From: Porifericola rhodea
GTDB lineage: Bacteria; Bacteroidota; Bacteroidia; Cytophagales; Cyclobacteriaceae
Assembly: GCF_030506305.1 (NCBI RefSeq)
Contig: NZ_CP119421.1
Span: 3,736,501-3,800,500 of the forward strand
Direction of reading: 5' to 3'
DNA: 64,000 nt
The notes under the pieces were generated by a model. It was not told the DNA's origin and ran no database searches. It was given only the letters and a program-made list of their open reading frames with translations. This document shows, one piece after another, positions 1 through 64,000 of this stretch. The translations under genes and the position numbers were made by a program. Each line of letters opens with the position of its first letter. Position 1 is the first letter of the stretch.

Positions 1-2
1 AG

Positions 3-800
3 CAACTAAACGCAATCTATAGTAAAGTAGAAGCCAGGCAAAAGAAGGGTAAAACAATAAAGATGCCTACCCGGTGGGCATACGCTGCGGCAGTGTCTGC
101 ATTGTTAGTTCTCAGTGTTTCTGTGTATTACTTCTTTTACATAATGCCCTTCCAGTACTACGAAACAGCTTATCAGCAGAACGAAACTTTTGTGCTGGAT
201 GATGGAACAGAAGTAGTACTTAATGCTAACTCAGAACTAAAAGTAAGCCGCGACCTGGAAACTAAGGAAGTAAGAGAGGTCTGGCTGGAAGGCGAAGCTT
301 ATTTTAAAGTTACCAAAATTAAGCAGGAGGGAGAAAGTAGTTCTTTCGTAGTACATACTCCCAACCTTGATGTGCAGGTGCTTGGTACTCATTTTAATGT
401 AAGAAGTCGTGATGGTAACACTCGTGTGCTATTAGAAGAAGGCTCAGTTAAGATAGCCAGTGTAGAAACCAATGAAGATATTCTGATGATACCCGGTGAG
501 GCAGTAGAATTCAACGTAGAAGAAGGGCAAATCAGAAAAGAAATCGTGAGCGAACCTAAAGAACTGGCCTGGCAGCAAAACTTCTTTGTATTTGAGAATC
601 AGACGCTTGGGAAGGTGGCAGAAGAAATATACCAGTATTACGGTATAGAACTGGTGTTTGAAGATGAAGCCATGCGCGACTATATATTTACCGCAGAGGT
701 ATCCAGAGATAATCTGCAATTGCTTAAAACTTTAATGGAAGAGGCTTTTCAAATAGATATTGAGCCAGACGGACATCAGCTAATTATTAAAAGAAAATAA
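3..800 (+). CDS. FecR-family anti-sigma factor (5' end outside window)
   Basis: Inner-membrane anti-sigma factor that relays a signal from a SusC-type transporter to an ECF sigma factor. An ATG at 63 could start a 245-residue protein, but the frame is open back to base 3 and the upstream residues (LNAIYSKVEARQKKG) resemble the pre-membrane part of the complete FecR at 37056, so the real gene begins left of the window. Counting from base 63: a membrane helix at about residues 4-27, the FecR domain at about 40-140 (motifs VWLEGEAYFKV and VLGTHFNVRSR), and a DUF4974-like C-terminal domain from about 170. It lies 63 bases upstream of the STN-containing SusC-1, its expected partner. The matching sigma factor should be just upstream, outside the window. 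Family assignment is strong; the start is not visible. Confidence 0.9.
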   Translation, partial: QLNAIYSKVEARQKKGKTIKMPTRWAYAAAVSALLVLSVSVYYFFYIMPFQYYETAYQQNETFVLDDGTEVVLNANSELKVSRDLETKEVREVWLEGEAYFKVTKIKQEGESSSFVVHTPNLDVQVLGTHFNVRSRDGNTRVLLEEGSVKIASVETNEDILMIPGEAVEFNVEEGQIRKEIVSEPKELAWQQNFFVFENQTLGKVAEEIYQYYGIELVFEDEAMRDYIFTAEVSRDNLQLLKTLMEEAFQIDIEPDGHQLIIKRK

Positions 801-863
801 ATTCTCGGACCTAATTCAGCCTATTCAGGGCACAACAATCATAATCAATTAAATCACTTTGCT

Positions 864-3800
864 ATGAAACCCAAACTTATCAGAGTTACTGGGGCATTAC
901 TCATAATGCTACATTTTTTTGCCCCGCCTTTGCTCCATGCACAGGATGCTGCTTTCCTGGAATGGACTGCAATGAACCTGAGCAACACGTCTTACAATGA
1001 CGATCAGGAAACTGCTCCCATCGCTCTGGACAGCTTCCTTGCCACCCTGGAAAAAAAGTATGCCATCAGCTTCGCTTATGACGGCAACCTAATCAAAGAC
1101 AAAAAAGTAAGTGTAAAAGAGCAGGAAGAGAAAAGTCTGGATACCATACTGGAAACAGCGCTTAAGCCTCTTAACCTGAAGTACAAAAAGATTAATGAGA
1201 AGCACTACATCATTCAGAAAGTAGCTGAGCAGCAAGTAGATAAGATTGGTGCCAGCAATAATGATGAAAACGTAAACAAGCCAAACGCTCCGGCTATGCT
1301 TACTTCTGCTGGTGCTAAAATTACGCCTATCATTATGCAGCAGACAATCACCGGTAGAGTAACCGATGGTGACTCTGGTGATGGCCTACCTGGCGTTAGT
1401 ATTTTAGCTAAAGGAACTACTACGGGTACGGTAACAGACATGAATGGAGACTACAGACTGACAGTGGCAGACGATATCACTACTCTTGTGTTCTCATCTA
1501 TCGGCTACACTACCGAAGAGGTGGAAATTGGAAACCGCAGCACTATCAACATCCAGATGATGCCTGACATTCAGTCATTAAGCGAAGTGGTAGTCGTAGG
1601 TTATGGTACACAGAAAAAATCTGATGTAACTGGTGCTATCGGAATGGTAAGCTCAGAAGAACTTCTGAAAGCTCCTATTAACAATGCTATTCAGGGTTTA
1701 CAAGGTAAAGTAGCAGGAGTAAACGTATTCCTGAACTCTGGTTCTCCTACCAGTAGCCCACGTGTTCTTATTCGTGGTCTGGGTACTATCAATTCTGGTT
1801 CTTCTCCTCTATACGTGGTAGATGGAGTGGTTATGGAAGATATTCAGTTCCTTAATCCTAACGATATCCAGAGTATGGAAGTGCTAAAAGATGCTTCGGC
1901 TACTGCTATCTATGGTTCTCGTGGTGCTAATGGAGTAATAATGGTTACTACCAAAAGAGGTGCGAACAAAGAAGGTGTTATCGTAGGCTATGACGGTTAT
2001 GTAAGTGTAGGAACTCTTAGAAAGAAAATGGATCTGCTGAATGCTCAGGAGTGGTTGGATGTCGTAAGAATAGGTATGGAGAATGCGCCTAAGTACCGCC
2101 CTGATACTGAGGCTAACTTTACAGCGAATGATCCTCGTCTTTTTGACTCAAATGGAAACCCTCTGTATGATACAGACTGGCAGGAAGAGGCAACTCGCAC
2201 CGCGGTATCTCACAACCATCAGTTTTCTATTCGTCAGAAGAGTGAAAAATCATCTTATGGTGCGTTCCTTAACTACTCTCGTATGGAAGGTATCATGCTA
2301 AACAATTATATGGACCGTTTCTACGGTAAAATTGCTTACGAGGGTAACCCTAAAGACTGGTTTACTTTCGGCTTCAACCTTTTAGCTAACTATACCGAAG
2401 AAAATGAGTTTGACGAAGGTGGTGGATACCAGATGCCTCGTCGTACTATGATTGAGATGCCTCCTATCTTCCCTGTAAAATTTCCTGATGGAACTTGGAG
2501 CAATAGCCAGATGATTTCTGATGCTTACAACCTGGAAGCAATGGCCAACCCGGTTCACGTACTGGAAACACAGGATAGACTTAGAAAGCGTACGCAGTTG
2601 TTTGGTAATACTTATTTTACTTTCCACCTGGCTGATGGCCTTGACCTGAGAACACAAATTGGTTTTGATAAGCATGACAGACTTTTCCAGGAATATAGCC
2701 CTACCGATCTAATCAATATTTCTGATCCTTTGGGTACTGCTTATCAGGGTAACGAAAGAGTTCTTTACTGGCAGCAGGAGACATTCCTTAACTATAACAA
2801 AGAATTTGGGGCGCACCGCCTGAACGGAGTACTCGGACTTAGCTGGCAGGAGCGTATAGAAGAAGGGTTTGGTATCACTACTCGTGGTTTCGCGGATGAC
2901 TTCTTTAGATACAATAATTTAGGAGCTGCCAGCCAGCCAGATGCACCAAGTTCATACTATACAAAGTGGGCGATGAACTCTTACTTCCTTCGTGGTAGCT
3001 ATACCTACATGGATAAATATATGCTAACCCTAACGGGTAGAGTGGATGGTTCATCTCGCTTTGGTGCAGACAACAAATACGGATTCTTCCCTTCAATAGG
3101 AGCAGGGTGGATGGTGTCTGAAGAAGATTTTCTTGAAAACTCTTCTGTAATCAGCCAGCTTAAGTTAAGATCTAGCTATGGTATTACAGGTAACACAGAA
3201 ATTGATACTTACCGCTCTTTAGCTACTGTATACACCGGTACATTATTGTTGAACGGACAGCGTGCTTCTCAGAGCTACGTAAACCGTTTAGCTAACCCTA
3301 GCCTGGAGTGGGAGAAAACGCATCAGTTTGATGTAGGATTTAACCTGGCTTTGTTTGACTACAAAATTGGGTTAGAGTTTGACTACTACTACAAGCTTAC
3401 TACTGACTTATTGCTGAACCGTCCTTTACCACAGACTACCGGGTTTAGTGGTGTATACGATAATATTGGTGAGGTATCTAACCGTGGTGTGGAAGTGATG
3501 TTGAATACGACCAACATAGAGAACAATAAGTTTAGTTGGAATACCACCCTGAACTTCAACTATAATGAAAACCGTATTGAGAAACTAGGTGCTAATGACG
3601 AAGATATCTTCCCTGGTCCAAACTGGGTTTCTGGTAGCCAGACCATTTTGAGAGTAGGAGAGCCTCTAGCTTCTTTCTGGGGATATGAGAGATTAGGTAC
3701 CTGGAATACAGATGAGGCCGATGAAGCTGAAGCTGTAGGAGCCGTACCTGGTGAAGCTAAGCGTTCTGCTGAACAGAAAATCATCGGTAACGGACTTCCT

Positions 3801-4310
3801 AAATGGACAGGTAGCCTGATCAACAACTTTACTTACGGCAACTTTGATCTAAGTATAGATCTTCAGTTTGTATATGATGTTGATATTATGCAGCAGTACT
3901 ATCACTCTACTGAAGACCGCTCTGGTATTGCCAACGGATTAAGAACTATACTTACTGAAGGCTGGACTCCTGATAACCAGAACACTATGGTACAGGAAAT
4001 CAGAAACCAGGCTTATGCCGGACAGAACAGCCAGGTGGATAGCCGCTGGATCGCTGATGGTTCTTACCTTAGAGGTAACCTGATTACCCTGGGTTACAAT
4101 ATTGATAACAGCATGACAGAGCGTTTGAACATCGGTAACTTTAGAGTTTATGCCAGTGTGCAGAACGCATTTGTACTACACTCAGATGAGTTTCAGGGGC
4201 TAGATCCGGAAGCAACTTCTTGGGGAGGAAACCAGTGGGGACAGAATATTTTCTTCTTCCAGTATCCTCGTCCTAGAACTTATACTGTAGGCGTAAACGT
4301 ACAGTTTTAA
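864..4310 (+). CDS. SusC/RagA TonB-dependent transporter with STN domain (SusC-1)
   Basis: Outer-membrane TonB-dependent channel importing an oligosaccharide together with the SusD lipoprotein encoded next. Visible parts in order: signal peptide ending near residue 27 (LLHAQ), STN domain at about 50-117, a carboxypeptidase-D-like beta-sandwich at about 159-235 (ITGRVTD, GVSILAKGTTTGTVTD), a TonB-box-like segment (SEVVVVGYGTQ), the plug at about 250-365 (LQGKVAGVNV, VLKDASATAIYGSRGANGV), then the long beta-barrel ending in a C-terminal Phe. The length of 1148 residues is normal for SusC proteins with an STN. The STN domain and the FecR gene directly upstream indicate sigma/anti-sigma autoregulation by the imported ligand. 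The substrate cannot be read from sequence; the neighbouring GH92 gene suggests mannose-containing glycans, which is inference. Confidence 0.96.
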   Translation: MKPKLIRVTGALLIMLHFFAPPLLHAQDAAFLEWTAMNLSNTSYNDDQETAPIALDSFLATLEKKYAISFAYDGNLIKDKKVSVKEQEEKSLDTILETALKPLNLKYKKINEKHYIIQKVAEQQVDKIGASNNDENVNKPNAPAMLTSAGAKITPIIMQQTITGRVTDGDSGDGLPGVSILAKGTTTGTVTDMNGDYRLTVADDITTLVFSSIGYTTEEVEIGNRSTINIQMMPDIQSLSEVVVVGYGTQKKSDVTGAIGMVSSEELLKAPINNAIQGLQGKVAGVNVFLNSGSPTSSPRVLIRGLGTINSGSSPLYVVDGVVMEDIQFLNPNDIQSMEVLKDASATAIYGSRGANGVIMVTTKRGANKEGVIVGYDGYVSVGTLRKKMDLLNAQEWLDVVRIGMENAPKYRPDTEANFTANDPRLFDSNGNPLYDTDWQEEATRTAVSHNHQFSIRQKSEKSSYGAFLNYSRMEGIMLNNYMDRFYGKIAYEGNPKDWFTFGFNLLANYTEENEFDEGGGYQMPRRTMIEMPPIFPVKFPDGTWSNSQMISDAYNLEAMANPVHVLETQDRLRKRTQLFGNTYFTFHLADGLDLRTQIGFDKHDRLFQEYSPTDLINISDPLGTAYQGNERVLYWQQETFLNYNKEFGAHRLNGVLGLSWQERIEEGFGITTRGFADDFFRYNNLGAASQPDAPSSYYTKWAMNSYFLRGSYTYMDKYMLTLTGRVDGSSRFGADNKYGFFPSIGAGWMVSEEDFLENSSVISQLKLRSSYGITGNTEIDTYRSLATVYTGTLLLNGQRASQSYVNRLANPSLEWEKTHQFDVGFNLALFDYKIGLEFDYYYKLTTDLLLNRPLPQTTGFSGVYDNIGEVSNRGVEVMLNTTNIENNKFSWNTTLNFNYNENRIEKLGANDEDIFPGPNWVSGSQTILRVGEPLASFWGYERLGTWNTDEADEAEAVGAVPGEAKRSAEQKIIGNGLPKWTGSLINNFTYGNFDLSIDLQFVYDVDIMQQYYHSTEDRSGIANGLRTILTEGWTPDNQNTMVQEIRNQAYAGQNSQVDSRWIADGSYLRGNLITLGYNIDNSMTERLNIGNFRVYASVQNAFVLHSDEFQGLDPEATSWGGNQWGQNIFFFQYPRPRTYTVGVNVQF

Positions 4311-4335
4311 CCGAAACAACTGAAGAACCATAATT

Positions 4336-4383
4336 GAGCATGCATAGCTCGCTAATAGTAGTCTGTAAAAAAAATGCATGCTC
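4336..4383 (+). repeat. Perfect 10-bp inverted repeat between susC-1 and susD-1
   Basis: GAGCATGCAT at 4336-4345 is matched by its exact reverse complement ATGCATGCTC at 4374-4383, with 28 bases between. It lies in the susC-susD spacer and ends 29 bases before the likely susD ATG. It lacks the long T-run of a terminator, so it may be an mRNA-stabilising or attenuating hairpin, or an operator. Function unknown. Confidence 0.6.
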
Positions 4384-4412
4384 TATGGCTACTCAAAATA
4401 AATTATATACCA

Positions 4413-6008
4413 ATGAAATATATATCTAAAATTTTCACGCTGATGCTCGTGGGAACTCTTCTCTACTCCTGCGATGATTTCTTGGAAGAAGAACCCAGGG
4501 ACGAAATTAGCTTAGATCAGTTTTTTGAAGAACCAGCACAGGCTGAAAATGCAGTGAATGCGCTATATGCTATCGGTGCCCCTCAAATGTGGAGTGCTGG
4601 TGGTGTTTATGACGGTAAACGAGGAATGTATGGTCAGTACTTATCCGGCTTTTTTGATAACGAATACAAAGGTCAGGAGCCTCATATTCAGTTTGCGCAG
4701 CAGCTTACCTTAAATGGTATTAATATAGATGGATTTTCTAACAGCATCTGGTCAGATTTGTACTTAGCAATTTCCAGAGCAAATAGTGCAATCAAATATA
4801 TCCCTGATACTCCAGGCCTATCAGAAGCTGATGCCAATCGTCTTATGGCTGAGGCGAGATTCTTCCGTGGCTTTGCTTACTTTCAATTAGTGCGTCTGTA
4901 TGGCGAAGTGCCTTTGATAGAAGAGCCTTATGAAGCATTAGAAGATCTGTACATAGCGAAAAGTCCTATTGCTGATATCTATGCTCTGATAGAAAGCGAT
5001 CTAACTTTTGCAGTAAATGAAGGAGGCCTTTCTTCAAGTGCAATGGTTAACAATAACTACCGCATTACAGAAGGTGCAGCCGCAGCCGTATTGGCCGATG
5101 TTTACCTGACTATGAGTGGTGAGCCTTTAAATCAGGATCGTTATGCAGATGCAGCAGCTATGGCGCGTAGAGTGATCAATAGTGGTACGTACAGCCTGGC
5201 GCAACACGATGTAGTAGAAGGAGAAGTTGACCTGGAAAACTCTGCTTACAATAAAATACGTCGCGACGAAGCGCTGGCACAAGAGTATATTTACCTGATT
5301 GAGCACGAGGTAGGAATCTCTACATCTACTTACCCCCAGTATGCATACCCTGTAGCCTACGCTTCTGAAGTTAAGTATGCGATCACGAATGGTGCATACC
5401 AGCCGGTAGATGAATTTATGTGGGGATACGATGCTGAAAATGACCTTAGAGCTCAGAATAAGCAGTACTTCCATACTACATTTGTACATAGCGAAGATAG
5501 TATATCTACTTTTCCTCCTACGCCATATATCTGGCATGAGGATGATGCGCTATTCCAGACTGCTACTTCTGGCAAAGATACCAGAGCTTATAGTTACTCC
5601 GAAGTACTTTTGATAGCTGCCGAAGCTATTGCACAGTCTGAAGGTGTTACTGCCGAAGCTATTTCTTATTTAGCAAAAGTGCGTAGCAGAGCTTACTGGA
5701 AGCAGGATGAAGCTGATATTGAAGCTGCTCTTAACGGACTTTCTCAGCAAGCTTTTGTAGAAGAAGTTTGGACAGAGCGTTATCGTGAGCTGGTTTTTGA
5801 CTTCAAACTTTGGTTTGATATGATAAGAACCCGCAAATATCCATTAACCTCAGAAGACGGTAATGGAGAAATAGAATATGTAAACCTTGTAGGGCAGGAA
5901 AATACCTGGGGACAGACTTTCCAGGCGAAACATCTCTTGTTGCCTCTCCCTCAAAGAGAGATTCAGAGAAATCCTAAACTCGAGCAAAACGATGGATACA
6001 CTGAATAA
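4413..6008 (+). CDS. SusD/RagB surface glycan-binding lipoprotein (SusD-1)
   Basis: Outer-membrane lipoprotein that forms the lid over the SusC-1 barrel and binds the glycan. Starting at 4413 gives 531 residues with a lipoprotein signal peptide (MKYISKIFTLMLVGTLLYSC, lipid-anchored Cys at residue 20). An in-frame ATG at 4374 would add 13 residues ahead of this signal and begins inside the inverted repeat, so I reject it. N-terminal SusD signature: FLEEEPRDEI followed by an alanine-rich TPR-like region (RLMAEARFFRGFAYFQLVRL). C-terminal RagB/SusD signature: VWTERYRELVFDFKLWFDMI and a closing LLLPLPQREIQRNPKLEQN. It follows susC-1 and ends just before a terminator, closing this operon. Ligand unknown. 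Confidence 0.95.
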   Translation: MKYISKIFTLMLVGTLLYSCDDFLEEEPRDEISLDQFFEEPAQAENAVNALYAIGAPQMWSAGGVYDGKRGMYGQYLSGFFDNEYKGQEPHIQFAQQLTLNGINIDGFSNSIWSDLYLAISRANSAIKYIPDTPGLSEADANRLMAEARFFRGFAYFQLVRLYGEVPLIEEPYEALEDLYIAKSPIADIYALIESDLTFAVNEGGLSSSAMVNNNYRITEGAAAAVLADVYLTMSGEPLNQDRYADAAAMARRVINSGTYSLAQHDVVEGEVDLENSAYNKIRRDEALAQEYIYLIEHEVGISTSTYPQYAYPVAYASEVKYAITNGAYQPVDEFMWGYDAENDLRAQNKQYFHTTFVHSEDSISTFPPTPYIWHEDDALFQTATSGKDTRAYSYSEVLLIAAEAIAQSEGVTAEAISYLAKVRSRAYWKQDEADIEAALNGLSQQAFVEEVWTERYRELVFDFKLWFDMIRTRKYPLTSEDGNGEIEYVNLVGQENTWGQTFQAKHLLLPLPQREIQRNPKLEQNDGYTE

Positions 6009-6026
6009 GCACATACCACAATACTC

Positions 6027-6064
6027 AAATACCGTCTCTCCCTCTGGGGGGGCGGTATTTTGTT
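6027..6064 (+). terminator. Rho-independent terminator after susD-1
   Basis: AAATACCG at 6027-6034 pairs with CGGTATTT at 6053-6060, with a further C-rich/G-rich pairing inside, followed by TGTTT. It lies 19 bases after the susD-1 stop codon. Confidence 0.75.
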
Positions 6065-6475
6065 TCAATGCTGTTTGCTCTTGGTATTCAATTTATGGTC
6101 AGCTCCTTATTTATTAGCATGCTATCCGGTGAGTACATTCTATAAAACACTCAGTATTAATGATATAAGATTATTTGCTCTTTATTGAAGGGGTTGAACT
6201 TTAATGAGAAGGAGCAAGTAAAATTATAGCAAAACATCAAACTGATAGTATATTTATTTTTACAGTCTATTATTGCAGTATTGAATCTGCCAGTATCTCG
6301 CTTTCAGGCTTAACCAGCCTATCTACTCTCACCATATTACCTCTACTTTTAGAAGCTATTTTGTGCTATAATGATCAAATTATAAATAATTTTTCTCACT
6401 CCAATACCATTTTCATGGTTCACTAAAAGTAGATACATAAATTAGCCACTTGTTCTTACAGCAATACTTACACTT
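6065..6475. other. AT-rich intergenic region before the GH92 gene
   Basis: About 410 bases with no convincing reading frame. It must hold the promoter of the GH92 gene, since a terminator lies upstream, but I find no clear TAnnTTTG box. I see no repeat or structured RNA here. Confidence 0.5.
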
Positions 6476-8767
6476 ATGAAAAATACACTCTTATTATGCA
6501 TGCTGCTCTTCTATACGTGGGCAGACCTGGCTTTGGCGCAGACTGTTGAGAAGTCGCAGCCGTTAGATTACGTAAATACCCTAATGGGTACAGACTCAGA
6601 GTTTAAGCTATCCAACGGAAATACCTATCCGGCAATAGCCTTACCCTGGGGTATGAATTTCTGGACACCACAAACCAGCAGTATGGGTGATGGTTGGGGG
6701 TATAAATACGATGACTATAAAATACGTGGCATTAAACAGACGCATCAGCCCAGCCCCTGGATCAACGATTATGCGGCTTTTGCCTTAATGGCCATGACCG
6801 GGCAACCCATATTTGATGAAGAGCAACGTGGTAGTTGGTTTTCTCATAAAGCAGAGACGGCTAAGCCTCATTACTATAGCGTTTATATGGCAGACTACGA
6901 TATTACTGTAGAAGTTACCCCTACCGACAGGGCAGCAGTATTCCGCTTTACTTTTCCTGAGAGTGATACTTCTTATATTTTGCTGGATGCGTTTAACAAA
7001 GGGTCTATGGTAAGTATAGACCAGAACGCGAATACCATTACAGGCTATTGTCGTAATAACTCTGGCGGTGTACCCGATAACTTCCACAATTATTTTGTGG
7101 CAGAGTTTGATAAAGATTTTTCGCTCACCCACACCTGGCAGGATAGCAGTATGCAGATGGGGAATACACGTGCCGAGGGTAACCACAGTGGAGCTTTTGT
7201 AGGCTTCCCTACAAGCAAGGGAGAAGTGGTAACAGTAAAGGTAGCTTCTTCTTTTATTAGTCCTGAGCAGGCAGCGCTCAATCTGCAACGTGAAGTAGGT
7301 GATGCTGATTTCGATACCATTCTAAGCCGTGCTGAACAAAGTTGGAACAAAAAACTGGGCCGTATAGAAGTAGAAGGGGGTAGCCCGGACCAGAAAGAAA
7401 TTTTCTATTCTTGTTTGTATAGAGTGTTGTTGTTCCCCCGCAAGTTTTATGAATATAATGCTCAAAACGAAATTGTACACTATAGCCCTTACAACGGAGA
7501 AGTGCTACCGGGCTATATGTTTACCGACAATGGCTTCTGGGATACCTTCCGAGCAGTGTTCCCTTTCTTTACGCTCATGTATCCGGAGTTCAATAGTCAG
7601 GTGATGCAAGGACTGGTAAACACTTACAAAGAAAGCGGTTGGTTGCCAGAGTGGGCTAGCCCCGGACATAGAGGCAGCATGATAGGTTCAAATTCTGCAG
7701 TCAATATTGCGGACTCTTACCTTAAAGGCATTCGTGGCTACGATATAGAGACGCTTTATGAAGCTATGATAAAAAACACTAAAAGTGTAGGTCCTATCCA
7801 CTCGGTTGGACGTTATGGCGCAGAGTACTACAATGAGTTGGGCTATGTGCCCTATAATGTGGGTATCAATGAAAATGCTGCTCGCACATTAGAGTATGCT
7901 TTTGCAGATTTTAATATCGCAGAGCTGGCAAAAGCCCTGGGCAAGCCTAAGAAAAAAGTTAAGCTGTACGAAAAGCGTGCTCAGAACTACCGCAATCTCT
8001 TTGACAAAGAGACGGGGCTTATGCGTGGTAAAAACGAAGATGGTAGTTTTCAGACTCCTTTTAACCCTTTTAAATGGGGAGATGCATTTACTGAAGGTAA
8101 CAGCTGGCATTACAGCTGGTCAGTATTTCAGGATATAGAAGGACTTAGCCAGCTTATAGGTGGTCATAAGGCTTTTGCTAACAAACTGGATTCCGTATTC
8201 ATTCTTCCTCCTGTATTTGACGATTCCTACTATGGCTTTCCTATTCATGAGATCCGAGAAATGCAAATCGTAAACATGGGGCAGTATGCGCATGGCAACC
8301 AGCCTATTCAGCATATGGTTTACCTATATAACTATGTTGGTGAGCCCTGGAAAACGCAGTATCATGTGCGAAACGTAATGGATAAACTATATACACCACA
8401 GCCAGACGGTTACTGTGGAGATGAAGATAATGGACAGACCTCTGCCTGGTATGTTTTCTCCGCTATGGGCTTTTATCCCGTAACTCCCGGAACGCAGCAG
8501 TATGTTATTGGTAGCCCTATATTTGAAACGGTAAAACTTCATTTACCTAATGATAAAACTTTTGTGATTGAAGCAGAGGGTAACGGCAAGGATGCCTATT
8601 ACATTCAGAAGGCTAGTTTAAACGGAACATCATTTGACCGAAATTACATTGAGCATGATGAAATTCTAGATGGAGGTACACTTAAGTTTGAGATGGGAGA
8701 AAACCCGGAGAAAAGTCGTGGTACTCAGGCCGAATCATTTCCATATTCAATGACCAAAATAAAATAA
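6476..8767 (+). CDS. GH92 family alpha-mannosidase, secreted
   Basis: Exo-acting, calcium-dependent alpha-mannosidase of glycoside hydrolase family 92, which trims alpha-mannosyl residues from N-glycans or mannans, usually in the periplasm. The 763 residues start with a signal peptide ending near residue 22 (ADLALAQ). Family hallmarks: the N-terminal beta-sandwich segment VNTLMGTDSEFKLSNGNTYP, the catalytic-domain motif EGNSWHYSW (Glu at residue 540, which I align with the general acid of characterised GH92 enzymes from memory), and GDEDNGQTSAWYVFSAMGFY (acidic residues 649-651, probable base). The length is typical. It stands alone with its own terminator, between two SusC/SusD operons, and may serve either. 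Mannosidase activity is a strong family inference; linkage specificity is not readable. Confidence 0.95.
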   Translation: MKNTLLLCMLLFYTWADLALAQTVEKSQPLDYVNTLMGTDSEFKLSNGNTYPAIALPWGMNFWTPQTSSMGDGWGYKYDDYKIRGIKQTHQPSPWINDYAAFALMAMTGQPIFDEEQRGSWFSHKAETAKPHYYSVYMADYDITVEVTPTDRAAVFRFTFPESDTSYILLDAFNKGSMVSIDQNANTITGYCRNNSGGVPDNFHNYFVAEFDKDFSLTHTWQDSSMQMGNTRAEGNHSGAFVGFPTSKGEVVTVKVASSFISPEQAALNLQREVGDADFDTILSRAEQSWNKKLGRIEVEGGSPDQKEIFYSCLYRVLLFPRKFYEYNAQNEIVHYSPYNGEVLPGYMFTDNGFWDTFRAVFPFFTLMYPEFNSQVMQGLVNTYKESGWLPEWASPGHRGSMIGSNSAVNIADSYLKGIRGYDIETLYEAMIKNTKSVGPIHSVGRYGAEYYNELGYVPYNVGINENAARTLEYAFADFNIAELAKALGKPKKKVKLYEKRAQNYRNLFDKETGLMRGKNEDGSFQTPFNPFKWGDAFTEGNSWHYSWSVFQDIEGLSQLIGGHKAFANKLDSVFILPPVFDDSYYGFPIHEIREMQIVNMGQYAHGNQPIQHMVYLYNYVGEPWKTQYHVRNVMDKLYTPQPDGYCGDEDNGQTSAWYVFSAMGFYPVTPGTQQYVIGSPIFETVKLHLPNDKTFVIEAEGNGKDAYYIQKASLNGTSFDRNYIEHDEILDGGTLKFEMGENPEKSRGTQAESFPYSMTKIK

Positions 8768-8787
8768 TCTGTTAATACTCTGGTTGT

Positions 8788-8819
8788 AAAAAGCATCGGC
8801 TTCTGGCTGATGCTTTTTT
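8788..8819 (+). terminator. Rho-independent terminator after GH92 gene
   Basis: AAGCATCGGC and GGCTGATGC form an eight-pair stem (one G-T pair) with a short loop, flanked by an A-run and followed by TTTTTT, 21 bases after the stop codon. Confidence 0.85.
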
Positions 8820-9270
8820 GTTGGTGACTATTGGTATAATATTTTTTTCATAAAATTATATAAGCTCATATTCCTGTGAATGCAGTTTTAAATTTAAGAG
8901 ATATCAGCTTTCACCTTTCTTTCATAAAAAATAGCAGTCAATATCAGTATTTTAAGGAGTTGATACTTTAAAAAAATACATATTATTAAACCTACCCTAA
9001 AATAGTTAAGTCGGATAATAAACCCCTCTTTAGTTAACGTATCAGCGTATTTAGTTGACATATAAAACAATGCTTTATACTTTTGCAGCCTCAAAACAAC
9101 CTTTAGCTACCTCAGTTTACCGGAGTTTTTTTAGGGTTTATAATCTGGTACTGTGCCTCATTGCTACTCCGACATACTACGTTAAGCATTCTTCAGATAG
9201 TACATAATCTGTTTTTTTTATAATACAAGCTGCATAAAACAGTATACATTTTACATCAAAAAAATATAAT
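8820..9270. other. Long leader region upstream of susC-2
   Basis: About 450 AT-rich bases without a gene. The promoter at 9055-9085 falls inside it and implies a 5' untranslated leader of roughly 180 bases. I see no recognised riboswitch in the leader. Confidence 0.5.
9055..9085 (+). promoter_or_regulatory. Bacteroidetes-type promoter for susC-2
   Basis: TTG at 9055-9057, a 20-base spacer, then TACTTTTG at 9078-9085. This fits the Bacteroidetes housekeeping consensus (TTG near -33, TAnnTTTG near -7). Transcription would start near 9092. Confidence 0.75.
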
Positions 9271-12200
9271 ATGAACAGTACATTTACTGCACTGTGGCAT
9301 TGCCATTTCTATCGTTTTCGTTTACTAAGAATTGTTTTTTTTACAGCCCTGCTATCACTTTTACAAATTGTGGCAGTAGCGCAGGAGGTAGTAGTAAACG
9401 GTAAAGTAACTGACGCAAAAAGTGGAGAAGCCCTTATCGGTGTTTCTGTGGTAATCAAAGGTACCAGCCAGGGAACCGTGACCGATATTAATGGTGAATA
9501 TCGGCTAAAAGCTAATTCTGCTCAGGATATACTGGACTTCTCATTTATAGGGTATCAAACGGTGTCTCGTAAAATAGATAGCAAAAGTACTATCAATGTA
9601 AAGCTGAGCGAAGATACCAAGCAGCTTTCTGAAGTGGTAGTTACTGCTCTGGGCGTAGAGCGTGAGAGTAAGTCTCTGGGCTACACTGTACAAAAAGTAA
9701 GTGGAGAGGACATCACCCAGGCGCGCGAAACTAATGTAATCAACTCACTGGCGGGAAAAGTAGCCGGTGTCAATATTTCAGGAAGTTCTTCGGGACCAAC
9801 AGCTTCTTCTAACATCACTATTCGTGGGCAATCCTCATTATCCGGCAATAACCAACCTCTGTTTGTTGTAAATGGTCTACCCATAACCAATGGGCTAAAC
9901 AGTCCTGGCGATGGGCTGAATGGTTCTACAACCATTGACTTTGGAAATGCTGCCAGTCTAATTAACCCGGATGATATTGCAGAAATAAGTGTGCTTAAAG
10001 GCCCTACGGCAGCTGCTCTTTACGGTACACGTGCCGCTAATGGCGTAGTGTTGATTACTACCAAAACCGGTAAAAAAGCAGAAGGTCTCGGCTTAGAGGT
10101 AAACTCTAATACTTCAATACAGACTGTGCTGCGCTGGCCAGACTATCAGAACGAATATGGAGGTGGGGGTTACGGTAAGCGTGACTATGTAAACGGGACA
10201 CAATATAGCGGAAGCTACGACGCATTTGGCGAAAGCTGGGGACCTCCTATGGATGGGCGCTTAGTAAGGCAATTTGGATCAGACGGTGAGCCTATACCTT
10301 TTACCCCCTCATCAGACAATATCAAAAACTTTTTCCGTACAGGTAGAACATTCACCAACAATATTGCCCTGAATTACAATAAAGATGAAGCAGACTTTCG
10401 CCTTTCTTATACTAACCTGAACCAGCAGGGGATAGTACCTAATACAGACCTAAACCGTAATACTTTCTTTAGCAGTGCCGGAACCCGTATCGCAGACAAG
10501 CTAAGTGTAAGAGGAAACATATTTTACATAGATGGGGAGTCAGGCAATGTACCCAATGCGGGTTATGATGAATCATCATCTATTATGTATGGGTGGCTGT
10601 GGTACCCCAGAAACCTACCCATCTCTGAGTTGGAAGATTATTGGGAAGTAGAAGATGTAAGGCAAAGAAACCACGAGTCTTTGTGGACAAACAATCCTTA
10701 TTTCCTTGTCAATGAGAATACAAACAGCTATCAGCGTCGTCGTTTTATCGGTAACTTAAATCTGATCTATGATATTACAGATGATCTGAAAATACGCTTC
10801 CGTACCAGTGGAGATGTCAACAATGAAAGCCGCCAGTTTCGCCGTGCGGTATCTACACGAGGTACTCCTGAAGAACAAGGAAGCTACCGTGAAGACGAGC
10901 TATATTTCCGGGAGACTAACCAGGAGCTATTATTGACTTATAGTGGAGGAGAAGTTACTGAGAACAATTTTACCTATGAGGTATCAGTAGGAGGTAACCA
11001 GATGAAGCAGCTAAGCTCTACAACCAGCAATTACGCCCCTGGCTTAACTATTCCGGGCCTGTTTAATCTGGGCAATGCAAGAGGCAATGTAATTACCGAT
11101 CAGTTTGATCAGGAGAAAAGAATTAATAGTGTATTTGGTCTGGCCAATATCGCTTACCAGAATATGATCTTTCTGGACCTTACTGCCAGAAATGACTGGT
11201 CTAGTACCTTGCCTACCGATAACAATTCCTACTTCTATCCATCCGTTGCATTAAGTGCGGTAATCTCCGATATGGTTAATATTTCGCCTTCATCACCATT
11301 AGCCTTTGCTAAAATCAGAGCAGGCTATGCCCAGGTCGGCGGCGACACTGACCCGTACAATATTGCGAATGTGTATGAGTTTGGTAACATATGGGGCGGA
11401 CAGCCGGTAGCCAACAAAAGTGCATTGCTACGTAATCCTGAGCTGAAGCCCGAGACCACTTCTACTTATGAACTGGGCACTGATCTGAGGTTTTTCAACG
11501 ATCGCGTAGGGTTAGATTTCACTTACTATTATATAAGCAGTAAAGATCAGATTCTACAAGTACCGCTAGCTCAAACCACGGGCTATGCTGCCCGCCTACT
11601 GAATGCCGGTGAAATTGAAAATAAGGGTATAGAGCTGATGTTACGTGCTACGCCTTTACAAACTAATGCCGGACTCAACTGGGATGTATCCTTAAACTTT
11701 GCTCGTAACAGAAGTGAGGTAGTTTCTTTGGCAGAAGGAATCTCTAATTACCAGATTGCACCCGATATGTACCCCGGAGATGGAGGGCAGGATCTTTCTT
11801 TAGAAGCCCGAGTAGGCGAACCTATGGGGCAGTTGGTGGGTCTGGATCTTCAGAGAGTAGAAGAAGGTCCTTATAAAGGGCAGGTTATTCACGAAAATGG
11901 TATTCCATTGGTAGGCACAGAAAAAGTGAGTGCCGGAACCTACCAGCCTGACTTTACCTTTGGCCTGTCTAACAGATTTACTTACAAAAGCTTTAATCTG
12001 AGCTTCCTGTTTGACGGAAGAGTAGGTGGTAAAATCTTTAGCCGTACGCATACCATGCTGGTAAGTGGAGGTGCTATCACTAATAAAGACGATGAAAAAA
12101 TTGGAAGCATACTGGAAGGCCGTGTAGAGCATGAACCTCTACAATACGATGCAAATGGCAATCCTCCTCTAGATGAAAACGGAAACTATATCTGGGGATC

Positions 12201-12612
12201 TCTGGTAGATGAAGGTAGCTTTGTTGGCCCGGGAGTCAAAAATGTAGGTACAGCAGAAAACCCAGAATATGTGCCTAATGATGAAGCAGTAGCTACTCGC
12301 GATTATATCTACCGTTATTACAACAATATTTTTAATCGCGATATTATTACTACCGGTACTTTTGAAAACACATGGGTAAAGCTAAGAGAAGTTGTGTTAT
12401 CATACAATCTACCCAATTCGTTTACAGATCGCATCGGTCTTCAATCAGCCACCGTATCTTTAGTAGGAAGAAATCTGCTGCTATTTACCGATGTGCCCAC
12501 CATAGATCCGGAGGCTTACTCTATCCGTAACGGAAGAATTATACAGGGTTTTGAAAGCACACAGCTACCTTCTACACGTAGCTTCGGGTTTAATATTAAT
12601 GTTCGTCTGTAA
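9271..12612 (+). CDS. SusC/RagA TonB-dependent transporter without STN (SusC-2)
   Basis: Outer-membrane TonB-dependent oligosaccharide channel of 1113 residues. Signal peptide up to about residue 38 (LLQIVAVAQ), then directly the carboxypeptidase-D-like domain at about 40-117 (VNGKVTDAKSGEALIGVSVV, GTSQGTVTDINGEY), TonB-box-like SEVVVTALGVERESKSLGY, plug domain (SLAGKVAGVNISG, VLKGPTAAALYGTRAANGV) and a barrel ending GFNINVRL. Unlike SusC-1 and SusC-3 it has no STN domain and no FecR or sigma gene nearby, so it is probably not controlled by transenvelope anti-sigma signalling. Instead it follows a housekeeping-type promoter. It is followed after 32 bases by its SusD partner. Sequence motifs around the plug are closer to SusC-3 than to SusC-1. 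Confidence 0.95.
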   Translation: MNSTFTALWHCHFYRFRLLRIVFFTALLSLLQIVAVAQEVVVNGKVTDAKSGEALIGVSVVIKGTSQGTVTDINGEYRLKANSAQDILDFSFIGYQTVSRKIDSKSTINVKLSEDTKQLSEVVVTALGVERESKSLGYTVQKVSGEDITQARETNVINSLAGKVAGVNISGSSSGPTASSNITIRGQSSLSGNNQPLFVVNGLPITNGLNSPGDGLNGSTTIDFGNAASLINPDDIAEISVLKGPTAAALYGTRAANGVVLITTKTGKKAEGLGLEVNSNTSIQTVLRWPDYQNEYGGGGYGKRDYVNGTQYSGSYDAFGESWGPPMDGRLVRQFGSDGEPIPFTPSSDNIKNFFRTGRTFTNNIALNYNKDEADFRLSYTNLNQQGIVPNTDLNRNTFFSSAGTRIADKLSVRGNIFYIDGESGNVPNAGYDESSSIMYGWLWYPRNLPISELEDYWEVEDVRQRNHESLWTNNPYFLVNENTNSYQRRRFIGNLNLIYDITDDLKIRFRTSGDVNNESRQFRRAVSTRGTPEEQGSYREDELYFRETNQELLLTYSGGEVTENNFTYEVSVGGNQMKQLSSTTSNYAPGLTIPGLFNLGNARGNVITDQFDQEKRINSVFGLANIAYQNMIFLDLTARNDWSSTLPTDNNSYFYPSVALSAVISDMVNISPSSPLAFAKIRAGYAQVGGDTDPYNIANVYEFGNIWGGQPVANKSALLRNPELKPETTSTYELGTDLRFFNDRVGLDFTYYYISSKDQILQVPLAQTTGYAARLLNAGEIENKGIELMLRATPLQTNAGLNWDVSLNFARNRSEVVSLAEGISNYQIAPDMYPGDGGQDLSLEARVGEPMGQLVGLDLQRVEEGPYKGQVIHENGIPLVGTEKVSAGTYQPDFTFGLSNRFTYKSFNLSFLFDGRVGGKIFSRTHTMLVSGGAITNKDDEKIGSILEGRVEHEPLQYDANGNPPLDENGNYIWGSLVDEGSFVGPGVKNVGTAENPEYVPNDEAVATRDYIYRYYNNIFNRDIITTGTFENTWVKLREVVLSYNLPNSFTDRIGLQSATVSLVGRNLLLFTDVPTIDPEAYSIRNGRIIQGFESTQLPSTRSFGFNINVRL

Positions 12613-12644
12613 ATACGAAGCCAACAAAAAACGAGAAAAAGATC

Positions 12645-14129
12645 ATGAAGATACTACAATATATAGGAATAATAGCTTTACTGGTATTGGTTGGTGCCTG
12701 TGATGAAGGCTTTGATGATGTCAATACTAACCCCAACCAGCCGGAAGAGGTAGCCCCCAGTGCCATCCTTCCTCAGATCATTCGCTCAGCTGTAAATGCA
12801 TCTGTAGACCAAAGCTATCTGGTAGGTAACAATATTATGCAGCTTACTGCTAAAACCCTTAGGGTGGAGGTAGATATCTACAACTGGAATGCTTTCGCTA
12901 ACATTACCTGGTTTCCAATGTACGAGAGCCTGCGCAATGTGGTAGCTCTGGAAGAAATAGCCAAGGCAGAGGAACATCAAAACTATGAGGCCATTGCCTT
13001 GATCATGAAAAGCTGGATTTTTTCAGTACTAACCGATGCTTACGGAGATATTCCGTACTACAATGCAATTGCCGCTGATCGTGATATCAATTTTCCTCAG
13101 TACGATGCTCAGGAAGATATCTACCTGGGAGAGGGTGGCCTACTGGCTAATCTGGAGAGAGCCAGCAGCTTGCTGAATACTGCCGGCCAGAGCGTAGAAG
13201 GAGATATACTATATAGCGGAGACATTGCTAAATGGCAGAAGTTCGCCAACTCACTTAGGTTGCGTCTGCTTATGCGTATTTCAGATCAGCAACCTACATT
13301 GGCCAGAGAAGGAATACAGCAAATAGTAAATAGCGGTATCTACATGCAGACCTATGAAGATAATGCTGTGCTTGAGTATCTAAACGCTTTTCCTAATCAG
13401 TTTCCTCTTATACCGTTAAAAACAGGTGACTTTGATGCGGTAAATATTGGAGCCAGAGCAGTAGAAGTTCTAAAAGAGCTGAACGATCCCCGGCTGACTG
13501 TTTATGCTCGCCCAGAAAATGCGCCTCTTGACAATCCTGAGAATGCTGTTTATGAAGGTTTGGCAAATGGGAGTGGAGATGCTGATCAGAAATCCAGATT
13601 AGGCTACATTTTCTACGACTACCCTGGTCATCAGACTGTCGCCGACAAAGCCGATGGTATAATCATGACCAATGCAGAAACACAATTTATTTTGGCAGAG
13701 GCTGCGCAAAAAGACTGGATAAGCGGTGAGGCTGAAGAGTATTATAAAAGTGGGGTAGAAAGTAATATGAACTACTGGGGTGTGAGTCTGCCATACACAG
13801 CGGCTGATGGTACACTTATTCGCTCATTTGAAGAATACTACGCACAGGCGGAAGTTGATTTTGCCCAGGCCGAAAACAAACTAGAGCGTATTGGAGAGCA
13901 AAAGTGGTTGGCATTATACTTTAGCGGGTTGGAAGCCTGGTTTGACTGGCGCAGAACTGGCTACCCTAAACTAGAGCCTACACCTAATAACGAAAACAAT
14001 GACAGAATACCAGTCAGATTTATCTATCCTGGACAGGAGCAAAACCTGAACAACGATAACTATCAGGATGCGATAAGCTCGCAGGGGGCAGATAATATTA
14101 ATACTAAGATGTGGTTACTGGAAGAATAA
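12645..14129 (+). CDS. SusD-like outer-membrane lipoprotein (SusD-2)
   Basis: Surface lipoprotein partner of SusC-2, 494 residues. Lipoprotein signal peptide with Cys at residue 19 (LLVLVGACDEGFDDVNTNPN). It belongs to the second SusD type (the SusD-like_2 group), recognised by the DVNTNPNQPEEVAPSAILPQ start, the central FANSLRLRLLMRIS and the ending NTKMWLLEE. The same signatures occur in SusD-3 but not SusD-1. A tryptophan-rich segment near the end (LEAWFDWRRTGYP) is typical of the family. It closes the susC-2 operon, since a strong terminator follows 21 bases later. No hydrolase accompanies this pair. Confidence 0.94.
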   Translation: MKILQYIGIIALLVLVGACDEGFDDVNTNPNQPEEVAPSAILPQIIRSAVNASVDQSYLVGNNIMQLTAKTLRVEVDIYNWNAFANITWFPMYESLRNVVALEEIAKAEEHQNYEAIALIMKSWIFSVLTDAYGDIPYYNAIAADRDINFPQYDAQEDIYLGEGGLLANLERASSLLNTAGQSVEGDILYSGDIAKWQKFANSLRLRLLMRISDQQPTLAREGIQQIVNSGIYMQTYEDNAVLEYLNAFPNQFPLIPLKTGDFDAVNIGARAVEVLKELNDPRLTVYARPENAPLDNPENAVYEGLANGSGDADQKSRLGYIFYDYPGHQTVADKADGIIMTNAETQFILAEAAQKDWISGEAEEYYKSGVESNMNYWGVSLPYTAADGTLIRSFEEYYAQAEVDFAQAENKLERIGEQKWLALYFSGLEAWFDWRRTGYPKLEPTPNNENNDRIPVRFIYPGQEQNLNNDNYQDAISSQGADNINTKMWLLEE

Positions 14130-14150
14130 CCAATGACTAATATATTTGAG

Positions 14151-14186
14151 AAGCGCCATTATCTTAAACAGAAGTGGCGCTTTTTT
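14151..14186 (+). terminator. Rho-independent terminator after susD-2
   Basis: AAGCGCCA at 14151-14158 pairs with TGGCGCTT at 14175-14182, followed by a T-run. Confidence 0.85.
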
Positions 14187-14724
14187 AATTTTAGAAAAAG
14201 AGGACTTACTTAAATGCCAAAAAGTCAGCTACTTTAATATTATATAGCAGTCCAAACTTTAAATTATTACCCAAACCGACGACTGTCTTGGGTATTTCAT
14301 TTTGAAAACAATTTTATCAAAAAGAAGAGTGAAGATTTATCAATATGAAATAGCTGGAAAATCTAATGCTTTTACCCCTTACATCTTCATTTTTTCATGG
14401 GTACTATTTTCCTGTAATTTTATTAAGTACAAATACATAGCACTGTAAAATAAGCTATCGTTTTCCCTCTAAAGAGATATCTATTTTAGCTGTTTTTCAA
14501 AATAAATTTGCTTGTAAAAGTGCGAATACAGCCAAATTAAGCCCTTTTTTTAGGTTTGTGAAAATTAGTTTAAAAATAATTGACTCACTTAGCAAAAGTC
14601 TGAGAAAAAGGCGTACATTTGTTTTAGCCAGGATTTATGGCTGTGATGTGTATTATTCAAACCAAATTTTACTCACCCTCTATACTTCCTGTCTAAATAG
14701 TGCTTATTTATTAATTTCAGTATC
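14187..14724. other. AT-rich intergenic region before the RNA-binding protein gene
   Basis: About 540 bases with no supportable gene. The right part carries TACATTTG at 14614-14621, a perfect TAnnTTTG -7 box, but without a well-placed TTG upstream. If used, the RRM gene has a leader of nearly 100 bases, as is common for cold-inducible RNA-binding proteins. Confidence 0.45.
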
Positions 14725-15018
14725 ATGAACATTTATGTAGCGAATCTTAACTATAAGATTCAAGACGAAAATCTAAGAGAATTATTTGAAGAGTATGGAG
14801 AGGTAGCTTCTGCTAAAGTTATCAGTGACCGCGAAACTGGTCAGTCTAGAGGCTTTGGTTTTGTAGAAATGCCTGACGAAAATGACGCCCTAACCGCTAT
14901 CGAGGAACTTGATGGTGTTGAGCTTCAAGGAAGATCTATAAAAGTTAACAAAGCTCGTCCTAGAACTGAAGGTGGAAATGGCGGTGGCGGTCGTAGGTTT
15001 AGCAATCAACGTTACTAA
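14725..15018 (+). CDS. RRM-domain RNA-binding protein
   Basis: Small single-stranded-RNA-binding protein of 97 residues with one RNA recognition motif. RNP2 is IYVANL (residues 3-8) and RNP1 is RGFGFVEM (42-49), both with the aromatic residues that stack on bases. The tail is glycine- and arginine-rich (GGNGGGGRRF), as in bacterial and plant glycine-rich RNA-binding proteins. Such proteins are common in Bacteroidota and Cyanobacteria and are usually linked to cold or RNA-structure stress. It is monocistronic, with its own terminator 23 bases downstream and a long AT-rich upstream region. The target RNAs are unknown. Confidence 0.95.
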   Translation: MNIYVANLNYKIQDENLRELFEEYGEVASAKVISDRETGQSRGFGFVEMPDENDALTAIEELDGVELQGRSIKVNKARPRTEGGNGGGGRRFSNQRY

Positions 15019-15041
15019 TTCACTATAGATCATCGTATCAG

Positions 15042-15067
15042 AAGCAGGTCAATTTGGCCTGCTTTTT
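15042..15067 (+). terminator. Rho-independent terminator after RRM gene
   Basis: AAGCAGG at 15042-15048 pairs with CCTGCTT at 15058-15064, extended by two inner pairs, followed by TTTTTCTTTTT-like sequence. Confidence 0.85.
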
Positions 15068-15352
15068 CTTTTTAAGCCATTGGTTATCAGGTCTTTTTTC
15101 TTTTTTATTGGATAATCGGCTAGCTATTACTTTTTTTTAAATCGCTCGTTTCTAACTGGCGTACTCCAGCTACTACTACACTACCTGATCGTAGCACCCT
15201 CCCTTATTGCTTAAAAGTTAAACCTTCTGCCAACAATGCAAGGCTGAACACGGTTAAATGGGTATTTTAAAACAATGTCTGAGTGAAAGCAGGCAGGTTT
15301 TTTTTAACTGATTCTAACTGTTTGTGGCTTATTGAATAAGGGCCAGTCTACT
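15068..15352. other. Intergenic region, nothing recognised
   Basis: About 285 bases between the RRM terminator and the small membrane protein gene. I see no reading frame, repeat or clear promoter box. Confidence 0.4.
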
Positions 15353-15925
15353 ATGCGAAAAAGTACCATACCACTCATTATCTCTATTGGCGTAGCGGCA
15401 TGCTTTGCTTACTTACTATTCAGAACTGTACTCCAACAAAGTGAGCACCCAATTACTTTTGAGCTCTTTGCTGCACTAATTGGTGTATCTATCACCGTAC
15501 TACTAACCAGTATATTGTTAAAAAGGCAGACCGGAGCAGAACTACGTAAAGAAGAAAACGTGATGTTTCTGGAGCTTAAAATGAAAACCTATACGGAGCT
15601 TATTGATCAGCTACAAGACATCATTTCTAAAAAGAAGGTGCTGGAAGAAGACATGATAGAAATCCGTTTGCTCAACCAAAAACTGACTTTTATTGGTAGT
15701 GAAGAAGTGCTTATAGCTTTCAACAGTTTTTCTCAGTGTTTTGCCAGACTGGCTTTAAAAGATAGTATTAACGATGATGATATAGATGGATTGTTAGAAG
15801 AGCTAAGCGAGTTAAGTGTGTTTATCCGAAAAGACCTGATGCAGACCTCACCCCGCAAATTAGATAGTGAAGTAAAAATTAGAGAGGCTGTAAAACGTAG
15901 TAATGATAATCTGGATATAGAATAA
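15353..15925 (+). CDS. Unknown small membrane protein with cytoplasmic helical domain
   Basis: I do not recognise the family. The ATG at 15353 gives 190 residues; a TTG at 15332 in the same frame would add seven residues and is less likely. Two hydrophobic helices are visible at about residues 7-25 and 36-58, giving an N-in hairpin in the inner membrane. The remaining ~130 residues are charged and mostly helical (RKEENVMFLELKMKTYTELI), with coiled-coil character, followed by an acidic stretch DSINDDDIDGLLEELSEL. No catalytic motif is apparent. It could be a scaffold or stress-related membrane protein. It is followed immediately by the msrA terminator region and is convergent with msrA. Confidence 0.75.
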   Translation: MRKSTIPLIISIGVAACFAYLLFRTVLQQSEHPITFELFAALIGVSITVLLTSILLKRQTGAELRKEENVMFLELKMKTYTELIDQLQDIISKKKVLEEDMIEIRLLNQKLTFIGSEEVLIAFNSFSQCFARLALKDSINDDDIDGLLEELSELSVFIRKDLMQTSPRKLDSEVKIREAVKRSNDNLDIE

Positions 15926-15949
15926 AAAAACCGGACGATATGTCCGGTT
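15923..15949 (-). terminator. Terminator of msrA (minus strand)
   Basis: AACCGGAC at 15929-15936 and GTCCGGTT at 15942-15949 form an eight-pair stem. Read on the minus strand it is followed by a seven-T run, so it mainly terminates msrA. On the plus strand no T-run follows. Confidence 0.8.
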
Positions 15950-15955
15950 AAAGCC

Positions 15956-16633
15956 TTAACTTTTAATGTCGTCTTTTAGATATTGGCTATAGTTCTTTTT
16001 GAATTTACTAATTTTAGGCTCTGCCACATTGATAATGTAGGGGTTGTCTGGATTGTGTTCATAATAGTTCTGATGATAATCTTCAGCATCATAAAACTTT
16101 TCAAATGCACTTACCTGGGTCACAATAGGATCATCGTATTTGCCTGAAGCAGATAACTTTTGCATGTATTGTTCTACCTCCTGCTTTTGTTTATCGCTAT
16201 GATAAAAAACCTCCGAACGATATTGTTTCCCAACGTCCGGTCCCTGGCGGTTTAGCTGGGTAGGGTCATGAGTTCCGAAGAAAATTTCTAGCAGTTCCTG
16301 GTAAGAGATTTCCTCCTCATCAAAATATATCTGAATACTTTCTGCATAATCAGTTTTACCGGCGGCTACTTCTTTGTATGTAGGATTAGCCTTGCTACCT
16401 CCAGCATATCCAGACACTACACTTTTCACTCCTTTTACTTGCTCAAAGACAGCTTCGGTACACCAAAAACAGCCTCCGGCAAAGGTAGCTACTGCTAAAT
16501 TTTCCTTTTCTTTCGGGCTCAGCTTAGCAGGCTCTACCGTATAGCTGGATGCTTGTATGTCGCCCTGAGCCTGAGGGTTGCTGGCGCAGGCAATCATTAA
16601 AAAAGCTGAAAGTAATAGGGGTAAATATTTCAT
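15956..16633 (-). CDS. msrA: Peptide methionine sulfoxide reductase MsrA, lipoprotein or exported form
   Basis: Reduces methionine-S-sulfoxide in oxidised proteins. Catalytic signature GGCFWC at residues 53-58 with nucleophile Cys55, followed by the family motifs SGYAGG, YAESIQIYFD, FFGTHDPTQLNRQGPDVG and YRSEVFYH. The whole MsrA domain (about 48-210) is present. The N-terminus has a short lipoprotein-type signal peptide (FLMIACAS, candidate lipid-anchored Cys16), so the enzyme is probably periplasmic or membrane-tethered rather than cytosolic. There is no fused MsrB domain. A TATTTTTG box lies just upstream on the minus strand (16650-16657), but no good -33 element accompanies it. Monocistronic with its own terminator. 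Confidence 0.96.
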   Translation of the reverse strand: MKYLPLLLSAFLMIACASNPQAQGDIQASSYTVEPAKLSPKEKENLAVATFAGGCFWCTEAVFEQVKGVKSVVSGYAGGSKANPTYKEVAAGKTDYAESIQIYFDEEEISYQELLEIFFGTHDPTQLNRQGPDVGKQYRSEVFYHSDKQKQEVEQYMQKLSASGKYDDPIVTQVSAFEKFYDAEDYHQNYYEHNPDNPYIINVAEPKISKFKKNYSQYLKDDIKS

Positions 16634-17258
16634 TAGTCTTGATTTTAGTCAAAAATAACTCTAACAGAATAGAGCATCGTGTTTAGATTTTAAACAGAAG
16701 GGGTAGAAAAAAGTTGCTTTATGTCAGCTACCCTACCAATCCTGCTAAACAAAAAATATGTACCTACACAAAAAATTATACATACAACTAATACTGCAAG
16801 ATTTGGATGTAAGAAAAAGCTGCTGCATCATTATTATCCAAAAACGGTAAAAAAGAAAACTTTTGGCTCAGGATTAAAGAGTTTTGTTTAAGAGAAATCC
16901 ATCTTTCAATGTAAGGTTTATAAGGGAACTCAACTTTTTTAAGGACTATCTGTGAGATTTTACCCCAGAAATATATACTATATCTCAGGTATATTTTCGT
17001 GATTTTTCCTAGTGTGAAAATTATTATATTAGCAAAACACAATAAAAAACTTTATTTCTTTTAATTAACTTACTTTTATATTAAAATCACAAAACTTTTT
17101 TAACTGGTACTTCACAATGTATGATGAAGATTGAATTTCCGTTAAATGCTATTTGTTAGTCAGTGTAAAGCAGCTACAGAAATTGGTTAAAATCTTCATA
17201 TTTTTATTGAGAATTGTCATACATTTATTAAAAGTTACCATGTGCTTAAAGCATTCGT
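16634..17258. other. Divergent AT-rich intergenic region
   Basis: About 625 bases between the divergent msrA and protease genes. It is very AT-rich. One minus-strand frame of 84 codons (to 16788) looks like non-coding translation: low-complexity, no family features. Promoters for both flanking genes should be here, but no complete -33/-7 pair is convincing. Confidence 0.45.
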
Positions 17259-20200
17259 ATGAGACATTTTAATAGAGGTTGGCTTGTAGCTTTTTTGTTA
17301 GTGTTGACCTTCCCATCATTTTCCCAGGATCATCCCCATGCCTACCCACCGGCACCCTATGCGGTACGTGTAGTCCAGCCGAATGGTCAAACCCTACAGA
17401 TTATTGCCAGAGGAAACGACCATGTACATTGGGCAGAAACTTTAGATGGTTATACAGTCATTAAAAATGATGAGGGATATTATGAATATGCTGAGCTGCG
17501 TAACAACAAATTGGTTGGTAGCGGAAAAATAGCTACTGACCCTGCAAACAGGAGCATGCAGGAGATGCGTGGCATGATAGGTATTGCTAAGCACTTAAAG
17601 CCTCAGGAAGAGAGGAGTCATGTCCACAACAAGCAAAGTTTTGCACCATTAAGCAGTAGTAATGCAGCTATACCAGCGGTACCCTCTAAAGGTAAGGTTA
17701 AACTACTCGCAATCTGCATAGATTACCCTGATCTGCCGCATACTAAAAGTGTAGAAACATTCTCAAGACTTTTAAATAGTGGAATCAACGGTAACCCCTC
17801 TTTTAAACAATATTTTCAGGATAACAGCTATGGACAGTTAGACATAGAGGTAGAAGTGGTAGGTTGGGTAAAGGCATCCAAAAACTACGAATATTATGGC
17901 TATGCAAATGGTAACAGACGTACCAGAGAGTTGGTAAAAGAAGCTATTCAGGCAGCAGAAGATACCGGGGTAGATTTTAGCCAGTACGATAACGATAACG
18001 ATGGAGATGCTGACGCTGTAATGGTTATCCACTCTGGCCCGGGGGCAGAAGAAGGAGGACGGAATGATTATATCTGGTCTCATCGCTGGACTATACCTTT
18101 TGAATTTCATGATAATACATTCATTTTTGATTACGCGGTATTTCCCGAAATCAGAACTTCTTCCTGGTTTGACAATACAGTAGGCATAGGCATTTTCTGC
18201 CATGAGTTTGGTCACCTTCTTGGCCTGCCAGACTTGTACGATACAGAGTCTTATAACGGTAATAGCAATGGAATAGGAGAGTGGGGGGTAATGGGTACCG
18301 GCGGTTGGTTAGGCTCAGAAGATTATCCCGCTTCTTTAAGTGCATGGAGTAAAGAAAAGCTAGGCTGGGTTAAACCTCTAGATATAACAGAAAGCTACGG
18401 AAAATTTAAATTGCCCGCTGCCAGTAAAGAAGATGTAATTTATAAAATTAACACTGGCAGAGATAAGGAATATTTTCTGCTGGAAAATCGCCAGAGAGAT
18501 GGCTTTGATCGCGAATTAAGGGGTACAGGTCTTGCTGTCTGGCATATTAATACCGACAAAACGGATGAGTATCCCAGTTACAATGCAGTTAATGGAGATG
18601 TTGACTTAAAGGGAGTAGACCTGGAAGAGGCTGACGGTAATTTTGACCTGGATAATATGAGAAACCGTGCAGACGATGGTGATTTATATCCGGGTAGTAG
18701 TAAACAGACTTCGTTTAGTGTATTTACAAGCCCTACTACAGAAAGCTATTTTGACCTTAATAGCTCAACCGAAACTGGTATCAGTATTGAAGATATTAAA
18801 GAGAATACAGATGGTTCAATCAGCTTTGTTCATAACCGTAAATTTGTAAATAGCGGAACCACCTGTGACAATACTCTTATTGCTTTTGATGGAAAAAATA
18901 AAGCAAACGGGTCTTCTGCCTGGTTTGAGTTTACCATGCCCAGAACTGGTAGCTTGATAGTAGATACCAAAAATGCGGGAAGACCTACTATGGGCGAAGT
19001 ATTTACTGCCTGTAATAATAATACGCCGCTGGCTCAGGCCTCATCCCAAAACGAAAATGGCAAGCATACAGCCATGCGCATCAAATACCTGGAGAAAGGA
19101 CAAAAAGTATTGATTCACTGGGGAGAGGTGAGTGGGCAGACCAATCCTTATGATTTTGATATCAAAATAGAAGATAAGGTGAGCAGCCAGGACTCCTTAG
19201 GTCTGGTAGCCATGTATCAGCAGATGTCTGGTGCTAAATGGAGCAAAAAGAGCAGATGGCTGAGCGCTCCGGTTAGTACCTGGGAAGGTGTAACTGTAGA
19301 AAACGGAAGAGTAACTAAGCTTGAGTTTGTGGAAGCTGGTCTGGAGAAGAGTTTTCCTGAAGAGTTTTACCTTTTGAGTGAACTCCGTTCTCTAACCTTG
19401 ATAAATAACAAGCTCAGCGGCAATATAAGTAATAGCTTAAACCAGCTTAGCAAACTGGAGGAAATTACCATACAGGAAGATGAGCTCACCGGTTCGTTTC
19501 TTGAAAACATTAGCCAACTTAATAAACTTAAAAAGCTGGTGCTTAAAGATGTTAAGCTAAATGCTCAACTACCAACTAATTTTGATAAGCTAAGCAATCT
19601 GGAGCAACTTGAGATTTCTAATGCTGGGCTAAGTGGAGGAATCCCATCAAGTCTGAACAGACTGAGCAAACTTAACAAACTGGTATTAAGCAAAAACAGC
19701 CTTAGCGGGAGCATACCTGAAAACTTAGAGGGGCTATGGCTATTAGAGCACTTTGAGCTAAACGATAATCAGATAAGTGGTAAGTTACCTGCCGAGTTAA
19801 TTAATTTGCCTGCTTTAAAATCTTTATTGCTAGAAAAAAACAAGCTAAGTGCATTACCAGAGAATTTCTTTAGCTCTAATACTCTTAACGAAATAGATCT
19901 GAGCAACAACCTTATTGCGGGGGAACTACCTAAAACAGTAAACCGAAGTACAAATAACTCATTGAAGCTGGAGCTCAACAACAATCTTCTGACAGGTACC
20001 ATCAGTAGCTCTTTAAGCAAAATTAATTTTAATCAACTAGACCTGAGCAATAATCAGTTGGAAGGCAAACTACCCGCTCTGAGGGCATCAGAATTAGTGA
20101 ATATAGCTAGCAACAATATTAATGCAATGGATAAGTTGGTGGACACTTCAGCTTCTTCTTCTAACATGAAGCTATGGTGTCAGTCCAATAAATTGACTTT

Positions 20201-22769
20201 TCGTGACCTTCTTAAAAATAAGGCTTTCATCACTGCGAGCGGTAATAATGCTGCACAACGCTTTAGCCCCCAAAAAATTATTAGTCTGAACGAAGAGCAG
20301 ACAATACTGGAAGGTGCTACTGCCAGTATTGAACTAGGCGAAGAGCATCAACTAAACAGCAACCGGTTTGTGTGGCTTCAAAATGGTAAAAATGCAACCA
20401 ACACGCAGAATGCTGGCTTGCAGATTAATAATTTTGCCCAGGCCCATGTGGGGTCTTATATCTGTAAAGTTACCAATACTGAGCTGCCAGGACTTACGCT
20501 GGAAATTGAAGGTTTTGAGCTTAAGCTTAAGTCAAAACAGCAGCAGACTATCAATGTGCCGCTTATCGCGGAAAAAACTTTTGGTGATGATCCATTTGAA
20601 CTAAGCGCTACGGCTAGCTCTAACCTGCCTCTTAGCTACAGCAGAGTTGATGGGCCCATCAGTGTGGAAGGTAATAAGGTGACAATTACTGGAGCGGGTG
20701 AAGCTAAAATTAAAGTTTCGCAGGAAGGAAACGCTACTTACCATGCCGCGCAACAGGAAATTTCATTTACCATTAAACGTGCTTCTCAAAACATTGAGAA
20801 AGTAGTTGTAGCTGATAAAGTGTATGGCGATGAGAACTTTAAACTGGAAGTAAAAGCCAGCAGCAGTTTACCTGTTTTACTTAGTGTAAGTGAAGGTAAT
20901 GTAAGTCTGAACAATGATATCGTAAGTCTGGAAGGCGCGGGTAAGGTAAGCATACAAGCTAGCCAGGAAGGTAATGATAATTATCTCTCCGCTCCAGCCA
21001 CCACCATCACCTTTAATGTAGCCAAAGCCAGCCAAACCATAAGTTTTGATGAAATAGCCGATCAGGTTTACGGTGAAGAGCCTTTGGCTTTAAATGCTAG
21101 TGCTTCATCAGACCTGCCTGTAAGCCTGAGAGTAGTATCAGGAGATGCAGAAATAAATGAGGGAGAACTTATCGTCAAAACAGCGGGAGATATTGTACTG
21201 GAAGCCTTACAACTTGGGAATTCAAATTATGAGAAAGCAGAAGCTATAAGAAGAAGCTTTACGGTAGAAAAAGCAGATCAGGTCGTTTATTTTGATAAAA
21301 TCCTGAACCGTGACATTGAAGACTTTCCTTATACTCTGGAGGCTTTTAGTAGCGTAGAAGGTTTAGAACCTGTGCTTAAGGTAATTGAGGGTAATGCTAC
21401 CATTAACGAAGGTAAAGTGCTTACCGTAAGCAATACCGGAAAAGTTGTGATTGAAGCATCACACCCCGGAACCGAAAATTACAAAGCTGCTGAAGCTGTT
21501 CTTCAGGAGTTTTATGTGACATCCACAGCCAAGGCAGCGCAGACTATTGTACTAAAATCTTTACCTGATACGGTAAGTGTGCTGGATGAAGTAGAGCTAA
21601 ACTGGACAGTAAGTAGCGGACTGGAGCCTGTCATCAATGTTAGTGGCCCTGCTTCAATCAATGGTAATACGCTTAGCTTTACTGCAGCGGGCGAGGTGAG
21701 TATAGAGATGTTGCAAGAGGGCGACACTGACTACAATGCCGCAACTCCGGTATTGCGAAGTATTTATGTCGTTAAAGCGCCGCAAACTATTGAGCTGGCA
21801 CCTATTGGAGATGTAAAAGTTGGAGATGAACAAATTAGCCTGCAAGCTACCAGTGAAAGCGGACTGCCCATTACTTACAAATTAATTTCGGGCAATGTAG
21901 AGCTTAATGGAAATTTTGTTACAATCTTAGGCGAAGGAGAAGTAAAGATAGAGGCCTGTCAGCAAGGGGATGCACTTTATGCCGCAGCGCCAGTAAAGCA
22001 GATTATATTTACGGTTTATCCACAGGCCAGACTTACTCAATCTTTGAGTGTGGAAGCTATTGAAGATAGAACCTATGGTGATGAAGCATTTGACTTAAAC
22101 ATAGATACCACTTCTGACCTTCCTTTGTCAATTGAACATAGCGGACCGGTCAGTATTTCTAACACAACAGTTGCAATAAAGGGGGCAGGTAGTGTCACTA
22201 TTAAAGTGTACCAGAAAGGTAACGCTACGTATGCTCCGAGTGATACCGTTGTTTTAAATTTTAGTATCGCTAAAGCAACCCAGCAGATTGTATTTAATAC
22301 TGAAAAAATCAGAGAAGGAGTTTATCTGCTTCAGGCTAGTAGTAATGCTGATTTAGCAGTAAGCTACGAGATTGTGGAAGGCGAAGCTGAATTTAAAGGA
22401 GATACTTTATTCGTTCTCGGATCTGAGGATGTAAAAGTACAGGCTATCCAAAATGGTAATGACAATTACCTGTCGGCAGAGCCGGTAAGTAAAATAATGG
22501 CCGCCGATAAGGTTACAGCCATCAACGATGATCTGGACAAAAGTATCAATGTGTATCCCAACCCCAGTGATGGTGCTTTTAATATTGAGCTAAAGGGTTT
22601 TGACAAAAGTAGAACACTTAGTATTCACAATGCTCAGGGCAAGCTAATCTATCTATTGAAAAGTAACATAATTGAATCAGTTGATCTGAGTAATCATGCT
22701 TCCGGAGTTTACCTCTTAAGTGTAGAGGAAAAAGGCCAGGTACATCACTATCGCCTAATCAAAAGATAA
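17259..22769 (+). CDS. Large secreted M6 metalloprotease with LRR, Ig-like repeats and T9SS tag
   Basis: Secreted modular protein of 1836 residues. Signal peptide to about residue 22. Then an M6 (immune-inhibitor-A-like) zinc metalloprotease domain at about 140-420 with the motif HEFGHLLGLPDLYD (His315, Glu316, His319; Asp or downstream residue as third ligand). A beta-sandwich of prepeptidase type follows at about 545-640. Next come plant-type leucine-rich repeats at about 645-1010 (LSGSIPENL, LSGGIPSSL, LDLSNNQLEGKLP), an Ig-like segment to about 1090, then eight repeats of about 80 residues at about 1096-1748. The end is a type A T9SS sorting domain starting INVYPNPSDGAFNIEL, so the protein is exported through the outer membrane and probably anchored or released. 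The role is likely extracellular proteolysis with adhesion. It is monocistronic with a strong terminator. Confidence 0.95.
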   Translation: MRHFNRGWLVAFLLVLTFPSFSQDHPHAYPPAPYAVRVVQPNGQTLQIIARGNDHVHWAETLDGYTVIKNDEGYYEYAELRNNKLVGSGKIATDPANRSMQEMRGMIGIAKHLKPQEERSHVHNKQSFAPLSSSNAAIPAVPSKGKVKLLAICIDYPDLPHTKSVETFSRLLNSGINGNPSFKQYFQDNSYGQLDIEVEVVGWVKASKNYEYYGYANGNRRTRELVKEAIQAAEDTGVDFSQYDNDNDGDADAVMVIHSGPGAEEGGRNDYIWSHRWTIPFEFHDNTFIFDYAVFPEIRTSSWFDNTVGIGIFCHEFGHLLGLPDLYDTESYNGNSNGIGEWGVMGTGGWLGSEDYPASLSAWSKEKLGWVKPLDITESYGKFKLPAASKEDVIYKINTGRDKEYFLLENRQRDGFDRELRGTGLAVWHINTDKTDEYPSYNAVNGDVDLKGVDLEEADGNFDLDNMRNRADDGDLYPGSSKQTSFSVFTSPTTESYFDLNSSTETGISIEDIKENTDGSISFVHNRKFVNSGTTCDNTLIAFDGKNKANGSSAWFEFTMPRTGSLIVDTKNAGRPTMGEVFTACNNNTPLAQASSQNENGKHTAMRIKYLEKGQKVLIHWGEVSGQTNPYDFDIKIEDKVSSQDSLGLVAMYQQMSGAKWSKKSRWLSAPVSTWEGVTVENGRVTKLEFVEAGLEKSFPEEFYLLSELRSLTLINNKLSGNISNSLNQLSKLEEITIQEDELTGSFLENISQLNKLKKLVLKDVKLNAQLPTNFDKLSNLEQLEISNAGLSGGIPSSLNRLSKLNKLVLSKNSLSGSIPENLEGLWLLEHFELNDNQISGKLPAELINLPALKSLLLEKNKLSALPENFFSSNTLNEIDLSNNLIAGELPKTVNRSTNNSLKLELNNNLLTGTISSSLSKINFNQLDLSNNQLEGKLPALRASELVNIASNNINAMDKLVDTSASSSNMKLWCQSNKLTFRDLLKNKAFITASGNNAAQRFSPQKIISLNEEQTILEGATASIELGEEHQLNSNRFVWLQNGKNATNTQNAGLQINNFAQAHVGSYICKVTNTELPGLTLEIEGFELKLKSKQQQTINVPLIAEKTFGDDPFELSATASSNLPLSYSRVDGPISVEGNKVTITGAGEAKIKVSQEGNATYHAAQQEISFTIKRASQNIEKVVVADKVYGDENFKLEVKASSSLPVLLSVSEGNVSLNNDIVSLEGAGKVSIQASQEGNDNYLSAPATTITFNVAKASQTISFDEIADQVYGEEPLALNASASSDLPVSLRVVSGDAEINEGELIVKTAGDIVLEALQLGNSNYEKAEAIRRSFTVEKADQVVYFDKILNRDIEDFPYTLEAFSSVEGLEPVLKVIEGNATINEGKVLTVSNTGKVVIEASHPGTENYKAAEAVLQEFYVTSTAKAAQTIVLKSLPDTVSVLDEVELNWTVSSGLEPVINVSGPASINGNTLSFTAAGEVSIEMLQEGDTDYNAATPVLRSIYVVKAPQTIELAPIGDVKVGDEQISLQATSESGLPITYKLISGNVELNGNFVTILGEGEVKIEACQQGDALYAAAPVKQIIFTVYPQARLTQSLSVEAIEDRTYGDEAFDLNIDTTSDLPLSIEHSGPVSISNTTVAIKGAGSVTIKVYQKGNATYAPSDTVVLNFSIAKATQQIVFNTEKIREGVYLLQASSNADLAVSYEIVEGEAEFKGDTLFVLGSEDVKVQAIQNGNDNYLSAEPVSKIMAADKVTAINDDLDKSINVYPNPSDGAFNIELKGFDKSRTLSIHNAQGKLIYLLKSNIIESVDLSNHASGVYLLSVEEKGQVHHYRLIKR
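20544..22505 (+). repeat. Eight tandem ~80-residue Ig-like repeats coded within the M6 protease
   Basis: Eight diverged units, each starting near QTI or a variant, carrying YGDE-like and GNATY/GNDNY-like signatures (for example KVYGDENF, QEGNDNYLSA) and ending just before the next Q. Units 1, 2, 3 and 7 keep the YGD/E motif; units 4, 5, 6 and 8 have lost it. They resemble MBG/Ig-like stalk domains of Bacteroidota surface proteins. Divergence between units argues for old duplication rather than recent slippage. Confidence 0.85.
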
Positions 22770-22875
22770 GTAGGTTATAGAATACGTTAAAAATTTAGTC
22801 TACTCTGGCTTAATTCTTAGAATTAGTGAAGTAGCTTTATAATCTTTTACTACTCATAGCAAGCAGACAAAAATT

Positions 22876-22915
22876 AAGCTGTACTTCTCTATGTTCAAAA
22901 GAAGTACAGCTTTTT
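22876..22915. terminator. Strong terminator between protease and antiporter genes
   Basis: Perfect 13-bp stem: AAGCTGTACTTCT at 22876-22888 with AGAAGTACAGCTT at 22900-22912, then TTTG. It terminates the protease mRNA and probably also serves the convergent antiporter gene. Confidence 0.85.
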
Positions 22916-22971
22916 GTTTTATAGGCTCATCCGCAAAATTTAGTGAGGAGGATAAATTGTGTAAAATCAGA

Positions 22972-24237
22972 CTAATGCGAGTCTTTATCTTTTACCAGGC
23001 TTACACCCAATCTTTTGATTAATTTTTCAACAGTTAAACCTTGAACTATAATGGAGAATACTACTACTACATAAGTCACTGTGAGCAGAAATTCGCGGTT
23101 CATATCTTCAGCTAAAGATAGAGCTAGTGCAATAGAGATTCCTCCTCTTAATCCTCCCCAACTCATAATGAGGTCAGTATGAGGTACAAACTCCAAGCGC
23201 TTACTAAAGAATGCAATAGGTGCTTTCAGAACAAGGTAGCGCGATAGCAGCACTATGACTATAGCTACCAGACCAGCAATCAGGTATTGACCTTCGTAAG
23301 AAATAATCAGAAGCTCAAGACCAATCAAAACGAACAAGACAGCATTTAAGAACACATCTATCAGCTCCCAGAAACGATCCAGGTATACGCGAGTAGTCTC
23401 AGACATGGAGGTTTGTCGGGCACTGTTTCCAATAAACAAACCGGCTACAACGACTGCCAGAGGGCCTGAGAAATGCAGGCTGCTAGCTAACAAATACCCA
23501 CCCATTACTATGGCTAAGGTGATCATCACCTCAGTTTCGTAATGATCAATAGTTCGCGTCAGATGAAAAGTAAGGTAACCTAAAGCCAGTCCTAAGCCTA
23601 TACCTCCAATTACTTCTTCTGCAAATAGTATTGCAATCTCAGAGGCTCCTACATTGTCTATACCTTTATTTGCGATATTGAATAGAGTTAGAAAAATGAC
23701 AACCCCTACACCATCGTTAAATAAAGATTCGCCTACAAATTTAATTTCCAGTTGTTTGGGTACCCCAATACTTTTAAGGATACCGAGCACAGCGATAGGG
23801 TCGGTAGGGGAGATGAGTGCACCAAAAAGTAAGCAGTGAATAAATGCTATCTGATACCCGATAAGGTAATTGGTAACGTAAAAGAAGGCAGTACCTACCA
23901 GAAAAGTAGACGTAAGCACACCTACTGTGGCAAGAATAAGGATAGGAACTCCCTGTTCTTTTAGTTTTTCCCAATCTGTATGCAGGGCTCCGGCAAACAG
24001 CAAAAAGCTTAAGAGTACATCTAGTATAAGATCACTAAAATCTATCTGGTTTATCGTATTTTCAGCAATACTGATAATTTTTTGATTGAAGGTTCCGCCT
24101 AACAAAATCAGAAGTGTAAGAATAATGGCCATAATCATCAGGCCAATAGTAGTGGGAAGCTTAAAAAAACGAACATTGATGTAGCCAAAAATGGAAGAGA
24201 TAACTACAAGTAGGGTAATGATAGTAAAAATGTCCAT
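22972..24237 (-). CDS. Na+/H+ antiporter, CPA1/NhaP type
   Basis: Inner-membrane cation/proton antiporter of 421 residues with about 12 hydrophobic helices. Family motifs: LISPTDPIAVLGIL (Asp146) and GESLFNDGVGVVIFL (residues 169-182, containing the Asn174-Asp175 pair expected of electroneutral CPA1 exchangers), plus WGGLRGGISIALALS near residue 360. There is no cytoplasmic regulatory domain (TrkA-C or cNMP), and the C-terminal tail is short. It exports Na+ (possibly K+ or Li+) in exchange for protons and so contributes to pH and salt homeostasis, compatible with a marine or saline habitat. It is transcribed alone, convergent with the protease gene, and divergent from the DUF1328 gene across about 300 bases. 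Confidence 0.93.
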   Translation of the reverse strand: MDIFTIITLLVVISSIFGYINVRFFKLPTTIGLMIMAIILTLLILLGGTFNQKIISIAENTINQIDFSDLILDVLLSFLLFAGALHTDWEKLKEQGVPILILATVGVLTSTFLVGTAFFYVTNYLIGYQIAFIHCLLFGALISPTDPIAVLGILKSIGVPKQLEIKFVGESLFNDGVGVVIFLTLFNIANKGIDNVGASEIAILFAEEVIGGIGLGLALGYLTFHLTRTIDHYETEVMITLAIVMGGYLLASSLHFSGPLAVVVAGLFIGNSARQTSMSETTRVYLDRFWELIDVFLNAVLFVLIGLELLIISYEGQYLIAGLVAIVIVLLSRYLVLKAPIAFFSKRLEFVPHTDLIMSWGGLRGGISIALALSLAEDMNREFLLTVTYVVVVFSIIVQGLTVEKLIKRLGVSLVKDKDSH

Positions 24238-24537
24238 GCAATATTTTTAATGGTGAATCATTCAATAGCAAAAATATCAATAAAAATAAGTGTAGCGCAT
24301 TAAAAACAAAGTACGTAAGGCATTTTGAATAATTACTGCTGTTAAGTGTTGAGCGATATTCGCTCTGCCTTGTGTGTAACCGTGCATTTATTTCTACATA
24401 AACAGAAACAAAATGTTAATGCTCTTCCCCAATATTTTATAGCGATATAATCCTAATAATCTGTGAAACAGTAAATTATAAATTGCGGAAAGCTATTTGA
24501 TTAGTTATTAATATCTTTTTAACCTAAAACCATTGTT
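24238..24537. other. Divergent promoter region, antiporter and DUF1328 genes
   Basis: 300 AT-rich bases without a gene. A TATTTTTG box lies on the minus strand (24269-24276), close to the antiporter start, but the -33 element is not well placed. Nothing else recognised. Confidence 0.4.
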
Positions 24538-24702
24538 ATGCTTAAATGGACAGTAATTTTTTTAGTCATCGCTCTGATAGCCGCTGTACTTGGATTTGGA
24601 GGTATAGCAGCTGGAGCCGCAGAAATCGCTAAGATTTTGTTTTTTGTATTTTTGGTTCTTTTTGCCATCTCACTGATCATGGGATTTGTAAGACGGAAAT
24701 AA
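24538..24702 (+). CDS. DUF1328-family small membrane peptide
   Basis: A 54-residue protein starting [19 protein letters not shown] and ending GFVRRK. It has two hydrophobic helices (about residues 5-24 and 28-49) separated by [12 protein letters not shown], which is the conserved core of the YtjA/DUF1328 family found widely in bacteria, often induced by stress. The exact function is unknown. The short length and small-residue-rich linker match the family well. It is monocistronic: a bidirectional terminator follows 10 bases after the stop codon. Confidence 0.9.
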
Positions 24703-24712
24703 CTCATATGAA

Positions 24713-24744
24713 AAAACCCTGAAATCCATAGGATTCAGGGTTTT
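24713..24744. terminator. Bidirectional terminator between convergent genes
   Basis: AAAACCCTGAAATCC pairs with GGATTCAGGGTTTT (one bulged A). A- and T-runs flank both sides, so it can stop both the DUF1328 mRNA and the minus-strand transglutaminase operon. Confidence 0.85.
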
Positions 24745-24801
24745 CCTTTTGCTTATAATTAAGCCTTCAATCAATCACTCTATTACATCCAAATTATTTG
24801 C

Positions 24802-26712
24802 TCAGGTAGATTTTCTGAGTACGATTTTCTGCGCGTCTTTCTGCGCTATTCTTTCATAAAATTTTACCAGCTCATCGTAGGCTTCTGCCGGAAAGTGTCC
24901 TTTCTGAGTTTTAAATTTTCTCACAAACACTATTTTTCCCTGTTCCTGCTCAAAACTTAAAGAGTACTCTCCAAACTCATTTTTGATATGAGTGGGCTCT
25001 GGTATATATTCTGGATGCATACTCTCTGGTATCAGAAAGGTGATGGAGTCAGTATCAATAAAAGCAGTTTCAACAACCACTTCATTTTTCCTCTCCTTCA
25101 GTTGAGGTGGCGTACCGTCCATCTGGTTTAACAAGTTAGGAGTAAAGAAAAAGCGCTTGCTGCTAAGTTGAGCGTACTTTTCTAGTTTTACTTCCAGACG
25201 CTCCTCTATCGTAGGGTTAGCACGCTCCTTAACTTCGTAATGGTGGTTAAGCAAAGTGAAGTTAGGAATAGATGTTTTTTGGTAAATAATTTTTTCCTGC
25301 TCATTTTTAGGGTACCGAAGTATTGGGCTGATATGCGCGTACTGCAAACCCTGGTACACAGTTCTAATCTGGGCATCTCCGTGTCCTTCTTCGTTCAGGG
25401 TAATTACTACCTTTCTGCTTTGCTGGTTTTCTTCTTGAGAGTAGCTAGTAGTATGAGCAATTTTTCCTCCCTCTTTATCCACAATCAGTACATCTCTATC
25501 GCTGGTAAAGTAGCCCAGATAGCCGAAGGGATTGTTCTGGTCGGTGCACTCCAGCCAGATGGTGTCCTGAGCCACGGGTACACAGAGTATAGCATGGTTA
25601 AACTGTGTGCTGGGAAAATCAGTAAAAATAGGTGTAGCATCTTCTCCTGCTCTTATCAGGGTGTAGTACGACTCTATACCTATTGCTTTGAGCAGCGACT
25701 GGGTATAATTAGTAAGTGCCTTACAGTCTCCGTAACCCATTTCGTCTACCACACTGGCAGGAAAAGGCTGGTATCCTCCAATACCCAGCTGTATGCTTAC
25801 ATATCGGGTTTTGGATTGCATATACTCATACACTTTTTTTATTTTCTCCTTTTCATCTTCAATACCTTGCACCAGGGCTCTTACTTCAGCCTGAGTTGCT
25901 AAGGGCAGATCATCACGTCCTTTGTTAAGCTTGTTGATCCACTGACCAAAACTTTTCCAGCTTTCCATATTACCAGCATAGCCTTCGTATTCAAAATCAT
26001 TGGGAGCCAGGTGAATAGAAGGAAGTATTTCTGCAAACTCAGGGCTAAGAGGCTCCTTTTCCTGAGCATAGTAGTTTGTAAGTTGCCAGCTATAAGTTTT
26101 TTCATTATTAGCATTGCTCATTTTAGTCTCACCTTCAAAATTGACAGCTTTGTAGCGTACCCCCAGGTCTTTAGGAACAGTAACACTAAAGTTTGACTCT
26201 TCCACCGCCAGGTTGCGGCCACTTACCGGACTCCAACTTGGATAATAAAAAAGTCCTTTAAACTCTATTTCGTAGCTATATTCTACTGTATAAGGGTATT
26301 TGCTACTGTTGTACTCATAAAACTTAAGACGATAGTCATCATAGAGAGAGCCTGCAGAGTGAGCGCTATTATCTTCTATCTCGCTGTTTTTAGCTTTTTT
26401 TATTTCTTTACCATTTTCATCATATACCACATAATCTATGTTTTTTACCTTACGTTGAGGGTCATAATAGATAAAGAGCGGAGCAAAACGATCTCCGTAA
26501 TGATTAAGAATAGTAATGGCTTTACGTACCTTTAAGGTACCTTTACTTTTAGATTCTACAATAAATGATTTCTCTTCATACCTTAAGATAGCATCAGATT
26601 TATGAGTGAGTTGCTCGTCTACTTTATGGAAAGCGTAACGAGGTACGCTGGCAGCAAATGCCATACTGCTGCCTAACAGTACCATAAGAATTATTAGAAT
26701 ATGTTTTCTCAT
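24802..26712 (-). CDS. DUF3857/transglutaminase-like exported protein, catalytically intact
   Basis: Exported protein of 636 residues: signal peptide ending near residue 21 (SSMAFAA), a DUF3857 beta-domain at about 50-200, a transglutaminase-like fold at about 265-395 and a C-terminal beta-domain of DUF3858 type. The papain-like triad is complete: Cys330 in GYGDCKALTNY, His373 in STQFNHAIL and Asp391 in LECTDQNN. Members of this fold act as proteases, amidases or cross-linking enzymes; the substrate here is unknown. The start codon overlaps the stop of the upstream gene by one base (TAATG), so the two are translationally coupled and probably function together in the periplasm. Confidence 0.9.
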   Translation of the reverse strand: MRKHILIILMVLLGSSMAFAASVPRYAFHKVDEQLTHKSDAILRYEEKSFIVESKSKGTLKVRKAITILNHYGDRFAPLFIYYDPQRKVKNIDYVVYDENGKEIKKAKNSEIEDNSAHSAGSLYDDYRLKFYEYNSSKYPYTVEYSYEIEFKGLFYYPSWSPVSGRNLAVEESNFSVTVPKDLGVRYKAVNFEGETKMSNANNEKTYSWQLTNYYAQEKEPLSPEFAEILPSIHLAPNDFEYEGYAGNMESWKSFGQWINKLNKGRDDLPLATQAEVRALVQGIEDEKEKIKKVYEYMQSKTRYVSIQLGIGGYQPFPASVVDEMGYGDCKALTNYTQSLLKAIGIESYYTLIRAGEDATPIFTDFPSTQFNHAILCVPVAQDTIWLECTDQNNPFGYLGYFTSDRDVLIVDKEGGKIAHTTSYSQEENQQSRKVVITLNEEGHGDAQIRTVYQGLQYAHISPILRYPKNEQEKIIYQKTSIPNFTLLNHHYEVKERANPTIEERLEVKLEKYAQLSSKRFFFTPNLLNQMDGTPPQLKERKNEVVVETAFIDTDSITFLIPESMHPEYIPEPTHIKNEFGEYSLSFEQEQGKIVFVRKFKTQKGHFPAEAYDELVKFYERIAQKDAQKIVLRKST

Positions 26713-28754
26713 TATTCAGATTTTATAGTTTTTCGCAATACAAGCTGCTCAGCCTGTTTTGATACTATGATGTTATAAAACTCCCGGAGGTGTGTGTATT
26801 CCTGTGCCAGAAACCTACTTTTATTAATCTCCAGCTTACTCACTAATTGTATAATATTGCCCATCTGCTTGGCCTGATAGGTAAAGTGGGCACTGTTTTC
26901 TGGTAGCACTACAGAAATGGCTTCGGGTAACTCTTCCACTTCGTAGCCTTCAGGTAGCTGAAGGTTAAGCATGTACATCTTAGCGTTGGGGTGCGCGTAA
27001 TCTACCGGGTACGTGCGTTCATTTAGTTTAAAAGGGTTTTCGCTAATGCGGTCCGCAATCATAGGATTAATGTATATGAGCTTACCGGTCTGTACAATAT
27101 CTTTTGAGCTTAACTCTAGCTCTTCTTTTACCGGCTCGTAAATATCTGACCATTGCGAAGAACTGTAGTTTTTGACCTGCCAATGACTGTTTTTTTCTTC
27201 CAGGGCTTTTTGCCTTTCTTCTACTTTCTGGTAGTAATTTTTTCTAAGGTTGAGTGCTTCATATCCATAAGACCCCAAGCTTAGTTTAATATCTAATTGT
27301 TGCTCTTCGTTGAAAGATGCATAGGCAACAACCATCTTTTGAGATGGTGATTTTTTCTGCTTATCCAGATTAATCCAACGGGCTTTTCCATCTTCGGCAA
27401 TAAGTCTTCCCTGATTGTTTAGGCAACGAACAGGCAGCAGATTATGAGGACAGTTAGGTTCAGTAGCGTCCAGAAGTAATTCATTATTATCTACCTGAAC
27501 ATGCGCAATTACATAATTGTACTGATTCAGCATAGGGTAGGAGGGAATCATCATGCCGTGAGATCTTGTACTAAGTGCTACAGGGTTTGCCTCAAGCCCA
27601 ACCGCTCTAAGCATAGCAATAAGCGTCAGGTTGATATCTGCGGCATTACCGCTCTTCTCTTCCAATGTTCTTATTGCCGACTGATTGGCGTACAGGCGTT
27701 CATTACCATTCCAGCTAACGTGATCTCTCATATAGCTGTACAGGATCGCAAGCTTTTTGGCAGGGTCCGTTTCTGTGCCTACGAGAGCTTCTGCCTGCTT
27801 CTTTAGCGCACCCTTCTTTTGAATGATCTGCCCAAAATGTTCTGCTTTTAATAAATCCTTGTCTATGTTTTCCCAGGTGGTCGCATATATCTCTGTAGCT
27901 TGTCCAGGAATACTGATACTGGCGAGCTCAAATGATATTTTCATGACATAATCCTCCATGGTAGTGATGTAGGGTTCCTCTACCAGCGCAGGCACATCTT
28001 TGGCGACAAACCTTTCAGTAAACTCAATAAATTTCAGGTTGTGATTGCTGTAGTCTGTCTTTACAGTACGGTTGTTCTCTACCCTGTTTTTTGTCGTAAA
28101 ATTAAAGCTTCCGGAGCGGCTTCCGGTTTCGTGTATGCTTAATGGATAGTAGCCGCGCGTAAACTGCTGATACTTAAAGTACTCAGGAATGGCGACATTA
28201 TATTCGCTCCAGATGACTGGAATGCTACTCTGAAAATGCCAGTCCTGGAAATTATAGAGAAAATCAGAAACAATTACATATTCGTATTCTATTACAGAAC
28301 CGGTTTTGACTGCGGGCATTGTAAACTTGTAAAGGTCTAGATTGTCATTATATGCTTCTGTAAACTCACCATCTTTTTTAAGTTTTTCCTTTTCTACCTT
28401 GCCGTCAATAAGATTGTAGGTATAGCCCTTTAGCGTAGAAATTACTTCTTTATTTTTACCAGATTTATAGAGAGGAATTTGCGCGTCGGCCCATGTATAG
28501 CCTTCGTTTTTCAATATTTTAATTCTCGTTCTCCTTCTAAATTCCAGCTGTATGCCTGAGCTTTGATTGTACTTAAACCGGGTAGAGCCTATATCGCATA
28601 ATACTACAGCGGCGGCAGTACTGTCTGGCGTATAAATTTGCATCTCTAATTCATCTTTACTGATTTTCCCAAACTTTGAGGGTTCTTCCTGTGCATATAA
28701 GGGGTAAATAGTGCAACAGAAGCAAGTCAGGATTAGGTAAAGTAGTTTGTTCAT
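26712..28754 (-). CDS. DUF3857/transglutaminase-like exported protein, catalytic Cys and His missing
   Basis: The chosen start at 28754 gives 680 residues beginning with a signal peptide (MNKLLYLILTCFCCTIYPLY, then AQEE). The frame extends upstream to 29009, but that part is AT-rich and lacks a plausible leader. It carries a DUF3857 domain (about 60-240), a transglutaminase-like fold at about 320-460, and a DUF3858-like C-terminus. Where the paralogue has GDCKA, this protein has GNAADINL (Ala371), and the catalytic His is replaced (QYNYVIAHV); only the Asp is kept (LLLDATEPN). It is therefore probably a pseudo-enzyme that binds the substrate or the partner enzyme. As far as I recall the DINL variant is common in Bacteroidota, so this is a subfamily trait rather than decay. 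First gene of a two-gene operon. Confidence 0.88.
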   Translation of the reverse strand: MNKLLYLILTCFCCTIYPLYAQEEPSKFGKISKDELEMQIYTPDSTAAAVVLCDIGSTRFKYNQSSGIQLEFRRRTRIKILKNEGYTWADAQIPLYKSGKNKEVISTLKGYTYNLIDGKVEKEKLKKDGEFTEAYNDNLDLYKFTMPAVKTGSVIEYEYVIVSDFLYNFQDWHFQSSIPVIWSEYNVAIPEYFKYQQFTRGYYPLSIHETGSRSGSFNFTTKNRVENNRTVKTDYSNHNLKFIEFTERFVAKDVPALVEEPYITTMEDYVMKISFELASISIPGQATEIYATTWENIDKDLLKAEHFGQIIQKKGALKKQAEALVGTETDPAKKLAILYSYMRDHVSWNGNERLYANQSAIRTLEEKSGNAADINLTLIAMLRAVGLEANPVALSTRSHGMMIPSYPMLNQYNYVIAHVQVDNNELLLDATEPNCPHNLLPVRCLNNQGRLIAEDGKARWINLDKQKKSPSQKMVVAYASFNEEQQLDIKLSLGSYGYEALNLRKNYYQKVEERQKALEEKNSHWQVKNYSSSQWSDIYEPVKEELELSSKDIVQTGKLIYINPMIADRISENPFKLNERTYPVDYAHPNAKMYMLNLQLPEGYEVEELPEAISVVLPENSAHFTYQAKQMGNIIQLVSKLEINKSRFLAQEYTHLREFYNIIVSKQAEQLVLRKTIKSE

Positions 28755-29017
28755 AGTAGGATAGCTGTATAAAAGTGTAATATTCATACAAATATTACAT
28801 TTATAATTAAATAATGAAAATTTTAATAAAAAAAATAATATAATTATTATAACAAGTGGTGTGAATAGCTCATAGGCTTTCACAAAGGTGATTTTGTGAA
28901 CATATCCGCTTTGAGAGTTACATTCATGCGCATGTACTGTTTGGTGCTGAGTACATACGCTGAGATTGTATTCATGTAAGGATACACTTATATTGTAAGC
29001 TTTAACCAACCCTAAGT

Positions 29018-30301
29018 ATGAGAAAATTTACACTTCTACTTTTGCTAAGCATAGTATGCAACTCTTCTTTACTGGCTCAGCAATCTTACATATACTGCGG
29101 TAGCCTGATAGATGGTAAACAGGAAAAAATACAAAATGAGCTTACGCTTATTATTGAAGGTGATAAGATTAAGAGCATAGTAAAAGGATATCCAGAGCCC
29201 GATGCCGGAGCTGAGGTAATTGACCTGAAGGACAAAACGGTGATGCCAGGCTTTATAGATTTGCATGTGCATTTACAGAACCAAAGCAGCAGAGATAATT
29301 ATTCTAAAGGCTTTCGTCTGAATGATGCGGATATAGCCTTAGAAGCTACCCAATATGCTAGAACTACCCTCTTGGCTGGCTTTACGACAGTAAGAGATGT
29401 AGGAGGTAATGGTGTGAACATCTCCTTACGCAATGCCATTAACCGTGGCTTTGTGGTGGGCCCCCGTATTTATACGGCAGGTAAATCTATTGCTACTACT
29501 GGTGGCCATGCCGACCCAACTAATGGCTTAAGAAAAGACCTGATGGGAGACCCAGGCCCTAAAGAAGGTGTAGTAAACGGTCCGGATGACGCCTGCAAAG
29601 CAGTAAGGCAGCGATACAAGGAAGGATCTGATATGATCAAGATTACTGCAACCGGTGGAGTACTAAGTTATGCTAAAGATGGCTCTGGCCCACAATTTAC
29701 AGATGATGAATTACGCGTTATTGTAGAAACTGCTCATGATTATGGAATGCATACTGCTGCTCATGCTCATGGCGCAGCAGGGATGAAAAGAGCGGTAGCC
29801 GCAGGAATTACAACTATAGAACATGGCACTCTTATGGATGAGGAAGTAATGGATTTGATGATAGAAAAAGGTACTTACCTGGTGCCTACGCTTACTGCCG
29901 GGCGTTCAGTAGCAGACTCCGCCAAAATCAGAGGTTATTATCCGGCTATTATAGTTCCTAAAGCTTTAGAGATTGGCCCGCAGATTCAGAAAACCTTTGC
30001 TAAAGCCTATAACAGAGGGGTGAAAATAGCTTTTGGTACAGATGCTGGCGTGTTTGCCCATGGCAAAAACGCCAAAGAGTTTATGTATATGGTAGAAGCA
30101 GGAATGCCAGCAATGGAGGCAATACAATCCGCAACAGTCACTGCTGCGCAGGTTCTGGAAATGGAAGATGAGCTGGGATCGCTAGAGGAAGGTAAAGTGG
30201 CAGATATTGTGGCAGTAAAAGGTAACCCTCTTGAAGATATCAGCCTGTTGGAACAGGTAGACTTTGTGATGAAAGAGGGAAAAGTGTACAAAAACGAGTA
30301 G
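29018..30301 (+). CDS. Secreted metal-dependent amidohydrolase
   Basis: Periplasmic amidohydrolase of 427 residues in the imidazolonepropionase / Xaa-Pro dipeptidase-like branch. Signal peptide ending near residue 20 (NSSLLAQQ). Metal-binding set: HVH at residues 83-85 (DLHVHLQNQ), the probable carboxylated Lys in SDMIKITATGGV, His in HTAAHAHG and TIEHGT, and Asp in FGTDAGVFAHG. The family includes dipeptidases, prolidases and lactonases; the C-terminal region VADIVAVKGNPLEDI is typical. It is transcribed divergently from the transglutaminase pair with 263 bases between. It may process peptides or amides made available by that pair, which is only an idea. The exact substrate is not readable. 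Confidence 0.93.
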   Translation: MRKFTLLLLLSIVCNSSLLAQQSYIYCGSLIDGKQEKIQNELTLIIEGDKIKSIVKGYPEPDAGAEVIDLKDKTVMPGFIDLHVHLQNQSSRDNYSKGFRLNDADIALEATQYARTTLLAGFTTVRDVGGNGVNISLRNAINRGFVVGPRIYTAGKSIATTGGHADPTNGLRKDLMGDPGPKEGVVNGPDDACKAVRQRYKEGSDMIKITATGGVLSYAKDGSGPQFTDDELRVIVETAHDYGMHTAAHAHGAAGMKRAVAAGITTIEHGTLMDEEVMDLMIEKGTYLVPTLTAGRSVADSAKIRGYYPAIIVPKALEIGPQIQKTFAKAYNRGVKIAFGTDAGVFAHGKNAKEFMYMVEAGMPAMEAIQSATVTAAQVLEMEDELGSLEEGKVADIVAVKGNPLEDISLLEQVDFVMKEGKVYKNE

Positions 30302-30411
30302 AGTGAACTCAATTTATTTTGCTTAAATACCTATCTATTTAACCTTAGTTTGGTATTTTAGCGCGCAAAAAATAAGCCTGTCAGGCAGATAAGATATAAA
30401 TCAAATTTATT

Positions 30412-31125
30412 ATGGGAAGAGCATTTGAATACCGAAGAGCAGCCAAAGAGAAACGCTGGGACAAAATGTCAAAAGTGTTTCCTAAGTTAGCTAAAGCTAT
30501 CACAGTAGCCGCAAAAGAAAGCGGTCCTGACCCTGATATGAATGCTAAACTTCGTACCGCTATTCAGAATGCCAAGGGGCAAAACATGCCCAAAGACAAT
30601 ATTGAAGCGGCTATTAAAAGAGCTTCAGGCAAAGACGCTCAAGACTATGTAGAAGTTAATTACGAAGGTAAAGGCCCACATGGCGTATTGGTATTTGTTG
30701 AATGTGCTACAGATAATACTACGCGCACAGTTGCTAACGTAAAGTCATATTTCAATAAATCGGGCGGAAGCCTGGTGCCAACCGGCTCTTTAGAGTTTAT
30801 GTTTAATCGTAAAGCAGTATTTGAGTTTGAAATGCCGGAAGGTATGGATATAGAGGAACTGGAACTGGAGTTGATAGATGCTGGTCTGGAAGAAATAGAA
30901 GAAGGTGAGGAAGGTAAATCATACGCTTATGCGGACTATACCAACTTTGGAGCGCTCTCACAAGCTTTTGAAGAAAAGGAAATAGAAGTAAGCAGTGCAA
31001 CACTCAAACGCTTCCCTAATAATGAGGTGGAGTTTACAGAGGAGCAGATGGAAGATATAGAAAAGTTAATAGATAAGCTTGAAGATGATGACGACGTTCA
31101 GGCTGTATATACCAATATAGCATAG
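30412..31125 (+). CDS. yebC: YebC/PmpR/TACO1 family protein
   Basis: Cytoplasmic protein of 237 residues, full length for the family. It begins [20 protein letters not shown] with the usual lysine-rich N-terminal segment, then [20 protein letters not shown], the family signature [21 protein letters not shown], and [14 protein letters not shown]. Members were described as transcriptional regulators, and more recent work assigns YebC/TACO1 proteins to translation of difficult, proline-rich stretches; both roles come from other species. It is monocistronic and followed by a bidirectional hairpin terminator. The T-rich sequence TTAGTTTGG at 30345 resembles a -7 box but is imperfect. Confidence 0.95.
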
Positions 31126-31148
31126 CGTTAAGCAATAGAATCATAAGT

Positions 31149-31177
31149 AAAAAGCACGATGAGAATCGTGCTTTTTT
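31149..31177. terminator. Bidirectional terminator after yebC
   Basis: AAAAAGCACGAT at 31149-31160 pairs with ATCGTGCTTTTT at 31165-31176, loop GAGA, with A- and T-runs on both sides. Before the IS inserted, this probably also ended the convergent histidine kinase mRNA. Confidence 0.9.
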
Positions 31178-31221
31178 ATCTTCGGTAAAATTTATTATCT
31201 CTGGATCATAGAAATGAGTTT

Positions 31222-31228
31222 GTTTACT
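31222..31228 (+). repeat. Target-site duplication, left copy
   Basis: GTTTACT directly left of the IS; the identical heptamer lies directly right of it at 32551-32557. Confidence 0.85.
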
Positions 31229-31256
31229 TGTAATAGTCAAGATTACCTCTGACAGT
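31229..31256 (+). repeat. IS left terminal inverted repeat
   Basis: Starts TGTAATAGTCAAGA, then five bases that differ from the other end, then the shared TCTGACAGT block. Confidence 0.88.
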
Positions 31257-31277
31257 CGAGGCCTATGAGATGCGCTT

Positions 31278-32468
31278 CTAAGGCATCTGATTCTTGGAAT
31301 GTTGAGCTTTTTGGGAGGGTCTCCTCAGAGCCCCTTGACCATTCCAGTCAGTCAGACTATTCCTGGCGGGTTGCTCGCCATCAGGGCCCGCTTCCGCTTC
31401 GTCTGACACTAGTAAAGGTATAAAATTCTGATGATGAGTTTGTAACATTTTCTCCTTTGTCAGATGTAAATCTTCTTGCCAAGTTTGCATTGGGGTCCTA
31501 CCATTGCAATGCTTCCCGCTGTGAGTTCTTTGCTCATTATAATAGTTAAGCCACAGGTCCAAATCCTGTTGTAACTCTTCCAGCGTTTTGTAGACCTTTT
31601 TACGAAAGGCTACTGAATAGAATTCGTTCTGCATGGTGCGGTGTAATCGTTCACAGATACCATTGGTTTGTGGACTCTTCGCTTTGGTTTTGCTGTGATC
31701 TACATCCTCTATGGCTAAGTACAACTGGTACTCGTGATGCTCGCGATTACCGCAGTACTCACTACCCCGATCCGTTAAGATGCGCAACAATGGAATCTCA
31801 TACTGCTCGTAGAAAGGAACAACGCGATCATTGAGCAGATCAGCCGCTACCAGGGCGTTCTTACGATCATAGAGCTTAGCGTGGGCTACCTTGGTGTAAG
31901 TATCTACAAAGGTCTGCTGATAGATTTTGCCTACCCCTTTGATATAGCCTACGTAGTAGGTGTCCTGCGATCCTAAGTAGCCAGGGTGATACGTTTCTAT
32001 TTCCCCATGGGCTACTTTCTCTTCTTTAGCTTTTTCCATCGCCGCCAGTTGTGCCTCAGTGAGAATGAGTCCTTCTTGGGCTACTTTGGCTTCTAATGCT
32101 TTCAAGCGTTTGGGAAAAGTCTCTAGCTGATGACGCAACCACACTGAGCGAACCCCACCGGGGGAGATGAAAACGTGGTTCTTCTTCAGCTCGTTGGAAA
32201 CGCGTACCTGCCCCAAGGCCGGTTGTTCAATGGCCAGCTCGACTACTGCCTGTTCAACGGATGCCGCTACGCGGTTCTTAGCATTAGGCTTCTTGCGGCT
32301 CATCTCTTGCAGAGCCGCGCTACCGCCTTGTTCGTAGAGCTCTTTAAAGCGGTAGAAAGAATCTCTACTGTAGCCCATCACCTTACAGGCTTGAGATACA
32401 TTGCCTAGCATCTCAGCCAGGTTTAGTAATCCTAATTTGTTCTTAATAACTTTGTCTTCGGTAGTCAT
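31278..32468 (-). CDS. IS481-family transposase
   Basis: DDE recombinase that cuts and inserts the surrounding element. The ATG at 32468 gives 396 residues; a TTG 45 bases upstream in frame is less likely. N-terminal helix-turn-helix for end recognition at about residues 22-50 ([20 protein letters not shown]), then the integrase core with DDE residues Asp169 ([10 protein letters not shown]), Asp233 (ILTDRGSEY) and Glu273 ([11 protein letters not shown]), spacing normal for IS481. All three are present, so the enzyme looks functional. The C-terminal 40 residues are hydrophilic and Gly/Pro/Gln-rich ([15 protein letters not shown]) and look unlike the rest. Codon choice is visibly more GC-rich than the neighbours, consistent with recent arrival. 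Confidence 0.95.
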
Positions 32469-32522
32469 GATGTAATCGGGTTTAAGTAAATGAAATGATC
32501 TCGTCAATCTCAATTTACCTAA

Positions 32523-32550
32523 ACTGTCAGATTATGTCTTGACTATTTCA
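32523..32550 (-). repeat. IS right terminal inverted repeat
   Basis: Reverse complement starts TGAAATAGTCAAGA and ends in the shared TCTGACAGT block; six mismatches to the left end over 28 positions. Confidence 0.88.
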
Positions 32551-32557
32551 GTTTACT
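32551..32557 (+). repeat. Target-site duplication, right copy
   Basis: GTTTACT, identical to 31222-31228. The stop codon of the kinase gene (TTA on the plus strand, 32558-32560) begins at the very next base. Confidence 0.85.
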
Positions 32558-34534
32558 TTAGTTCAGGCTAGCTAGGGCTTTTTTTACCTCTGCCTCGTGG
32601 AATACAGGTAAAGAAAAATAGAATGTACTTCCTTGTCCTTCTGCGCTTTCGGCCCAGATTGTACCCCCATTTTTCTCGACAAAATCTTTACATAAGAGTA
32701 GGCCCAATCCGGTACCCTTTTCATTAGCAGTACCTGTAGTACTATTAAAACTACTTTCTTTAAAGAGTTTGTTCAGTGTCTCCTCTTTCATCCCCAAGCC
32801 AGTATCTTTTACACTAAATATGACCTGATCACCCTGGGGCGTCACCTCTAAATAAATTTCATCATTGGGTTTACAAAACTTAATAGCGTTAGAAAGTAAA
32901 TTCTGTATTACAATCTGAATCATCACTTCATCGGCATAAACATAGGTATTTTCGTTAATCTTGTTTACTAACTGAACATTTTTGTGCTGAGCCTGATTTT
33001 GTAAAAGCTCTACCTTGATACTAGCCAGTCTTTTCAGGTTTACTTTCTCTTTATTAATATCTGAACCCTCTAGCTGCGTTTTAGCCCAGTGTAGAAGGTT
33101 ATCCAATAAACTGGTAGTATAGTTAACGTTCTTTAGTATCTCAGAAAGCATGTAGTCAAATTCTTCTTTCTTTATGAGTCCATTTTGTATGAGACTCAGG
33201 CTGCCAAATAAGGTATTTAACGGACTACGCAAATCATGTGAAATAATAGAAAAAAGCTTGTCTTTTAGGTGGTTTAGCCTCTGTAACTTGTCAGCTTGTG
33301 CCGTTATTTCTTCTTTCTGCTGCTTTACTTCGTCATTCTTTCTTTTGAGTAAGTTATTAGCAAATGACATACTTCTACTACTGCGATACAGTACAAAGGC
33401 CAATACCGCAATTAATACAACCAGGCCTAAGAGCGCATAGATCAGATACCTCTGTTTCTCACGTATATGCTGCTCCATTTCTTTTTCTTTGGTCAGCATC
33501 TCAATTTCTCTGCGCTGCTGTTCAAATACCAGAAAATCCAGTTTTTCCTGCGTGCCTTCACTTTGAATGCTGTCTTTATATTGGTTGTAGAGGTTCAGGT
33601 AACGATAAGCGTTCTGAAAATCTTTTTTGGCATTGTACACATTAGCCAAAGTAGCGTACGATTTGTAAATTAACTCCTTAACATCAGTAGGTTCTGCTGC
33701 CTGTACCGCTTGATGTGCCAAAACCTCAGCCTTATCAATTTCGTTTTTCATCAGCATAATCTCTGAAAGAAGTTGCTTACCCCTGATAATGGTACGGGTA
33801 TCATCAAACTTTCTGGCAGATTGTAAGCTTTTTTCCAGTAGGGTTTCAGCTGCCGGAAGGTCCTTTTTCCTGAACAATGCATCAGCATAATTAAAAGTTA
33901 GGCCCGGAACCATATTTGGGCGGTGTACTTTAGCTAGCGGTTGAGAGAGTTCATAAAAATGTATGGCAGAGTCTAATTCCCCTTTTTCCATATAGCACTT
34001 ACCCATATTATTATAGGTAACAGCAATGCGTTCCATGTTCTTAAGACTAAAAAACATGGGAAGAGCTGCGCGGTAGGCAGCAAGCGCTGCTTCGTAGTCT
34101 GCTGCAGATCTGTAAATTAAGCCCATACTGCCAATGTTTCTGGCAACCAGATTCTGATCGCCTATTTGTTCGGCAATCTCTTTGGACTCCAGGTATAAAG
34201 ACAAACCTTCTTTAAGGTTGCCCTTGCACCAGTTGGCATTTCCCATACTGTTAAGAGCCAGAGCCTGTCCTTTAGTAAAACCCAAAGCCTGGGCAAGTGA
34301 ATCTGCCTGTTTAGAATATGCTATAGAAAGATCAGGCTGGGTATAAATAAGCCTGTTCGCGATCTGGTGTAAAAAGATTACTTTGTTACTATCCTCCGGC
34401 ATTTTTTTGAGATCTTCCGAAGCATAGGAGTTCTGGGCATCCTGACCACTTGAGTCAGTAACCTGAGTAAGTATTAGCATAAGAAGCATACTTACTCTAA
34501 CCCATAAAATTATATAGTTGAAATATGAATACAT
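32558..34534 (-). CDS. TPR-containing sensor histidine kinase
   Basis: Membrane-bound histidine kinase of 658 residues starting at the ATG at 34534; a GTG 21 bases upstream is in frame but would put extra residues before the signal peptide. Signal peptide at about 1-30, then a periplasmic region of tetratricopeptide repeats at about 45-340 (ALNSMGNANWCKGNLKEGL, VTYNNMGKCYMEKGELDSAI), a coiled-coil, a membrane helix at about 365-388, a second coiled-coil, HisKA with phospho-acceptor His433 (SIISHDLRSPLN) and HATPase (N-box NLLSNAIKFC, G1 DTGLGM, G2 GTGLGLLLCKDF). There is no receiver domain and no adjacent response regulator, so its partner is elsewhere. The IS sits directly after its stop codon and separates it from its former terminator. 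Confidence 0.93.
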   Translation of the reverse strand: MYSYFNYIILWVRVSMLLMLILTQVTDSSGQDAQNSYASEDLKKMPEDSNKVIFLHQIANRLIYTQPDLSIAYSKQADSLAQALGFTKGQALALNSMGNANWCKGNLKEGLSLYLESKEIAEQIGDQNLVARNIGSMGLIYRSAADYEAALAAYRAALPMFFSLKNMERIAVTYNNMGKCYMEKGELDSAIHFYELSQPLAKVHRPNMVPGLTFNYADALFRKKDLPAAETLLEKSLQSARKFDDTRTIIRGKQLLSEIMLMKNEIDKAEVLAHQAVQAAEPTDVKELIYKSYATLANVYNAKKDFQNAYRYLNLYNQYKDSIQSEGTQEKLDFLVFEQQRREIEMLTKEKEMEQHIREKQRYLIYALLGLVVLIAVLAFVLYRSSRSMSFANNLLKRKNDEVKQQKEEITAQADKLQRLNHLKDKLFSIISHDLRSPLNTLFGSLSLIQNGLIKKEEFDYMLSEILKNVNYTTSLLDNLLHWAKTQLEGSDINKEKVNLKRLASIKVELLQNQAQHKNVQLVNKINENTYVYADEVMIQIVIQNLLSNAIKFCKPNDEIYLEVTPQGDQVIFSVKDTGLGMKEETLNKLFKESSFNSTTGTANEKGTGLGLLLCKDFVEKNGGTIWAESAEGQGSTFYFSLPVFHEAEVKKALASLN

Positions 34535-35046
34535 GAAGCTGATGTTAAACGACACTACATGTCTACTCGGTCTTTATTAATACATCTCTCATAAAATACG
34601 CAAAAGCCTCCTGAATAATTGTATTTTTTTAATTTATGTTACTTGTAATTGAGCTGAATGATGTACCTAAGCAGTAATTATTCAAAAATTGGAAATAAGA
34701 ATGAAGTCAAAAATCCAAATGAAGTTTGGAATAGAATGGATACGGCAGTGTCAAAAAGCCTCAATCGCACTTTTTGAGGCTTATAAGCCCTAATTGCAAA
34801 AAAATATAATTAAAATCAGACGTAATATTTTTTTAAATTTTAAAGGAAGTTGTTAGGTCTAAATACTTAGTTATATTTAATCATGATAGATTGCTATCTG
34901 CAAAATTTAATGAAGCATCTTCAAATCCTGCATATATGTAAGGACTGCCATACTAATACAGGAAATTAGCTCGTTGAAAGAAAAATGTGCAGAGGAACTG
35001 TAAGCTTCTGTAATGAATAAGGTGTAGAATAAAAACAAAGGTAGTT
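34535..35046. other. Intergenic region between divergent kinase and VWA genes
   Basis: About 510 AT-rich bases without a supportable gene. A minus-strand terminator-like hairpin lies at 34752-34782. Promoters for the kinase (minus) and VWA gene (plus) should be here, but no full consensus was found. Confidence 0.5.
34752..34782 (-). terminator. Orphan terminator-like hairpin, minus strand
   Basis: AAGCCTCAA at 34756-34764 pairs with TTGAGGCTT at 34774-34782. Read on the minus strand a run of five T follows. No minus-strand gene is visible directly upstream of it (34783-35046), so it may end a small RNA or an antisense transcript. Confidence 0.55.
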
Positions 35047-36060
35047 ATGAAAAAGTATGTAAACAGCTCACTATGTGTGCTGGCAGTCTGTGTGCTAGCC
35101 TCATGTGACAAAAGTGAAGATGCACCAGATCTTCGCTCCAACTTTCAGTTACTAATAGATTTCTGGAATCCGGATGGAAACAATCCTGAAATTCGTCTGG
35201 ATGAACAAAATACCTCCGATGCTATTCGTATAGATTTTGATAAAACATTTGGAGGCAATGCTGTAGGCAACACCTTTACGGAGGTAGAGATAGATAACTT
35301 TAGAATTATTGATAACAGCAATACCAACTACGAGATCACCAATATTACAGCTTACGAATACCGTGACGCTCTTAATGACTGGAAGGAAGATGTAGAGTTT
35401 AGGATGGAATACGAAACCATAGAAGATCTGGCGGTAGTACTGGTACTGGACAGAAGCGAATCCTTAGGTGAAGATTTTGAAAAAGTAAAAACCTATGCCA
35501 GCAATTTTGTAAACCAGATTTTCAGCGAAACAAATCAGTTGCAGGTTGGTGTCGTAGACTTTGCTGATGAAGTAAACATGATTCCGCTTACTTCCAATAT
35601 GGCCTCCGTTACCAATTACATTGAAGGGCTGGAGCAGGGTAGGTTTACTACATTATACGAAGCTATGAATACCGGGCTTACTGCTCTGGAAGAAACTAAT
35701 GCCGAAGCTAAAGCTATTATAGTATTTACGGATGGTACCGATAATAACTCTAATTCTGAGTACTCACCCCAGTATTTGGAGCAGAGGATAAAAGCGAGTA
35801 CAGAGGGCTCAAAAATTATCACCTTTACCATTGGGCTGGATGGCAAAGGTGGTGTAGATAAGGATGTATTAAACAAACTAACCTTAAACGGTGGGGTATC
35901 TACCTTCCCTCGCTCAGTAGACGAGCTCGCCCATGTGTTTGAAGATTTTTCTAGTGGAATAGCCAATGTTTACAAGCTAACCTATACCAGAAACCAGCAG
36001 GCGATACCCGAAGACAAAGCGGTAAAGCTACGCTTTAGTATACAGACACGTAGAAAATAA
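35047..36060 (+). CDS. Von Willebrand factor A domain lipoprotein
   Basis: Exported lipoprotein of 337 residues, signal peptide with lipid-anchored Cys20 (VCVLASCDKSEDAP). An N-terminal beta-domain (about 30-120, unknown family) precedes a von Willebrand A domain at about 125-310. The metal-ion-dependent adhesion site is complete: Asp135, Ser137 and Ser139 (LVLDRSES), Thr at 201/202 (GRFTTLYEA) and Asp229 (VFTDGTDNN). Such domains bind protein partners through a divalent metal. It is a monocistronic gene with a strong terminator, next to the sigma/FecR/SusCD cassette but separated from it by this terminator. A role as surface adhesin or sensor is a guess. Confidence 0.9.
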   Translation: MKKYVNSSLCVLAVCVLASCDKSEDAPDLRSNFQLLIDFWNPDGNNPEIRLDEQNTSDAIRIDFDKTFGGNAVGNTFTEVEIDNFRIIDNSNTNYEITNITAYEYRDALNDWKEDVEFRMEYETIEDLAVVLVLDRSESLGEDFEKVKTYASNFVNQIFSETNQLQVGVVDFADEVNMIPLTSNMASVTNYIEGLEQGRFTTLYEAMNTGLTALEETNAEAKAIIVFTDGTDNNSNSEYSPQYLEQRIKASTEGSKIITFTIGLDGKGGVDKDVLNKLTLNGGVSTFPRSVDELAHVFEDFSSGIANVYKLTYTRNQQAIPEDKAVKLRFSIQTRRK

Positions 36061-36076
36061 AGCTCAAAACACCAAT

Positions 36077-36107
36077 AAAACAGCCTGACAAAGTCAGGCT
36101 GTTTTAT
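36077..36107. terminator. Rho-independent terminator after VWA gene
   Basis: Perfect 13-bp stem: AAAACAGCCTGAC at 36077-36089 with GTCAGGCTGTTTT at 36093-36105, loop AAA. Confidence 0.88.
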
Positions 36108-36328
36108 TACACCAGACTTTAAAGCGTGTAAACAGTATACCCAACAGAGCTACGATTAAGCCTGGCTAACTTTGACAATAGAAAAAAAATCAGTAGATTC
36201 TGGAAGTATTGCAGGAAAGCTTAATATTTTAGTAACATCTGAAAAAGGTGTAAATATTAACTGCTTGATTATTTTTAAGCGCTATACCAGGATCTACCTG
36301 TAGGTAGAAAAATGAACACTACTGTTTT

Positions 36329-36967
36329 ATGCTTAAAGTCATACCTAACGAGTCATCTGATGTAAAGAACTGGAACTTGATGAAGTCTGGTTCACAGGAG
36401 GCTTTTGAGCACCTATACGATAAATACTTTCCTCTTCTATTTCGTTATGGGTTACAGTTTAGTACAGAAAGAGCTTTGGTTAAAGATTGCCTACAGGATT
36501 TCTTTGTAGATCTATATGTACGCCGAGCCTCTTTAAGTAATGTACAACAGGTAAAAAATTACCTGTATGTATCATTCAGGCATCGTATAATACGCAAACT
36601 ATCTTCCAGTCAGTTATTGCTGGAGCCTCTCACAAACGCTTACCATTTTGAGGTAGTTTTTTCTCACGAACATGCTATCATTCAGGATCAGTTGGATAGT
36701 CAGAAGCAGGCAAAGCTCCTTACTGCTTTTCAGAAACTAAGCCCTCGGCAGAAAGAAGCAATCTTCCTTAGGTTTTATGAAAATATGAGCTACGAACAGA
36801 TTGCCGAAATCCTGAAAATGAAAAAAGTAAAGTATGCCCGCACGCTGGTGTATCGTTCTATAGGTGTACTAAAAGAGGGTATCAGAGATATGGACAATAG
36901 TCTGACCCTATACTCTGTTTTACCATTGTTTTTTCTCTTCTATAAACCCTCTGTACGTAGGGTATAA
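36329..36967 (+). CDS. ECF RNA polymerase sigma factor
   Basis: Extracytoplasmic-function sigma factor of 212 residues, of the type that is held by FecR and controls SusC/SusD genes in Bacteroidota. Sigma region 2: SGSQEAFEHLYDKYFPLLFRYG and VKDCLQDFFVDLYV; region 4: LSPRQKEAIFLRFYENMSYEQIAEILK followed by the recognition helix. After region 4 there is a short hydrophobic tail (LYSVLPLFFLFYKP), seen in some Bacteroidota ECF factors, which could touch the membrane or FecR. FecR follows after 88 bases, then SusC-3 and SusD-3, giving a full cassette. Activation is expected when SusC-3 binds its ligand. The target promoter is not visible. Confidence 0.94.
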   Translation: MLKVIPNESSDVKNWNLMKSGSQEAFEHLYDKYFPLLFRYGLQFSTERALVKDCLQDFFVDLYVRRASLSNVQQVKNYLYVSFRHRIIRKLSSSQLLLEPLTNAYHFEVVFSHEHAIIQDQLDSQKQAKLLTAFQKLSPRQKEAIFLRFYENMSYEQIAEILKMKKVKYARTLVYRSIGVLKEGIRDMDNSLTLYSVLPLFFLFYKPSVRRV

Positions 36968-37055
36968 AATTATTTTAAAAATTCTTTCTTTTTCCTGAGG
37001 GCATCTAGCTGCTTGCTGTCTCCTTAAAGTAGCAACACTATCATACCATTGCCTT

Positions 37056-38075
37056 ATGGATTACGAGCAATATGATCTAGAAGACTTTGTCGCTGACCCT
37101 TACTTCAAAAAATGGGTAAGAAAAGGAAATGCGAAGAGTAACGAATTTTGGGAGAGCTGGCTGGAAGCTCATCCAGAAAAGGCTGATACCATTGCCCAGG
37201 CAAAAAGCATATTGACATTTCTACAGTTTCAGGTAGATGAGGCTAGCGAAGAAGAAACGCTGGAAGTGAAGGCTAAGGTAATGTATAGAATAAAAAATGA
37301 AGGTGGGGGGAAGCCAGGGCATAAAAGTGTATTGTGGTTCTATATTTCTATTGCCGCCACAGTCATGATTATTCTTTCGGGCTCATATATAGTATGGCAG
37401 AATATGGTCAAAGATCCCTACCAATACTACCAGACGGCTTTTGCAGAGCAGCAGGAGATATTACTGGCAGACAGTACGCTAGTTAAGCTTAATGCCAATT
37501 CTACTCTAAAGGTACCTGTAAGCTGGATAGAGGGGAAACCCAGAGAAGTGTGGCTGGAAGGTGAAGCTTTTTTTGAAGTGGTAAAGCAGCCAAATGCCGC
37601 TGATGGACGCTTTATTGTACATACTTCACAACTAGAAGTAGAAGTATTAGGTACCACCTTTAACGTACAGTCCAGGCATGAAGAAACTCAGGTAGTACTT
37701 AACACAGGAAAAGTCAAACTACAAAAAACTAATATTAGCGAAGGTGAGCAGATAGTATTTCTGGAGCCGGGAGAAATGGCTACTGCCGACGCTAAGCAGT
37801 TGATTAAAAAACAGGTAAACCCACAGGTTTACTCATCGTGGAAAGATAACCGTCTATTTTTTGAAAATGAAAGTATCCGCAAAATCGCCCAGCGTCTGAA
37901 AGACACGTATGGCTATGAAGTGAAGGTTGATGAAGAACAGTGGTTGAACTACAAATTCACAGGTTCATGTCCTGCCGACGATATTTCTATATTGTTGGTA
38001 GCTCTTTCAGAAAGTTTTGATCTCAAGGTGATTCGTGTTAACAAACAAATCTACATACAACATGAAAACCCATAG
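37056..38075 (+). CDS. FecR-family anti-sigma factor (complete)
   Basis: Inner-membrane anti-sigma factor of 339 residues. The N-terminal cytoplasmic part (1-90) binds the sigma factor; a membrane helix is at about 91-114 (FYISIAATVMIILSGSYIVW); the periplasmic FecR domain at about 125-220 has VWLEGEAFFEVVKQ and VLGTTFNVQSR; the C-terminal DUF4974-like domain at about 265-338 (FFENESIRKIAQRLKDTYG) resembles the STN fold and contacts the transporter. It lies between the ECF sigma gene and SusC-3 (42 bases), which carries the matching STN domain. Its periplasmic part is clearly related to the partial FecR at the left end of the window. Confidence 0.95.
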   Translation: MDYEQYDLEDFVADPYFKKWVRKGNAKSNEFWESWLEAHPEKADTIAQAKSILTFLQFQVDEASEEETLEVKAKVMYRIKNEGGGKPGHKSVLWFYISIAATVMIILSGSYIVWQNMVKDPYQYYQTAFAEQQEILLADSTLVKLNANSTLKVPVSWIEGKPREVWLEGEAFFEVVKQPNAADGRFIVHTSQLEVEVLGTTFNVQSRHEETQVVLNTGKVKLQKTNISEGEQIVFLEPGEMATADAKQLIKKQVNPQVYSSWKDNRLFFENESIRKIAQRLKDTYGYEVKVDEEQWLNYKFTGSCPADDISILLVALSESFDLKVIRVNKQIYIQHENP

Positions 38076-38117
38076 TAAGTCAACACAACAAACTATCAAC
38101 CTTAATTAAATGCGAGT

Positions 38118-41100
38118 ATGAAACTAGTTTATCTACACACTAATCTTCTCAGGCGGCTTATTCTGCTATGTGCCTTAGCGGTACCCTTGCAGTTGCAGGC
38201 GCAGCAACTTGCCTCATCCGAACACTGGCGTACAGATACACAAACTGTGCAGGACAAAACTCAGGCTGCTGACAAAGTAGCTTTAAAAAAAGTACTGAGC
38301 AGCATTGCCAGTAAGTATCAGATCAGCCTCAACTACAGCGAAAAAGAGATTGAACAGCATCGCGTACAAAGTCTCTTGATGAAAAAGGATTATCGTAATC
38401 CTGAAGAGGCGCTAAGCCAGGTGCTTTCTGGCTCAGGGCTGGAGTATAAAAAAATTGGAGAAATTGATTATGTAATTCGTCCAATTACCCCTCCTTCTAA
38501 CGAAAAAGCAATGAAACCCAAAGACTTTCTAGCTAATCTGGGGGGGCAGAGCTTACTGCCTCCCGTACTCAGAGAGGTTAGAGTGAATATTCAGGGTAAG
38601 GTTACCGATGATAATGATGAAGGTATACCGGGCGTTAATGTGTTAGAGAAAAATACTACCAATGGTACGATCACAGATATAGAAGGTAACTTCTCCCTGA
38701 GCGTAGAAGGAAGCGCTTCTGTACTGGTGTTTAGCTCTATAGGTTATCAAACACAGGAAGTTGCTGTGGGTGACCAGCGTGTATTTGACATCAGTATGCA
38801 AACTGATACCCGAGAGCTTTCTGAAGTGGTAGTTACCGCTTTGGGTATTGAGCGCGAAAAGCGTTCGCTAGGTTATGATGTGGCTAATGTGGAAGGTGAG
38901 CAGTTACAGCAGGTATCTCAGGAAAATGTACTGAGCTCGCTCGCAGGTAGAGTTCCCGGCCTTACCATTAACCAGACTAGTGGTCCTGGTTCTTCTATGA
39001 GCGTTATCATTCGTGGGGCTACCTCGCTGACTACCGATAACCAACCACTTTTTGTTGTAGACGGTGTGCCTATGTCTAATAGCCTGAATAACATCTCAGA
39101 AAACGGAAATGGTAACCAGGTAGATTATGGCAATGCTATTTCTGACATTAACCCAGATGATATTGCCAGTGTAAACGTGCTTAAAGGGCCCAGTGCTGCC
39201 GCATTGTACGGAACGCGTGCCGGTAATGGAGTAATCATTATCACCACCAAATCTGGCTCTAAAAACAAAAAGCTTGGTGTCTCATTCTCTACTTCCAATG
39301 TGTTTGAGCGCCCTACCAGACTTTTAGATTTTCATTATAAATATGCTAACGGTCAACGTAATGGAGTCTTCAATGAGGGCTCGGCTTACTGGGGAGGTCC
39401 CAATCTGAATGCTGGAAACACAGCTGTGCAGTGGAACAGTCCACTAGATGAAAATGGTAACCCTATTCCTACAGAACTGAGGTCTTACCCTAATGCCATG
39501 AAAGACTTTTTGCAGACAGGTATCACCTCAAATAACAACGTTGCGGTAAGTGGTGGAAATGACAAAGGAAGCTTTAGAGTTTCGTACTCCAATATGCTAC
39601 ACGAAGGTATGATTCCTAACTCCGACCTATACAGAAACAATCTGTCTACCGCCGTGGACTTTAATGTAACTGATAAGCTAACCTTCTCTTCAAATATTAA
39701 TGTGGGGCGTACACACTCCAATGACCGCCCCAGTACAGGTGATAGAAGAGCCAATCCACTGGAAGCTGTATATGCCTCCTCTTATGTAGACTATAACCAG
39801 ATGAAAGATATCTGGGAAGAAGGTCAGGAAGGTATACAGCAGATTAGAACAGATGCCGGAGACAACCCATACTTTATCGCCTATGGTATAGAAAACGCCT
39901 TTGTAAGAGATAGAATATATGGTAACCTCTCTTTGAACTACCAGTTTACTGACAAGTTCTCAATAAAAGCTCGCTACTCTTTAGACAGAGTAAATGAGAA
40001 CCGGGAGACCAGAATTCCTTTCAGCTATAGCCGCGCGGCTCGCGGAGGATATTTCTTATCAGATATTTCTTCTCAGGAATCTAACACAGACATACTGGCT
40101 ACCTATAATACTGAAGCCGGAGATTTTGATGTAAACTTCTCAGTAGGAGGAAACCTCATGAACAGAGAAAGCTTCAGCTCAAGTGTAGGTTCTGGCAGTA
40201 ATCGGAATAATGGTTTAGTAATACCTGGCGTATACAACGTTAACAATATTCCTCTGGATAATATCAGCGTGGGTAGCAGTATTTACGAAAAAGCAATCTA
40301 CAGCGTGTATGCGCTTGCTTCATTAGGGTATAGAGATATGCTTTACCTGGACATTACTGGAAGAAACGACTGGTCAAGCACTTTGCCTGTGAGCAACCGT
40401 AACTACTTTTATCCTTCTGCCTCATTAAGCTGGCTAGCCAACTATACCTTTGACATGCCACAGGAGGTATCTATGCTAAAGCTTAGAGCAGGCTGGGCTA
40501 AAGTAGGTAATGATACTGATCCATATCGATTAGATCCTTCTCTTAGTACAGGCAATTACAATACAGTTACTACTGTAGGTGTACCTGCGGGGCTACTGAA
40601 CCCTGAGCTTAGGCCAGAAGAAGCTACGTCTATAGAAGGTGGAATTGACCTTAACCTTTTTAACGATCGCTTCAGGTTTAGTGGTACCTACTATACCATG
40701 GACAATGTAGACCAGATCTTTGCTATAGATATACCTCAGTCTTCAGGTTTTAGCAGTAAGTTAATCAATGCCGGACTAATCCGTAGCCGTGGATGGGAGT
40801 TTACCCTTGGTGGTACACCAATTCAGCAGGATGGCTGGACCTGGAATGTAGATTTCAACTGGAGCAAAAACACTACTACTGTAGAAGAACTGGCCGAAGG
40901 TATGGAGTTTATTACCCTCTGGGGAGAAAATGGCGGAGGAGCCATAACTAAAATTGGTGAAGAAATTGGCAATATGTACAGCGCTGGATATGCATATGTA
41001 CAAGACGAAAATTCCCCTTATTACCGTTGGCCAATTCTTACAGAAAATGGTGAGTGGATAGAAGTGTCTGGCATAGAAAATATGCGCCATGTAGGCAATT

Positions 41101-41834
41101 TTAATCCAGACTTTATCATGGGTATGCAAACCTCATTAAACTTTAAAAGGTTTACCCTGAGCGCCAGTCTGGACTGGAGGCAGGGGGGTGAGTTTATGTC
41201 ATTTACTTATCGTTATGGCGAGTCTGACTGGAAGTCGCAGCGTCAGTTAGACAACCTGATACCAGGAGGGCAGTATACAGCGGATGAACTAATAGCCTTA
41301 CTTAAGTCAGACCCGGAAAAATACATCATACCTGAAGCTGGTAATTACCCCAGAGTAGGAGGGCATACCTCAGAGACAGGAGGCTTTCCTATAGATGATG
41401 ACGGTAATGATGGTGCATTTGTACCCGGTGTTATCCAAACCTCTGGTGCCGATACACCAGATGACTTCAGTGACGATGAATACACCGAACATTTAGGTGG
41501 AGCAGGCACAAATGTATACCCTATTACTAACACTTACCCCTGGGATTTTAACGAGCAGGTTACCTTTGATGCTTCTTTTATCAAGCTAAGAGAGCTTTCG
41601 CTGGCGTATCAGCTACCTAATCTTGGTAGAATTAGTAATGCCTCCATTGCAGTTTACACTCGTAATATTATGCTATGGACTGCGGCAGACATTGGTATAG
41701 ATCCTGAAAGAGCCTTTCAGGCACACAATGGCACCCAAGGAGATACTAAAAGTCAGTTCAGGCAGGGAATGGAGCGTCAGAATGTGATGCCCTGGAGTGT
41801 GCCCATTGGTTTTAAATTGAACTTTAATTTTTAA
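38118..41834 (+). CDS. SusC/RagA TonB-dependent transporter with STN domain (SusC-3)
   Basis: Outer-membrane glycan channel of 1238 residues, long for the family. Signal peptide to about residue 29 (PLQLQAQQ), STN domain at about 57-120 (LKKVLSSIASKYQISLNYSE), a carboxypeptidase-D-like domain at about 155-232 (INIQGKVTDDNDEGIPGVNV-like), TonB-box-like SEVVVTALGIEREKRSLGY, plug (SLAGRVPGLTINQTSG, VLKGPSAAALYGTRAGNGV) and a barrel ending FKLNFNF. The STN and the upstream ECF sigma and FecR genes form a complete signal-transduction uptake cassette. An extra loop near residues 1080-1130 (PDDFSDDEYTEHLGG) is acidic and Gly/Asp-rich, possibly Ca2+-binding. The ligand is unknown; the following operon suggests an acidic or substituted sugar. 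Confidence 0.96.
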   Translation: MKLVYLHTNLLRRLILLCALAVPLQLQAQQLASSEHWRTDTQTVQDKTQAADKVALKKVLSSIASKYQISLNYSEKEIEQHRVQSLLMKKDYRNPEEALSQVLSGSGLEYKKIGEIDYVIRPITPPSNEKAMKPKDFLANLGGQSLLPPVLREVRVNIQGKVTDDNDEGIPGVNVLEKNTTNGTITDIEGNFSLSVEGSASVLVFSSIGYQTQEVAVGDQRVFDISMQTDTRELSEVVVTALGIEREKRSLGYDVANVEGEQLQQVSQENVLSSLAGRVPGLTINQTSGPGSSMSVIIRGATSLTTDNQPLFVVDGVPMSNSLNNISENGNGNQVDYGNAISDINPDDIASVNVLKGPSAAALYGTRAGNGVIIITTKSGSKNKKLGVSFSTSNVFERPTRLLDFHYKYANGQRNGVFNEGSAYWGGPNLNAGNTAVQWNSPLDENGNPIPTELRSYPNAMKDFLQTGITSNNNVAVSGGNDKGSFRVSYSNMLHEGMIPNSDLYRNNLSTAVDFNVTDKLTFSSNINVGRTHSNDRPSTGDRRANPLEAVYASSYVDYNQMKDIWEEGQEGIQQIRTDAGDNPYFIAYGIENAFVRDRIYGNLSLNYQFTDKFSIKARYSLDRVNENRETRIPFSYSRAARGGYFLSDISSQESNTDILATYNTEAGDFDVNFSVGGNLMNRESFSSSVGSGSNRNNGLVIPGVYNVNNIPLDNISVGSSIYEKAIYSVYALASLGYRDMLYLDITGRNDWSSTLPVSNRNYFYPSASLSWLANYTFDMPQEVSMLKLRAGWAKVGNDTDPYRLDPSLSTGNYNTVTTVGVPAGLLNPELRPEEATSIEGGIDLNLFNDRFRFSGTYYTMDNVDQIFAIDIPQSSGFSSKLINAGLIRSRGWEFTLGGTPIQQDGWTWNVDFNWSKNTTTVEELAEGMEFITLWGENGGGAITKIGEEIGNMYSAGYAYVQDENSPYYRWPILTENGEWIEVSGIENMRHVGNFNPDFIMGMQTSLNFKRFTLSASLDWRQGGEFMSFTYRYGESDWKSQRQLDNLIPGGQYTADELIALLKSDPEKYIIPEAGNYPRVGGHTSETGGFPIDDDGNDGAFVPGVIQTSGADTPDDFSDDEYTEHLGGAGTNVYPITNTYPWDFNEQVTFDASFIKLRELSLAYQLPNLGRISNASIAVYTRNIMLWTAADIGIDPERAFQAHNGTQGDTKSQFRQGMERQNVMPWSVPIGFKLNFNF

Positions 41835-41857
41835 TAACAGCCCATAAATTATTAGTA

Positions 41858-43543
41858 ATGAAGACTGTTTTAAATATAAAAAAGACCTTAATCATTATGC
41901 TGAGCCTACTGGTAATTTCAGCATGTGAAGACACGCTTACGGAGATGAATGTCAATCCTAATGGCATTGACCCTTCTACGGCAAACCCTAATTTATTGAT
42001 GCCTTCTGTGCTGGCGCCGTCAGCGCAGCGTTACCTGGAATTAGGCTTTGGTGATATGGCAGGGGCGGTGCAGCATACACAGAAAAATGGTTGGTACTCA
42101 GCCCACAATCACTACGATTGGAGTGCCACAGACTGGAGTAACTGGTATGGTATACTTAGAACAAATTCACTTTTGGAAGAAAGAGCAATAGAGATGGAAT
42201 ACCCCTTCTTTGAAGGGGTTGCCCTGACTATGAAATCGTTCATTTATGGCAATATCACTGATATGTGGGGCGATGCTCCTTACATCAATGCTGTTCAGGG
42301 AGATGAAGGGGGCGAAACTAACGAACGACCTGTTTTTGATAGCCAGGAAGTAATATACGAAGGTATTCTTGCTGATCTGGAAAGAGCAGCCACCCTGTTT
42401 GAAACAGCCAGCTCCGAGCCGGTAAATAGCAGTGCTGACCTATACTTTGGTGGCGATACTGAAGCCTGGCAACGCTTTGCCAACTCCTTGCTTCTCAGGT
42501 ACTATATGCGTATTTCTGTAAAAAAACCTGAAGTTGCCAAAGCAGGAATAGAGTCCGTATATTCCAGTGGAAAATACCTTAAATCAGCAGACCAGGACGT
42601 TACACTGGACTATACTGGTGGCGCTAATGATGTATGGCCCTCACTCTACAATGATGTGGATGACTTTACCAGATGGCAGGCCTGCCAGACGCTGATAGAG
42701 CAGCTAACAACCACCGATGACCCTCGCCTGACAGTATGGTTTGACTCTGTAGCAGTACAATGGGTGGCAGATGCTGAGCTGGCAGTAGCAGAAGAAGATG
42801 TACTCAGAGCCAATGGTGAAATTGTTTCAGATGGCGCTCTTACTTATTCTTACCTACAGTTCATGGATATGCGCAATACTAAGTTTACCCGTCGCTTTAA
42901 TCCCGATGAGCTTTCGTATGATACCGGCCTGTATGTAGGTTTACCTCCCGGCCTCACAATTCCAGAGTCATACAATGGCAATCCCGATCCAGGACAGGGC
43001 ACACGCAATCAGCATGTATCTCAACTTGCTCCTATTTACGCTACAGCTGGCACCAGTGGAGATATATTACAGGCAAGGTTGATATCTTCCGCAGAAGTGA
43101 GTTTTATTCTGGCAGAAGCAGCCCTCAAAGGATGGAATGTCGGTAGTCCAGAAACGCATTACTATAACGGTATCCAAAATTCTCTGGATACCTGGGGTAA
43201 GGGAGCGATGTATGATGACTTCATCCAACAGCCACGGGTAGTATTTGACAACTCGCTGGAGCAGGTAATGACCCAAAAGTGGATTGCCAGCTGGACCGCC
43301 GCTACCGAAGCCTTTATGGATTATCGCAGAACAGGCTTCCCTCAGTTAAGTGTAGGGCCTGCCTCTGACCAGCCGGTAGTGGCGCTACGTTTGCCTTACG
43401 GTAATGATGAGCTGGATAATAATACTGCTAACGTAAATGCTGCTATAGATAGATTAGAAGTAACTCCGTATACTGGAGCAGTTGGCCCTAACAGCCCCTG
43501 GTCTAAGATGTGGTTACTGCAAGGAACAGGTAATCCCTGGTAG
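41858..43543 (+). CDS. SusD-like outer-membrane lipoprotein (SusD-3)
   Basis: Surface glycan-binding lipoprotein of 561 residues, partner of SusC-3 (23-base gap). The lipoprotein signal peptide ends at Cys23 (LSLLVISACEDTL). SusD-like_2 signatures: MNVNPNGIDPSTANPNLLMPSVL at the start (split motif NVNPNG, ANPNLLMP), FANSLLLRYYMRIS in the middle, EAFMDYRRTGFPQL near residue 485 and the ending SKMWLLQGTGNPW. It is longer than SusD-2 through inserted loops around residues 280-390. It closes the cassette: a terminator lies about 40 bases downstream. Confidence 0.94.
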   Translation: MKTVLNIKKTLIIMLSLLVISACEDTLTEMNVNPNGIDPSTANPNLLMPSVLAPSAQRYLELGFGDMAGAVQHTQKNGWYSAHNHYDWSATDWSNWYGILRTNSLLEERAIEMEYPFFEGVALTMKSFIYGNITDMWGDAPYINAVQGDEGGETNERPVFDSQEVIYEGILADLERAATLFETASSEPVNSSADLYFGGDTEAWQRFANSLLLRYYMRISVKKPEVAKAGIESVYSSGKYLKSADQDVTLDYTGGANDVWPSLYNDVDDFTRWQACQTLIEQLTTTDDPRLTVWFDSVAVQWVADAELAVAEEDVLRANGEIVSDGALTYSYLQFMDMRNTKFTRRFNPDELSYDTGLYVGLPPGLTIPESYNGNPDPGQGTRNQHVSQLAPIYATAGTSGDILQARLISSAEVSFILAEAALKGWNVGSPETHYYNGIQNSLDTWGKGAMYDDFIQQPRVVFDNSLEQVMTQKWIASWTAATEAFMDYRRTGFPQLSVGPASDQPVVALRLPYGNDELDNNTANVNAAIDRLEVTPYTGAVGPNSPWSKMWLLQGTGNPW

Positions 43544-43584
43544 TTGAGTCTGGGCTTTACTTTGGTATAAGCCAAATTTTTTAG

Positions 43585-43611
43585 GGCGGGGCTTATTGCT
43601 CCGCCTTTTAT
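43585..43611 (+). terminator. Rho-independent terminator after susD-3
   Basis: GGCGGGGC and GCTCCGCC (one G-T pair) form an eight-pair stem with loop TTATT, followed by TTTTATT. Confidence 0.82.
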
Positions 43612-43658
43612 TACCCAAATTGAATGAAGAAGCTATTTGATTAAATATTAAACGAAAT

Positions 43659-45026
43659 ATGCACTTTTACCAAGCTATGCGCTATACACTATTTTTAGTA
43701 CTATTCTCCTTAATCCTAACCAGCCGGGCGCAACCAGGCTCCCCTTTTCTGGATAAAAATGACCCGGAATACGCCAGAAAAATGGCGCTAAGAATGGGTA
43801 TGGATGTAAAGCTACTTTTTCCTTCCGCAGTGCCAGATCGTTTAATTTTAAACCTCACCGAAAACCCTCTCTCCTCAGTAGCTGTAAATTGGAGAACAGA
43901 TACTACAAAAACTAGCGGCTGGGTAGAGGTAGCCGAAGCTACCCATGGTCCTGAGTTTATCAACAATGTACGAAAAATACAGGCCAGTACCGAGCAGTTG
44001 AAAGTTAGTGTGGCCGATGAGCCCGATGTAATTGCCAACTATCATGCTGCCCTCATCAACGAGCTGGAGGCAGGAACAAAATATGTATACCGCGTAGGAG
44101 AGGGAGAGCACTGGAGCGAATGGATACAGTTTGAGATGCCTGATGAAAATAAATCTCTCTCTTTTCTCTACTTTGGCGATGCACAGAATGACGTAAAGTC
44201 AATGTGGTCACGGGTGATAAGAGAAGCTTACAAAACCATGCCCGAAATAGACTTTATGTTACATGCCGGAGACCTTATTAACCGTCATAATCGTGATATT
44301 GAGTGGGGAGAGTGGTTTCATGCTGGCTCCTTTATTCATGCTAGCATTCCCAGTGTTATGACACCAGGCAACCACGAATATAAAAATGTTGTTCTGTCGC
44401 CTCAATGGAGACCTCAGTTTAACTTACCACTCAATGGGCCAAAGGGTCTGGAAGAAACCTGTTATCAGATCAACTATCCTAACCTCAAGCTTATTTCGTT
44501 GGATGCAGAGCAAATAGATGAGTCTGAAACTCTTCGTAAAGCACAGTTGCACTGGCTGGACTCTATCCTTCAAAATGATCCTCGCCAGTGGACTGCTATT
44601 ACACTGCATTACCCTTTTTACTCTACCAACCCCAGCCGGGATAATGCCGAACTACGAGAATATTTTAAGCCTATAGTAGACAAGCATCAGGTAGATATTG
44701 TACTGCAAGGTCACGATCATGCCTACGGTCGCGGAATGATCAGCAACGTAGCTAGTGGAAGTCAGGTGGTTTCAGAGTCATCAGGTACTATGTATGTAGT
44801 ATCTGTATCCGGGCCTAAAATGTACGAAGTATCGGATGATCCTTGGATGTTTCGTAAAGCTGGAAACACTCAGTTATTTCAAATCATTACGATTGAAGGC
44901 GATATGCTAAACTACGAAGCCTATACAGCTAGCGGTGAGTTGTACGATGCGTTCCAGTTGCAAAAACAGAAGGGTAAACCTAACCGTCTGCTTAACAAAA
45001 TACCCGATTTCTCGGAAAGGCATTAA
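43659..45026 (+). CDS. Purple-acid-phosphatase-like metallophosphoesterase, secreted
   Basis: Exported phosphohydrolase of 455 residues. Signal peptide ends near residue 24 (LILTSRAQ). An N-terminal fibronectin-like beta-sandwich at about 58-160 (LSSVAVNWRTDTTKTSGWVEV) is typical of purple acid phosphatases. The dinuclear metal site is complete: Asp174 (YFGDAQND), Asp205 (HAGDLINRH), Asn238-His239 (PGNHE), the His in TLHYPFYS and GHDH in VLQGHDHAYGRG. It probably releases phosphate from sugar phosphates or other phosphomonoesters in the periplasm. A terminator separates it from susD-3 upstream, and 92 bases separate it from the BNR operon downstream, so it may have its own promoter or lead that operon. 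Confidence 0.92.
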   Translation: MHFYQAMRYTLFLVLFSLILTSRAQPGSPFLDKNDPEYARKMALRMGMDVKLLFPSAVPDRLILNLTENPLSSVAVNWRTDTTKTSGWVEVAEATHGPEFINNVRKIQASTEQLKVSVADEPDVIANYHAALINELEAGTKYVYRVGEGEHWSEWIQFEMPDENKSLSFLYFGDAQNDVKSMWSRVIREAYKTMPEIDFMLHAGDLINRHNRDIEWGEWFHAGSFIHASIPSVMTPGNHEYKNVVLSPQWRPQFNLPLNGPKGLEETCYQINYPNLKLISLDAEQIDESETLRKAQLHWLDSILQNDPRQWTAITLHYPFYSTNPSRDNAELREYFKPIVDKHQVDIVLQGHDHAYGRGMISNVASGSQVVSESSGTMYVVSVSGPKMYEVSDDPWMFRKAGNTQLFQIITIEGDMLNYEAYTASGELYDAFQLQKQKGKPNRLLNKIPDFSERH

Positions 45027-45118
45027 ACTTTCACCATTTACAATGAATAGCGAGCAACTACTGTCCATAACATCAAAAAATTAGATATATTCAGCATATA
45101 AACTACTCAATCACATTC

Positions 45119-46228
45119 ATGAACTATCAATCTACCATACGCTTAATGAGTTTGTGTTTCTTGTTGGCTTGTAGTGCGAATACGCAAGACAGGCCACAAG
45201 AAACTACTACTACTGCCAATGCCATTGAATACCCGGTCAAAGATTTTGTGTTTAACGATGACCAACCCTTTCCGCAATGCCATGCTTCTACCTTAATCCG
45301 TTTGGATGACGGGCAGTTTCTTGTGGCCTGGTTTGGGGGTAAGCACGAGAAAAACGATGATGTGGGTATATGGCTTACCAAAGGCAGACCTGGCCAATGG
45401 AGCAGCCCGCAAGAGGTAGCCAAGTTGAGACAAGACCCACACTGGAACCCGGTGCTTTTTCAGTCAGAAGAAGGGGAAGTTTATCTGTATTTTAAAGTAG
45501 GCAAAGAGATAGATGAGTGGGAGACCTGGCTGATGACCTCAACTGACGAAGGCGAGAACTGGAGCGAAGCTACCGAACTGGTACCTGGAGACCGGGGTGG
45601 GAGAGGGCCGGTAAGAAACAAGCCCATCATCCTTTCTGATGGCACCTGGCTGGCAGGTGCTTCCAAAGAAACCAACAGAGTATGGGATGCCTTTGTTGAT
45701 CGTAGCGAAGATCAGGGAGAGAGCTGGGAGGCTACCCCCTTTTTAGAGCTGGACCGCAGCGAAGTAGAAGGTGAAGGAGTCATACAGCCTACCTTATGGG
45801 AGTCTGAACCCGGACATGTACATATGCTTATTCGCAGCTCTGCGGGTGTTATCTGCCGTAGCGATTCTGAAGATTATGGCAAAACCTGGTCGCCTATCTA
45901 CAAAACGGAGCTACCCAACCCTAATAGCGGTATAGATCTGGCTCAGCTTGAAGATGGTACTCTGGCACTAGCCTATAACCGTGATGATGAAAACTGGGGG
46001 GCTCGCGCACCACTTTCTATTGCCCTCTCTTTTGACAACGGCAAAACCTGGCCCCGCATGCTGGATGTAGAAAAAGGAGGAGAAGATGATGAGTTTTCTT
46101 ACCCTGCCATCATCAGCTTTGGAGATTCCTTAGCGCTAACCTACACCTGGCAAAGAGAAAAAATTGCTTTTTGGATAGGTACTAAAGACGATATACCATC
46201 TAGTCCGTTGGCATTAGAATCTCTGTAG
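45119..46228 (+). CDS. BNR/sialidase-fold exported protein (BNR-1)
   Basis: Six-bladed beta-propeller protein of 369 residues of the BNR_2 (sialidase-superfamily) group. N-terminal lipoprotein-like signal (CFLLACSANTQ, candidate Cys18). Four Asp-box motifs of the SxDxGxxW type are visible: STDEGENW, RSEDQGESW, SEDYGKTW and SFDNGKTW. The start of the fold carries HASTLIRLDDGQFLVAWFGG and a later block reads ELPNPNSGIDLAQLEDG, both shared in form with BNR-2 at 55752. I cannot see the RIP/FRIP motif of true sialidases, so the glycoside or lyase activity and the substrate are open. First gene of a tightly packed operon; the next gene begins three bases after its stop. Confidence 0.88.
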   Translation: MNYQSTIRLMSLCFLLACSANTQDRPQETTTTANAIEYPVKDFVFNDDQPFPQCHASTLIRLDDGQFLVAWFGGKHEKNDDVGIWLTKGRPGQWSSPQEVAKLRQDPHWNPVLFQSEEGEVYLYFKVGKEIDEWETWLMTSTDEGENWSEATELVPGDRGGRGPVRNKPIILSDGTWLAGASKETNRVWDAFVDRSEDQGESWEATPFLELDRSEVEGEGVIQPTLWESEPGHVHMLIRSSAGVICRSDSEDYGKTWSPIYKTELPNPNSGIDLAQLEDGTLALAYNRDDENWGARAPLSIALSFDNGKTWPRMLDVEKGGEDDEFSYPAIISFGDSLALTYTWQREKIAFWIGTKDDIPSSPLALESL

Positions 46229-46231
46229 TGT

Positions 46232-47527
46232 ATGGGCAATTTCGCATTTGTATTAAGGTTACTTTTGGTAGCCATGTCTTTGGCTACGGCCTGGGCAGTG
46301 CGCGGGCAGTTTGGTCATGAGCACGGAGCTGCCTGGGCTGGGGCGATAGGGGTATTGGCTATAGTGATATTAAGTAAAAGGCAGGACTGGCTCCGGAGGT
46401 TACCCGCCATTGTGGCTCTGGGAGCCATAGGCTGGGGTGCAGGTGGTATGATGAGCTACGGAAAGGTTGTAGGTTACGCTAAAAGTCTGGATCTGCTTAA
46501 CGTGACCTATGGCCTGTTCGGCCTGTTTATCATTGGTGCGCTTTATGGCTTTATCGGTGGGGGACTTAGCAGCTTGGCATTAGCATCTACTGAAAGCAAA
46601 AAAGTAAAGTGGGCATCACTGATAACACAAATGGTGGCAGGTGCTTATCTCATCTGGGGCATACTCATCTATCAGTTGGAATGGCTAATGACGCCGCCCC
46701 GCTCTGAGTTATGGGCAGCTTGCCTGGGTGCAGCTATGGCGCTTGGGTGGTATGCCTATCGTAATGCCTATCATGCCAGCTTCAAAACAGCTATGTATTC
46801 CGCACTGGGAGCTGGATTCGGCTTTGCATTTGGTAACTTCTTACAGGTACTTGGCCCTTATACCGGATTGGAGTTCAACTGGTGGAATGTAATGGAGTAC
46901 AGTTTGGGTTTCTTTGGAGGTTTGGGCATGGCTTATGGTGTATTTTCATCAGAATGGGAAGAGAGCCAGGTCGCAGATAATGCAGCTAACATCATTGGGT
47001 GGGTTTTCCTTATTATTCTACTTCCTTTAACAAATATTATTCAGGCTTTTTCCTACGAAAAGCTACTGAGCCGAGGAAAAGTGCTCAGCCCGGCAGAGCC
47101 TGAAGCCTTTGTGCAGTTAGAGTATATACTGAGCTGGGGAAGCTTATTGCTGTTAGGAGGTTTTGCATTCTTTTATTTTAAGAGGTCTGTACTTACACAA
47201 CAGGATTGGAGTAGTAAACAATTACTACTGCTGTTTGTGCTTTATCTCGGGTGGTATATTTTCTTAAGCAATATTATGGGAGGGATATGGTTAAACGGAG
47301 GAGGTACCAAAGAATATCTCTACTGGGCCAATCTTGTTATCATTAGCCTGGGATTAAGCTACTCCTTTAATTGGAACAAAAACTATCAGCCATATGGCAC
47401 ATCTTATAGCTTATGTTGGCGGCTGGCAACTACCACAATACTGATCCTTTTTGTACTGAGCCTTATTTTAGTTAACACACACGGCGACCTTCCGGGGGCT
47501 CAAAAAAGATTTGTGTTATGGGAGTAG
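46232..47527 (+). CDS. Unknown polytopic membrane protein
   Basis: I do not recognise the family. The 431 residues contain about 11-12 hydrophobic helices and almost no soluble domains. Recognisable points are an early motif AVRGQFGHEHGAAWAGAIG at about residues 22-40, with a His pair in or near the membrane, and glycine-rich helices (GLFIIGALYGFIGGGLSSLA, YSLGFFGGLGMAYGVF). It is squeezed between BNR-1 (three-base gap) and the Na+/solute symporter (10-base overlap), so it is co-translated and must be tied to sugar handling, perhaps as a second transporter or a membrane-bound acyl or glycosyl transferase. No catalytic motif of a known transferase is visible. Confidence 0.8.
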   Translation: MGNFAFVLRLLLVAMSLATAWAVRGQFGHEHGAAWAGAIGVLAIVILSKRQDWLRRLPAIVALGAIGWGAGGMMSYGKVVGYAKSLDLLNVTYGLFGLFIIGALYGFIGGGLSSLALASTESKKVKWASLITQMVAGAYLIWGILIYQLEWLMTPPRSELWAACLGAAMALGWYAYRNAYHASFKTAMYSALGAGFGFAFGNFLQVLGPYTGLEFNWWNVMEYSLGFFGGLGMAYGVFSSEWEESQVADNAANIIGWVFLIILLPLTNIIQAFSYEKLLSRGKVLSPAEPEAFVQLEYILSWGSLLLLGGFAFFYFKRSVLTQQDWSSKQLLLLFVLYLGWYIFLSNIMGGIWLNGGGTKEYLYWANLVIISLGLSYSFNWNKNYQPYGTSYSLCWRLATTTILILFVLSLILVNTHGDLPGAQKRFVLWE

Positions 47528-49086
47528 AGTTTAGATCACTTGACCTGCTTACATTAGGGGTTTATCTGGCTACTATGGCCGGGCTGGGAGTGTATTTCTC
47601 CCGGAAGAATGATAGCACCGAAGATTACTTCGTAGGTAACCGATCTTTTAAAGGATGGGTAATCGGGCTTTCTATGCTCAGTACCTCTATCAGTTCTATT
47701 ACTTTTCTGGCTTTTCCGGCAGCAGCCTACACGCTAGACTGGCGACAGCTCATATCTAACTTAATGCTTCCTCTGGCGGCGGTGCTGGCAATTGTAGTAT
47801 TTATTCCTTTTTTCCGAAGGGGTAAGCTTACTTCAGCCTTTGAGTATCTGGGTGATCGTTTTGGGCCAGTAGCCCGGCTTTATGGCACTGTTAGCTTTCT
47901 CATTCTACAGATCATCCGCATTGGGCAGATATTGTTTCTGGTAGCCATACCTGTCAACCTGTTTACGGGTATACCAATTACTACTACTATTATGTTGGTA
48001 GGTGTGTTCATTGCGTTTTATACCGTGGCCGGGGGTATAGAAGCTGTTATCTGGACTGATGTAATTCAGGCCATCGTGCTCTGGATAGGGGGATTAATCT
48101 GCCTGATATTGATGATAGATAAGCTGCCCGAAGGTATATCTCAGGTCTTTAGTGTAGCGGAAACCCACGAGAAGTTTAGCATCGGCAGTATGGAATGGAA
48201 CCTGGGTGAACGTACTTTCTGGACAGTAGCCCTATTGGGTATTTTTCACTTTTTAGGCATGTACTCCAGCGACCAGAATATCATACAGCGCTACGTAGCC
48301 ACTCAAAGTACACGTGAAGCAAAAAAAGCGACACTAATCTACTCAGTAGTAGCTTTGCCTACCTGGTCTTTGTTCTTCTTTATCGGTACTACACTATTTG
48401 TATTCTATACGGTATTTCCAGAAACATCTGTAGCCAGTCTGGAAGCCGATCAGGTATTTCCTTACTTTATCCTTAGTCAGCTGCCAGCAGGAGTATCAGG
48501 CTTAATCATAGCTGCCGTATTAGCAGCCGGTATGTCTACACTGGATTCCAGTATCAATGCTATTTCTACAGTAACGGTAGTGGATATTCTGAAACCGTAC
48601 TGGATGAAAGGTAGAGATGATAAAACCTATTTGAGAACTGCCCGGTGGATTGCGATAGGCGTATCACTACTAATGATGGGCGGCGCCTTTTTCTTTAGCG
48701 TCATAGAAAAAGAAAGTATTAACGATATCAGCTGGATAGTAGCCTCAGTATTTGGAGGTTGCCTGGTCGGCCTGTTTATGATCGGTTTCTTTACCACCCG
48801 CGTTGGCTATAAGGCGGTGCTTCCTGCATTACTACTTTCAGTACTGGTTAATCTTTATCTGGGTTTTAGCCTTACTGGCTGGCTACCTGAAGTAATAAGC
48901 ATGGACATTCAGGCCTATTGGGTAGGTGTAATTGTTAACCTGCTTTTCATGGCTTTGGCCTATATTTTCAGTTTCTTTATCAAAAATAATAAAGAGCTGG
49001 ATGGGCTTACGGTCTGGACTACCCTTACAGCCAAGGATATTAATTTAGTTGAAAAAAATGCACGAGAATCAAGTATACAATCTTAG
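47518..49086 (+). CDS. Na+/solute symporter, SSS family
   Basis: Inner-membrane sodium-coupled symporter of 522 residues with about 13 helices. Family signatures: VGNRSFKGWVIGLSMLSTSISS near residue 40 (Na+-site region), GGIEAVIWTDVIQAIVLW, SSDQNIIQRYVATQSTREAKKA and AAGMSTLDSSINAISTVTV, which carries the Na2-site serines. Members move sialic acids, sugars, inositols, amino acids and carboxylates, and in nan-type clusters an SSS protein imports sialic acid. Here it lies between BNR-1 and a DapA/NAL-family lyase, so a keto-acid or acidic sugar is the likely cargo. It overlaps the upstream gene by 10 bases and the downstream one by 29. Confidence 0.93.
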   Translation: MGVEFRSLDLLTLGVYLATMAGLGVYFSRKNDSTEDYFVGNRSFKGWVIGLSMLSTSISSITFLAFPAAAYTLDWRQLISNLMLPLAAVLAIVVFIPFFRRGKLTSAFEYLGDRFGPVARLYGTVSFLILQIIRIGQILFLVAIPVNLFTGIPITTTIMLVGVFIAFYTVAGGIEAVIWTDVIQAIVLWIGGLICLILMIDKLPEGISQVFSVAETHEKFSIGSMEWNLGERTFWTVALLGIFHFLGMYSSDQNIIQRYVATQSTREAKKATLIYSVVALPTWSLFFFIGTTLFVFYTVFPETSVASLEADQVFPYFILSQLPAGVSGLIIAAVLAAGMSTLDSSINAISTVTVVDILKPYWMKGRDDKTYLRTARWIAIGVSLLMMGGAFFFSVIEKESINDISWIVASVFGGCLVGLFMIGFFTTRVGYKAVLPALLLSVLVNLYLGFSLTGWLPEVISMDIQAYWVGVIVNLLFMALAYIFSFFIKNNKELDGLTVWTTLTAKDINLVEKNARESSIQS

Positions 49087-49969
49087 GGGAATTGTTCCCC
49101 CCCTTGCTACTCCACTCCATGATCAGGATACCTTAGATCAGGCTGGGTTACGTAAGCTTCTAAAGCACGTAATAGATGGGGGAGTACAGGGCATATTTAT
49201 GTTAGGCACTACGGGCGAAGCCCCTAGTCTAAGCTATCACTTGCGTAAAGAAGTAATAGAAGTAAGTGTGGCAGAAGTAAGCCGGAGCGTACCTGTACTG
49301 GTAGGTATAAGTGATAGCAGTCTGTCAGAAGCGATAGCATTTGCCCGTTTCGCTGCTCAGGCTGGTGCTTCAGCGGTAGTAGTAGCTCCTCCTTTCTATT
49401 ATCCTGCTACCCAGCAGGCTTTGTACGATTACGTAATACAGATTTGTGCAGCTGTGGACATTCCTCTTTATATCTACAATATTCCCAGCCATAGCCCCCA
49501 TGCTTTTTCTCCAGAAACCATAGTTCGTCTCTTAGAGCACCCCCAGGTAGCGGGCTATAAAGATAGTACCTGTAGTATGATGGCTTATCATCAGCTGAAA
49601 TATAAGCTGGGTGCAGACTTTAAAAAGACCTATCTGCTAGGCCCTGAAGAACTCCTGGCAGAGTCGGTAATGCTGGGAGCGCATGGCGGCGTAAATGGTG
49701 GTGCAAATATCTTTCCTAAGCTGTACGTACGCCTGTATGAGGCAGCAGTAAAAGGAGATACCGCTCTTATGAACGAACTTCATCAAAAAGTAATGCAGGT
49801 CAGCCAGAACCTGTATCAGGGAGGTAAGACTGTGATACAGGGCGTTAAGTTTGCGCTGGCGGAAAAAGGCATCTGCCAGGAGCAGGTAGCTCTTCCGCTT
49901 GTCTCACTAAGTGCGGAGGAAAAAGAGAATATGAGAAGCTTTTTGCACAGCTTTGATGCCGAACTTTAA
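49058..49969 (+). CDS. DapA/NAL-family class I aldolase (dihydrodipicolinate synthase-like)
   Basis: TIM-barrel lyase that forms a Schiff base with pyruvate or a 2-keto-acid. The ATG at 49058 gives 303 residues; a TTG nine bases upstream is also in frame. Active-site residues: GTTGE at 50-54, Tyr140 (YIYNIPS) and Schiff-base Lys168 (VAGYKDST). The family includes DHDPS, N-acetylneuraminate lyase and 2-keto-3-deoxy-sugar aldolases. The GTTGE form is closer to DHDPS/KDG aldolase than to E. coli NanA. The setting next to an SSS symporter and BNR proteins favours cleavage of an imported 2-keto-3-deoxy or sialic-acid-like sugar over lysine biosynthesis. Specificity is inference. Confidence 0.92.
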   Translation: MHENQVYNLRGIVPPLATPLHDQDTLDQAGLRKLLKHVIDGGVQGIFMLGTTGEAPSLSYHLRKEVIEVSVAEVSRSVPVLVGISDSSLSEAIAFARFAAQAGASAVVVAPPFYYPATQQALYDYVIQICAAVDIPLYIYNIPSHSPHAFSPETIVRLLEHPQVAGYKDSTCSMMAYHQLKYKLGADFKKTYLLGPEELLAESVMLGAHGGVNGGANIFPKLYVRLYEAAVKGDTALMNELHQKVMQVSQNLYQGGKTVIQGVKFALAEKGICQEQVALPLVSLSAEEKENMRSFLHSFDAEL

Positions 49970-49980
49970 ATCCAAACACT

Positions 49981-50448
49981 ATGGAGTACAATAAAATACA
50001 TACACTACCTTCTCTGTTAAACGAATTACAGAAAGAACGTAACGCGGCCAGGAAGGTCGTATTTACCAACGGCTGTTTTGATATACTGCATCGTGGACAC
50101 GTTACCTATCTTAGAGAGGCACGCTCTTTAGGCGATCTACTGGTTATCGGCTTAAATACTGATGCCTCCGTAAAGAGACTTAAGGGAGAAAGCCGTCCGA
50201 TCAACCAGGAAGATGATAGAGCTTTTATACTGGAAAGTCTGGCTTGTGTAGACTATGTAGTCAAATTTGAAGAAGATACCCCCCATGAGCTATTATCTAA
50301 AGTGCAGCCTGATATACTGGTAAAAGGTGGTGACTACAAACTGGAAGATGTGGTAGGTAGGGAGTTTGCCAAAGAAGTGATCCTGATAGATTTTGTAGAT
50401 GGCTACTCTACCACCAAAACCATTCAGCAAATGCAAGAAAAGGCTTAG
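49981..50448 (+). CDS. rfaE2: RfaE2-like sugar-1-phosphate adenylyltransferase
   Basis: Nucleotidyltransferase of 155 residues. In LPS heptose synthesis RfaE2 transfers AMP from ATP to D-glycero-beta-D-manno-heptose 1-phosphate. Signature residues: TNGCFDILHRGHVTYL with the HRGH motif at 37-40, GLNTDASVKRLKG, NQEDDRAFILESLACVDYVV and the closing DGYSTTKTIQQM. This is the normal length of a separate RfaE2; in enterobacteria it is fused to the kinase RfaE1. It lies 11 bases after the aldolase gene and upstream of a kinase-phosphatase fusion, so it may make an NDP-activated sugar from a sugar-1-phosphate. The exact sugar is unknown, since an ordinary LPS role would not explain this catabolic context. 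Confidence 0.88.
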   Translation: MEYNKIHTLPSLLNELQKERNAARKVVFTNGCFDILHRGHVTYLREARSLGDLLVIGLNTDASVKRLKGESRPINQEDDRAFILESLACVDYVVKFEEDTPHELLSKVQPDILVKGGDYKLEDVVGREFAKEVILIDFVDGYSTTKTIQQMQEKA

Positions 50449-50550
50449 TTCCTTAGCTTAATACTACCCCGAGTCTACCGCCCAGATTACCGCTCATTAC
50501 TTGATATACAATATCAGATCAGGGAAATCGGGCTACAGACTCCGTTTCCT

Positions 50551-52482
50551 ATGAATTATAAATCTACAAGCATGAAAACTCAAACTAAGCACATATTTCA
50601 GTCCATCAGTGAGTTAAGGGTAGGGGTGATAGGGGATTTTGCCATAGATGTGTACTACCCTCTGGACAAAAATACTGGTGAAATATCTTTGGAGACAGCC
50701 AAGGAAGTGCATCGTGCAGGTAGCTGCCGTACGTATCTGGGCGCAGCAGGTAATATTGTTCAAAACCTGAATGCTTTAGGGGTAAAGCAAATTCATACTT
50801 TTGGTTTGTTAGCCAACGATCTTTGGGGGCGTGAACTATTATACCTCCTTCAGGACAAAAAGGTGAATACCTCAGGTATGTTATTTCAGGAGGAAGGCTG
50901 GAACAGTTGCGCCTATGTAAAACCTATGCTGGGCAAAGAGGAAGATAACAGGCTAGACTTTGGTTCCTATAATCAGCCTGACCCAAAAAGAAGGGAAGCG
51001 GTATTTCAAAAGTTAGAAGCTCAACTACCTCAGCTGGATCTGCTTATTATTAATCAGCAGTTTGTGCGCCCCTTACTGGATGAAGAAGCAGTAAAGTACC
51101 TCAACAATCTGGTAGAGCGCCATGCTCACTGTCTTTTTGCCGCAGATATGCGAAATGTAGCTTCAGGTTTGAGAAAGGTCCTGCTAAAAGCTAATACCAA
51201 AGAAACCGCACGCATTCTGGATACGCTACCCTTTGACGAAAGGGATGATGCTGAATGCGAACAAAAAGCAGCTGAACTGAGCCGACACCTGCAAGCCCCG
51301 GTACTGCTTACCCGAGGCGAAAATGGTATGATGTACCACAATACTAAGCAAATCTACAGCATACCTGGTGTCTGGCACGATGGAGAAACTGATGCGGTAG
51401 GGGCAGGAGATACCGCAATCAGCACTTTTGGTGCCTGCCTGGCGGCAAAAGCTGATATCTCTACCGCATTACAACTCGCAAACCTGGCTTCTGCCATTAC
51501 GGTAACCAAGCTACAGCAGACCGGTACCGCAAAGCAGGAAGAAATTGAAAAGTTATCACAAAATTGTACTTATATCTATCATAGCTTTCTGGCGGCAAAT
51601 CCTGGTAGAGCAACTTTCTATGAAGACTCAGACATAGAAATAGTAGAAGAATTTGAGCGTAGTAAAAAGCCAAGGTTTATTGTCATGGATCATGATGGTA
51701 CTATCTCTGTACTTCGTGAAGGCTGGGAAGAGCTTATGCATGATATGATGCTCAGGTGTATTACCGGAAATGAACTTTCATCCCTTAAACCTGAAGAGCG
51801 TACTACTCTTTCTACCAAGATTAATCAGCTGATTAGCCAGACTACCGGTGCTCCAACTATAGTACAGATGGAAGGTCTCCTTGATATGGTCATCAGGGAG
51901 GCATATCTGAAGTCTGATGAAGCAAAGACCGCTGAAGAATACAAAGCCATGTATCTGGAGTACCTCAATCAGCATGTAGAAGAAAGAATCCTCCGCTTCC
52001 AGAAAGGTGAGCTACACCTGCATGACTTTACGATTAAAGGAGTGAAGCATTTTATACAGCTGGTACGCGACCGATCCATAGGCCTCTATCTGGCAAGTGG
52101 AACAGATGAGGATTACGTAGTCAAAGAAGCTACAGCTTTAGGTTATGCTGACTCTTTTAATGGCGGGATACACGGAGCCAGACCCGACGGAAAGAGTGCA
52201 AAACGAAAGGTGCTGAGCCACCTTACTGAAACCCTTAAAGTCAGTGGAGAAGAAATCATCGTAATAGGAGATGGGCCTTCAGAAATTCGCGAGGGCAGAA
52301 AAGTTGGTGCCCTGTGTGTGGGTATTGCTTCTGACGAGCTCAGGCGTCATGGGCTTAATCTGCACAAGAGGGAAAGGCTTATTCGTGCCGGGGCGCACAT
52401 CATTATACCCGACTATGCACAGCTCAACCTGCTGGAACAATTATTACTAAGCCCTGACTCACTTAGCGTGGCTACATCCTAA
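50551..52482 (+). CDS. PfkB/RfaE1-like sugar kinase fused to a HAD phosphatase
   Basis: Two-domain cytoplasmic enzyme of 643 residues (a second ATG at 50572 would remove seven). N-terminal ribokinase/PfkB domain at about 20-345 with LGAAGNIVQNLNALG and the catalytic segment DAVGAGDTAIS (281-291, base Asp287); the substrate-side motifs resemble RfaE1 heptose kinases. C-terminal HAD domain at about 375-640: nucleophile motif MDHDGT (Asp380, acid Asp382), a helical cap at about 395-490, the Ser/Thr loop LASGTDEDY, and the metal loop VIGDGPSEI. Both active sites are complete. The pair could phosphorylate a sugar at C1 and remove another phosphate, the two steps that precede RfaE2. Fusion of these two activities is unusual. 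It follows rfaE2 after 102 bases. Confidence 0.9.
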   Translation: MNYKSTSMKTQTKHIFQSISELRVGVIGDFAIDVYYPLDKNTGEISLETAKEVHRAGSCRTYLGAAGNIVQNLNALGVKQIHTFGLLANDLWGRELLYLLQDKKVNTSGMLFQEEGWNSCAYVKPMLGKEEDNRLDFGSYNQPDPKRREAVFQKLEAQLPQLDLLIINQQFVRPLLDEEAVKYLNNLVERHAHCLFAADMRNVASGLRKVLLKANTKETARILDTLPFDERDDAECEQKAAELSRHLQAPVLLTRGENGMMYHNTKQIYSIPGVWHDGETDAVGAGDTAISTFGACLAAKADISTALQLANLASAITVTKLQQTGTAKQEEIEKLSQNCTYIYHSFLAANPGRATFYEDSDIEIVEEFERSKKPRFIVMDHDGTISVLREGWEELMHDMMLRCITGNELSSLKPEERTTLSTKINQLISQTTGAPTIVQMEGLLDMVIREAYLKSDEAKTAEEYKAMYLEYLNQHVEERILRFQKGELHLHDFTIKGVKHFIQLVRDRSIGLYLASGTDEDYVVKEATALGYADSFNGGIHGARPDGKSAKRKVLSHLTETLKVSGEEIIVIGDGPSEIREGRKVGALCVGIASDELRRHGLNLHKRERLIRAGAHIIIPDYAQLNLLEQLLLSPDSLSVATS

Positions 52483-52494
52483 TCGTATAAACTC

Positions 52495-53544
52495 ATGAGA
52501 ATTTCTTTAGTACTTATTAGTATGCTCTTCTTTTGTACAAAAGTAGAAGCGCAGACCTATGCCGAAAAGTTAGGCTGGAATGCCGGACAGAAGCTTCTGA
52601 TTATGCATGTAGATGACGCAGGTATGTCCTACGACTCAAATCAGGGAGCCATACAGGCGATGGAAAAAGGAATAGCCAATTCGGTCAGTATTATGATGCC
52701 CTGCCCCTGGGCGGCCAGTTTTGTAAAGTATGTGAAGAATAATCCTGCTACCGATGCTGGCCTGCATCTCACCCTTACCTCAGAGTGGAAAGACTATCGC
52801 TGGCATCCTCTATGCGGCATTCCGCAGGTACCCGGGCTGGTAGATGAAGAGGGCGCAATGTGGCATACCGTAGAGCAGGTGGCTCAGCATGCCTCTCCCG
52901 ATGAAGTAGAGCAGGAGATACGGCAGCAGGTAGAGCGTGCTCTCCGTCTGGGGTATCGCCCTACCCATCTGGACTCCCACATGGGTACACTCTTCGCAAC
53001 AGAAGAGTTTTTGCAGCGCTACATCAGGGTAGGAGTAGCTTATGATATACCTGTTATGTTACCAGGAGGGCATAATACTCTATTAAAACAGGGGTACCGA
53101 GAAAAAGCTATTGAAGCACTTCAAAAACAAGGTAAACACCAGGAGGGGATGGATGTGCCCCTGCCCGCAGCGGTAGATAAGGCAGAAGCCGTAGGAAAAA
53201 TGGTATGGGAGGCAGGGCTTCCTGTTCTGGACGATCTGCACCTGATCAGTGGAGACTGGTCATTGGCAGAAGGAGTAACGCACAACGAAGTCAATATCCA
53301 TGAGCTTAAAGTGCGGAAATTTAAAGAGCTTTTTGAGCAAATGCAGCCCGGCATTACAATGGTTATCGTACACTGTACTGATCCTACTGAAGTGTTTCCG
53401 AAAATCTCTGGCTCCGGGCTGTCTCGTAAAGGTGACCTGCTTGCGATGATAGACCCCAGGCTCAAACAATACCTCCAAGACAATAATATACAATTGACCA
53501 CCTGGCGAGAACTTAAAGAAAGAAGGGATCGCCTTGCTAAGTAA
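52495..53544 (+). CDS. YdjC/ChbG-family carbohydrate deacetylase, secreted
   Basis: Metal-dependent carbohydrate deacetylase of 349 residues with a signal peptide ending near residue 20 (TKVEAQ). Metal ligands: Asp40-Asp41 (MHVDDAGMS), His in DAGLHLTLTSEW and His in PTHLDSHMGTL. ChbG removes N-acetyl groups from chito-oligosaccharides; other members act on acetylated sugars. The signal peptide places this one in the periplasm, whereas ChbG is cytosolic, so it may deacetylate the glycan before import. It lies 12 bases after the kinase-HAD gene and 23 bases before the two-part secreted protein, in the same operon. The substrate acetyl group is unknown. Confidence 0.9.
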   Translation: MRISLVLISMLFFCTKVEAQTYAEKLGWNAGQKLLIMHVDDAGMSYDSNQGAIQAMEKGIANSVSIMMPCPWAASFVKYVKNNPATDAGLHLTLTSEWKDYRWHPLCGIPQVPGLVDEEGAMWHTVEQVAQHASPDEVEQEIRQQVERALRLGYRPTHLDSHMGTLFATEEFLQRYIRVGVAYDIPVMLPGGHNTLLKQGYREKAIEALQKQGKHQEGMDVPLPAAVDKAEAVGKMVWEAGLPVLDDLHLISGDWSLAEGVTHNEVNIHELKVRKFKELFEQMQPGITMVIVHCTDPTEVFPKISGSGLSRKGDLLAMIDPRLKQYLQDNNIQLTTWRELKERRDRLAK

Positions 53545-53567
53545 AACCATCAATTTTAACAACAGCT

Positions 53568-55721
53568 ATGAAAACTTTTTGCGTGTTTGTAACACTACTG
53601 CTATCTATTGCCCATTTACAGGCCGAGCCTGATTTGCCTTTTAAGCAGCCTGTATCTGTAAAGTATAAGCTATCCGACGAGCTTAAAGGAGCTCAGCTCC
53701 AAAAAGTAGTGGTAGACTACGATGATGTAGTTCATGTGTTGAGCAACAAAGGCTTGCTCAGAATTATAGACCAGCAGCTGGTGTCCGATATCACTTACCG
53801 GCCACTGGCTGAGCGTAGACCTCTGGATATCTGTATACAGGAAGAAACGGGCTATCTCTATTATTTGTATCCCGACAAGTTTCTGACGAACGCGCATGCT
53901 GGTATCCCTTATGGCAAGCTCCCTGATGCTCAGTATAATAAGATAGCCGTAAATCATAAAGGAGAAGTCTTATTACTGGGCAATAAGGCTATGGCTATTC
54001 ACGCTAATGGAGTATTTACCAAGCTGAAGTCGCCTGCCAATCAGGTTCAGGAAGTGCATGTGCACAGAGGACAGTTTTATCTGCTTACGACCCACGAAAT
54101 ACTGCGCCTGGAGGGAGAAAAGCTTAAGGTCTTGCACAAAGTAAAAGACGCCAACAGTATCGTATTTAGAAAAGAAGAAATTGTGGTAGGTACCGACAAT
54201 GGCTATTATGGCATTTCCTGTCTGGATGGTAGCCATACCTTTGAGGTTTTTAACCAGGTACCAGTACCCCATATCACTAAACTAGCTACTACAAATGACG
54301 GACTTTGGGCAGCAAGTCCTCAGGGAGCTTTTATGCGACAGGCTAATGGTAAATTCCGCTACTATGCTTCTAAGCGCTGGCTGGATAAGGATGAAGTGCT
54401 TGATCTGGCTGCTGATAGTCAAGGAAATATGTATTTAATGACTGAGCAGGGGCTGAACAAAGTAGAGTTCAGGCTACATACCCTGGCAGATAAAGCTGAT
54501 TACTTTGAAGAAAAAATTCGTCAGCGGCATATGCGCTACGGCTTTATAGCTGAGCTGAGACTTAAAGAAGCAGGAGATATTACTACAGCAGAGATGATAG
54601 ATACTGATAATGATGGCTTGTGGAGTTCTTTCTATCTGGGAAGTCAGGCTTTTCGTTATGCTACTACTGCTGAAGCTAAAGCACGCCGTAATGCCTGGGA
54701 GTGTTTTGAGGCTTTTGAACGAATATTATCTATCAATCAGCTTACTGGTTTTCCTTCCCGCACTTTTGAGCGCAAAGGTTATAAAGTATCTGACCTGGAG
54801 CGCTGGCGCGAGTCTCCCGACCCCGAATGGGAGTGGAAAGGACATACCAGCAGCGATGAGTTTGTAGCCTACATCTATATCGCTTCCATCATGGATGAGT
54901 TTATTGCCGAAACAGAAGCAGAAAAGAAAAGAGTAGCAAATTTTATTGATGCAATCCTCACCCACATCATAGAAAATGACTACTATTTTGTGGATATAGA
55001 CGGAAAGCCCACCCTCTGGGGCAGGTGGAACCCTGAATATATCAACTGGTACCCGCCTTCGGTGGTAGACCGTAAGCTGGGCAGCCTACACCTTATCGCT
55101 GGCTTGCAACTGGCCTATGACCTGAGTGGTAAAGAAATCTTTAAAGAGGAAGCCTTTCGCATGATGGAAGAGCATGGCTATCTGGAAAATATTAAAATTC
55201 CAATGGAAGAGATCAGGTCTACGCCGGGCTATGTTTATGAGGGGCATAATATGGGAGAAGGTTCGTGGAACCATTCTGATGATGAAATGGCGTTCCTGAC
55301 CTATTGGGTGCTTCATCGCCATGCTTTTAACGACAGCCTGAAACAAATCTACGAAGAGGCAATACAAAATCACTGGGCTATAGAGCAACCAGAACGTAAT
55401 GCTGTCTGGAACCTGGTGACTCTGGGCACTGAGGGCTCATTTGACGAAGCATCTACGCTATGGTTTATGCGTGATTATCCTATGGATTTGGTTCGGTATA
55501 CAACAAGAAACTCACACCGCAAAGACCTTAACTTTCTGGAGCCAAACTTCCGCAACCAGCTAACTGCAGAGCTTCTGCCTGCTGCGGAAAGACCCATCAT
55601 TCGGTTTAATGCTAACCCTTTTAAGATGGATGGCGGGAGTGATGGACGCAGAGAGCTTACCGGTGCGGAGTACCTGCTACCATACTGGATGGCACGCTAC
55701 TACCATATTATTGAAGAATAG
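53568..55721 (+). CDS. Unknown secreted protein: propeller-like N-terminus plus alpha-helical C-terminus
   Basis: I do not recognise this as a named family. The 717 residues begin with a signal peptide (to about residue 19, LSIAHLQAE). Residues about 30-305 show repeated beta-strand units resembling a ligand-binding propeller (VVVDYDDVVHVLSNKGLL, LAADSQGNMYLMTEQGLNKV). From about 330 the chain is helical with many Trp and Tyr (WGRWNPEYINWYPPSVVDRKL, HNMGEGSWNHSDDEM), the appearance of an (alpha/alpha) barrel as in polysaccharide lyases and unsaturated glucuronyl hydrolases. Conserved acidic-His clusters (EGHNMGEGSWNHSDDE) are candidate catalytic residues. Its position between the deacetylase and BNR-2 suggests cleavage of the same glycan. 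A novel glycoside hydrolase or lyase is a reasonable hypothesis. Confidence 0.78.
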   Translation: MKTFCVFVTLLLSIAHLQAEPDLPFKQPVSVKYKLSDELKGAQLQKVVVDYDDVVHVLSNKGLLRIIDQQLVSDITYRPLAERRPLDICIQEETGYLYYLYPDKFLTNAHAGIPYGKLPDAQYNKIAVNHKGEVLLLGNKAMAIHANGVFTKLKSPANQVQEVHVHRGQFYLLTTHEILRLEGEKLKVLHKVKDANSIVFRKEEIVVGTDNGYYGISCLDGSHTFEVFNQVPVPHITKLATTNDGLWAASPQGAFMRQANGKFRYYASKRWLDKDEVLDLAADSQGNMYLMTEQGLNKVEFRLHTLADKADYFEEKIRQRHMRYGFIAELRLKEAGDITTAEMIDTDNDGLWSSFYLGSQAFRYATTAEAKARRNAWECFEAFERILSINQLTGFPSRTFERKGYKVSDLERWRESPDPEWEWKGHTSSDEFVAYIYIASIMDEFIAETEAEKKRVANFIDAILTHIIENDYYFVDIDGKPTLWGRWNPEYINWYPPSVVDRKLGSLHLIAGLQLAYDLSGKEIFKEEAFRMMEEHGYLENIKIPMEEIRSTPGYVYEGHNMGEGSWNHSDDEMAFLTYWVLHRHAFNDSLKQIYEEAIQNHWAIEQPERNAVWNLVTLGTEGSFDEASTLWFMRDYPMDLVRYTTRNSHRKDLNFLEPNFRNQLTAELLPAAERPIIRFNANPFKMDGGSDGRRELTGAEYLLPYWMARYYHIIEE

Positions 55722-55751
55722 AAACCTAAAGTATTACACGGCCTTTCAGAT

Positions 55752-57119
55752 ATGAGAAAACAGTTTTTATCATTTGCCACTTTAATTCTGATACTGTATA
55801 GCTGCCAGCCAAAAAATGAAGAGGCAGATGTCCCGGATGCGGGAAGTCCGTCTATGGTAGAGCAGATTATTTTTCCAACCCAGCCTGAGCATACGCATGG
55901 CCCTACAGTCGTAGAGTTGAGTAACGGAGACTTGCTGGCAGCCTGGTTTCAGGGTTCTGGTGAACGCTGGGCTGATGATGTGCGCATTATGGGCGCCAGA
56001 AAAAAAGTTGGCGCCAATGAGTGGTCCTCACCTTTTGTGATGGCAGATGCGCCAGGCTTCCCCGATGTTAACCCTATGCTTTTTGTAGACCAGCAGGATC
56101 GCCTCTGGCTGATGTGGTATACTGTGCTCGCCAACCTTTGGGAAACCTCATTGCCCCGCTACAAAATCAGTGAAAACTATACTGCTGATGCTGCTCCCGT
56201 CTGGACATGGCAAGATAACGTACTGCTAAAGCCGGGCGGTAAAACAGAAAGAGGCATACAACCTGATGATCCTTTCGTACAGGCTGCCCAGCAGCAGATA
56301 AAAGCCTATGAGCCGTATTTTAAAGATACTTTGCTGAGCACCTTAAGTGCTGAACAACAGCAGGACATACTGCCCAAATGGGAAGCCTACAAAAGTAAGC
56401 TGGACAGTCTGGCCAGAGGGCAGAACATGCTACGCAATGGGAGAATCTACGAAGGCGAAGAAACACGCTCCGCTGAACTGGGCTATCCGCTGATGCGCCG
56501 TATCGGGTGGCAAACGAAAAATAAACCTTTTCTAATGGGAGACAGAATCATTGTTCCCCTCTATTCTGATGGCCTGGACTGCTCTATCTTTGCTTATACA
56601 GATGATGGTGGCCAGCAGTGGGAAACCAGCAATCCAGTAATAGGGGGTATAGGTATACAGCCTACAATACTGCAAAAAAATGATGGCACTCTGGTTGCAT
56701 ACCTTCGCGATAATGGCCCCCCTCCCTATCGTATGCAATATACCGTCTCTAAAGACAGCGCTAAGCACTGGTCTATTCCAAGAGATGCTGAGTTGCCGAA
56801 TCCTGGTGCAGGCTTTGATGGAGTTACACTTAAAGATGGCAACTGGCTAATGGTGTATAATGATACCGAAGATGGCAGGCATAGCCTGGCACTGGCCCTC
56901 TCCGAAGATGAAGGAAAAACCTGGCCCTGGATCAGACATCTGGAACATGATACCCGAGGAGAGCAGGCCACCCAAAGCCATTACCCCGCCATTATTGAAG
57001 GGAAAGATGGACGAATACATATGGTTTACAGTTACTTTCACAATGATCAGGAGGGCAGTGCTAAGACTATCAAGTATGTGAGCGTATCTCCAGAGTGGGT
57101 AAAAGAGGAAGCTAACTGA
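55752..57119 (+). CDS. BNR/sialidase-fold exported lipoprotein (BNR-2)
   Basis: Second sialidase-superfamily propeller of the operon, 455 residues, with lipoprotein signal (LILILYSCQPKNEE, Cys19). Asp-box motifs: YTDDGGQQW, VSKDSAKHW and LSEDEGKTW. It shares with BNR-1 the start HTHGPTVVELSNGDLLAAWF and the block ELPNPGAGFDGVTLKDG, so both are divergent paralogues with the same core. It is longer because of a helical insertion at about residues 165-225 (QQQIKAYEPYFKDTLLSTL) that BNR-1 lacks. Activity is not proven to be sialidase; the shared ELPNPxxGxD block may mark the active site. It is the last gene of the operon, before a terminator. Confidence 0.88.
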   Translation: MRKQFLSFATLILILYSCQPKNEEADVPDAGSPSMVEQIIFPTQPEHTHGPTVVELSNGDLLAAWFQGSGERWADDVRIMGARKKVGANEWSSPFVMADAPGFPDVNPMLFVDQQDRLWLMWYTVLANLWETSLPRYKISENYTADAAPVWTWQDNVLLKPGGKTERGIQPDDPFVQAAQQQIKAYEPYFKDTLLSTLSAEQQQDILPKWEAYKSKLDSLARGQNMLRNGRIYEGEETRSAELGYPLMRRIGWQTKNKPFLMGDRIIVPLYSDGLDCSIFAYTDDGGQQWETSNPVIGGIGIQPTILQKNDGTLVAYLRDNGPPPYRMQYTVSKDSAKHWSIPRDAELPNPGAGFDGVTLKDGNWLMVYNDTEDGRHSLALALSEDEGKTWPWIRHLEHDTRGEQATQSHYPAIIEGKDGRIHMVYSYFHNDQEGSAKTIKYVSVSPEWVKEEAN

Positions 57120-57166
57120 TGCTTGCTAAATTTAAAGCCTCATACCAAGTATAAATGAGATACATT

Positions 57167-57202
57167 AAAGCAGCGGTAATACGATTAGCGCTGCTTTTTT
57201 TA
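57167..57202 (+). terminator. Rho-independent terminator closing the BNR operon
   Basis: AAAGCAGCG at 57167-57175 pairs with CGCTGCTTT at 57189-57197, followed by TTTTTAT. Confidence 0.85.
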
Positions 57203-57266
57203 TGATAAGCCTGTACAAAGTGCTAAGTTGACTTAACAAACTCATTAACTGAACTCTTTATTAAAT

Positions 57267-57854
57267 ATGCACGAAGAATACCAGGCTAAAAGAGACTTTA
57301 CAAAGACAAAAGAGCCGCAGGGCAACTCTAGAAAAGGGAATGATCTTTGCCCTATATTCGTCATACAAAAGCATGCGGCTTCTAATTTGCATTACGATTT
57401 CCGTCTAGAGATCAGCGGTACACTCAAGTCGTGGGCCGTACCCAAAGGACCAAGCATTGATCCTTCAACCAAACGTATGGCTATTCCTACTGAAGACCAT
57501 CCAATAGACTATGCCTGGTTTGAAGGTACTATACCCCAGGGTGAGTATGGTGGTGGTACGGTTATGATTTGGGATAAGGGAACCTTCGTAAATATTAATA
57601 AAGATAAAAACGCTGCCGAAATCTCGCTTGAAGAGAGCTATCAGCAGGGAAGGATAGAAGTGCGAATAGAAGGTAAAAAATTACGGGGCGGCTTTGCCCT
57701 GATAAAGATGAAGAGCGGCAAAATGGCAGGCAACTGGTTACTTACCAAAATGAAAGATGAGTTTGCCAATCCAGATTACGATCCTGTTCAGTCTGAAACC
57801 TTAAGCTCAGAAAGTGGACGAAGCATGGCAGAGATAGCAGCACAGGAGAGCTAA
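57267..57854 (+). CDS. Stand-alone LigD-type 3'-phosphoesterase
   Basis: Single-domain homologue of the phosphoesterase (PE) domain of the non-homologous end-joining ligase LigD, 195 residues. The PE domain trims 3'-ribonucleoside and 3'-phosphate ends of DNA. Family residues: His36 (IQKHAASN), His42, Asp44 and Arg46 (LHYDFRLE), and His78 (TEDHPIDY), which line up, from memory, with the metal-site residues of Pseudomonas LigD at a constant offset of six. No ligase or polymerase domain and no Ku gene is nearby, so it is a free-standing end-cleaning enzyme. The core motif WAVPKGPSIDP and GEYGGGTVMIWDKG are intact. A role in DNA or RNA end repair outside NHEJ is likely. Confidence 0.92.
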   Translation: MHEEYQAKRDFTKTKEPQGNSRKGNDLCPIFVIQKHAASNLHYDFRLEISGTLKSWAVPKGPSIDPSTKRMAIPTEDHPIDYAWFEGTIPQGEYGGGTVMIWDKGTFVNINKDKNAAEISLEESYQQGRIEVRIEGKKLRGGFALIKMKSGKMAGNWLLTKMKDEFANPDYDPVQSETLSSESGRSMAEIAAQES

Positions 57855-57858
57855 GCAA

Positions 57859-58677
57859 TTATCGCAAACGAATTTTCTTGCGCTTGTTCTCCTCAAATAC
57901 CTCATTGAGCATCAGTCTGGTCACTTTGTTATTATCCAACTGATATACCAGGTAAAACTCCATATCTGTTAGGTTAATAAAAGATGAGTAAAGTGTGCCC
58001 CCCAGCTTACCCTCCTGGTTGGCACGTGCTGGCTGGGCAGCTCCTGCCAGCGTATTACCTACATTGAGCAAATCAATATCAGTAACAGAGTTTTCCATCT
58101 GCTCAATGGCCTGTTCAATAGCCTGGTATCTTGGGCATACTACGTCATCGTCGGGAGTAGTACTTAGATGAAAATTTGTCATCGTCAGGTGAGTACTCTC
58201 TTCCAGCCATACTAATTGCTTTTTCCCTCTTACCCATTCTACCACTACGGCTTGCCCATTCTGGTCACCCAACATCATGTGAGCATTATTGAGAGCAATT
58301 TTTCTACTTTCCAGAAAGTTAAGGGCTTCCTCTACGTTTTTGCAGTTGGCCAGTAGTTCATCACCCAGATTTCCTTTAGGCGGGTGGTAGCCTTCTGGTC
58401 TCTCTTCTTCAGGAGTAACAGCTCCATCAAAAAACAGCCCTGCTTCGTTGATTCCCCCTTGAGCAAAATCATCCCAGCCGTACCATAGCCGGGCTAGCTT
58501 GTTCTTTTTTGCTGGTATTACCCGAAGGTAAGCCTTGACATCATACCAATAGTCTTCATGATTGGCTACGTAAATCTTTCCGCTCTTCTTGTCTACATAA
58601 TAGAGTACCGAACAAGCCACCAGATTTATGGTAGTTATTACCAGCAAAGCTGGGATAAGAAAAAGTATTCTGAACAT
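57859..58677 (-). CDS. Ntn-hydrolase family protein (linear amide C-N hydrolase-like)
   Basis: Exported hydrolase of 272 residues, probably of the choloylglycine hydrolase / acyltransferase superfamily. The N-terminal hydrophobic segment (about 4-21) ends in ACSVLYYVDKKSGKIYVANHEDYWYD, in which Cys22 would be the N-terminal nucleophile after signal cleavage; Asp or Asn residues after it (ANHED) and later MTNFHLS fit the family. The segment VACS also looks like a lipobox, so Cys22 could instead be lipidated; the two fates are mutually exclusive. Substrates in the family are bile salts, penicillins or acyl-homoserine lactones. It is convergent with the phosphoesterase gene, with only four bases between stop codons. 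Confidence 0.75.
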   Translation of the reverse strand: MFRILFLIPALLVITTINLVACSVLYYVDKKSGKIYVANHEDYWYDVKAYLRVIPAKKNKLARLWYGWDDFAQGGINEAGLFFDGAVTPEEERPEGYHPPKGNLGDELLANCKNVEEALNFLESRKIALNNAHMMLGDQNGQAVVVEWVRGKKQLVWLEESTHLTMTNFHLSTTPDDDVVCPRYQAIEQAIEQMENSVTDIDLLNVGNTLAGAAQPARANQEGKLGGTLYSSFINLTDMEFYLVYQLDNNKVTRLMLNEVFEENKRKKIRLR

Positions 58678-58882
58678 AGGCTTTAGTGTAAATTGTGTAG
58701 AAAAGGCGAAAGTTAATTTACCCGGTAAAGATAGACGATAAAGGTGATAGTTTTACCTGAAAGAAGAACCAGCACTCCTGCAACGTTTAATATTAGCTTT
58801 TTCAGATTTGCACTATCTATTGTCCTCATTTTCTGTGTATATTGAAGGAAATAAACTGTGTGAAACAACCTGACTATTTATC
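58678..58882. promoter_or_regulatory. Divergent promoter region
   Basis: 205 bases between the minus-strand Ntn-hydrolase and the plus-strand oxidoreductase. A box TATTTTCTG-like sequence and TTGAAGG are present but no clean -33/-7 pair. Both genes should have promoters here. Confidence 0.4.
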
Positions 58883-60229
58883 ATGAAAAAAACTGATACT
58901 ACCCGGAGAAAATTCTTAAAGAATGCTGCGCTTGGCACTGCTGGTGCGGGTTTAGCTACCGCATTTTCTGCTAAAAGCTACGCTAACATTATAGGAGCCA
59001 ACGACAGAGTGAATGTGGGTATTGTAGGCTTTTCCAATCGTGCCAAAGGCTCGCTCATTCCTGCCTTCTTAAATCACTCCAATGAGCTTAACTTTCGCTT
59101 TGTAGGTGTCTCAGATATCTGGAACCGCCGTCGCGACGAATGCCAGGCCTTTTTTAGCGAATACGATCTGGAAAAAATTAAGGCCTATCGTAATAATGAA
59201 GAGCTTTATGATAGCAAAACAGTAGATGCCGTTATCATTAGTACCGCAGACTTTCAGCATGCCCTGCATGCCAAAGAAGCAGTAGAAGCCGGATGCGATG
59301 TGTATTGCGAGAAGCCCTTTGGAGAGTCTATGGAAGATATTAAGGCTGGGCTGGATGCCTGCGAAAGCTCAGGCAAAGTAGTGCAGATTGGCTCTCAGCG
59401 TAGAAGTGGTGCTAACTATCACGCAGCTTCTGATTTTATCAAGTCTGGTAAGTTTGGCGACATTACTATGGTAGAGATGACCTGGAACGTAAACCAGCCC
59501 GGCAGATGGCGCCGTCCTGACCTGGTAGCTAATATTCGCAAAGAAGATACGGACTGGGATCGCTTCCTGATGAATCGTCCCAAAGAGGCCTGGGATCCAC
59601 GTAAATATCTGGAGTATCGTTTGTTCTGGCCCTATTCATCCGGTATACCCGGCCAGTGGATGTCGCACCAGATAGACACAGTACACTGGTTCAGCGGTTT
59701 GGACCACCCTCGTAGCGTATCTGCCAATGGTGGTGTATACATGTGGAATGACGGACGTAAAAATGCAGATACCATGACTGCGGTTTTTGAGTACGGCCCT
59801 GATGATGATCTGTCTAAAGGTTTTCAGGTTGTGTACTCTTCCCGTATGCACAACTCTGCCGGTGGTGTTAAAGAAATTTACTTCTCAAACGCTGGTACAC
59901 TGAACCTGGACAATAACACAATTTCACCTGAAGGCGGCCTGACCGAACGCCATGCCAGCGCAATGGGAATGGAGCCCAACCTGCTACCAGAGATGAACCT
60001 GGCCGACGCTGCTAAAGTAGAAACTTCTGCGAATACGGGGGTAGATAATATGACCTCTGCGCATATGCGCAACTGGATGGAGTGTGTACGCGATAGAAAC
60101 GTAAAGACCAACGCCCCGGTAAGAGTAGGCTATAACCACTCAGTAGCTAACATCATGACAACCACTGCCCTGCATACTGGTAAGCGCGTTACTTTTGATG
60201 ATAAGAGCCAGATGATAGTTCAGAGCTAA
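58883..60229 (+). CDS. Gfo/Idh/MocA-family oxidoreductase, Tat-exported
   Basis: NAD(P)-dependent sugar oxidoreductase of 448 residues with a twin-arginine leader (TTRRKFLKNAALG, Arg8-Arg9), so it is exported folded with its cofactor. Rossmann motif GIVGFSNRAKG at 46-56 and the family EKP signature YCEKPFG (Glu143-Lys144-Pro145), the catalytic Lys of this family. The C-terminal domain has WMSHQIDTVHWFSGL, a probable metal or substrate region. Members act on sugars or inositols, and Tat-exported ones are typical of Bacteroidota. It is followed by the DUF6807 gene after 96 bases, a pairing I have seen described in Bacteroidota glycan loci. Substrate unknown. Confidence 0.95.
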   Translation: MKKTDTTRRKFLKNAALGTAGAGLATAFSAKSYANIIGANDRVNVGIVGFSNRAKGSLIPAFLNHSNELNFRFVGVSDIWNRRRDECQAFFSEYDLEKIKAYRNNEELYDSKTVDAVIISTADFQHALHAKEAVEAGCDVYCEKPFGESMEDIKAGLDACESSGKVVQIGSQRRSGANYHAASDFIKSGKFGDITMVEMTWNVNQPGRWRRPDLVANIRKEDTDWDRFLMNRPKEAWDPRKYLEYRLFWPYSSGIPGQWMSHQIDTVHWFSGLDHPRSVSANGGVYMWNDGRKNADTMTAVFEYGPDDDLSKGFQVVYSSRMHNSAGGVKEIYFSNAGTLNLDNNTISPEGGLTERHASAMGMEPNLLPEMNLADAAKVETSANTGVDNMTSAHMRNWMECVRDRNVKTNAPVRVGYNHSVANIMTTTALHTGKRVTFDDKSQMIVQS

Positions 60230-60236
60230 TGTGTAT

Positions 60237-60268
60237 TCAAGGGCGGTAGAAATTTCTACTGCCCTTGA
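60237..60268 (+). terminator. Hairpin between oxidoreductase and DUF6807 genes
   Basis: TCAAGGGCGGTAGA pairs with TCTACTGCCCTTGA (one G-T pair), loop of four. No T-run follows, so it may be a processing or stability hairpin rather than a true terminator. Confidence 0.6.
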
Positions 60269-60325
60269 AATATACCATTTGATTCTGTTCTACGTTAAAT
60301 ACCTAAAATTACTACACGAATTACT

Positions 60326-61408
60326 ATGAAAATCTCCCTTACATTCTTTTTTGTGGTACTGGCCTATGCCTTATTTAAGCATGGCATACAGCTACCCGAT
60401 AGCGTACCGGCGGGGAGTACCGAAACTATGAACGACCATAAGGTTCGTCTGATCCATCAGCAGGAAGAAAACAAAGTAGATGTGATGATGGGAGATGAGC
60501 TTTTTACTTCCTATATCTATCCTGAGGATATGGAAAAGCCTGTGCTCTATCCCGTCAATGCGCCAGGCAATATTACATTAACCCGCGCTTTTCCACTGGA
60601 GGCCAGGGCCGGAGAGCGCGTAGACCATCCACACCATGTGGGCATCTGGATGAACTATGGCGACGTGAATGGACTGGACTTCTGGAACAACTCATACAAC
60701 ATACCGCAGGAGAAGAAGGAGGGCTACGGTAGCATTCGCCACCGGGAAGTAATACAGGCAAGCAGTGGCGATGAAGGTACTCTACAGGTAAAAGCCGACT
60801 GGCTTAATAATGCTAACAAAAAGCTTCTGGAAGAGCAGACTACCTTTCATTTTCGCGAAGTGGAGGGTGTTCGCATTATCGACCGTATTGTAGTACTTAA
60901 AGCCCAGAAAGAAGCTGTGCAATTTACCGACAATAAAGAAGGCATGCTGGCCATACGTGTTACCCGTGCACTGGAAATGCCATCGGAAAAACCTCTCAAA
61001 CTGACCAATGCGCAAGGTAAGCCTAGAGCCGAAGCTGTGCTGGACAATACTGGGGTAAATGGAAATTATCTGAGTAGTCAGGCTATAGAAGGTGAAGAGG
61101 TGTGGGGAACGCGAGCCAAATGGATGAAGCTCTATGGTGAGATAGAAAATAGCCCGGTAGCTATTGCCATTCTGGACCATCCGGAAAATCCTGGCTATCC
61201 GACTTACTGGCATGCGCGTCCGTATGGGCTTTTTGCTGCCAACCCTTTGGGGCAAAAGGTCTTTTCTGAAGGAGAAAAAGAGCTGAACCTAAAGCTTAAT
61301 CCAGGTGAAGAGGTGATCTTCCGTTACCGTATGCTTATTTCGTCCGATGATGTGTTAAGTAGCGAAAAGCTCAATAGCCTAAGCAAAGATTTTGGTCAGG
61401 TGCTTTAA
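60326..61408 (+). CDS. DUF6807 (PmoA-like) family exported protein
   Basis: Exported protein of 360 residues. Signal-anchor-like N-terminus (LTFFFVVLAYALFKHG). Family core: GERVDHPHHVGIWMNYGDVNGLDFWNN (His pair HPHH near residues 99-102), ending YRMLISSDD. DUF6807 members are named after methane oxygenase PmoA by annotation only; nothing supports methane oxidation here. They are found with Gfo/Idh/MocA oxidoreductases and polysaccharide genes in Bacteroidota and Planctomycetes. Its His-rich motif suggests metal binding and a possible sugar-modifying enzyme. It belongs to a short operon with the oxidoreductase and is followed by a strong terminator. Confidence 0.85.
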   Translation: MKISLTFFFVVLAYALFKHGIQLPDSVPAGSTETMNDHKVRLIHQQEENKVDVMMGDELFTSYIYPEDMEKPVLYPVNAPGNITLTRAFPLEARAGERVDHPHHVGIWMNYGDVNGLDFWNNSYNIPQEKKEGYGSIRHREVIQASSGDEGTLQVKADWLNNANKKLLEEQTTFHFREVEGVRIIDRIVVLKAQKEAVQFTDNKEGMLAIRVTRALEMPSEKPLKLTNAQGKPRAEAVLDNTGVNGNYLSSQAIEGEEVWGTRAKWMKLYGEIENSPVAIAILDHPENPGYPTYWHARPYGLFAANPLGQKVFSEGEKELNLKLNPGEEVIFRYRMLISSDDVLSSEKLNSLSKDFGQVL

Positions 61409-61433
61409 AACACCAACAAGCTATATGTTTTTT

Positions 61434-61467
61434 ACTCAGCCTCAATTCGTTTGGGCTGAGTTTTTTT
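61434..61467 (+). terminator. Rho-independent terminator after DUF6807 gene
   Basis: ACTCAGCC at 61434-61441 pairs with GGCTGAGT at 61454-61461, followed by a seven-T run. Confidence 0.87.
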
Positions 61468-61528
61468 GTCCCTGACTTTTTTCTGACAGGAGCAAAGCTA
61501 TGCGCCCCATACTCTCAATACTATTGCC

Positions 61529-61536
61529 TATCTTTG
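61529..61536 (+). promoter_or_regulatory. Candidate -7 box of the sugar kinase gene
   Basis: TATCTTTG fits TAnnTTTG and lies 26 bases before the ATG of the kinase. No TTG is visible at the expected -33 position. Confidence 0.4.
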
Positions 61537-61562
61537 CTACTTTACACACCTAGATCATCTCA

Positions 61563-62567
61563 ATGGAAAGAAAGATAGTCACCTTCGGAGAGGTTTTGAT
61601 GAGGCTTACGCCAGAAAACTATGCCACTTTTGCTCAGGGCAAGTCACTGAATATGGAGTTTGGAGGAGGAGAGGCAAATGTAGGAATTACCCTGGCGTAT
61701 CTGGGGGAAAAAGCTACCCACATTACTGCCTTCCCCGATAATTATTTAGGGAAATCAGCGACTCAGTTTTTACGTCATCACTGGCTTACTACTGATACCA
61801 TTCAGTACATAAAAGGCAGAATGGCACTGTACTTCGTAGAAAAAGGGGCCGTACACCGCCCCAGCCGGGTTGTGTATGATCGTGATGCCACTGCTTTTGC
61901 GCATATAGAAGAAAGCACCTTTGACTGGCAAAATATACTCAAAGATGCCCACTGGCTGCACTGGACTGCCATTACCCCTGCTATTGCCGATGGCCCAGCC
62001 AAATCTCTGAAAAAAGCTTTGGAAGTAGCGAGCAAACTGGAAGCTAAGGTATCTTGCGATATTACCTATAGAGAGCAGCTTTGGAAAGACGGGCGGCAAC
62101 CCCATGAGGTAATACCAGAACTGCTCATGCATGTACAGGTATTAATGGGTAGCCCTTTTGACTTTTCTAAAGCACTGGGTAAAGAAGAGCTGGCTGCTAT
62201 GCCCTTTGAAGATGCTGCCAAAATAGTAAAAGAACTTTACCCTAACATAGAAGTAGTCGCTGACAAAATTCGCGATACCAAACATGCTTCACACTTTACC
62301 ATAGAAGGAGTGATGTGGAATGGAAGCGAAAAGATTAGTACCGAAGTCATTGATATACCACAGGTAGTTGAGCGTATTGGTTCGGGCGATGCTTTTGCAG
62401 CAGGTCTTATCTATGGGTTGCTCCACTATCAGGATAAGCGTGAAGCCCTGCGCTTTGCTGCCGCTACCTGTGCGCTCAAACATACCCTGGAAGGTGACAT
62501 CTGTCCCCTTAATCTGGATGATGTAAAGCGTGTAATGCAGGGTAATAAAGCCAATATCTTACGATAA
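61563..62567 (+). CDS. PfkB-family sugar kinase, probably 2-keto-3-deoxygluconate kinase
   Basis: Cytoplasmic ribokinase-family kinase of 334 residues. N-terminal GEVLMRLTPE and GGGEANVGITLAYLG, and catalytic motif ERIGSGDAFAAGLIYGLL with Asp276 as base (GSGD 273-276). The early residues and KDG-kinase-like layout suggest 2-keto-3-deoxygluconate kinase, which would take products of uronic-acid degradation towards pyruvate and glyceraldehyde 3-phosphate. It is monocistronic with its own promoter and terminator. It could complement the DapA-like aldolase at 49058 only if both act on 2-keto-3-deoxy sugars. Family strong, substrate moderate. Confidence 0.88.
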   Translation: MERKIVTFGEVLMRLTPENYATFAQGKSLNMEFGGGEANVGITLAYLGEKATHITAFPDNYLGKSATQFLRHHWLTTDTIQYIKGRMALYFVEKGAVHRPSRVVYDRDATAFAHIEESTFDWQNILKDAHWLHWTAITPAIADGPAKSLKKALEVASKLEAKVSCDITYREQLWKDGRQPHEVIPELLMHVQVLMGSPFDFSKALGKEELAAMPFEDAAKIVKELYPNIEVVADKIRDTKHASHFTIEGVMWNGSEKISTEVIDIPQVVERIGSGDAFAAGLIYGLLHYQDKREALRFAAATCALKHTLEGDICPLNLDDVKRVMQGNKANILR

Positions 62568-62610
62568 AATATTATTATCAATTAAGCGCATTAGTATTAA
62601 TCTCATTATC

Positions 62611-62648
62611 AAAGCCTCAGCTGACTTGTGTTGCCGGGGCTTTTTTTT
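62611..62648 (+). terminator. Rho-independent terminator after sugar kinase gene
   Basis: AAAGCCTC at the 5' side pairs with GGGGCTTT (including G-T), followed by an eight-T run. Confidence 0.7.
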
Positions 62649-62830
62649 ATGTCTGCTTGCCAGTCACGGACTAAACTACAAGTCAAAGCATATTACTAAG
62701 CTTATGATCTGATAATTAAAAGAATAAGCTTACACCACTATGCTGCAGTCTGTCTGGAGAGGTAATGAGTAAATCCATGTTTGCATGATATTCGTAAGTA
62801 GTTAGCATTATTTATATAACATGTGCAAAT

Positions 62831-63403
62831 ATGAATATTGAAGTCAACGCTACTGCGCCCCTCTTTGAACTTACAGATATGTACGGAAGAGAAATTAAGC
62901 TGGCAACTTATAAGGGGAAAAAGGTATTTCTTGGGTTTTTCAGGCATGCTGGCTGCCCTTTCTGTAATCTAAGAGTCCACGCTCTAACCAAAGTACATCA
63001 GGAGCTTAAGGCAAAAGGCATGGAGATGATCTTCTTCTTTGAGTCCAAAGAGTCTGTATTGCAGAGAAGCAGCTTCCATCAGGAGGTATCCCCTATACCT
63101 CTAATCTCTGATCCACAGAAAATATGGTACGATACCTATGGACTGGAAACCTCAGGTTTAAAGTCTTCTATTGGGCATATCACTTCTTTTGCTAAAACTG
63201 CCATACAGGCTAAACTAAAAGGCTTACCCTTACATACTATGGCTGATGGTGAATCTATTAGTACGATGCCTGCTGAGTTTTTGCTGGACGAAAATCTTAT
63301 CATCCGTAAGCTCTATTATTCACAAAGGTTGAGCGATCGTTTTGCGATGGAAGACATCTTCTCTTTTGCGGAGCAGAGCAAAAGCCAGGTAGCTATTCAT
63401 TAA
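62831..63403 (+). CDS. Peroxiredoxin-like AhpC/TSA-family protein
   Basis: Thioredoxin-fold protein of 190 residues. It begins NIEVNATAPLFELTDMYG (typical AhpC/TSA start) and carries FFRHAGCPFCNLRV, with Cys42 and Cys45 in a CPFC motif, and later EFLLDENLIIRKLYYS. The CxxC arrangement is more like a peroxiredoxin-Q/thiol reductase than a classic typical 2-Cys enzyme. It probably reduces peroxides or organic hydroperoxides with thioredoxin as donor. There is no signal peptide, so it is cytosolic. Monocistronic, plus strand, ahead of the FBPase gene. Confidence 0.88.
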   Translation: MNIEVNATAPLFELTDMYGREIKLATYKGKKVFLGFFRHAGCPFCNLRVHALTKVHQELKAKGMEMIFFFESKESVLQRSSFHQEVSPIPLISDPQKIWYDTYGLETSGLKSSIGHITSFAKTAIQAKLKGLPLHTMADGESISTMPAEFLLDENLIIRKLYYSQRLSDRFAMEDIFSFAEQSKSQVAIH

Positions 63404-63536
63404 GTACCTCGCTTTTTAGCTATTAATTTTCTATAGGTATGTACTAATCGTAAGTGAGGAAGCAGAATACTACAAACATGTGTCTGTGTATAGTTGTTTT
63501 GTGTAAATTAAGCGCTCAAAGCAAGTACACTCGTTC

Positions 63537-64000
63537 ATGGACAAATATCAGCTCAAATACCTGAAACTCCTTTCTAATACTTACCCTAATAGGGTAGAGG
63601 CTTCTAAAGAGATAGTCATGCTCAGCTCTATCCTGAGCCTGACCAAAGGTGCTGAAATATTTCTGAGCGATATTCACGGGGAGTTTGAAGCCTTTCAGCA
63701 TCTGATGTATAATGGCTCAGGTATTATTAAGCAAAAGATCAAAGAGCTGTATGCAGATGAGCTCTCAGAGCAGAAGATTAACCAATTGTCTTCCCTGATC
63801 TATTATCCGGCAGAAAAGCTGGAGCTGATTAAAAAGCAGAAACAGGATATGGAAGGTTTCTACAAGCAAACGCTCAGCTACCTCATCCATATCACGCGTG
63901 ATTTTGCCTCCATTTATTCTAATCGCAAGCTCAGGAAGCTACTTCCTGAAGGCTTCAGCCACATCATACTGGAACTGGTGGCGGAGCGCGAAGTAGGCGA
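63537..64000 (+). CDS. fbp: Class 3 fructose-1,6-bisphosphatase (3' end outside window)
   Basis: Gluconeogenic phosphatase of the Firmicutes-type class 3 family (metallophosphoesterase-like). The ATG at 63537 opens a frame that runs off the window after about 154 residues; the full protein would be about 650-670 residues by family norm. Visible features: MDKYQLKYLKLLSNTYPN start, GAEIFLSDIHGEFEAFQHL (Asp/His metal motif SDIHGE) and NGSGIIKQK. This start is the usual one for the family. It hydrolyses fructose-1,6-bisphosphate to fructose-6-phosphate. It is partial only because of the window edge. Confidence 0.93.
   Translation, partial: MDKYQLKYLKLLSNTYPNRVEASKEIVMLSSILSLTKGAEIFLSDIHGEFEAFQHLMYNGSGIIKQKIKELYADELSEQKINQLSSLIYYPAEKLELIKKQKQDMEGFYKQTLSYLIHITRDFASIYSNRKLRKLLPEGFSHIILELVAEREVG

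Follow-up and report, generated by a model that had tools for sequence, protein, structure and literature searches.

A SusCD-type harvest locus of Porifericola rhodea with the cell's apparently sole standard copy of RfaE2

The window analysed here, a 64-kb stretch of Porifericola rhodea DNA, contains within positions 45119-57119 nine open reading frames, all on the + strand, in the order BNR_2, membrane protein, SSF symporter, DHDPS-family aldolase, RfaE2, PfkB+HAD fusion, YdjC deacetylase, 717-aa protein and BNR_2 (Table 1). Neighbouring genes are spaced by -38 to +30 bases, the exception being 102 bases 5' of the kinase-HAD gene, a gap that measures only 5 bases in the relative G125. The original prediction had described nine genes, most with short gaps or overlaps, and all nine were found, including the 717-aa gene missing from its title. 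Upstream (36329-45026) the unit extends into genes for an ECF sigma factor, FecR, SusC, SusD and a purple acid phosphatase, giving a full locus of 36329-57119. Its gene order is kept in the relatives G012 and G091, in G125 apart from a missing phosphatase, and partly in G175, where an 8.5 kb contig gives a partial view; because the same order recurs in these genomes, the nine-gene array is not due to chance. With SusC and SusD adjacent and glycan-active genes nearby, this is a polysaccharide utilisation locus, and synteny agrees. The sigma/FecR pair leads us to predict induction by a glycan. A promoter scan returned 23 sites vs. 22.9 expected, and there are 22 terminator-like sites vs. 11.3 expected; the strict Bacteroidota-type promoter pattern (TTTG, 17-23 bases, TAnnTTTG) has zero matches on both strands of the window. 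Among the literature matches listed, consisting of titles and abstract openings and covering few subscription papers, none describes this gene set.

Table 1 Features of the locus, with positions in the window and supporting matches
Feature	Coordinates	Strand	Evidence
ECF-type sigma factor	36329..36967	+	Sigma70_r4_2 above cut-off, Sigma70_r2 slightly below; syntenic in G012, G091, G125
FecR anti-sigma	37056..38075	+	FecR, FecR_C
SusC-type TonB-dependent receptor	38118..41834	+	Plug, CarbopepD_reg_2, weak STN
SusD-type lipoprotein	41858..43543	+	SusD-like_2
Purple acid phosphatase-like enzyme, signal-like start	43659..45026	+	Pur_ac_phosph_N + Metallophos; present in G012, G091, missing from G125 operon
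BNR1, sialidase-fold protein, lipobox-like start	45119..46228	+	BNR_2 252 bits; four Asp boxes
Membrane protein MEM	46232..47527	+	No Pfam above cut-off; 55% homologue adjoins kinase-HAD in G570
SSS symporter near SiaT	47518..49086	+	SSF; 5nv9 249 bits; S59, T62, R134 retained
DHDPS/NAL-family aldolase, start codon uncertain	49049..49969	+	DHDPS 212 bits; NanA alignment
RfaE2 (heptose 1-phosphate adenylyltransferase family), type B	49981..50448	+	TIGR02199 201.6 vs cut-off 181.5; HxGH at residue 37
Kinase-HAD fusion (PfkB closest to HldA model + HAD)	50551..52482	+	PfkB, Hydrolase; TIGR02198 126.7 vs cut-off 345; motifs retained
YdjC-type deacetylase, signal-like start	52495..53544	+	YdjC 191 bits
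717-aa protein, signal-like start; propeller-like N half, helical C half	53568..55721	+	No Pfam; profile matches 3v9f, 4a2l
BNR2, second sialidase-fold protein, lipobox-like start	55752..57119	+	BNR_2 156 bits

The catalytic set of GH33 sialidases consists of an arginine triad, Asp, Tyr and Glu. At what we take to be the corresponding positions, the BNR proteins keep R239, R296, D81 and Y328, with H55 replacing the first Arg and Q223 replacing the Glu; these residues are identical in all nine rows of a BNR alignment that contained no GH33 sequence. Positions 199-298 of the 717-aa protein match the sensor propellers 3v9f and 4a2l in a profile search, and its single-sequence structure model is of low confidence (mean pLDDT 36.8).

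The symporter, which matches the SiaT structure 5nv9, retains the carboxylate-binding SiaT residues S60, T63 and R135. The N-acetyl and glycerol set of the Neu5Ac site is altered: F78, G81 and Q82 of SiaT are replaced by Gln, Ser and Asn, and Phe243, Asn247 and Gln250 apparently differ too, in a part of the printed alignment that is uncertain by one position. In an alignment with NanA, the aldolase retains the Schiff-base Lys, the Tyr and the GTTGE motif, and has a His at the position of Arg138, a functionally important residue of DapA. It scores below the cut-offs both for DapA (TIGR00674, 196.2 vs. 206.15) and for N-acetylneuraminate lyase (109.9 vs. 382 and 136.4 vs. 281), with the lyase Lys and Tyr in place. 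The gene set looks like one for regulated harvesting of a sialic-acid-like sugar acid, and the substrate that best fits these residues would be a 2-keto-3-deoxy sugar acid without an N-acetyl group. An ordinary nan locus for Neu5Ac is very improbable: the TonB/SusD pair, sialidase-fold proteins, SiaT-like symporter and NAL-family aldolase do resemble the nan loci described in PMC3969230, but the N-acetyl and glycerol pocket of SiaT is not retained, the NanA-family scores fall far under their cut-offs, the families detected in the unit include no NanE-type epimerase or ROK kinase, and both BNR proteins presumably miss the first Arg and the Glu of GH33.

RfaE2 is an enzyme that bacteria normally use for building surface heptose. 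The operon protein belongs to this family, scoring 201.6 on TIGR02199 (cut-off 181.5) with HRGH as its HxGH motif at residue 37, and it appears to be the cell's sole standard copy: each of the eight type-B genomes found, P. rhodea included, has one RfaE2 above the cut-off. The P. rhodea genome also encodes a fusion protein in which a second, weaker RfaE2-like domain is joined to one resembling a heptose kinase; no second match was found in G125, G071, G025 or G098. The usual panD-LPG_synthase_TM-RfaE2 site is empty in 8/8 type-B genomes (gaps of 114-160 bases) and occupied in all 11 type-A regions examined, two of two controls included. A separate HldA is present in all eight type-B genomes, and P. 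rhodea has HldA and GmhA elsewhere. Across 196 genomes, HldA and RfaE2 occur together in 85, HldA alone in 8, RfaE2 alone in 3 and neither in 100, so that HldA is present in 85 of the 88 genomes with RfaE2. The type-B proteins form one clade (98/93) that groups with the RfaE2 domains of HldE fusions (89/83); this suggests that an acquired type-B copy took the place of the resident gene. The original prediction was to fall if this RfaE2 were the cell's only LPS heptose enzyme, a condition that largely holds: the weaker fusion domain aside, it is the single RfaE2 above the cut-off, with HldA and GmhA encoded elsewhere. The proposal of the original prediction that part of the scavenged sugar is turned into an NDP-sugar through RfaE2 finds no support.

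In a search of 24 genomes, eight have a match to the aldolase, and RfaE2 directly follows it in seven; the eighth (G090, 39%) is without RfaE2. In five genomes RfaE2 begins 9-15 bases after the aldolase, and mechanically called frames overlap in G071 and G175. This arrangement is tight for a passenger gene and, like the 5 bases between RfaE2 and the downstream kinase-HAD in G125, counts against a RfaE2 that stands outside the pathway. Counted on the same side were the kinase's proximity to the heptose kinase model, RfaE2 in 14/15 kinase-HAD genomes (which share ancestry), and the weak second RfaE2-like domain of P. rhodea. Counting by RfaE2, seven of the eight type-B genomes have it directly behind the aldolase; one of these, G071, has BNR1-SSS-aldolase-RfaE2 and no kinase-HAD match genome-wide.

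Among NCBIfam models the kinase domain is closest to the heptose kinase model TIGR02198, at a score (126.7 vs. 345) that does not identify it as HldA; the standalone HldA of the same genome reaches 326.7, slightly under the cut-off. The HAD part is hit by general HAD models and, with scores well short of the cut-off, by those for phosphonatase and phosphoglycolate phosphatase; its matches at E<=0.001 include no GmhB or histidinol-phosphatase model, in a library that may hold no GmhB model. Four weak kinase-HAD matches from a contig search were not accepted; L036 alone matched on gene comparison, weakly (21%). Ten family genomes, G025 among them, have the kinase-HAD apart from RfaE2; one of the ten, G090, has the kinase-HAD and a SIS gene and neither a RfaE2 nor a dedicated HldA match. 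The original prediction had also named genes occurring apart in relatives as evidence against it, and they partly do, in G071 and these ten genomes. A SIS gene adjoins the kinase-HAD in 5/9 distant family loci (L043, L045, L046, L047, L050), and the two SIS genes scanned have gmhA as best model, both below its cut-off. Enzymes of isomerase, kinase, phosphatase and adenylyltransferase type can therefore all be found around the kinase-HAD; together with the HldA-like kinase domain and the 5-11-base spacing in G125, this favours a series in which kinase-HAD and RfaE2 would convert what the aldolase yields, or some other sugar set free, into an ADP-sugar (C1 kinase, phosphatase, adenylyl transfer) that the cell builds into its own surface glycan. 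We nevertheless consider this unlikely, since G071 has aldolase-RfaE2 without kinase-HAD, G090 the converse, RfaE2 tracks HldA, and the HAD matches include no model of a heptose bisphosphatase.

Five loci that carry a distant kinase-HAD (L043, L044, L046, L047, L118) also encode GH92, a manno-type family. This, the ulosonic-acid type of the symporter and aldolase, the phosphatase and the heptose-type enzymes would suit salvage of a foreign LPS inner core containing KDO and phosphorylated heptose, with KDO cut by the aldolase and heptose processed by the kinase-HAD and then re-activated by RfaE2. Such salvage is improbable: KDO or heptose activity of the locus enzymes is putative and KDO is arrived at by exclusion, the BNR proteins lack residues presumably essential in GH33, and the window operon has no GH92.

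KdsB is above cut-off in 16/16 genomes tested and KdsA in 6/16; in all seven genomes with the aldolase adjoining RfaE2, KdsB is present and KdsA above cut-off absent. This raises the question of the source of KDO in these bacteria. The locus might feed the cell's own LPS inner core by a KdsA-free route, with KDO taken up by the symporter or made by the aldolase from pyruvate and arabinose, and RfaE2 as a second inner-core gene, but of all readings this is the least probable. Speaking against it, G042 and G079 also have KdsB without KdsA above cut-off and show no aldolase match at E<=1e-45. G098, with its KdsA in broken pieces, has no such match either, and on the strength of these three genomes the aldolase was rejected as a general KdsA replacement. 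KdsA-like matches of ~340 aa were likewise not accepted as KdsA: the one in G025 (L167, the sole one read) carries KPRTS, which we take to be a DAHP synthase signature, and the KdsA of G090 carries KANRTS.

We favour, with about even confidence for the explanation as a whole, a SusCD-type harvest locus that houses RfaE2 outside its pathway. Under its own sigma/anti-sigma pair, the locus would harvest a glycan bearing a carboxylated 2-keto-3-deoxy sugar. The BNR and 717-aa proteins, predicted to be exported, would trim the glycan, the phosphatase would strip phosphate and YdjC acyl groups; the free acid would enter through the SiaT-like symporter and be split by the aldolase into pyruvate and an aldose, and the kinase-HAD may act on a sugar product as both kinase and phosphatase. 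Most likely RfaE2 makes surface heptose together with HldA and has come under operon control. What stands of the predicted sugar-processing operon is its harvest part, which is conserved and comprises regulator genes, enzymes with signals, an SSS carrier and an aldolase of the pyruvate type; RfaE2 as one of its steps finds no support. Feeding and surface building are probably linked here by gene location and not by one new pathway. A gene expected to serve outer-surface housekeeping is gone from its usual site, with a copy in a seemingly nutrient-controlled harvest operon in its place; if this is true, surface heptose could depend on diet. The locus also illustrates a trap, in that biosynthetic and catabolic genes sharing an operon need not make one pathway.

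The ADP-heptose pathway comprises GmhA, HldA/HldE, GmhB and RfaE2/HldC. The locus resembles it in its RfaE2, the HldA-like kinase and, in relatives, the GmhA-like partner, but differs in the low kinase score, the general or unrelated HAD models and the lack of an isomerase gene in the operon. In Tannerella and Bacteroides, the nan (NanOU) loci for the use of sialic acid combine TonB/SusD uptake, a sialidase-type enzyme and the MFS carrier NanT (PMC3969230). By that description, TonB/SusD uptake, a sialidase-type enzyme, an inner-membrane carrier and a pyruvate-lyase-family enzyme are shared, whereas the locus has an SSS carrier in place of NanT, an altered N-acetyl pocket and neither NanE nor ROK kinase, and adds the kinase-HAD, RfaE2, YdjC, the 717-aa protein and the phosphatase. 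SiaT of Proteus mirabilis, a symporter that couples sialic acid uptake to Na+ (PDB 5NV9; PMC5931594), belongs to the same family as the window symporter and has the carboxylate-binding Ser, Thr and Arg in common with it, while the positions of Phe78, Gly81 and Gln82 differ, as apparently do those of Phe243, Asn247 and Gln250.

Reading of the open reading frames in the window bears out the nine genes of the operon claimed in the original prediction, all of which are present on one strand (table), and the RfaE2 gene (heptose 1-phosphate adenylyltransferase family) scores over its family cut-off. Since five further genes lie upstream on the same strand, we take the unit to include them; the genes downstream (LigD_N, AAT-like, DUF6807, PfkB and redoxin) seem not to belong to it. 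The genome (G000) is one contig of 5.49 Mb, 99.87% complete, and the SusC and SusD genes give the window its Bacteroidota-like character. The 717-aa protein has a propeller-like N-terminal half and a helical, conserved C-terminal half; a relative with 26-28% identity is encoded in L045, a distant family locus.

Features of the unit and of two other loci (window coordinates unless a locus is named)
Feature	Position	Strand	Assignment (Pfam, NCBIfam) or content
Whole unit	36329-57119	+	
Upstream genes		+	ECF sigma factor, FecR, SusC, SusD, purple acid phosphatase
BNR1, sialidase fold		+	BNR_2
MEM, membrane protein		+	No Pfam family over cut-off
SSS, symporter		+	SSF
Aldolase		+	DHDPS
RfaE2		+	RfaE2
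Kinase-HAD		+	PfkB+HAD
YdjC		+	YdjC
717-aa protein	53568-55721	+	No Pfam match
BNR2, sialidase fold		+	BNR_2
449-aa fusion, own genome	L051:6445-7794	+	Weak RfaE2-like nucleotidyltransferase + HddA-like GHMP kinase
Distant kinase-HAD locus	L045:4503-18205		Kinase-HAD with SIS, next to LarB/LarC-type genes, HpcH/HpaI aldolase, DHDPS aldolase, GH2, DegT aminotransferase

Kinase-HAD is near full length in 15 of the 196 family genomes, and the loci of the 14 besides our own were fetched for comparison. The order sigma-FecR-SusC-SusD-(phosphatase)-BNR1-MEM-SSS-aldolase-RfaE2-kinase-HAD-YdjC-717-BNR2 recurs in G012, G091 and G125, the last without the phosphatase, and an 8.5 kb contig of G175 carries only the SSS-to-BNR2 part, with the aldolase split over two frames and a short YdjC. 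Kinase-HAD and RfaE2 can each occur without the other: G071 has no kinase-HAD match in its genome, and G090 has kinase-HAD with no RfaE2 and no dedicated HldA match. Kinase-HAD lies away from RfaE2 in G025 (61% identical, in a setting unrelated to the operon) and in nine other family genomes, G090 among them.

At the nine distant family loci kinase-HAD is 35-38% identical. SIS genes adjoin it in five (L043, L045, L046, L047, L050), GH92 is near it in four (L043, L044, L046, L047), an AGE-type epimerase and a distant SSS are found in L048 and L049, L045 has LarB/LarC-type genes and an aldolase at 39%, and L042 has none of these. For the two SIS proteins scanned gmhA is the best model, with both under its cut-off. 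Among L043, L044, L046, L047 and L050, SIS (4/5) and GH92 (4/5) recur in differing subsets, and an ArgZ-like 345-aa gene is a recurring neighbour (4/5). The gene set of L045, whose genome has no RfaE2 match, is a possible nickel-dependent sugar-acid route. Class-wide, 7 of 395 genomes, own genome counted, match kinase-HAD at E<=1e-40; it lies with GH92, YdjC and BNR2 in G432 and with MEM and BNR2 in G570, where the region ends at the contig end. Four of the seven matches are kinases without HAD; behind three of these the next gene is of AGE type, assigned from Pfam in one case and from resemblance in the other two.

The original prediction had RfaE2 turn part of the scavenged sugar into an NDP-sugar; the reading we prefer is that this RfaE2 was acquired, took the place of the resident gene and works for HldA. 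RfaE2 exceeds the cut-off of 181.5 bits in 88 of 196 family genomes, singly except in G049, which has two; G133 (180.8) and G008 (181.3), just under, were left out. HldA, counted as matches to the kinase-HAD query (the weakest at 2.8e-6) that cover the greater part of the kinase domain, with shorter matches omitted, occurs with RfaE2 in 85 of the 196 and alone in eight, while RfaE2 is alone in three (lists transferred by hand). G133 falls among the eight because its RfaE2 is off the list; the three have an HldA piece (G004), a 38-residue piece (G081) or only kinase-HAD (G086).

The window RfaE2 is of type B (70-82% identity; G000, G012, G091, G125, G175, G071, G025, G098), and the other 38 copies in the family tree are type A, the remaining RfaE2 genomes being outside it. 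Type A lies directly 3' of the LPG_synthase_TM gene in 11/11 fetched regions, followed by a zinc peptidase (10) or an acyl-CoA dehydrogenase (1). At this usual panD-LPG_synthase_TM-RfaE2 place the LPG_synthase_TM and peptidase genes are just 114-160 bases apart in all eight type-B genomes, and all eight encode a dedicated HldA (64-100%). The family-only tree resolves the type-A side (98/100) but does not separate type B as a branch of its own. Once 29 class-wide relatives are included, type B forms a clade (98/93), and this clade joins seven RfaE2 domains of HldE fusions (89/83). Comparison with HldA identified all seven as such, and NCBIfam models identified two, of which one scores slightly below the cut-offs.

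Against acquired replacement, 14 of the 15 kinase-HAD genomes carry RfaE2, and our genome, G012, G091 and G175 have frames of 452-483 aa with a weak RfaE2-like domain. Besides our own, six family genomes have RfaE2-like matches of 86-93 bits in similar-size frames. In our genome, where it lies near a molybdenum-cofactor radical SAM gene, the domain forms a fusion with an HddA-like kinase, so this genome may encode a second heptose route. The strongest argument for some operon link is that RfaE2 follows the aldolase in seven genomes: five with the operon, G071 (BNR1-SSS-aldolase-RfaE2) and G025 (MFS carrier-aldolase-RfaE2); in G098 it stands alone. None of 29 class-wide loci of about 3.4 kb has an aldolase match beside RfaE2. 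The link is perhaps one of shared regulation.

All 16 genomes tested have the CMP-KDO synthetase KdsB over cut-off, and six have the KDO-8-phosphate synthase KdsA; KdsA over cut-off is absent from G000, G012, G091, G025, G125, G175, G071, G042 and G079, and is in broken pieces in G098. The aldolase as an explanation of missing KdsA fails for G042, G079 and G098.

The aldolase keeps what we take to be the lyase Lys, Tyr and GTTGE, and not the presumed DapA arginine. At the places we assume for GH33 catalysis, without a GH33 sequence in the alignment, BNR1 and BNR2 keep two arginines, Asp and Tyr, with His and Gln at the first-arginine and Glu places. A 2-keto-3-deoxy sugar acid without an N-acetyl group fits as substrate, with KDN or KDO as guesses. 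Among solved structures, 5nv9 is the closest relative of the symporter; PMC5931594 gives it as SiaT and names the residues that hold Neu5Ac, with S60, T63 and R135 holding its carboxylate. Counted on the printed alignment, these three are kept as S59, T62 and R134, whereas F78, G81 and Q82 of SiaT are replaced by Q77, S80 and N81.
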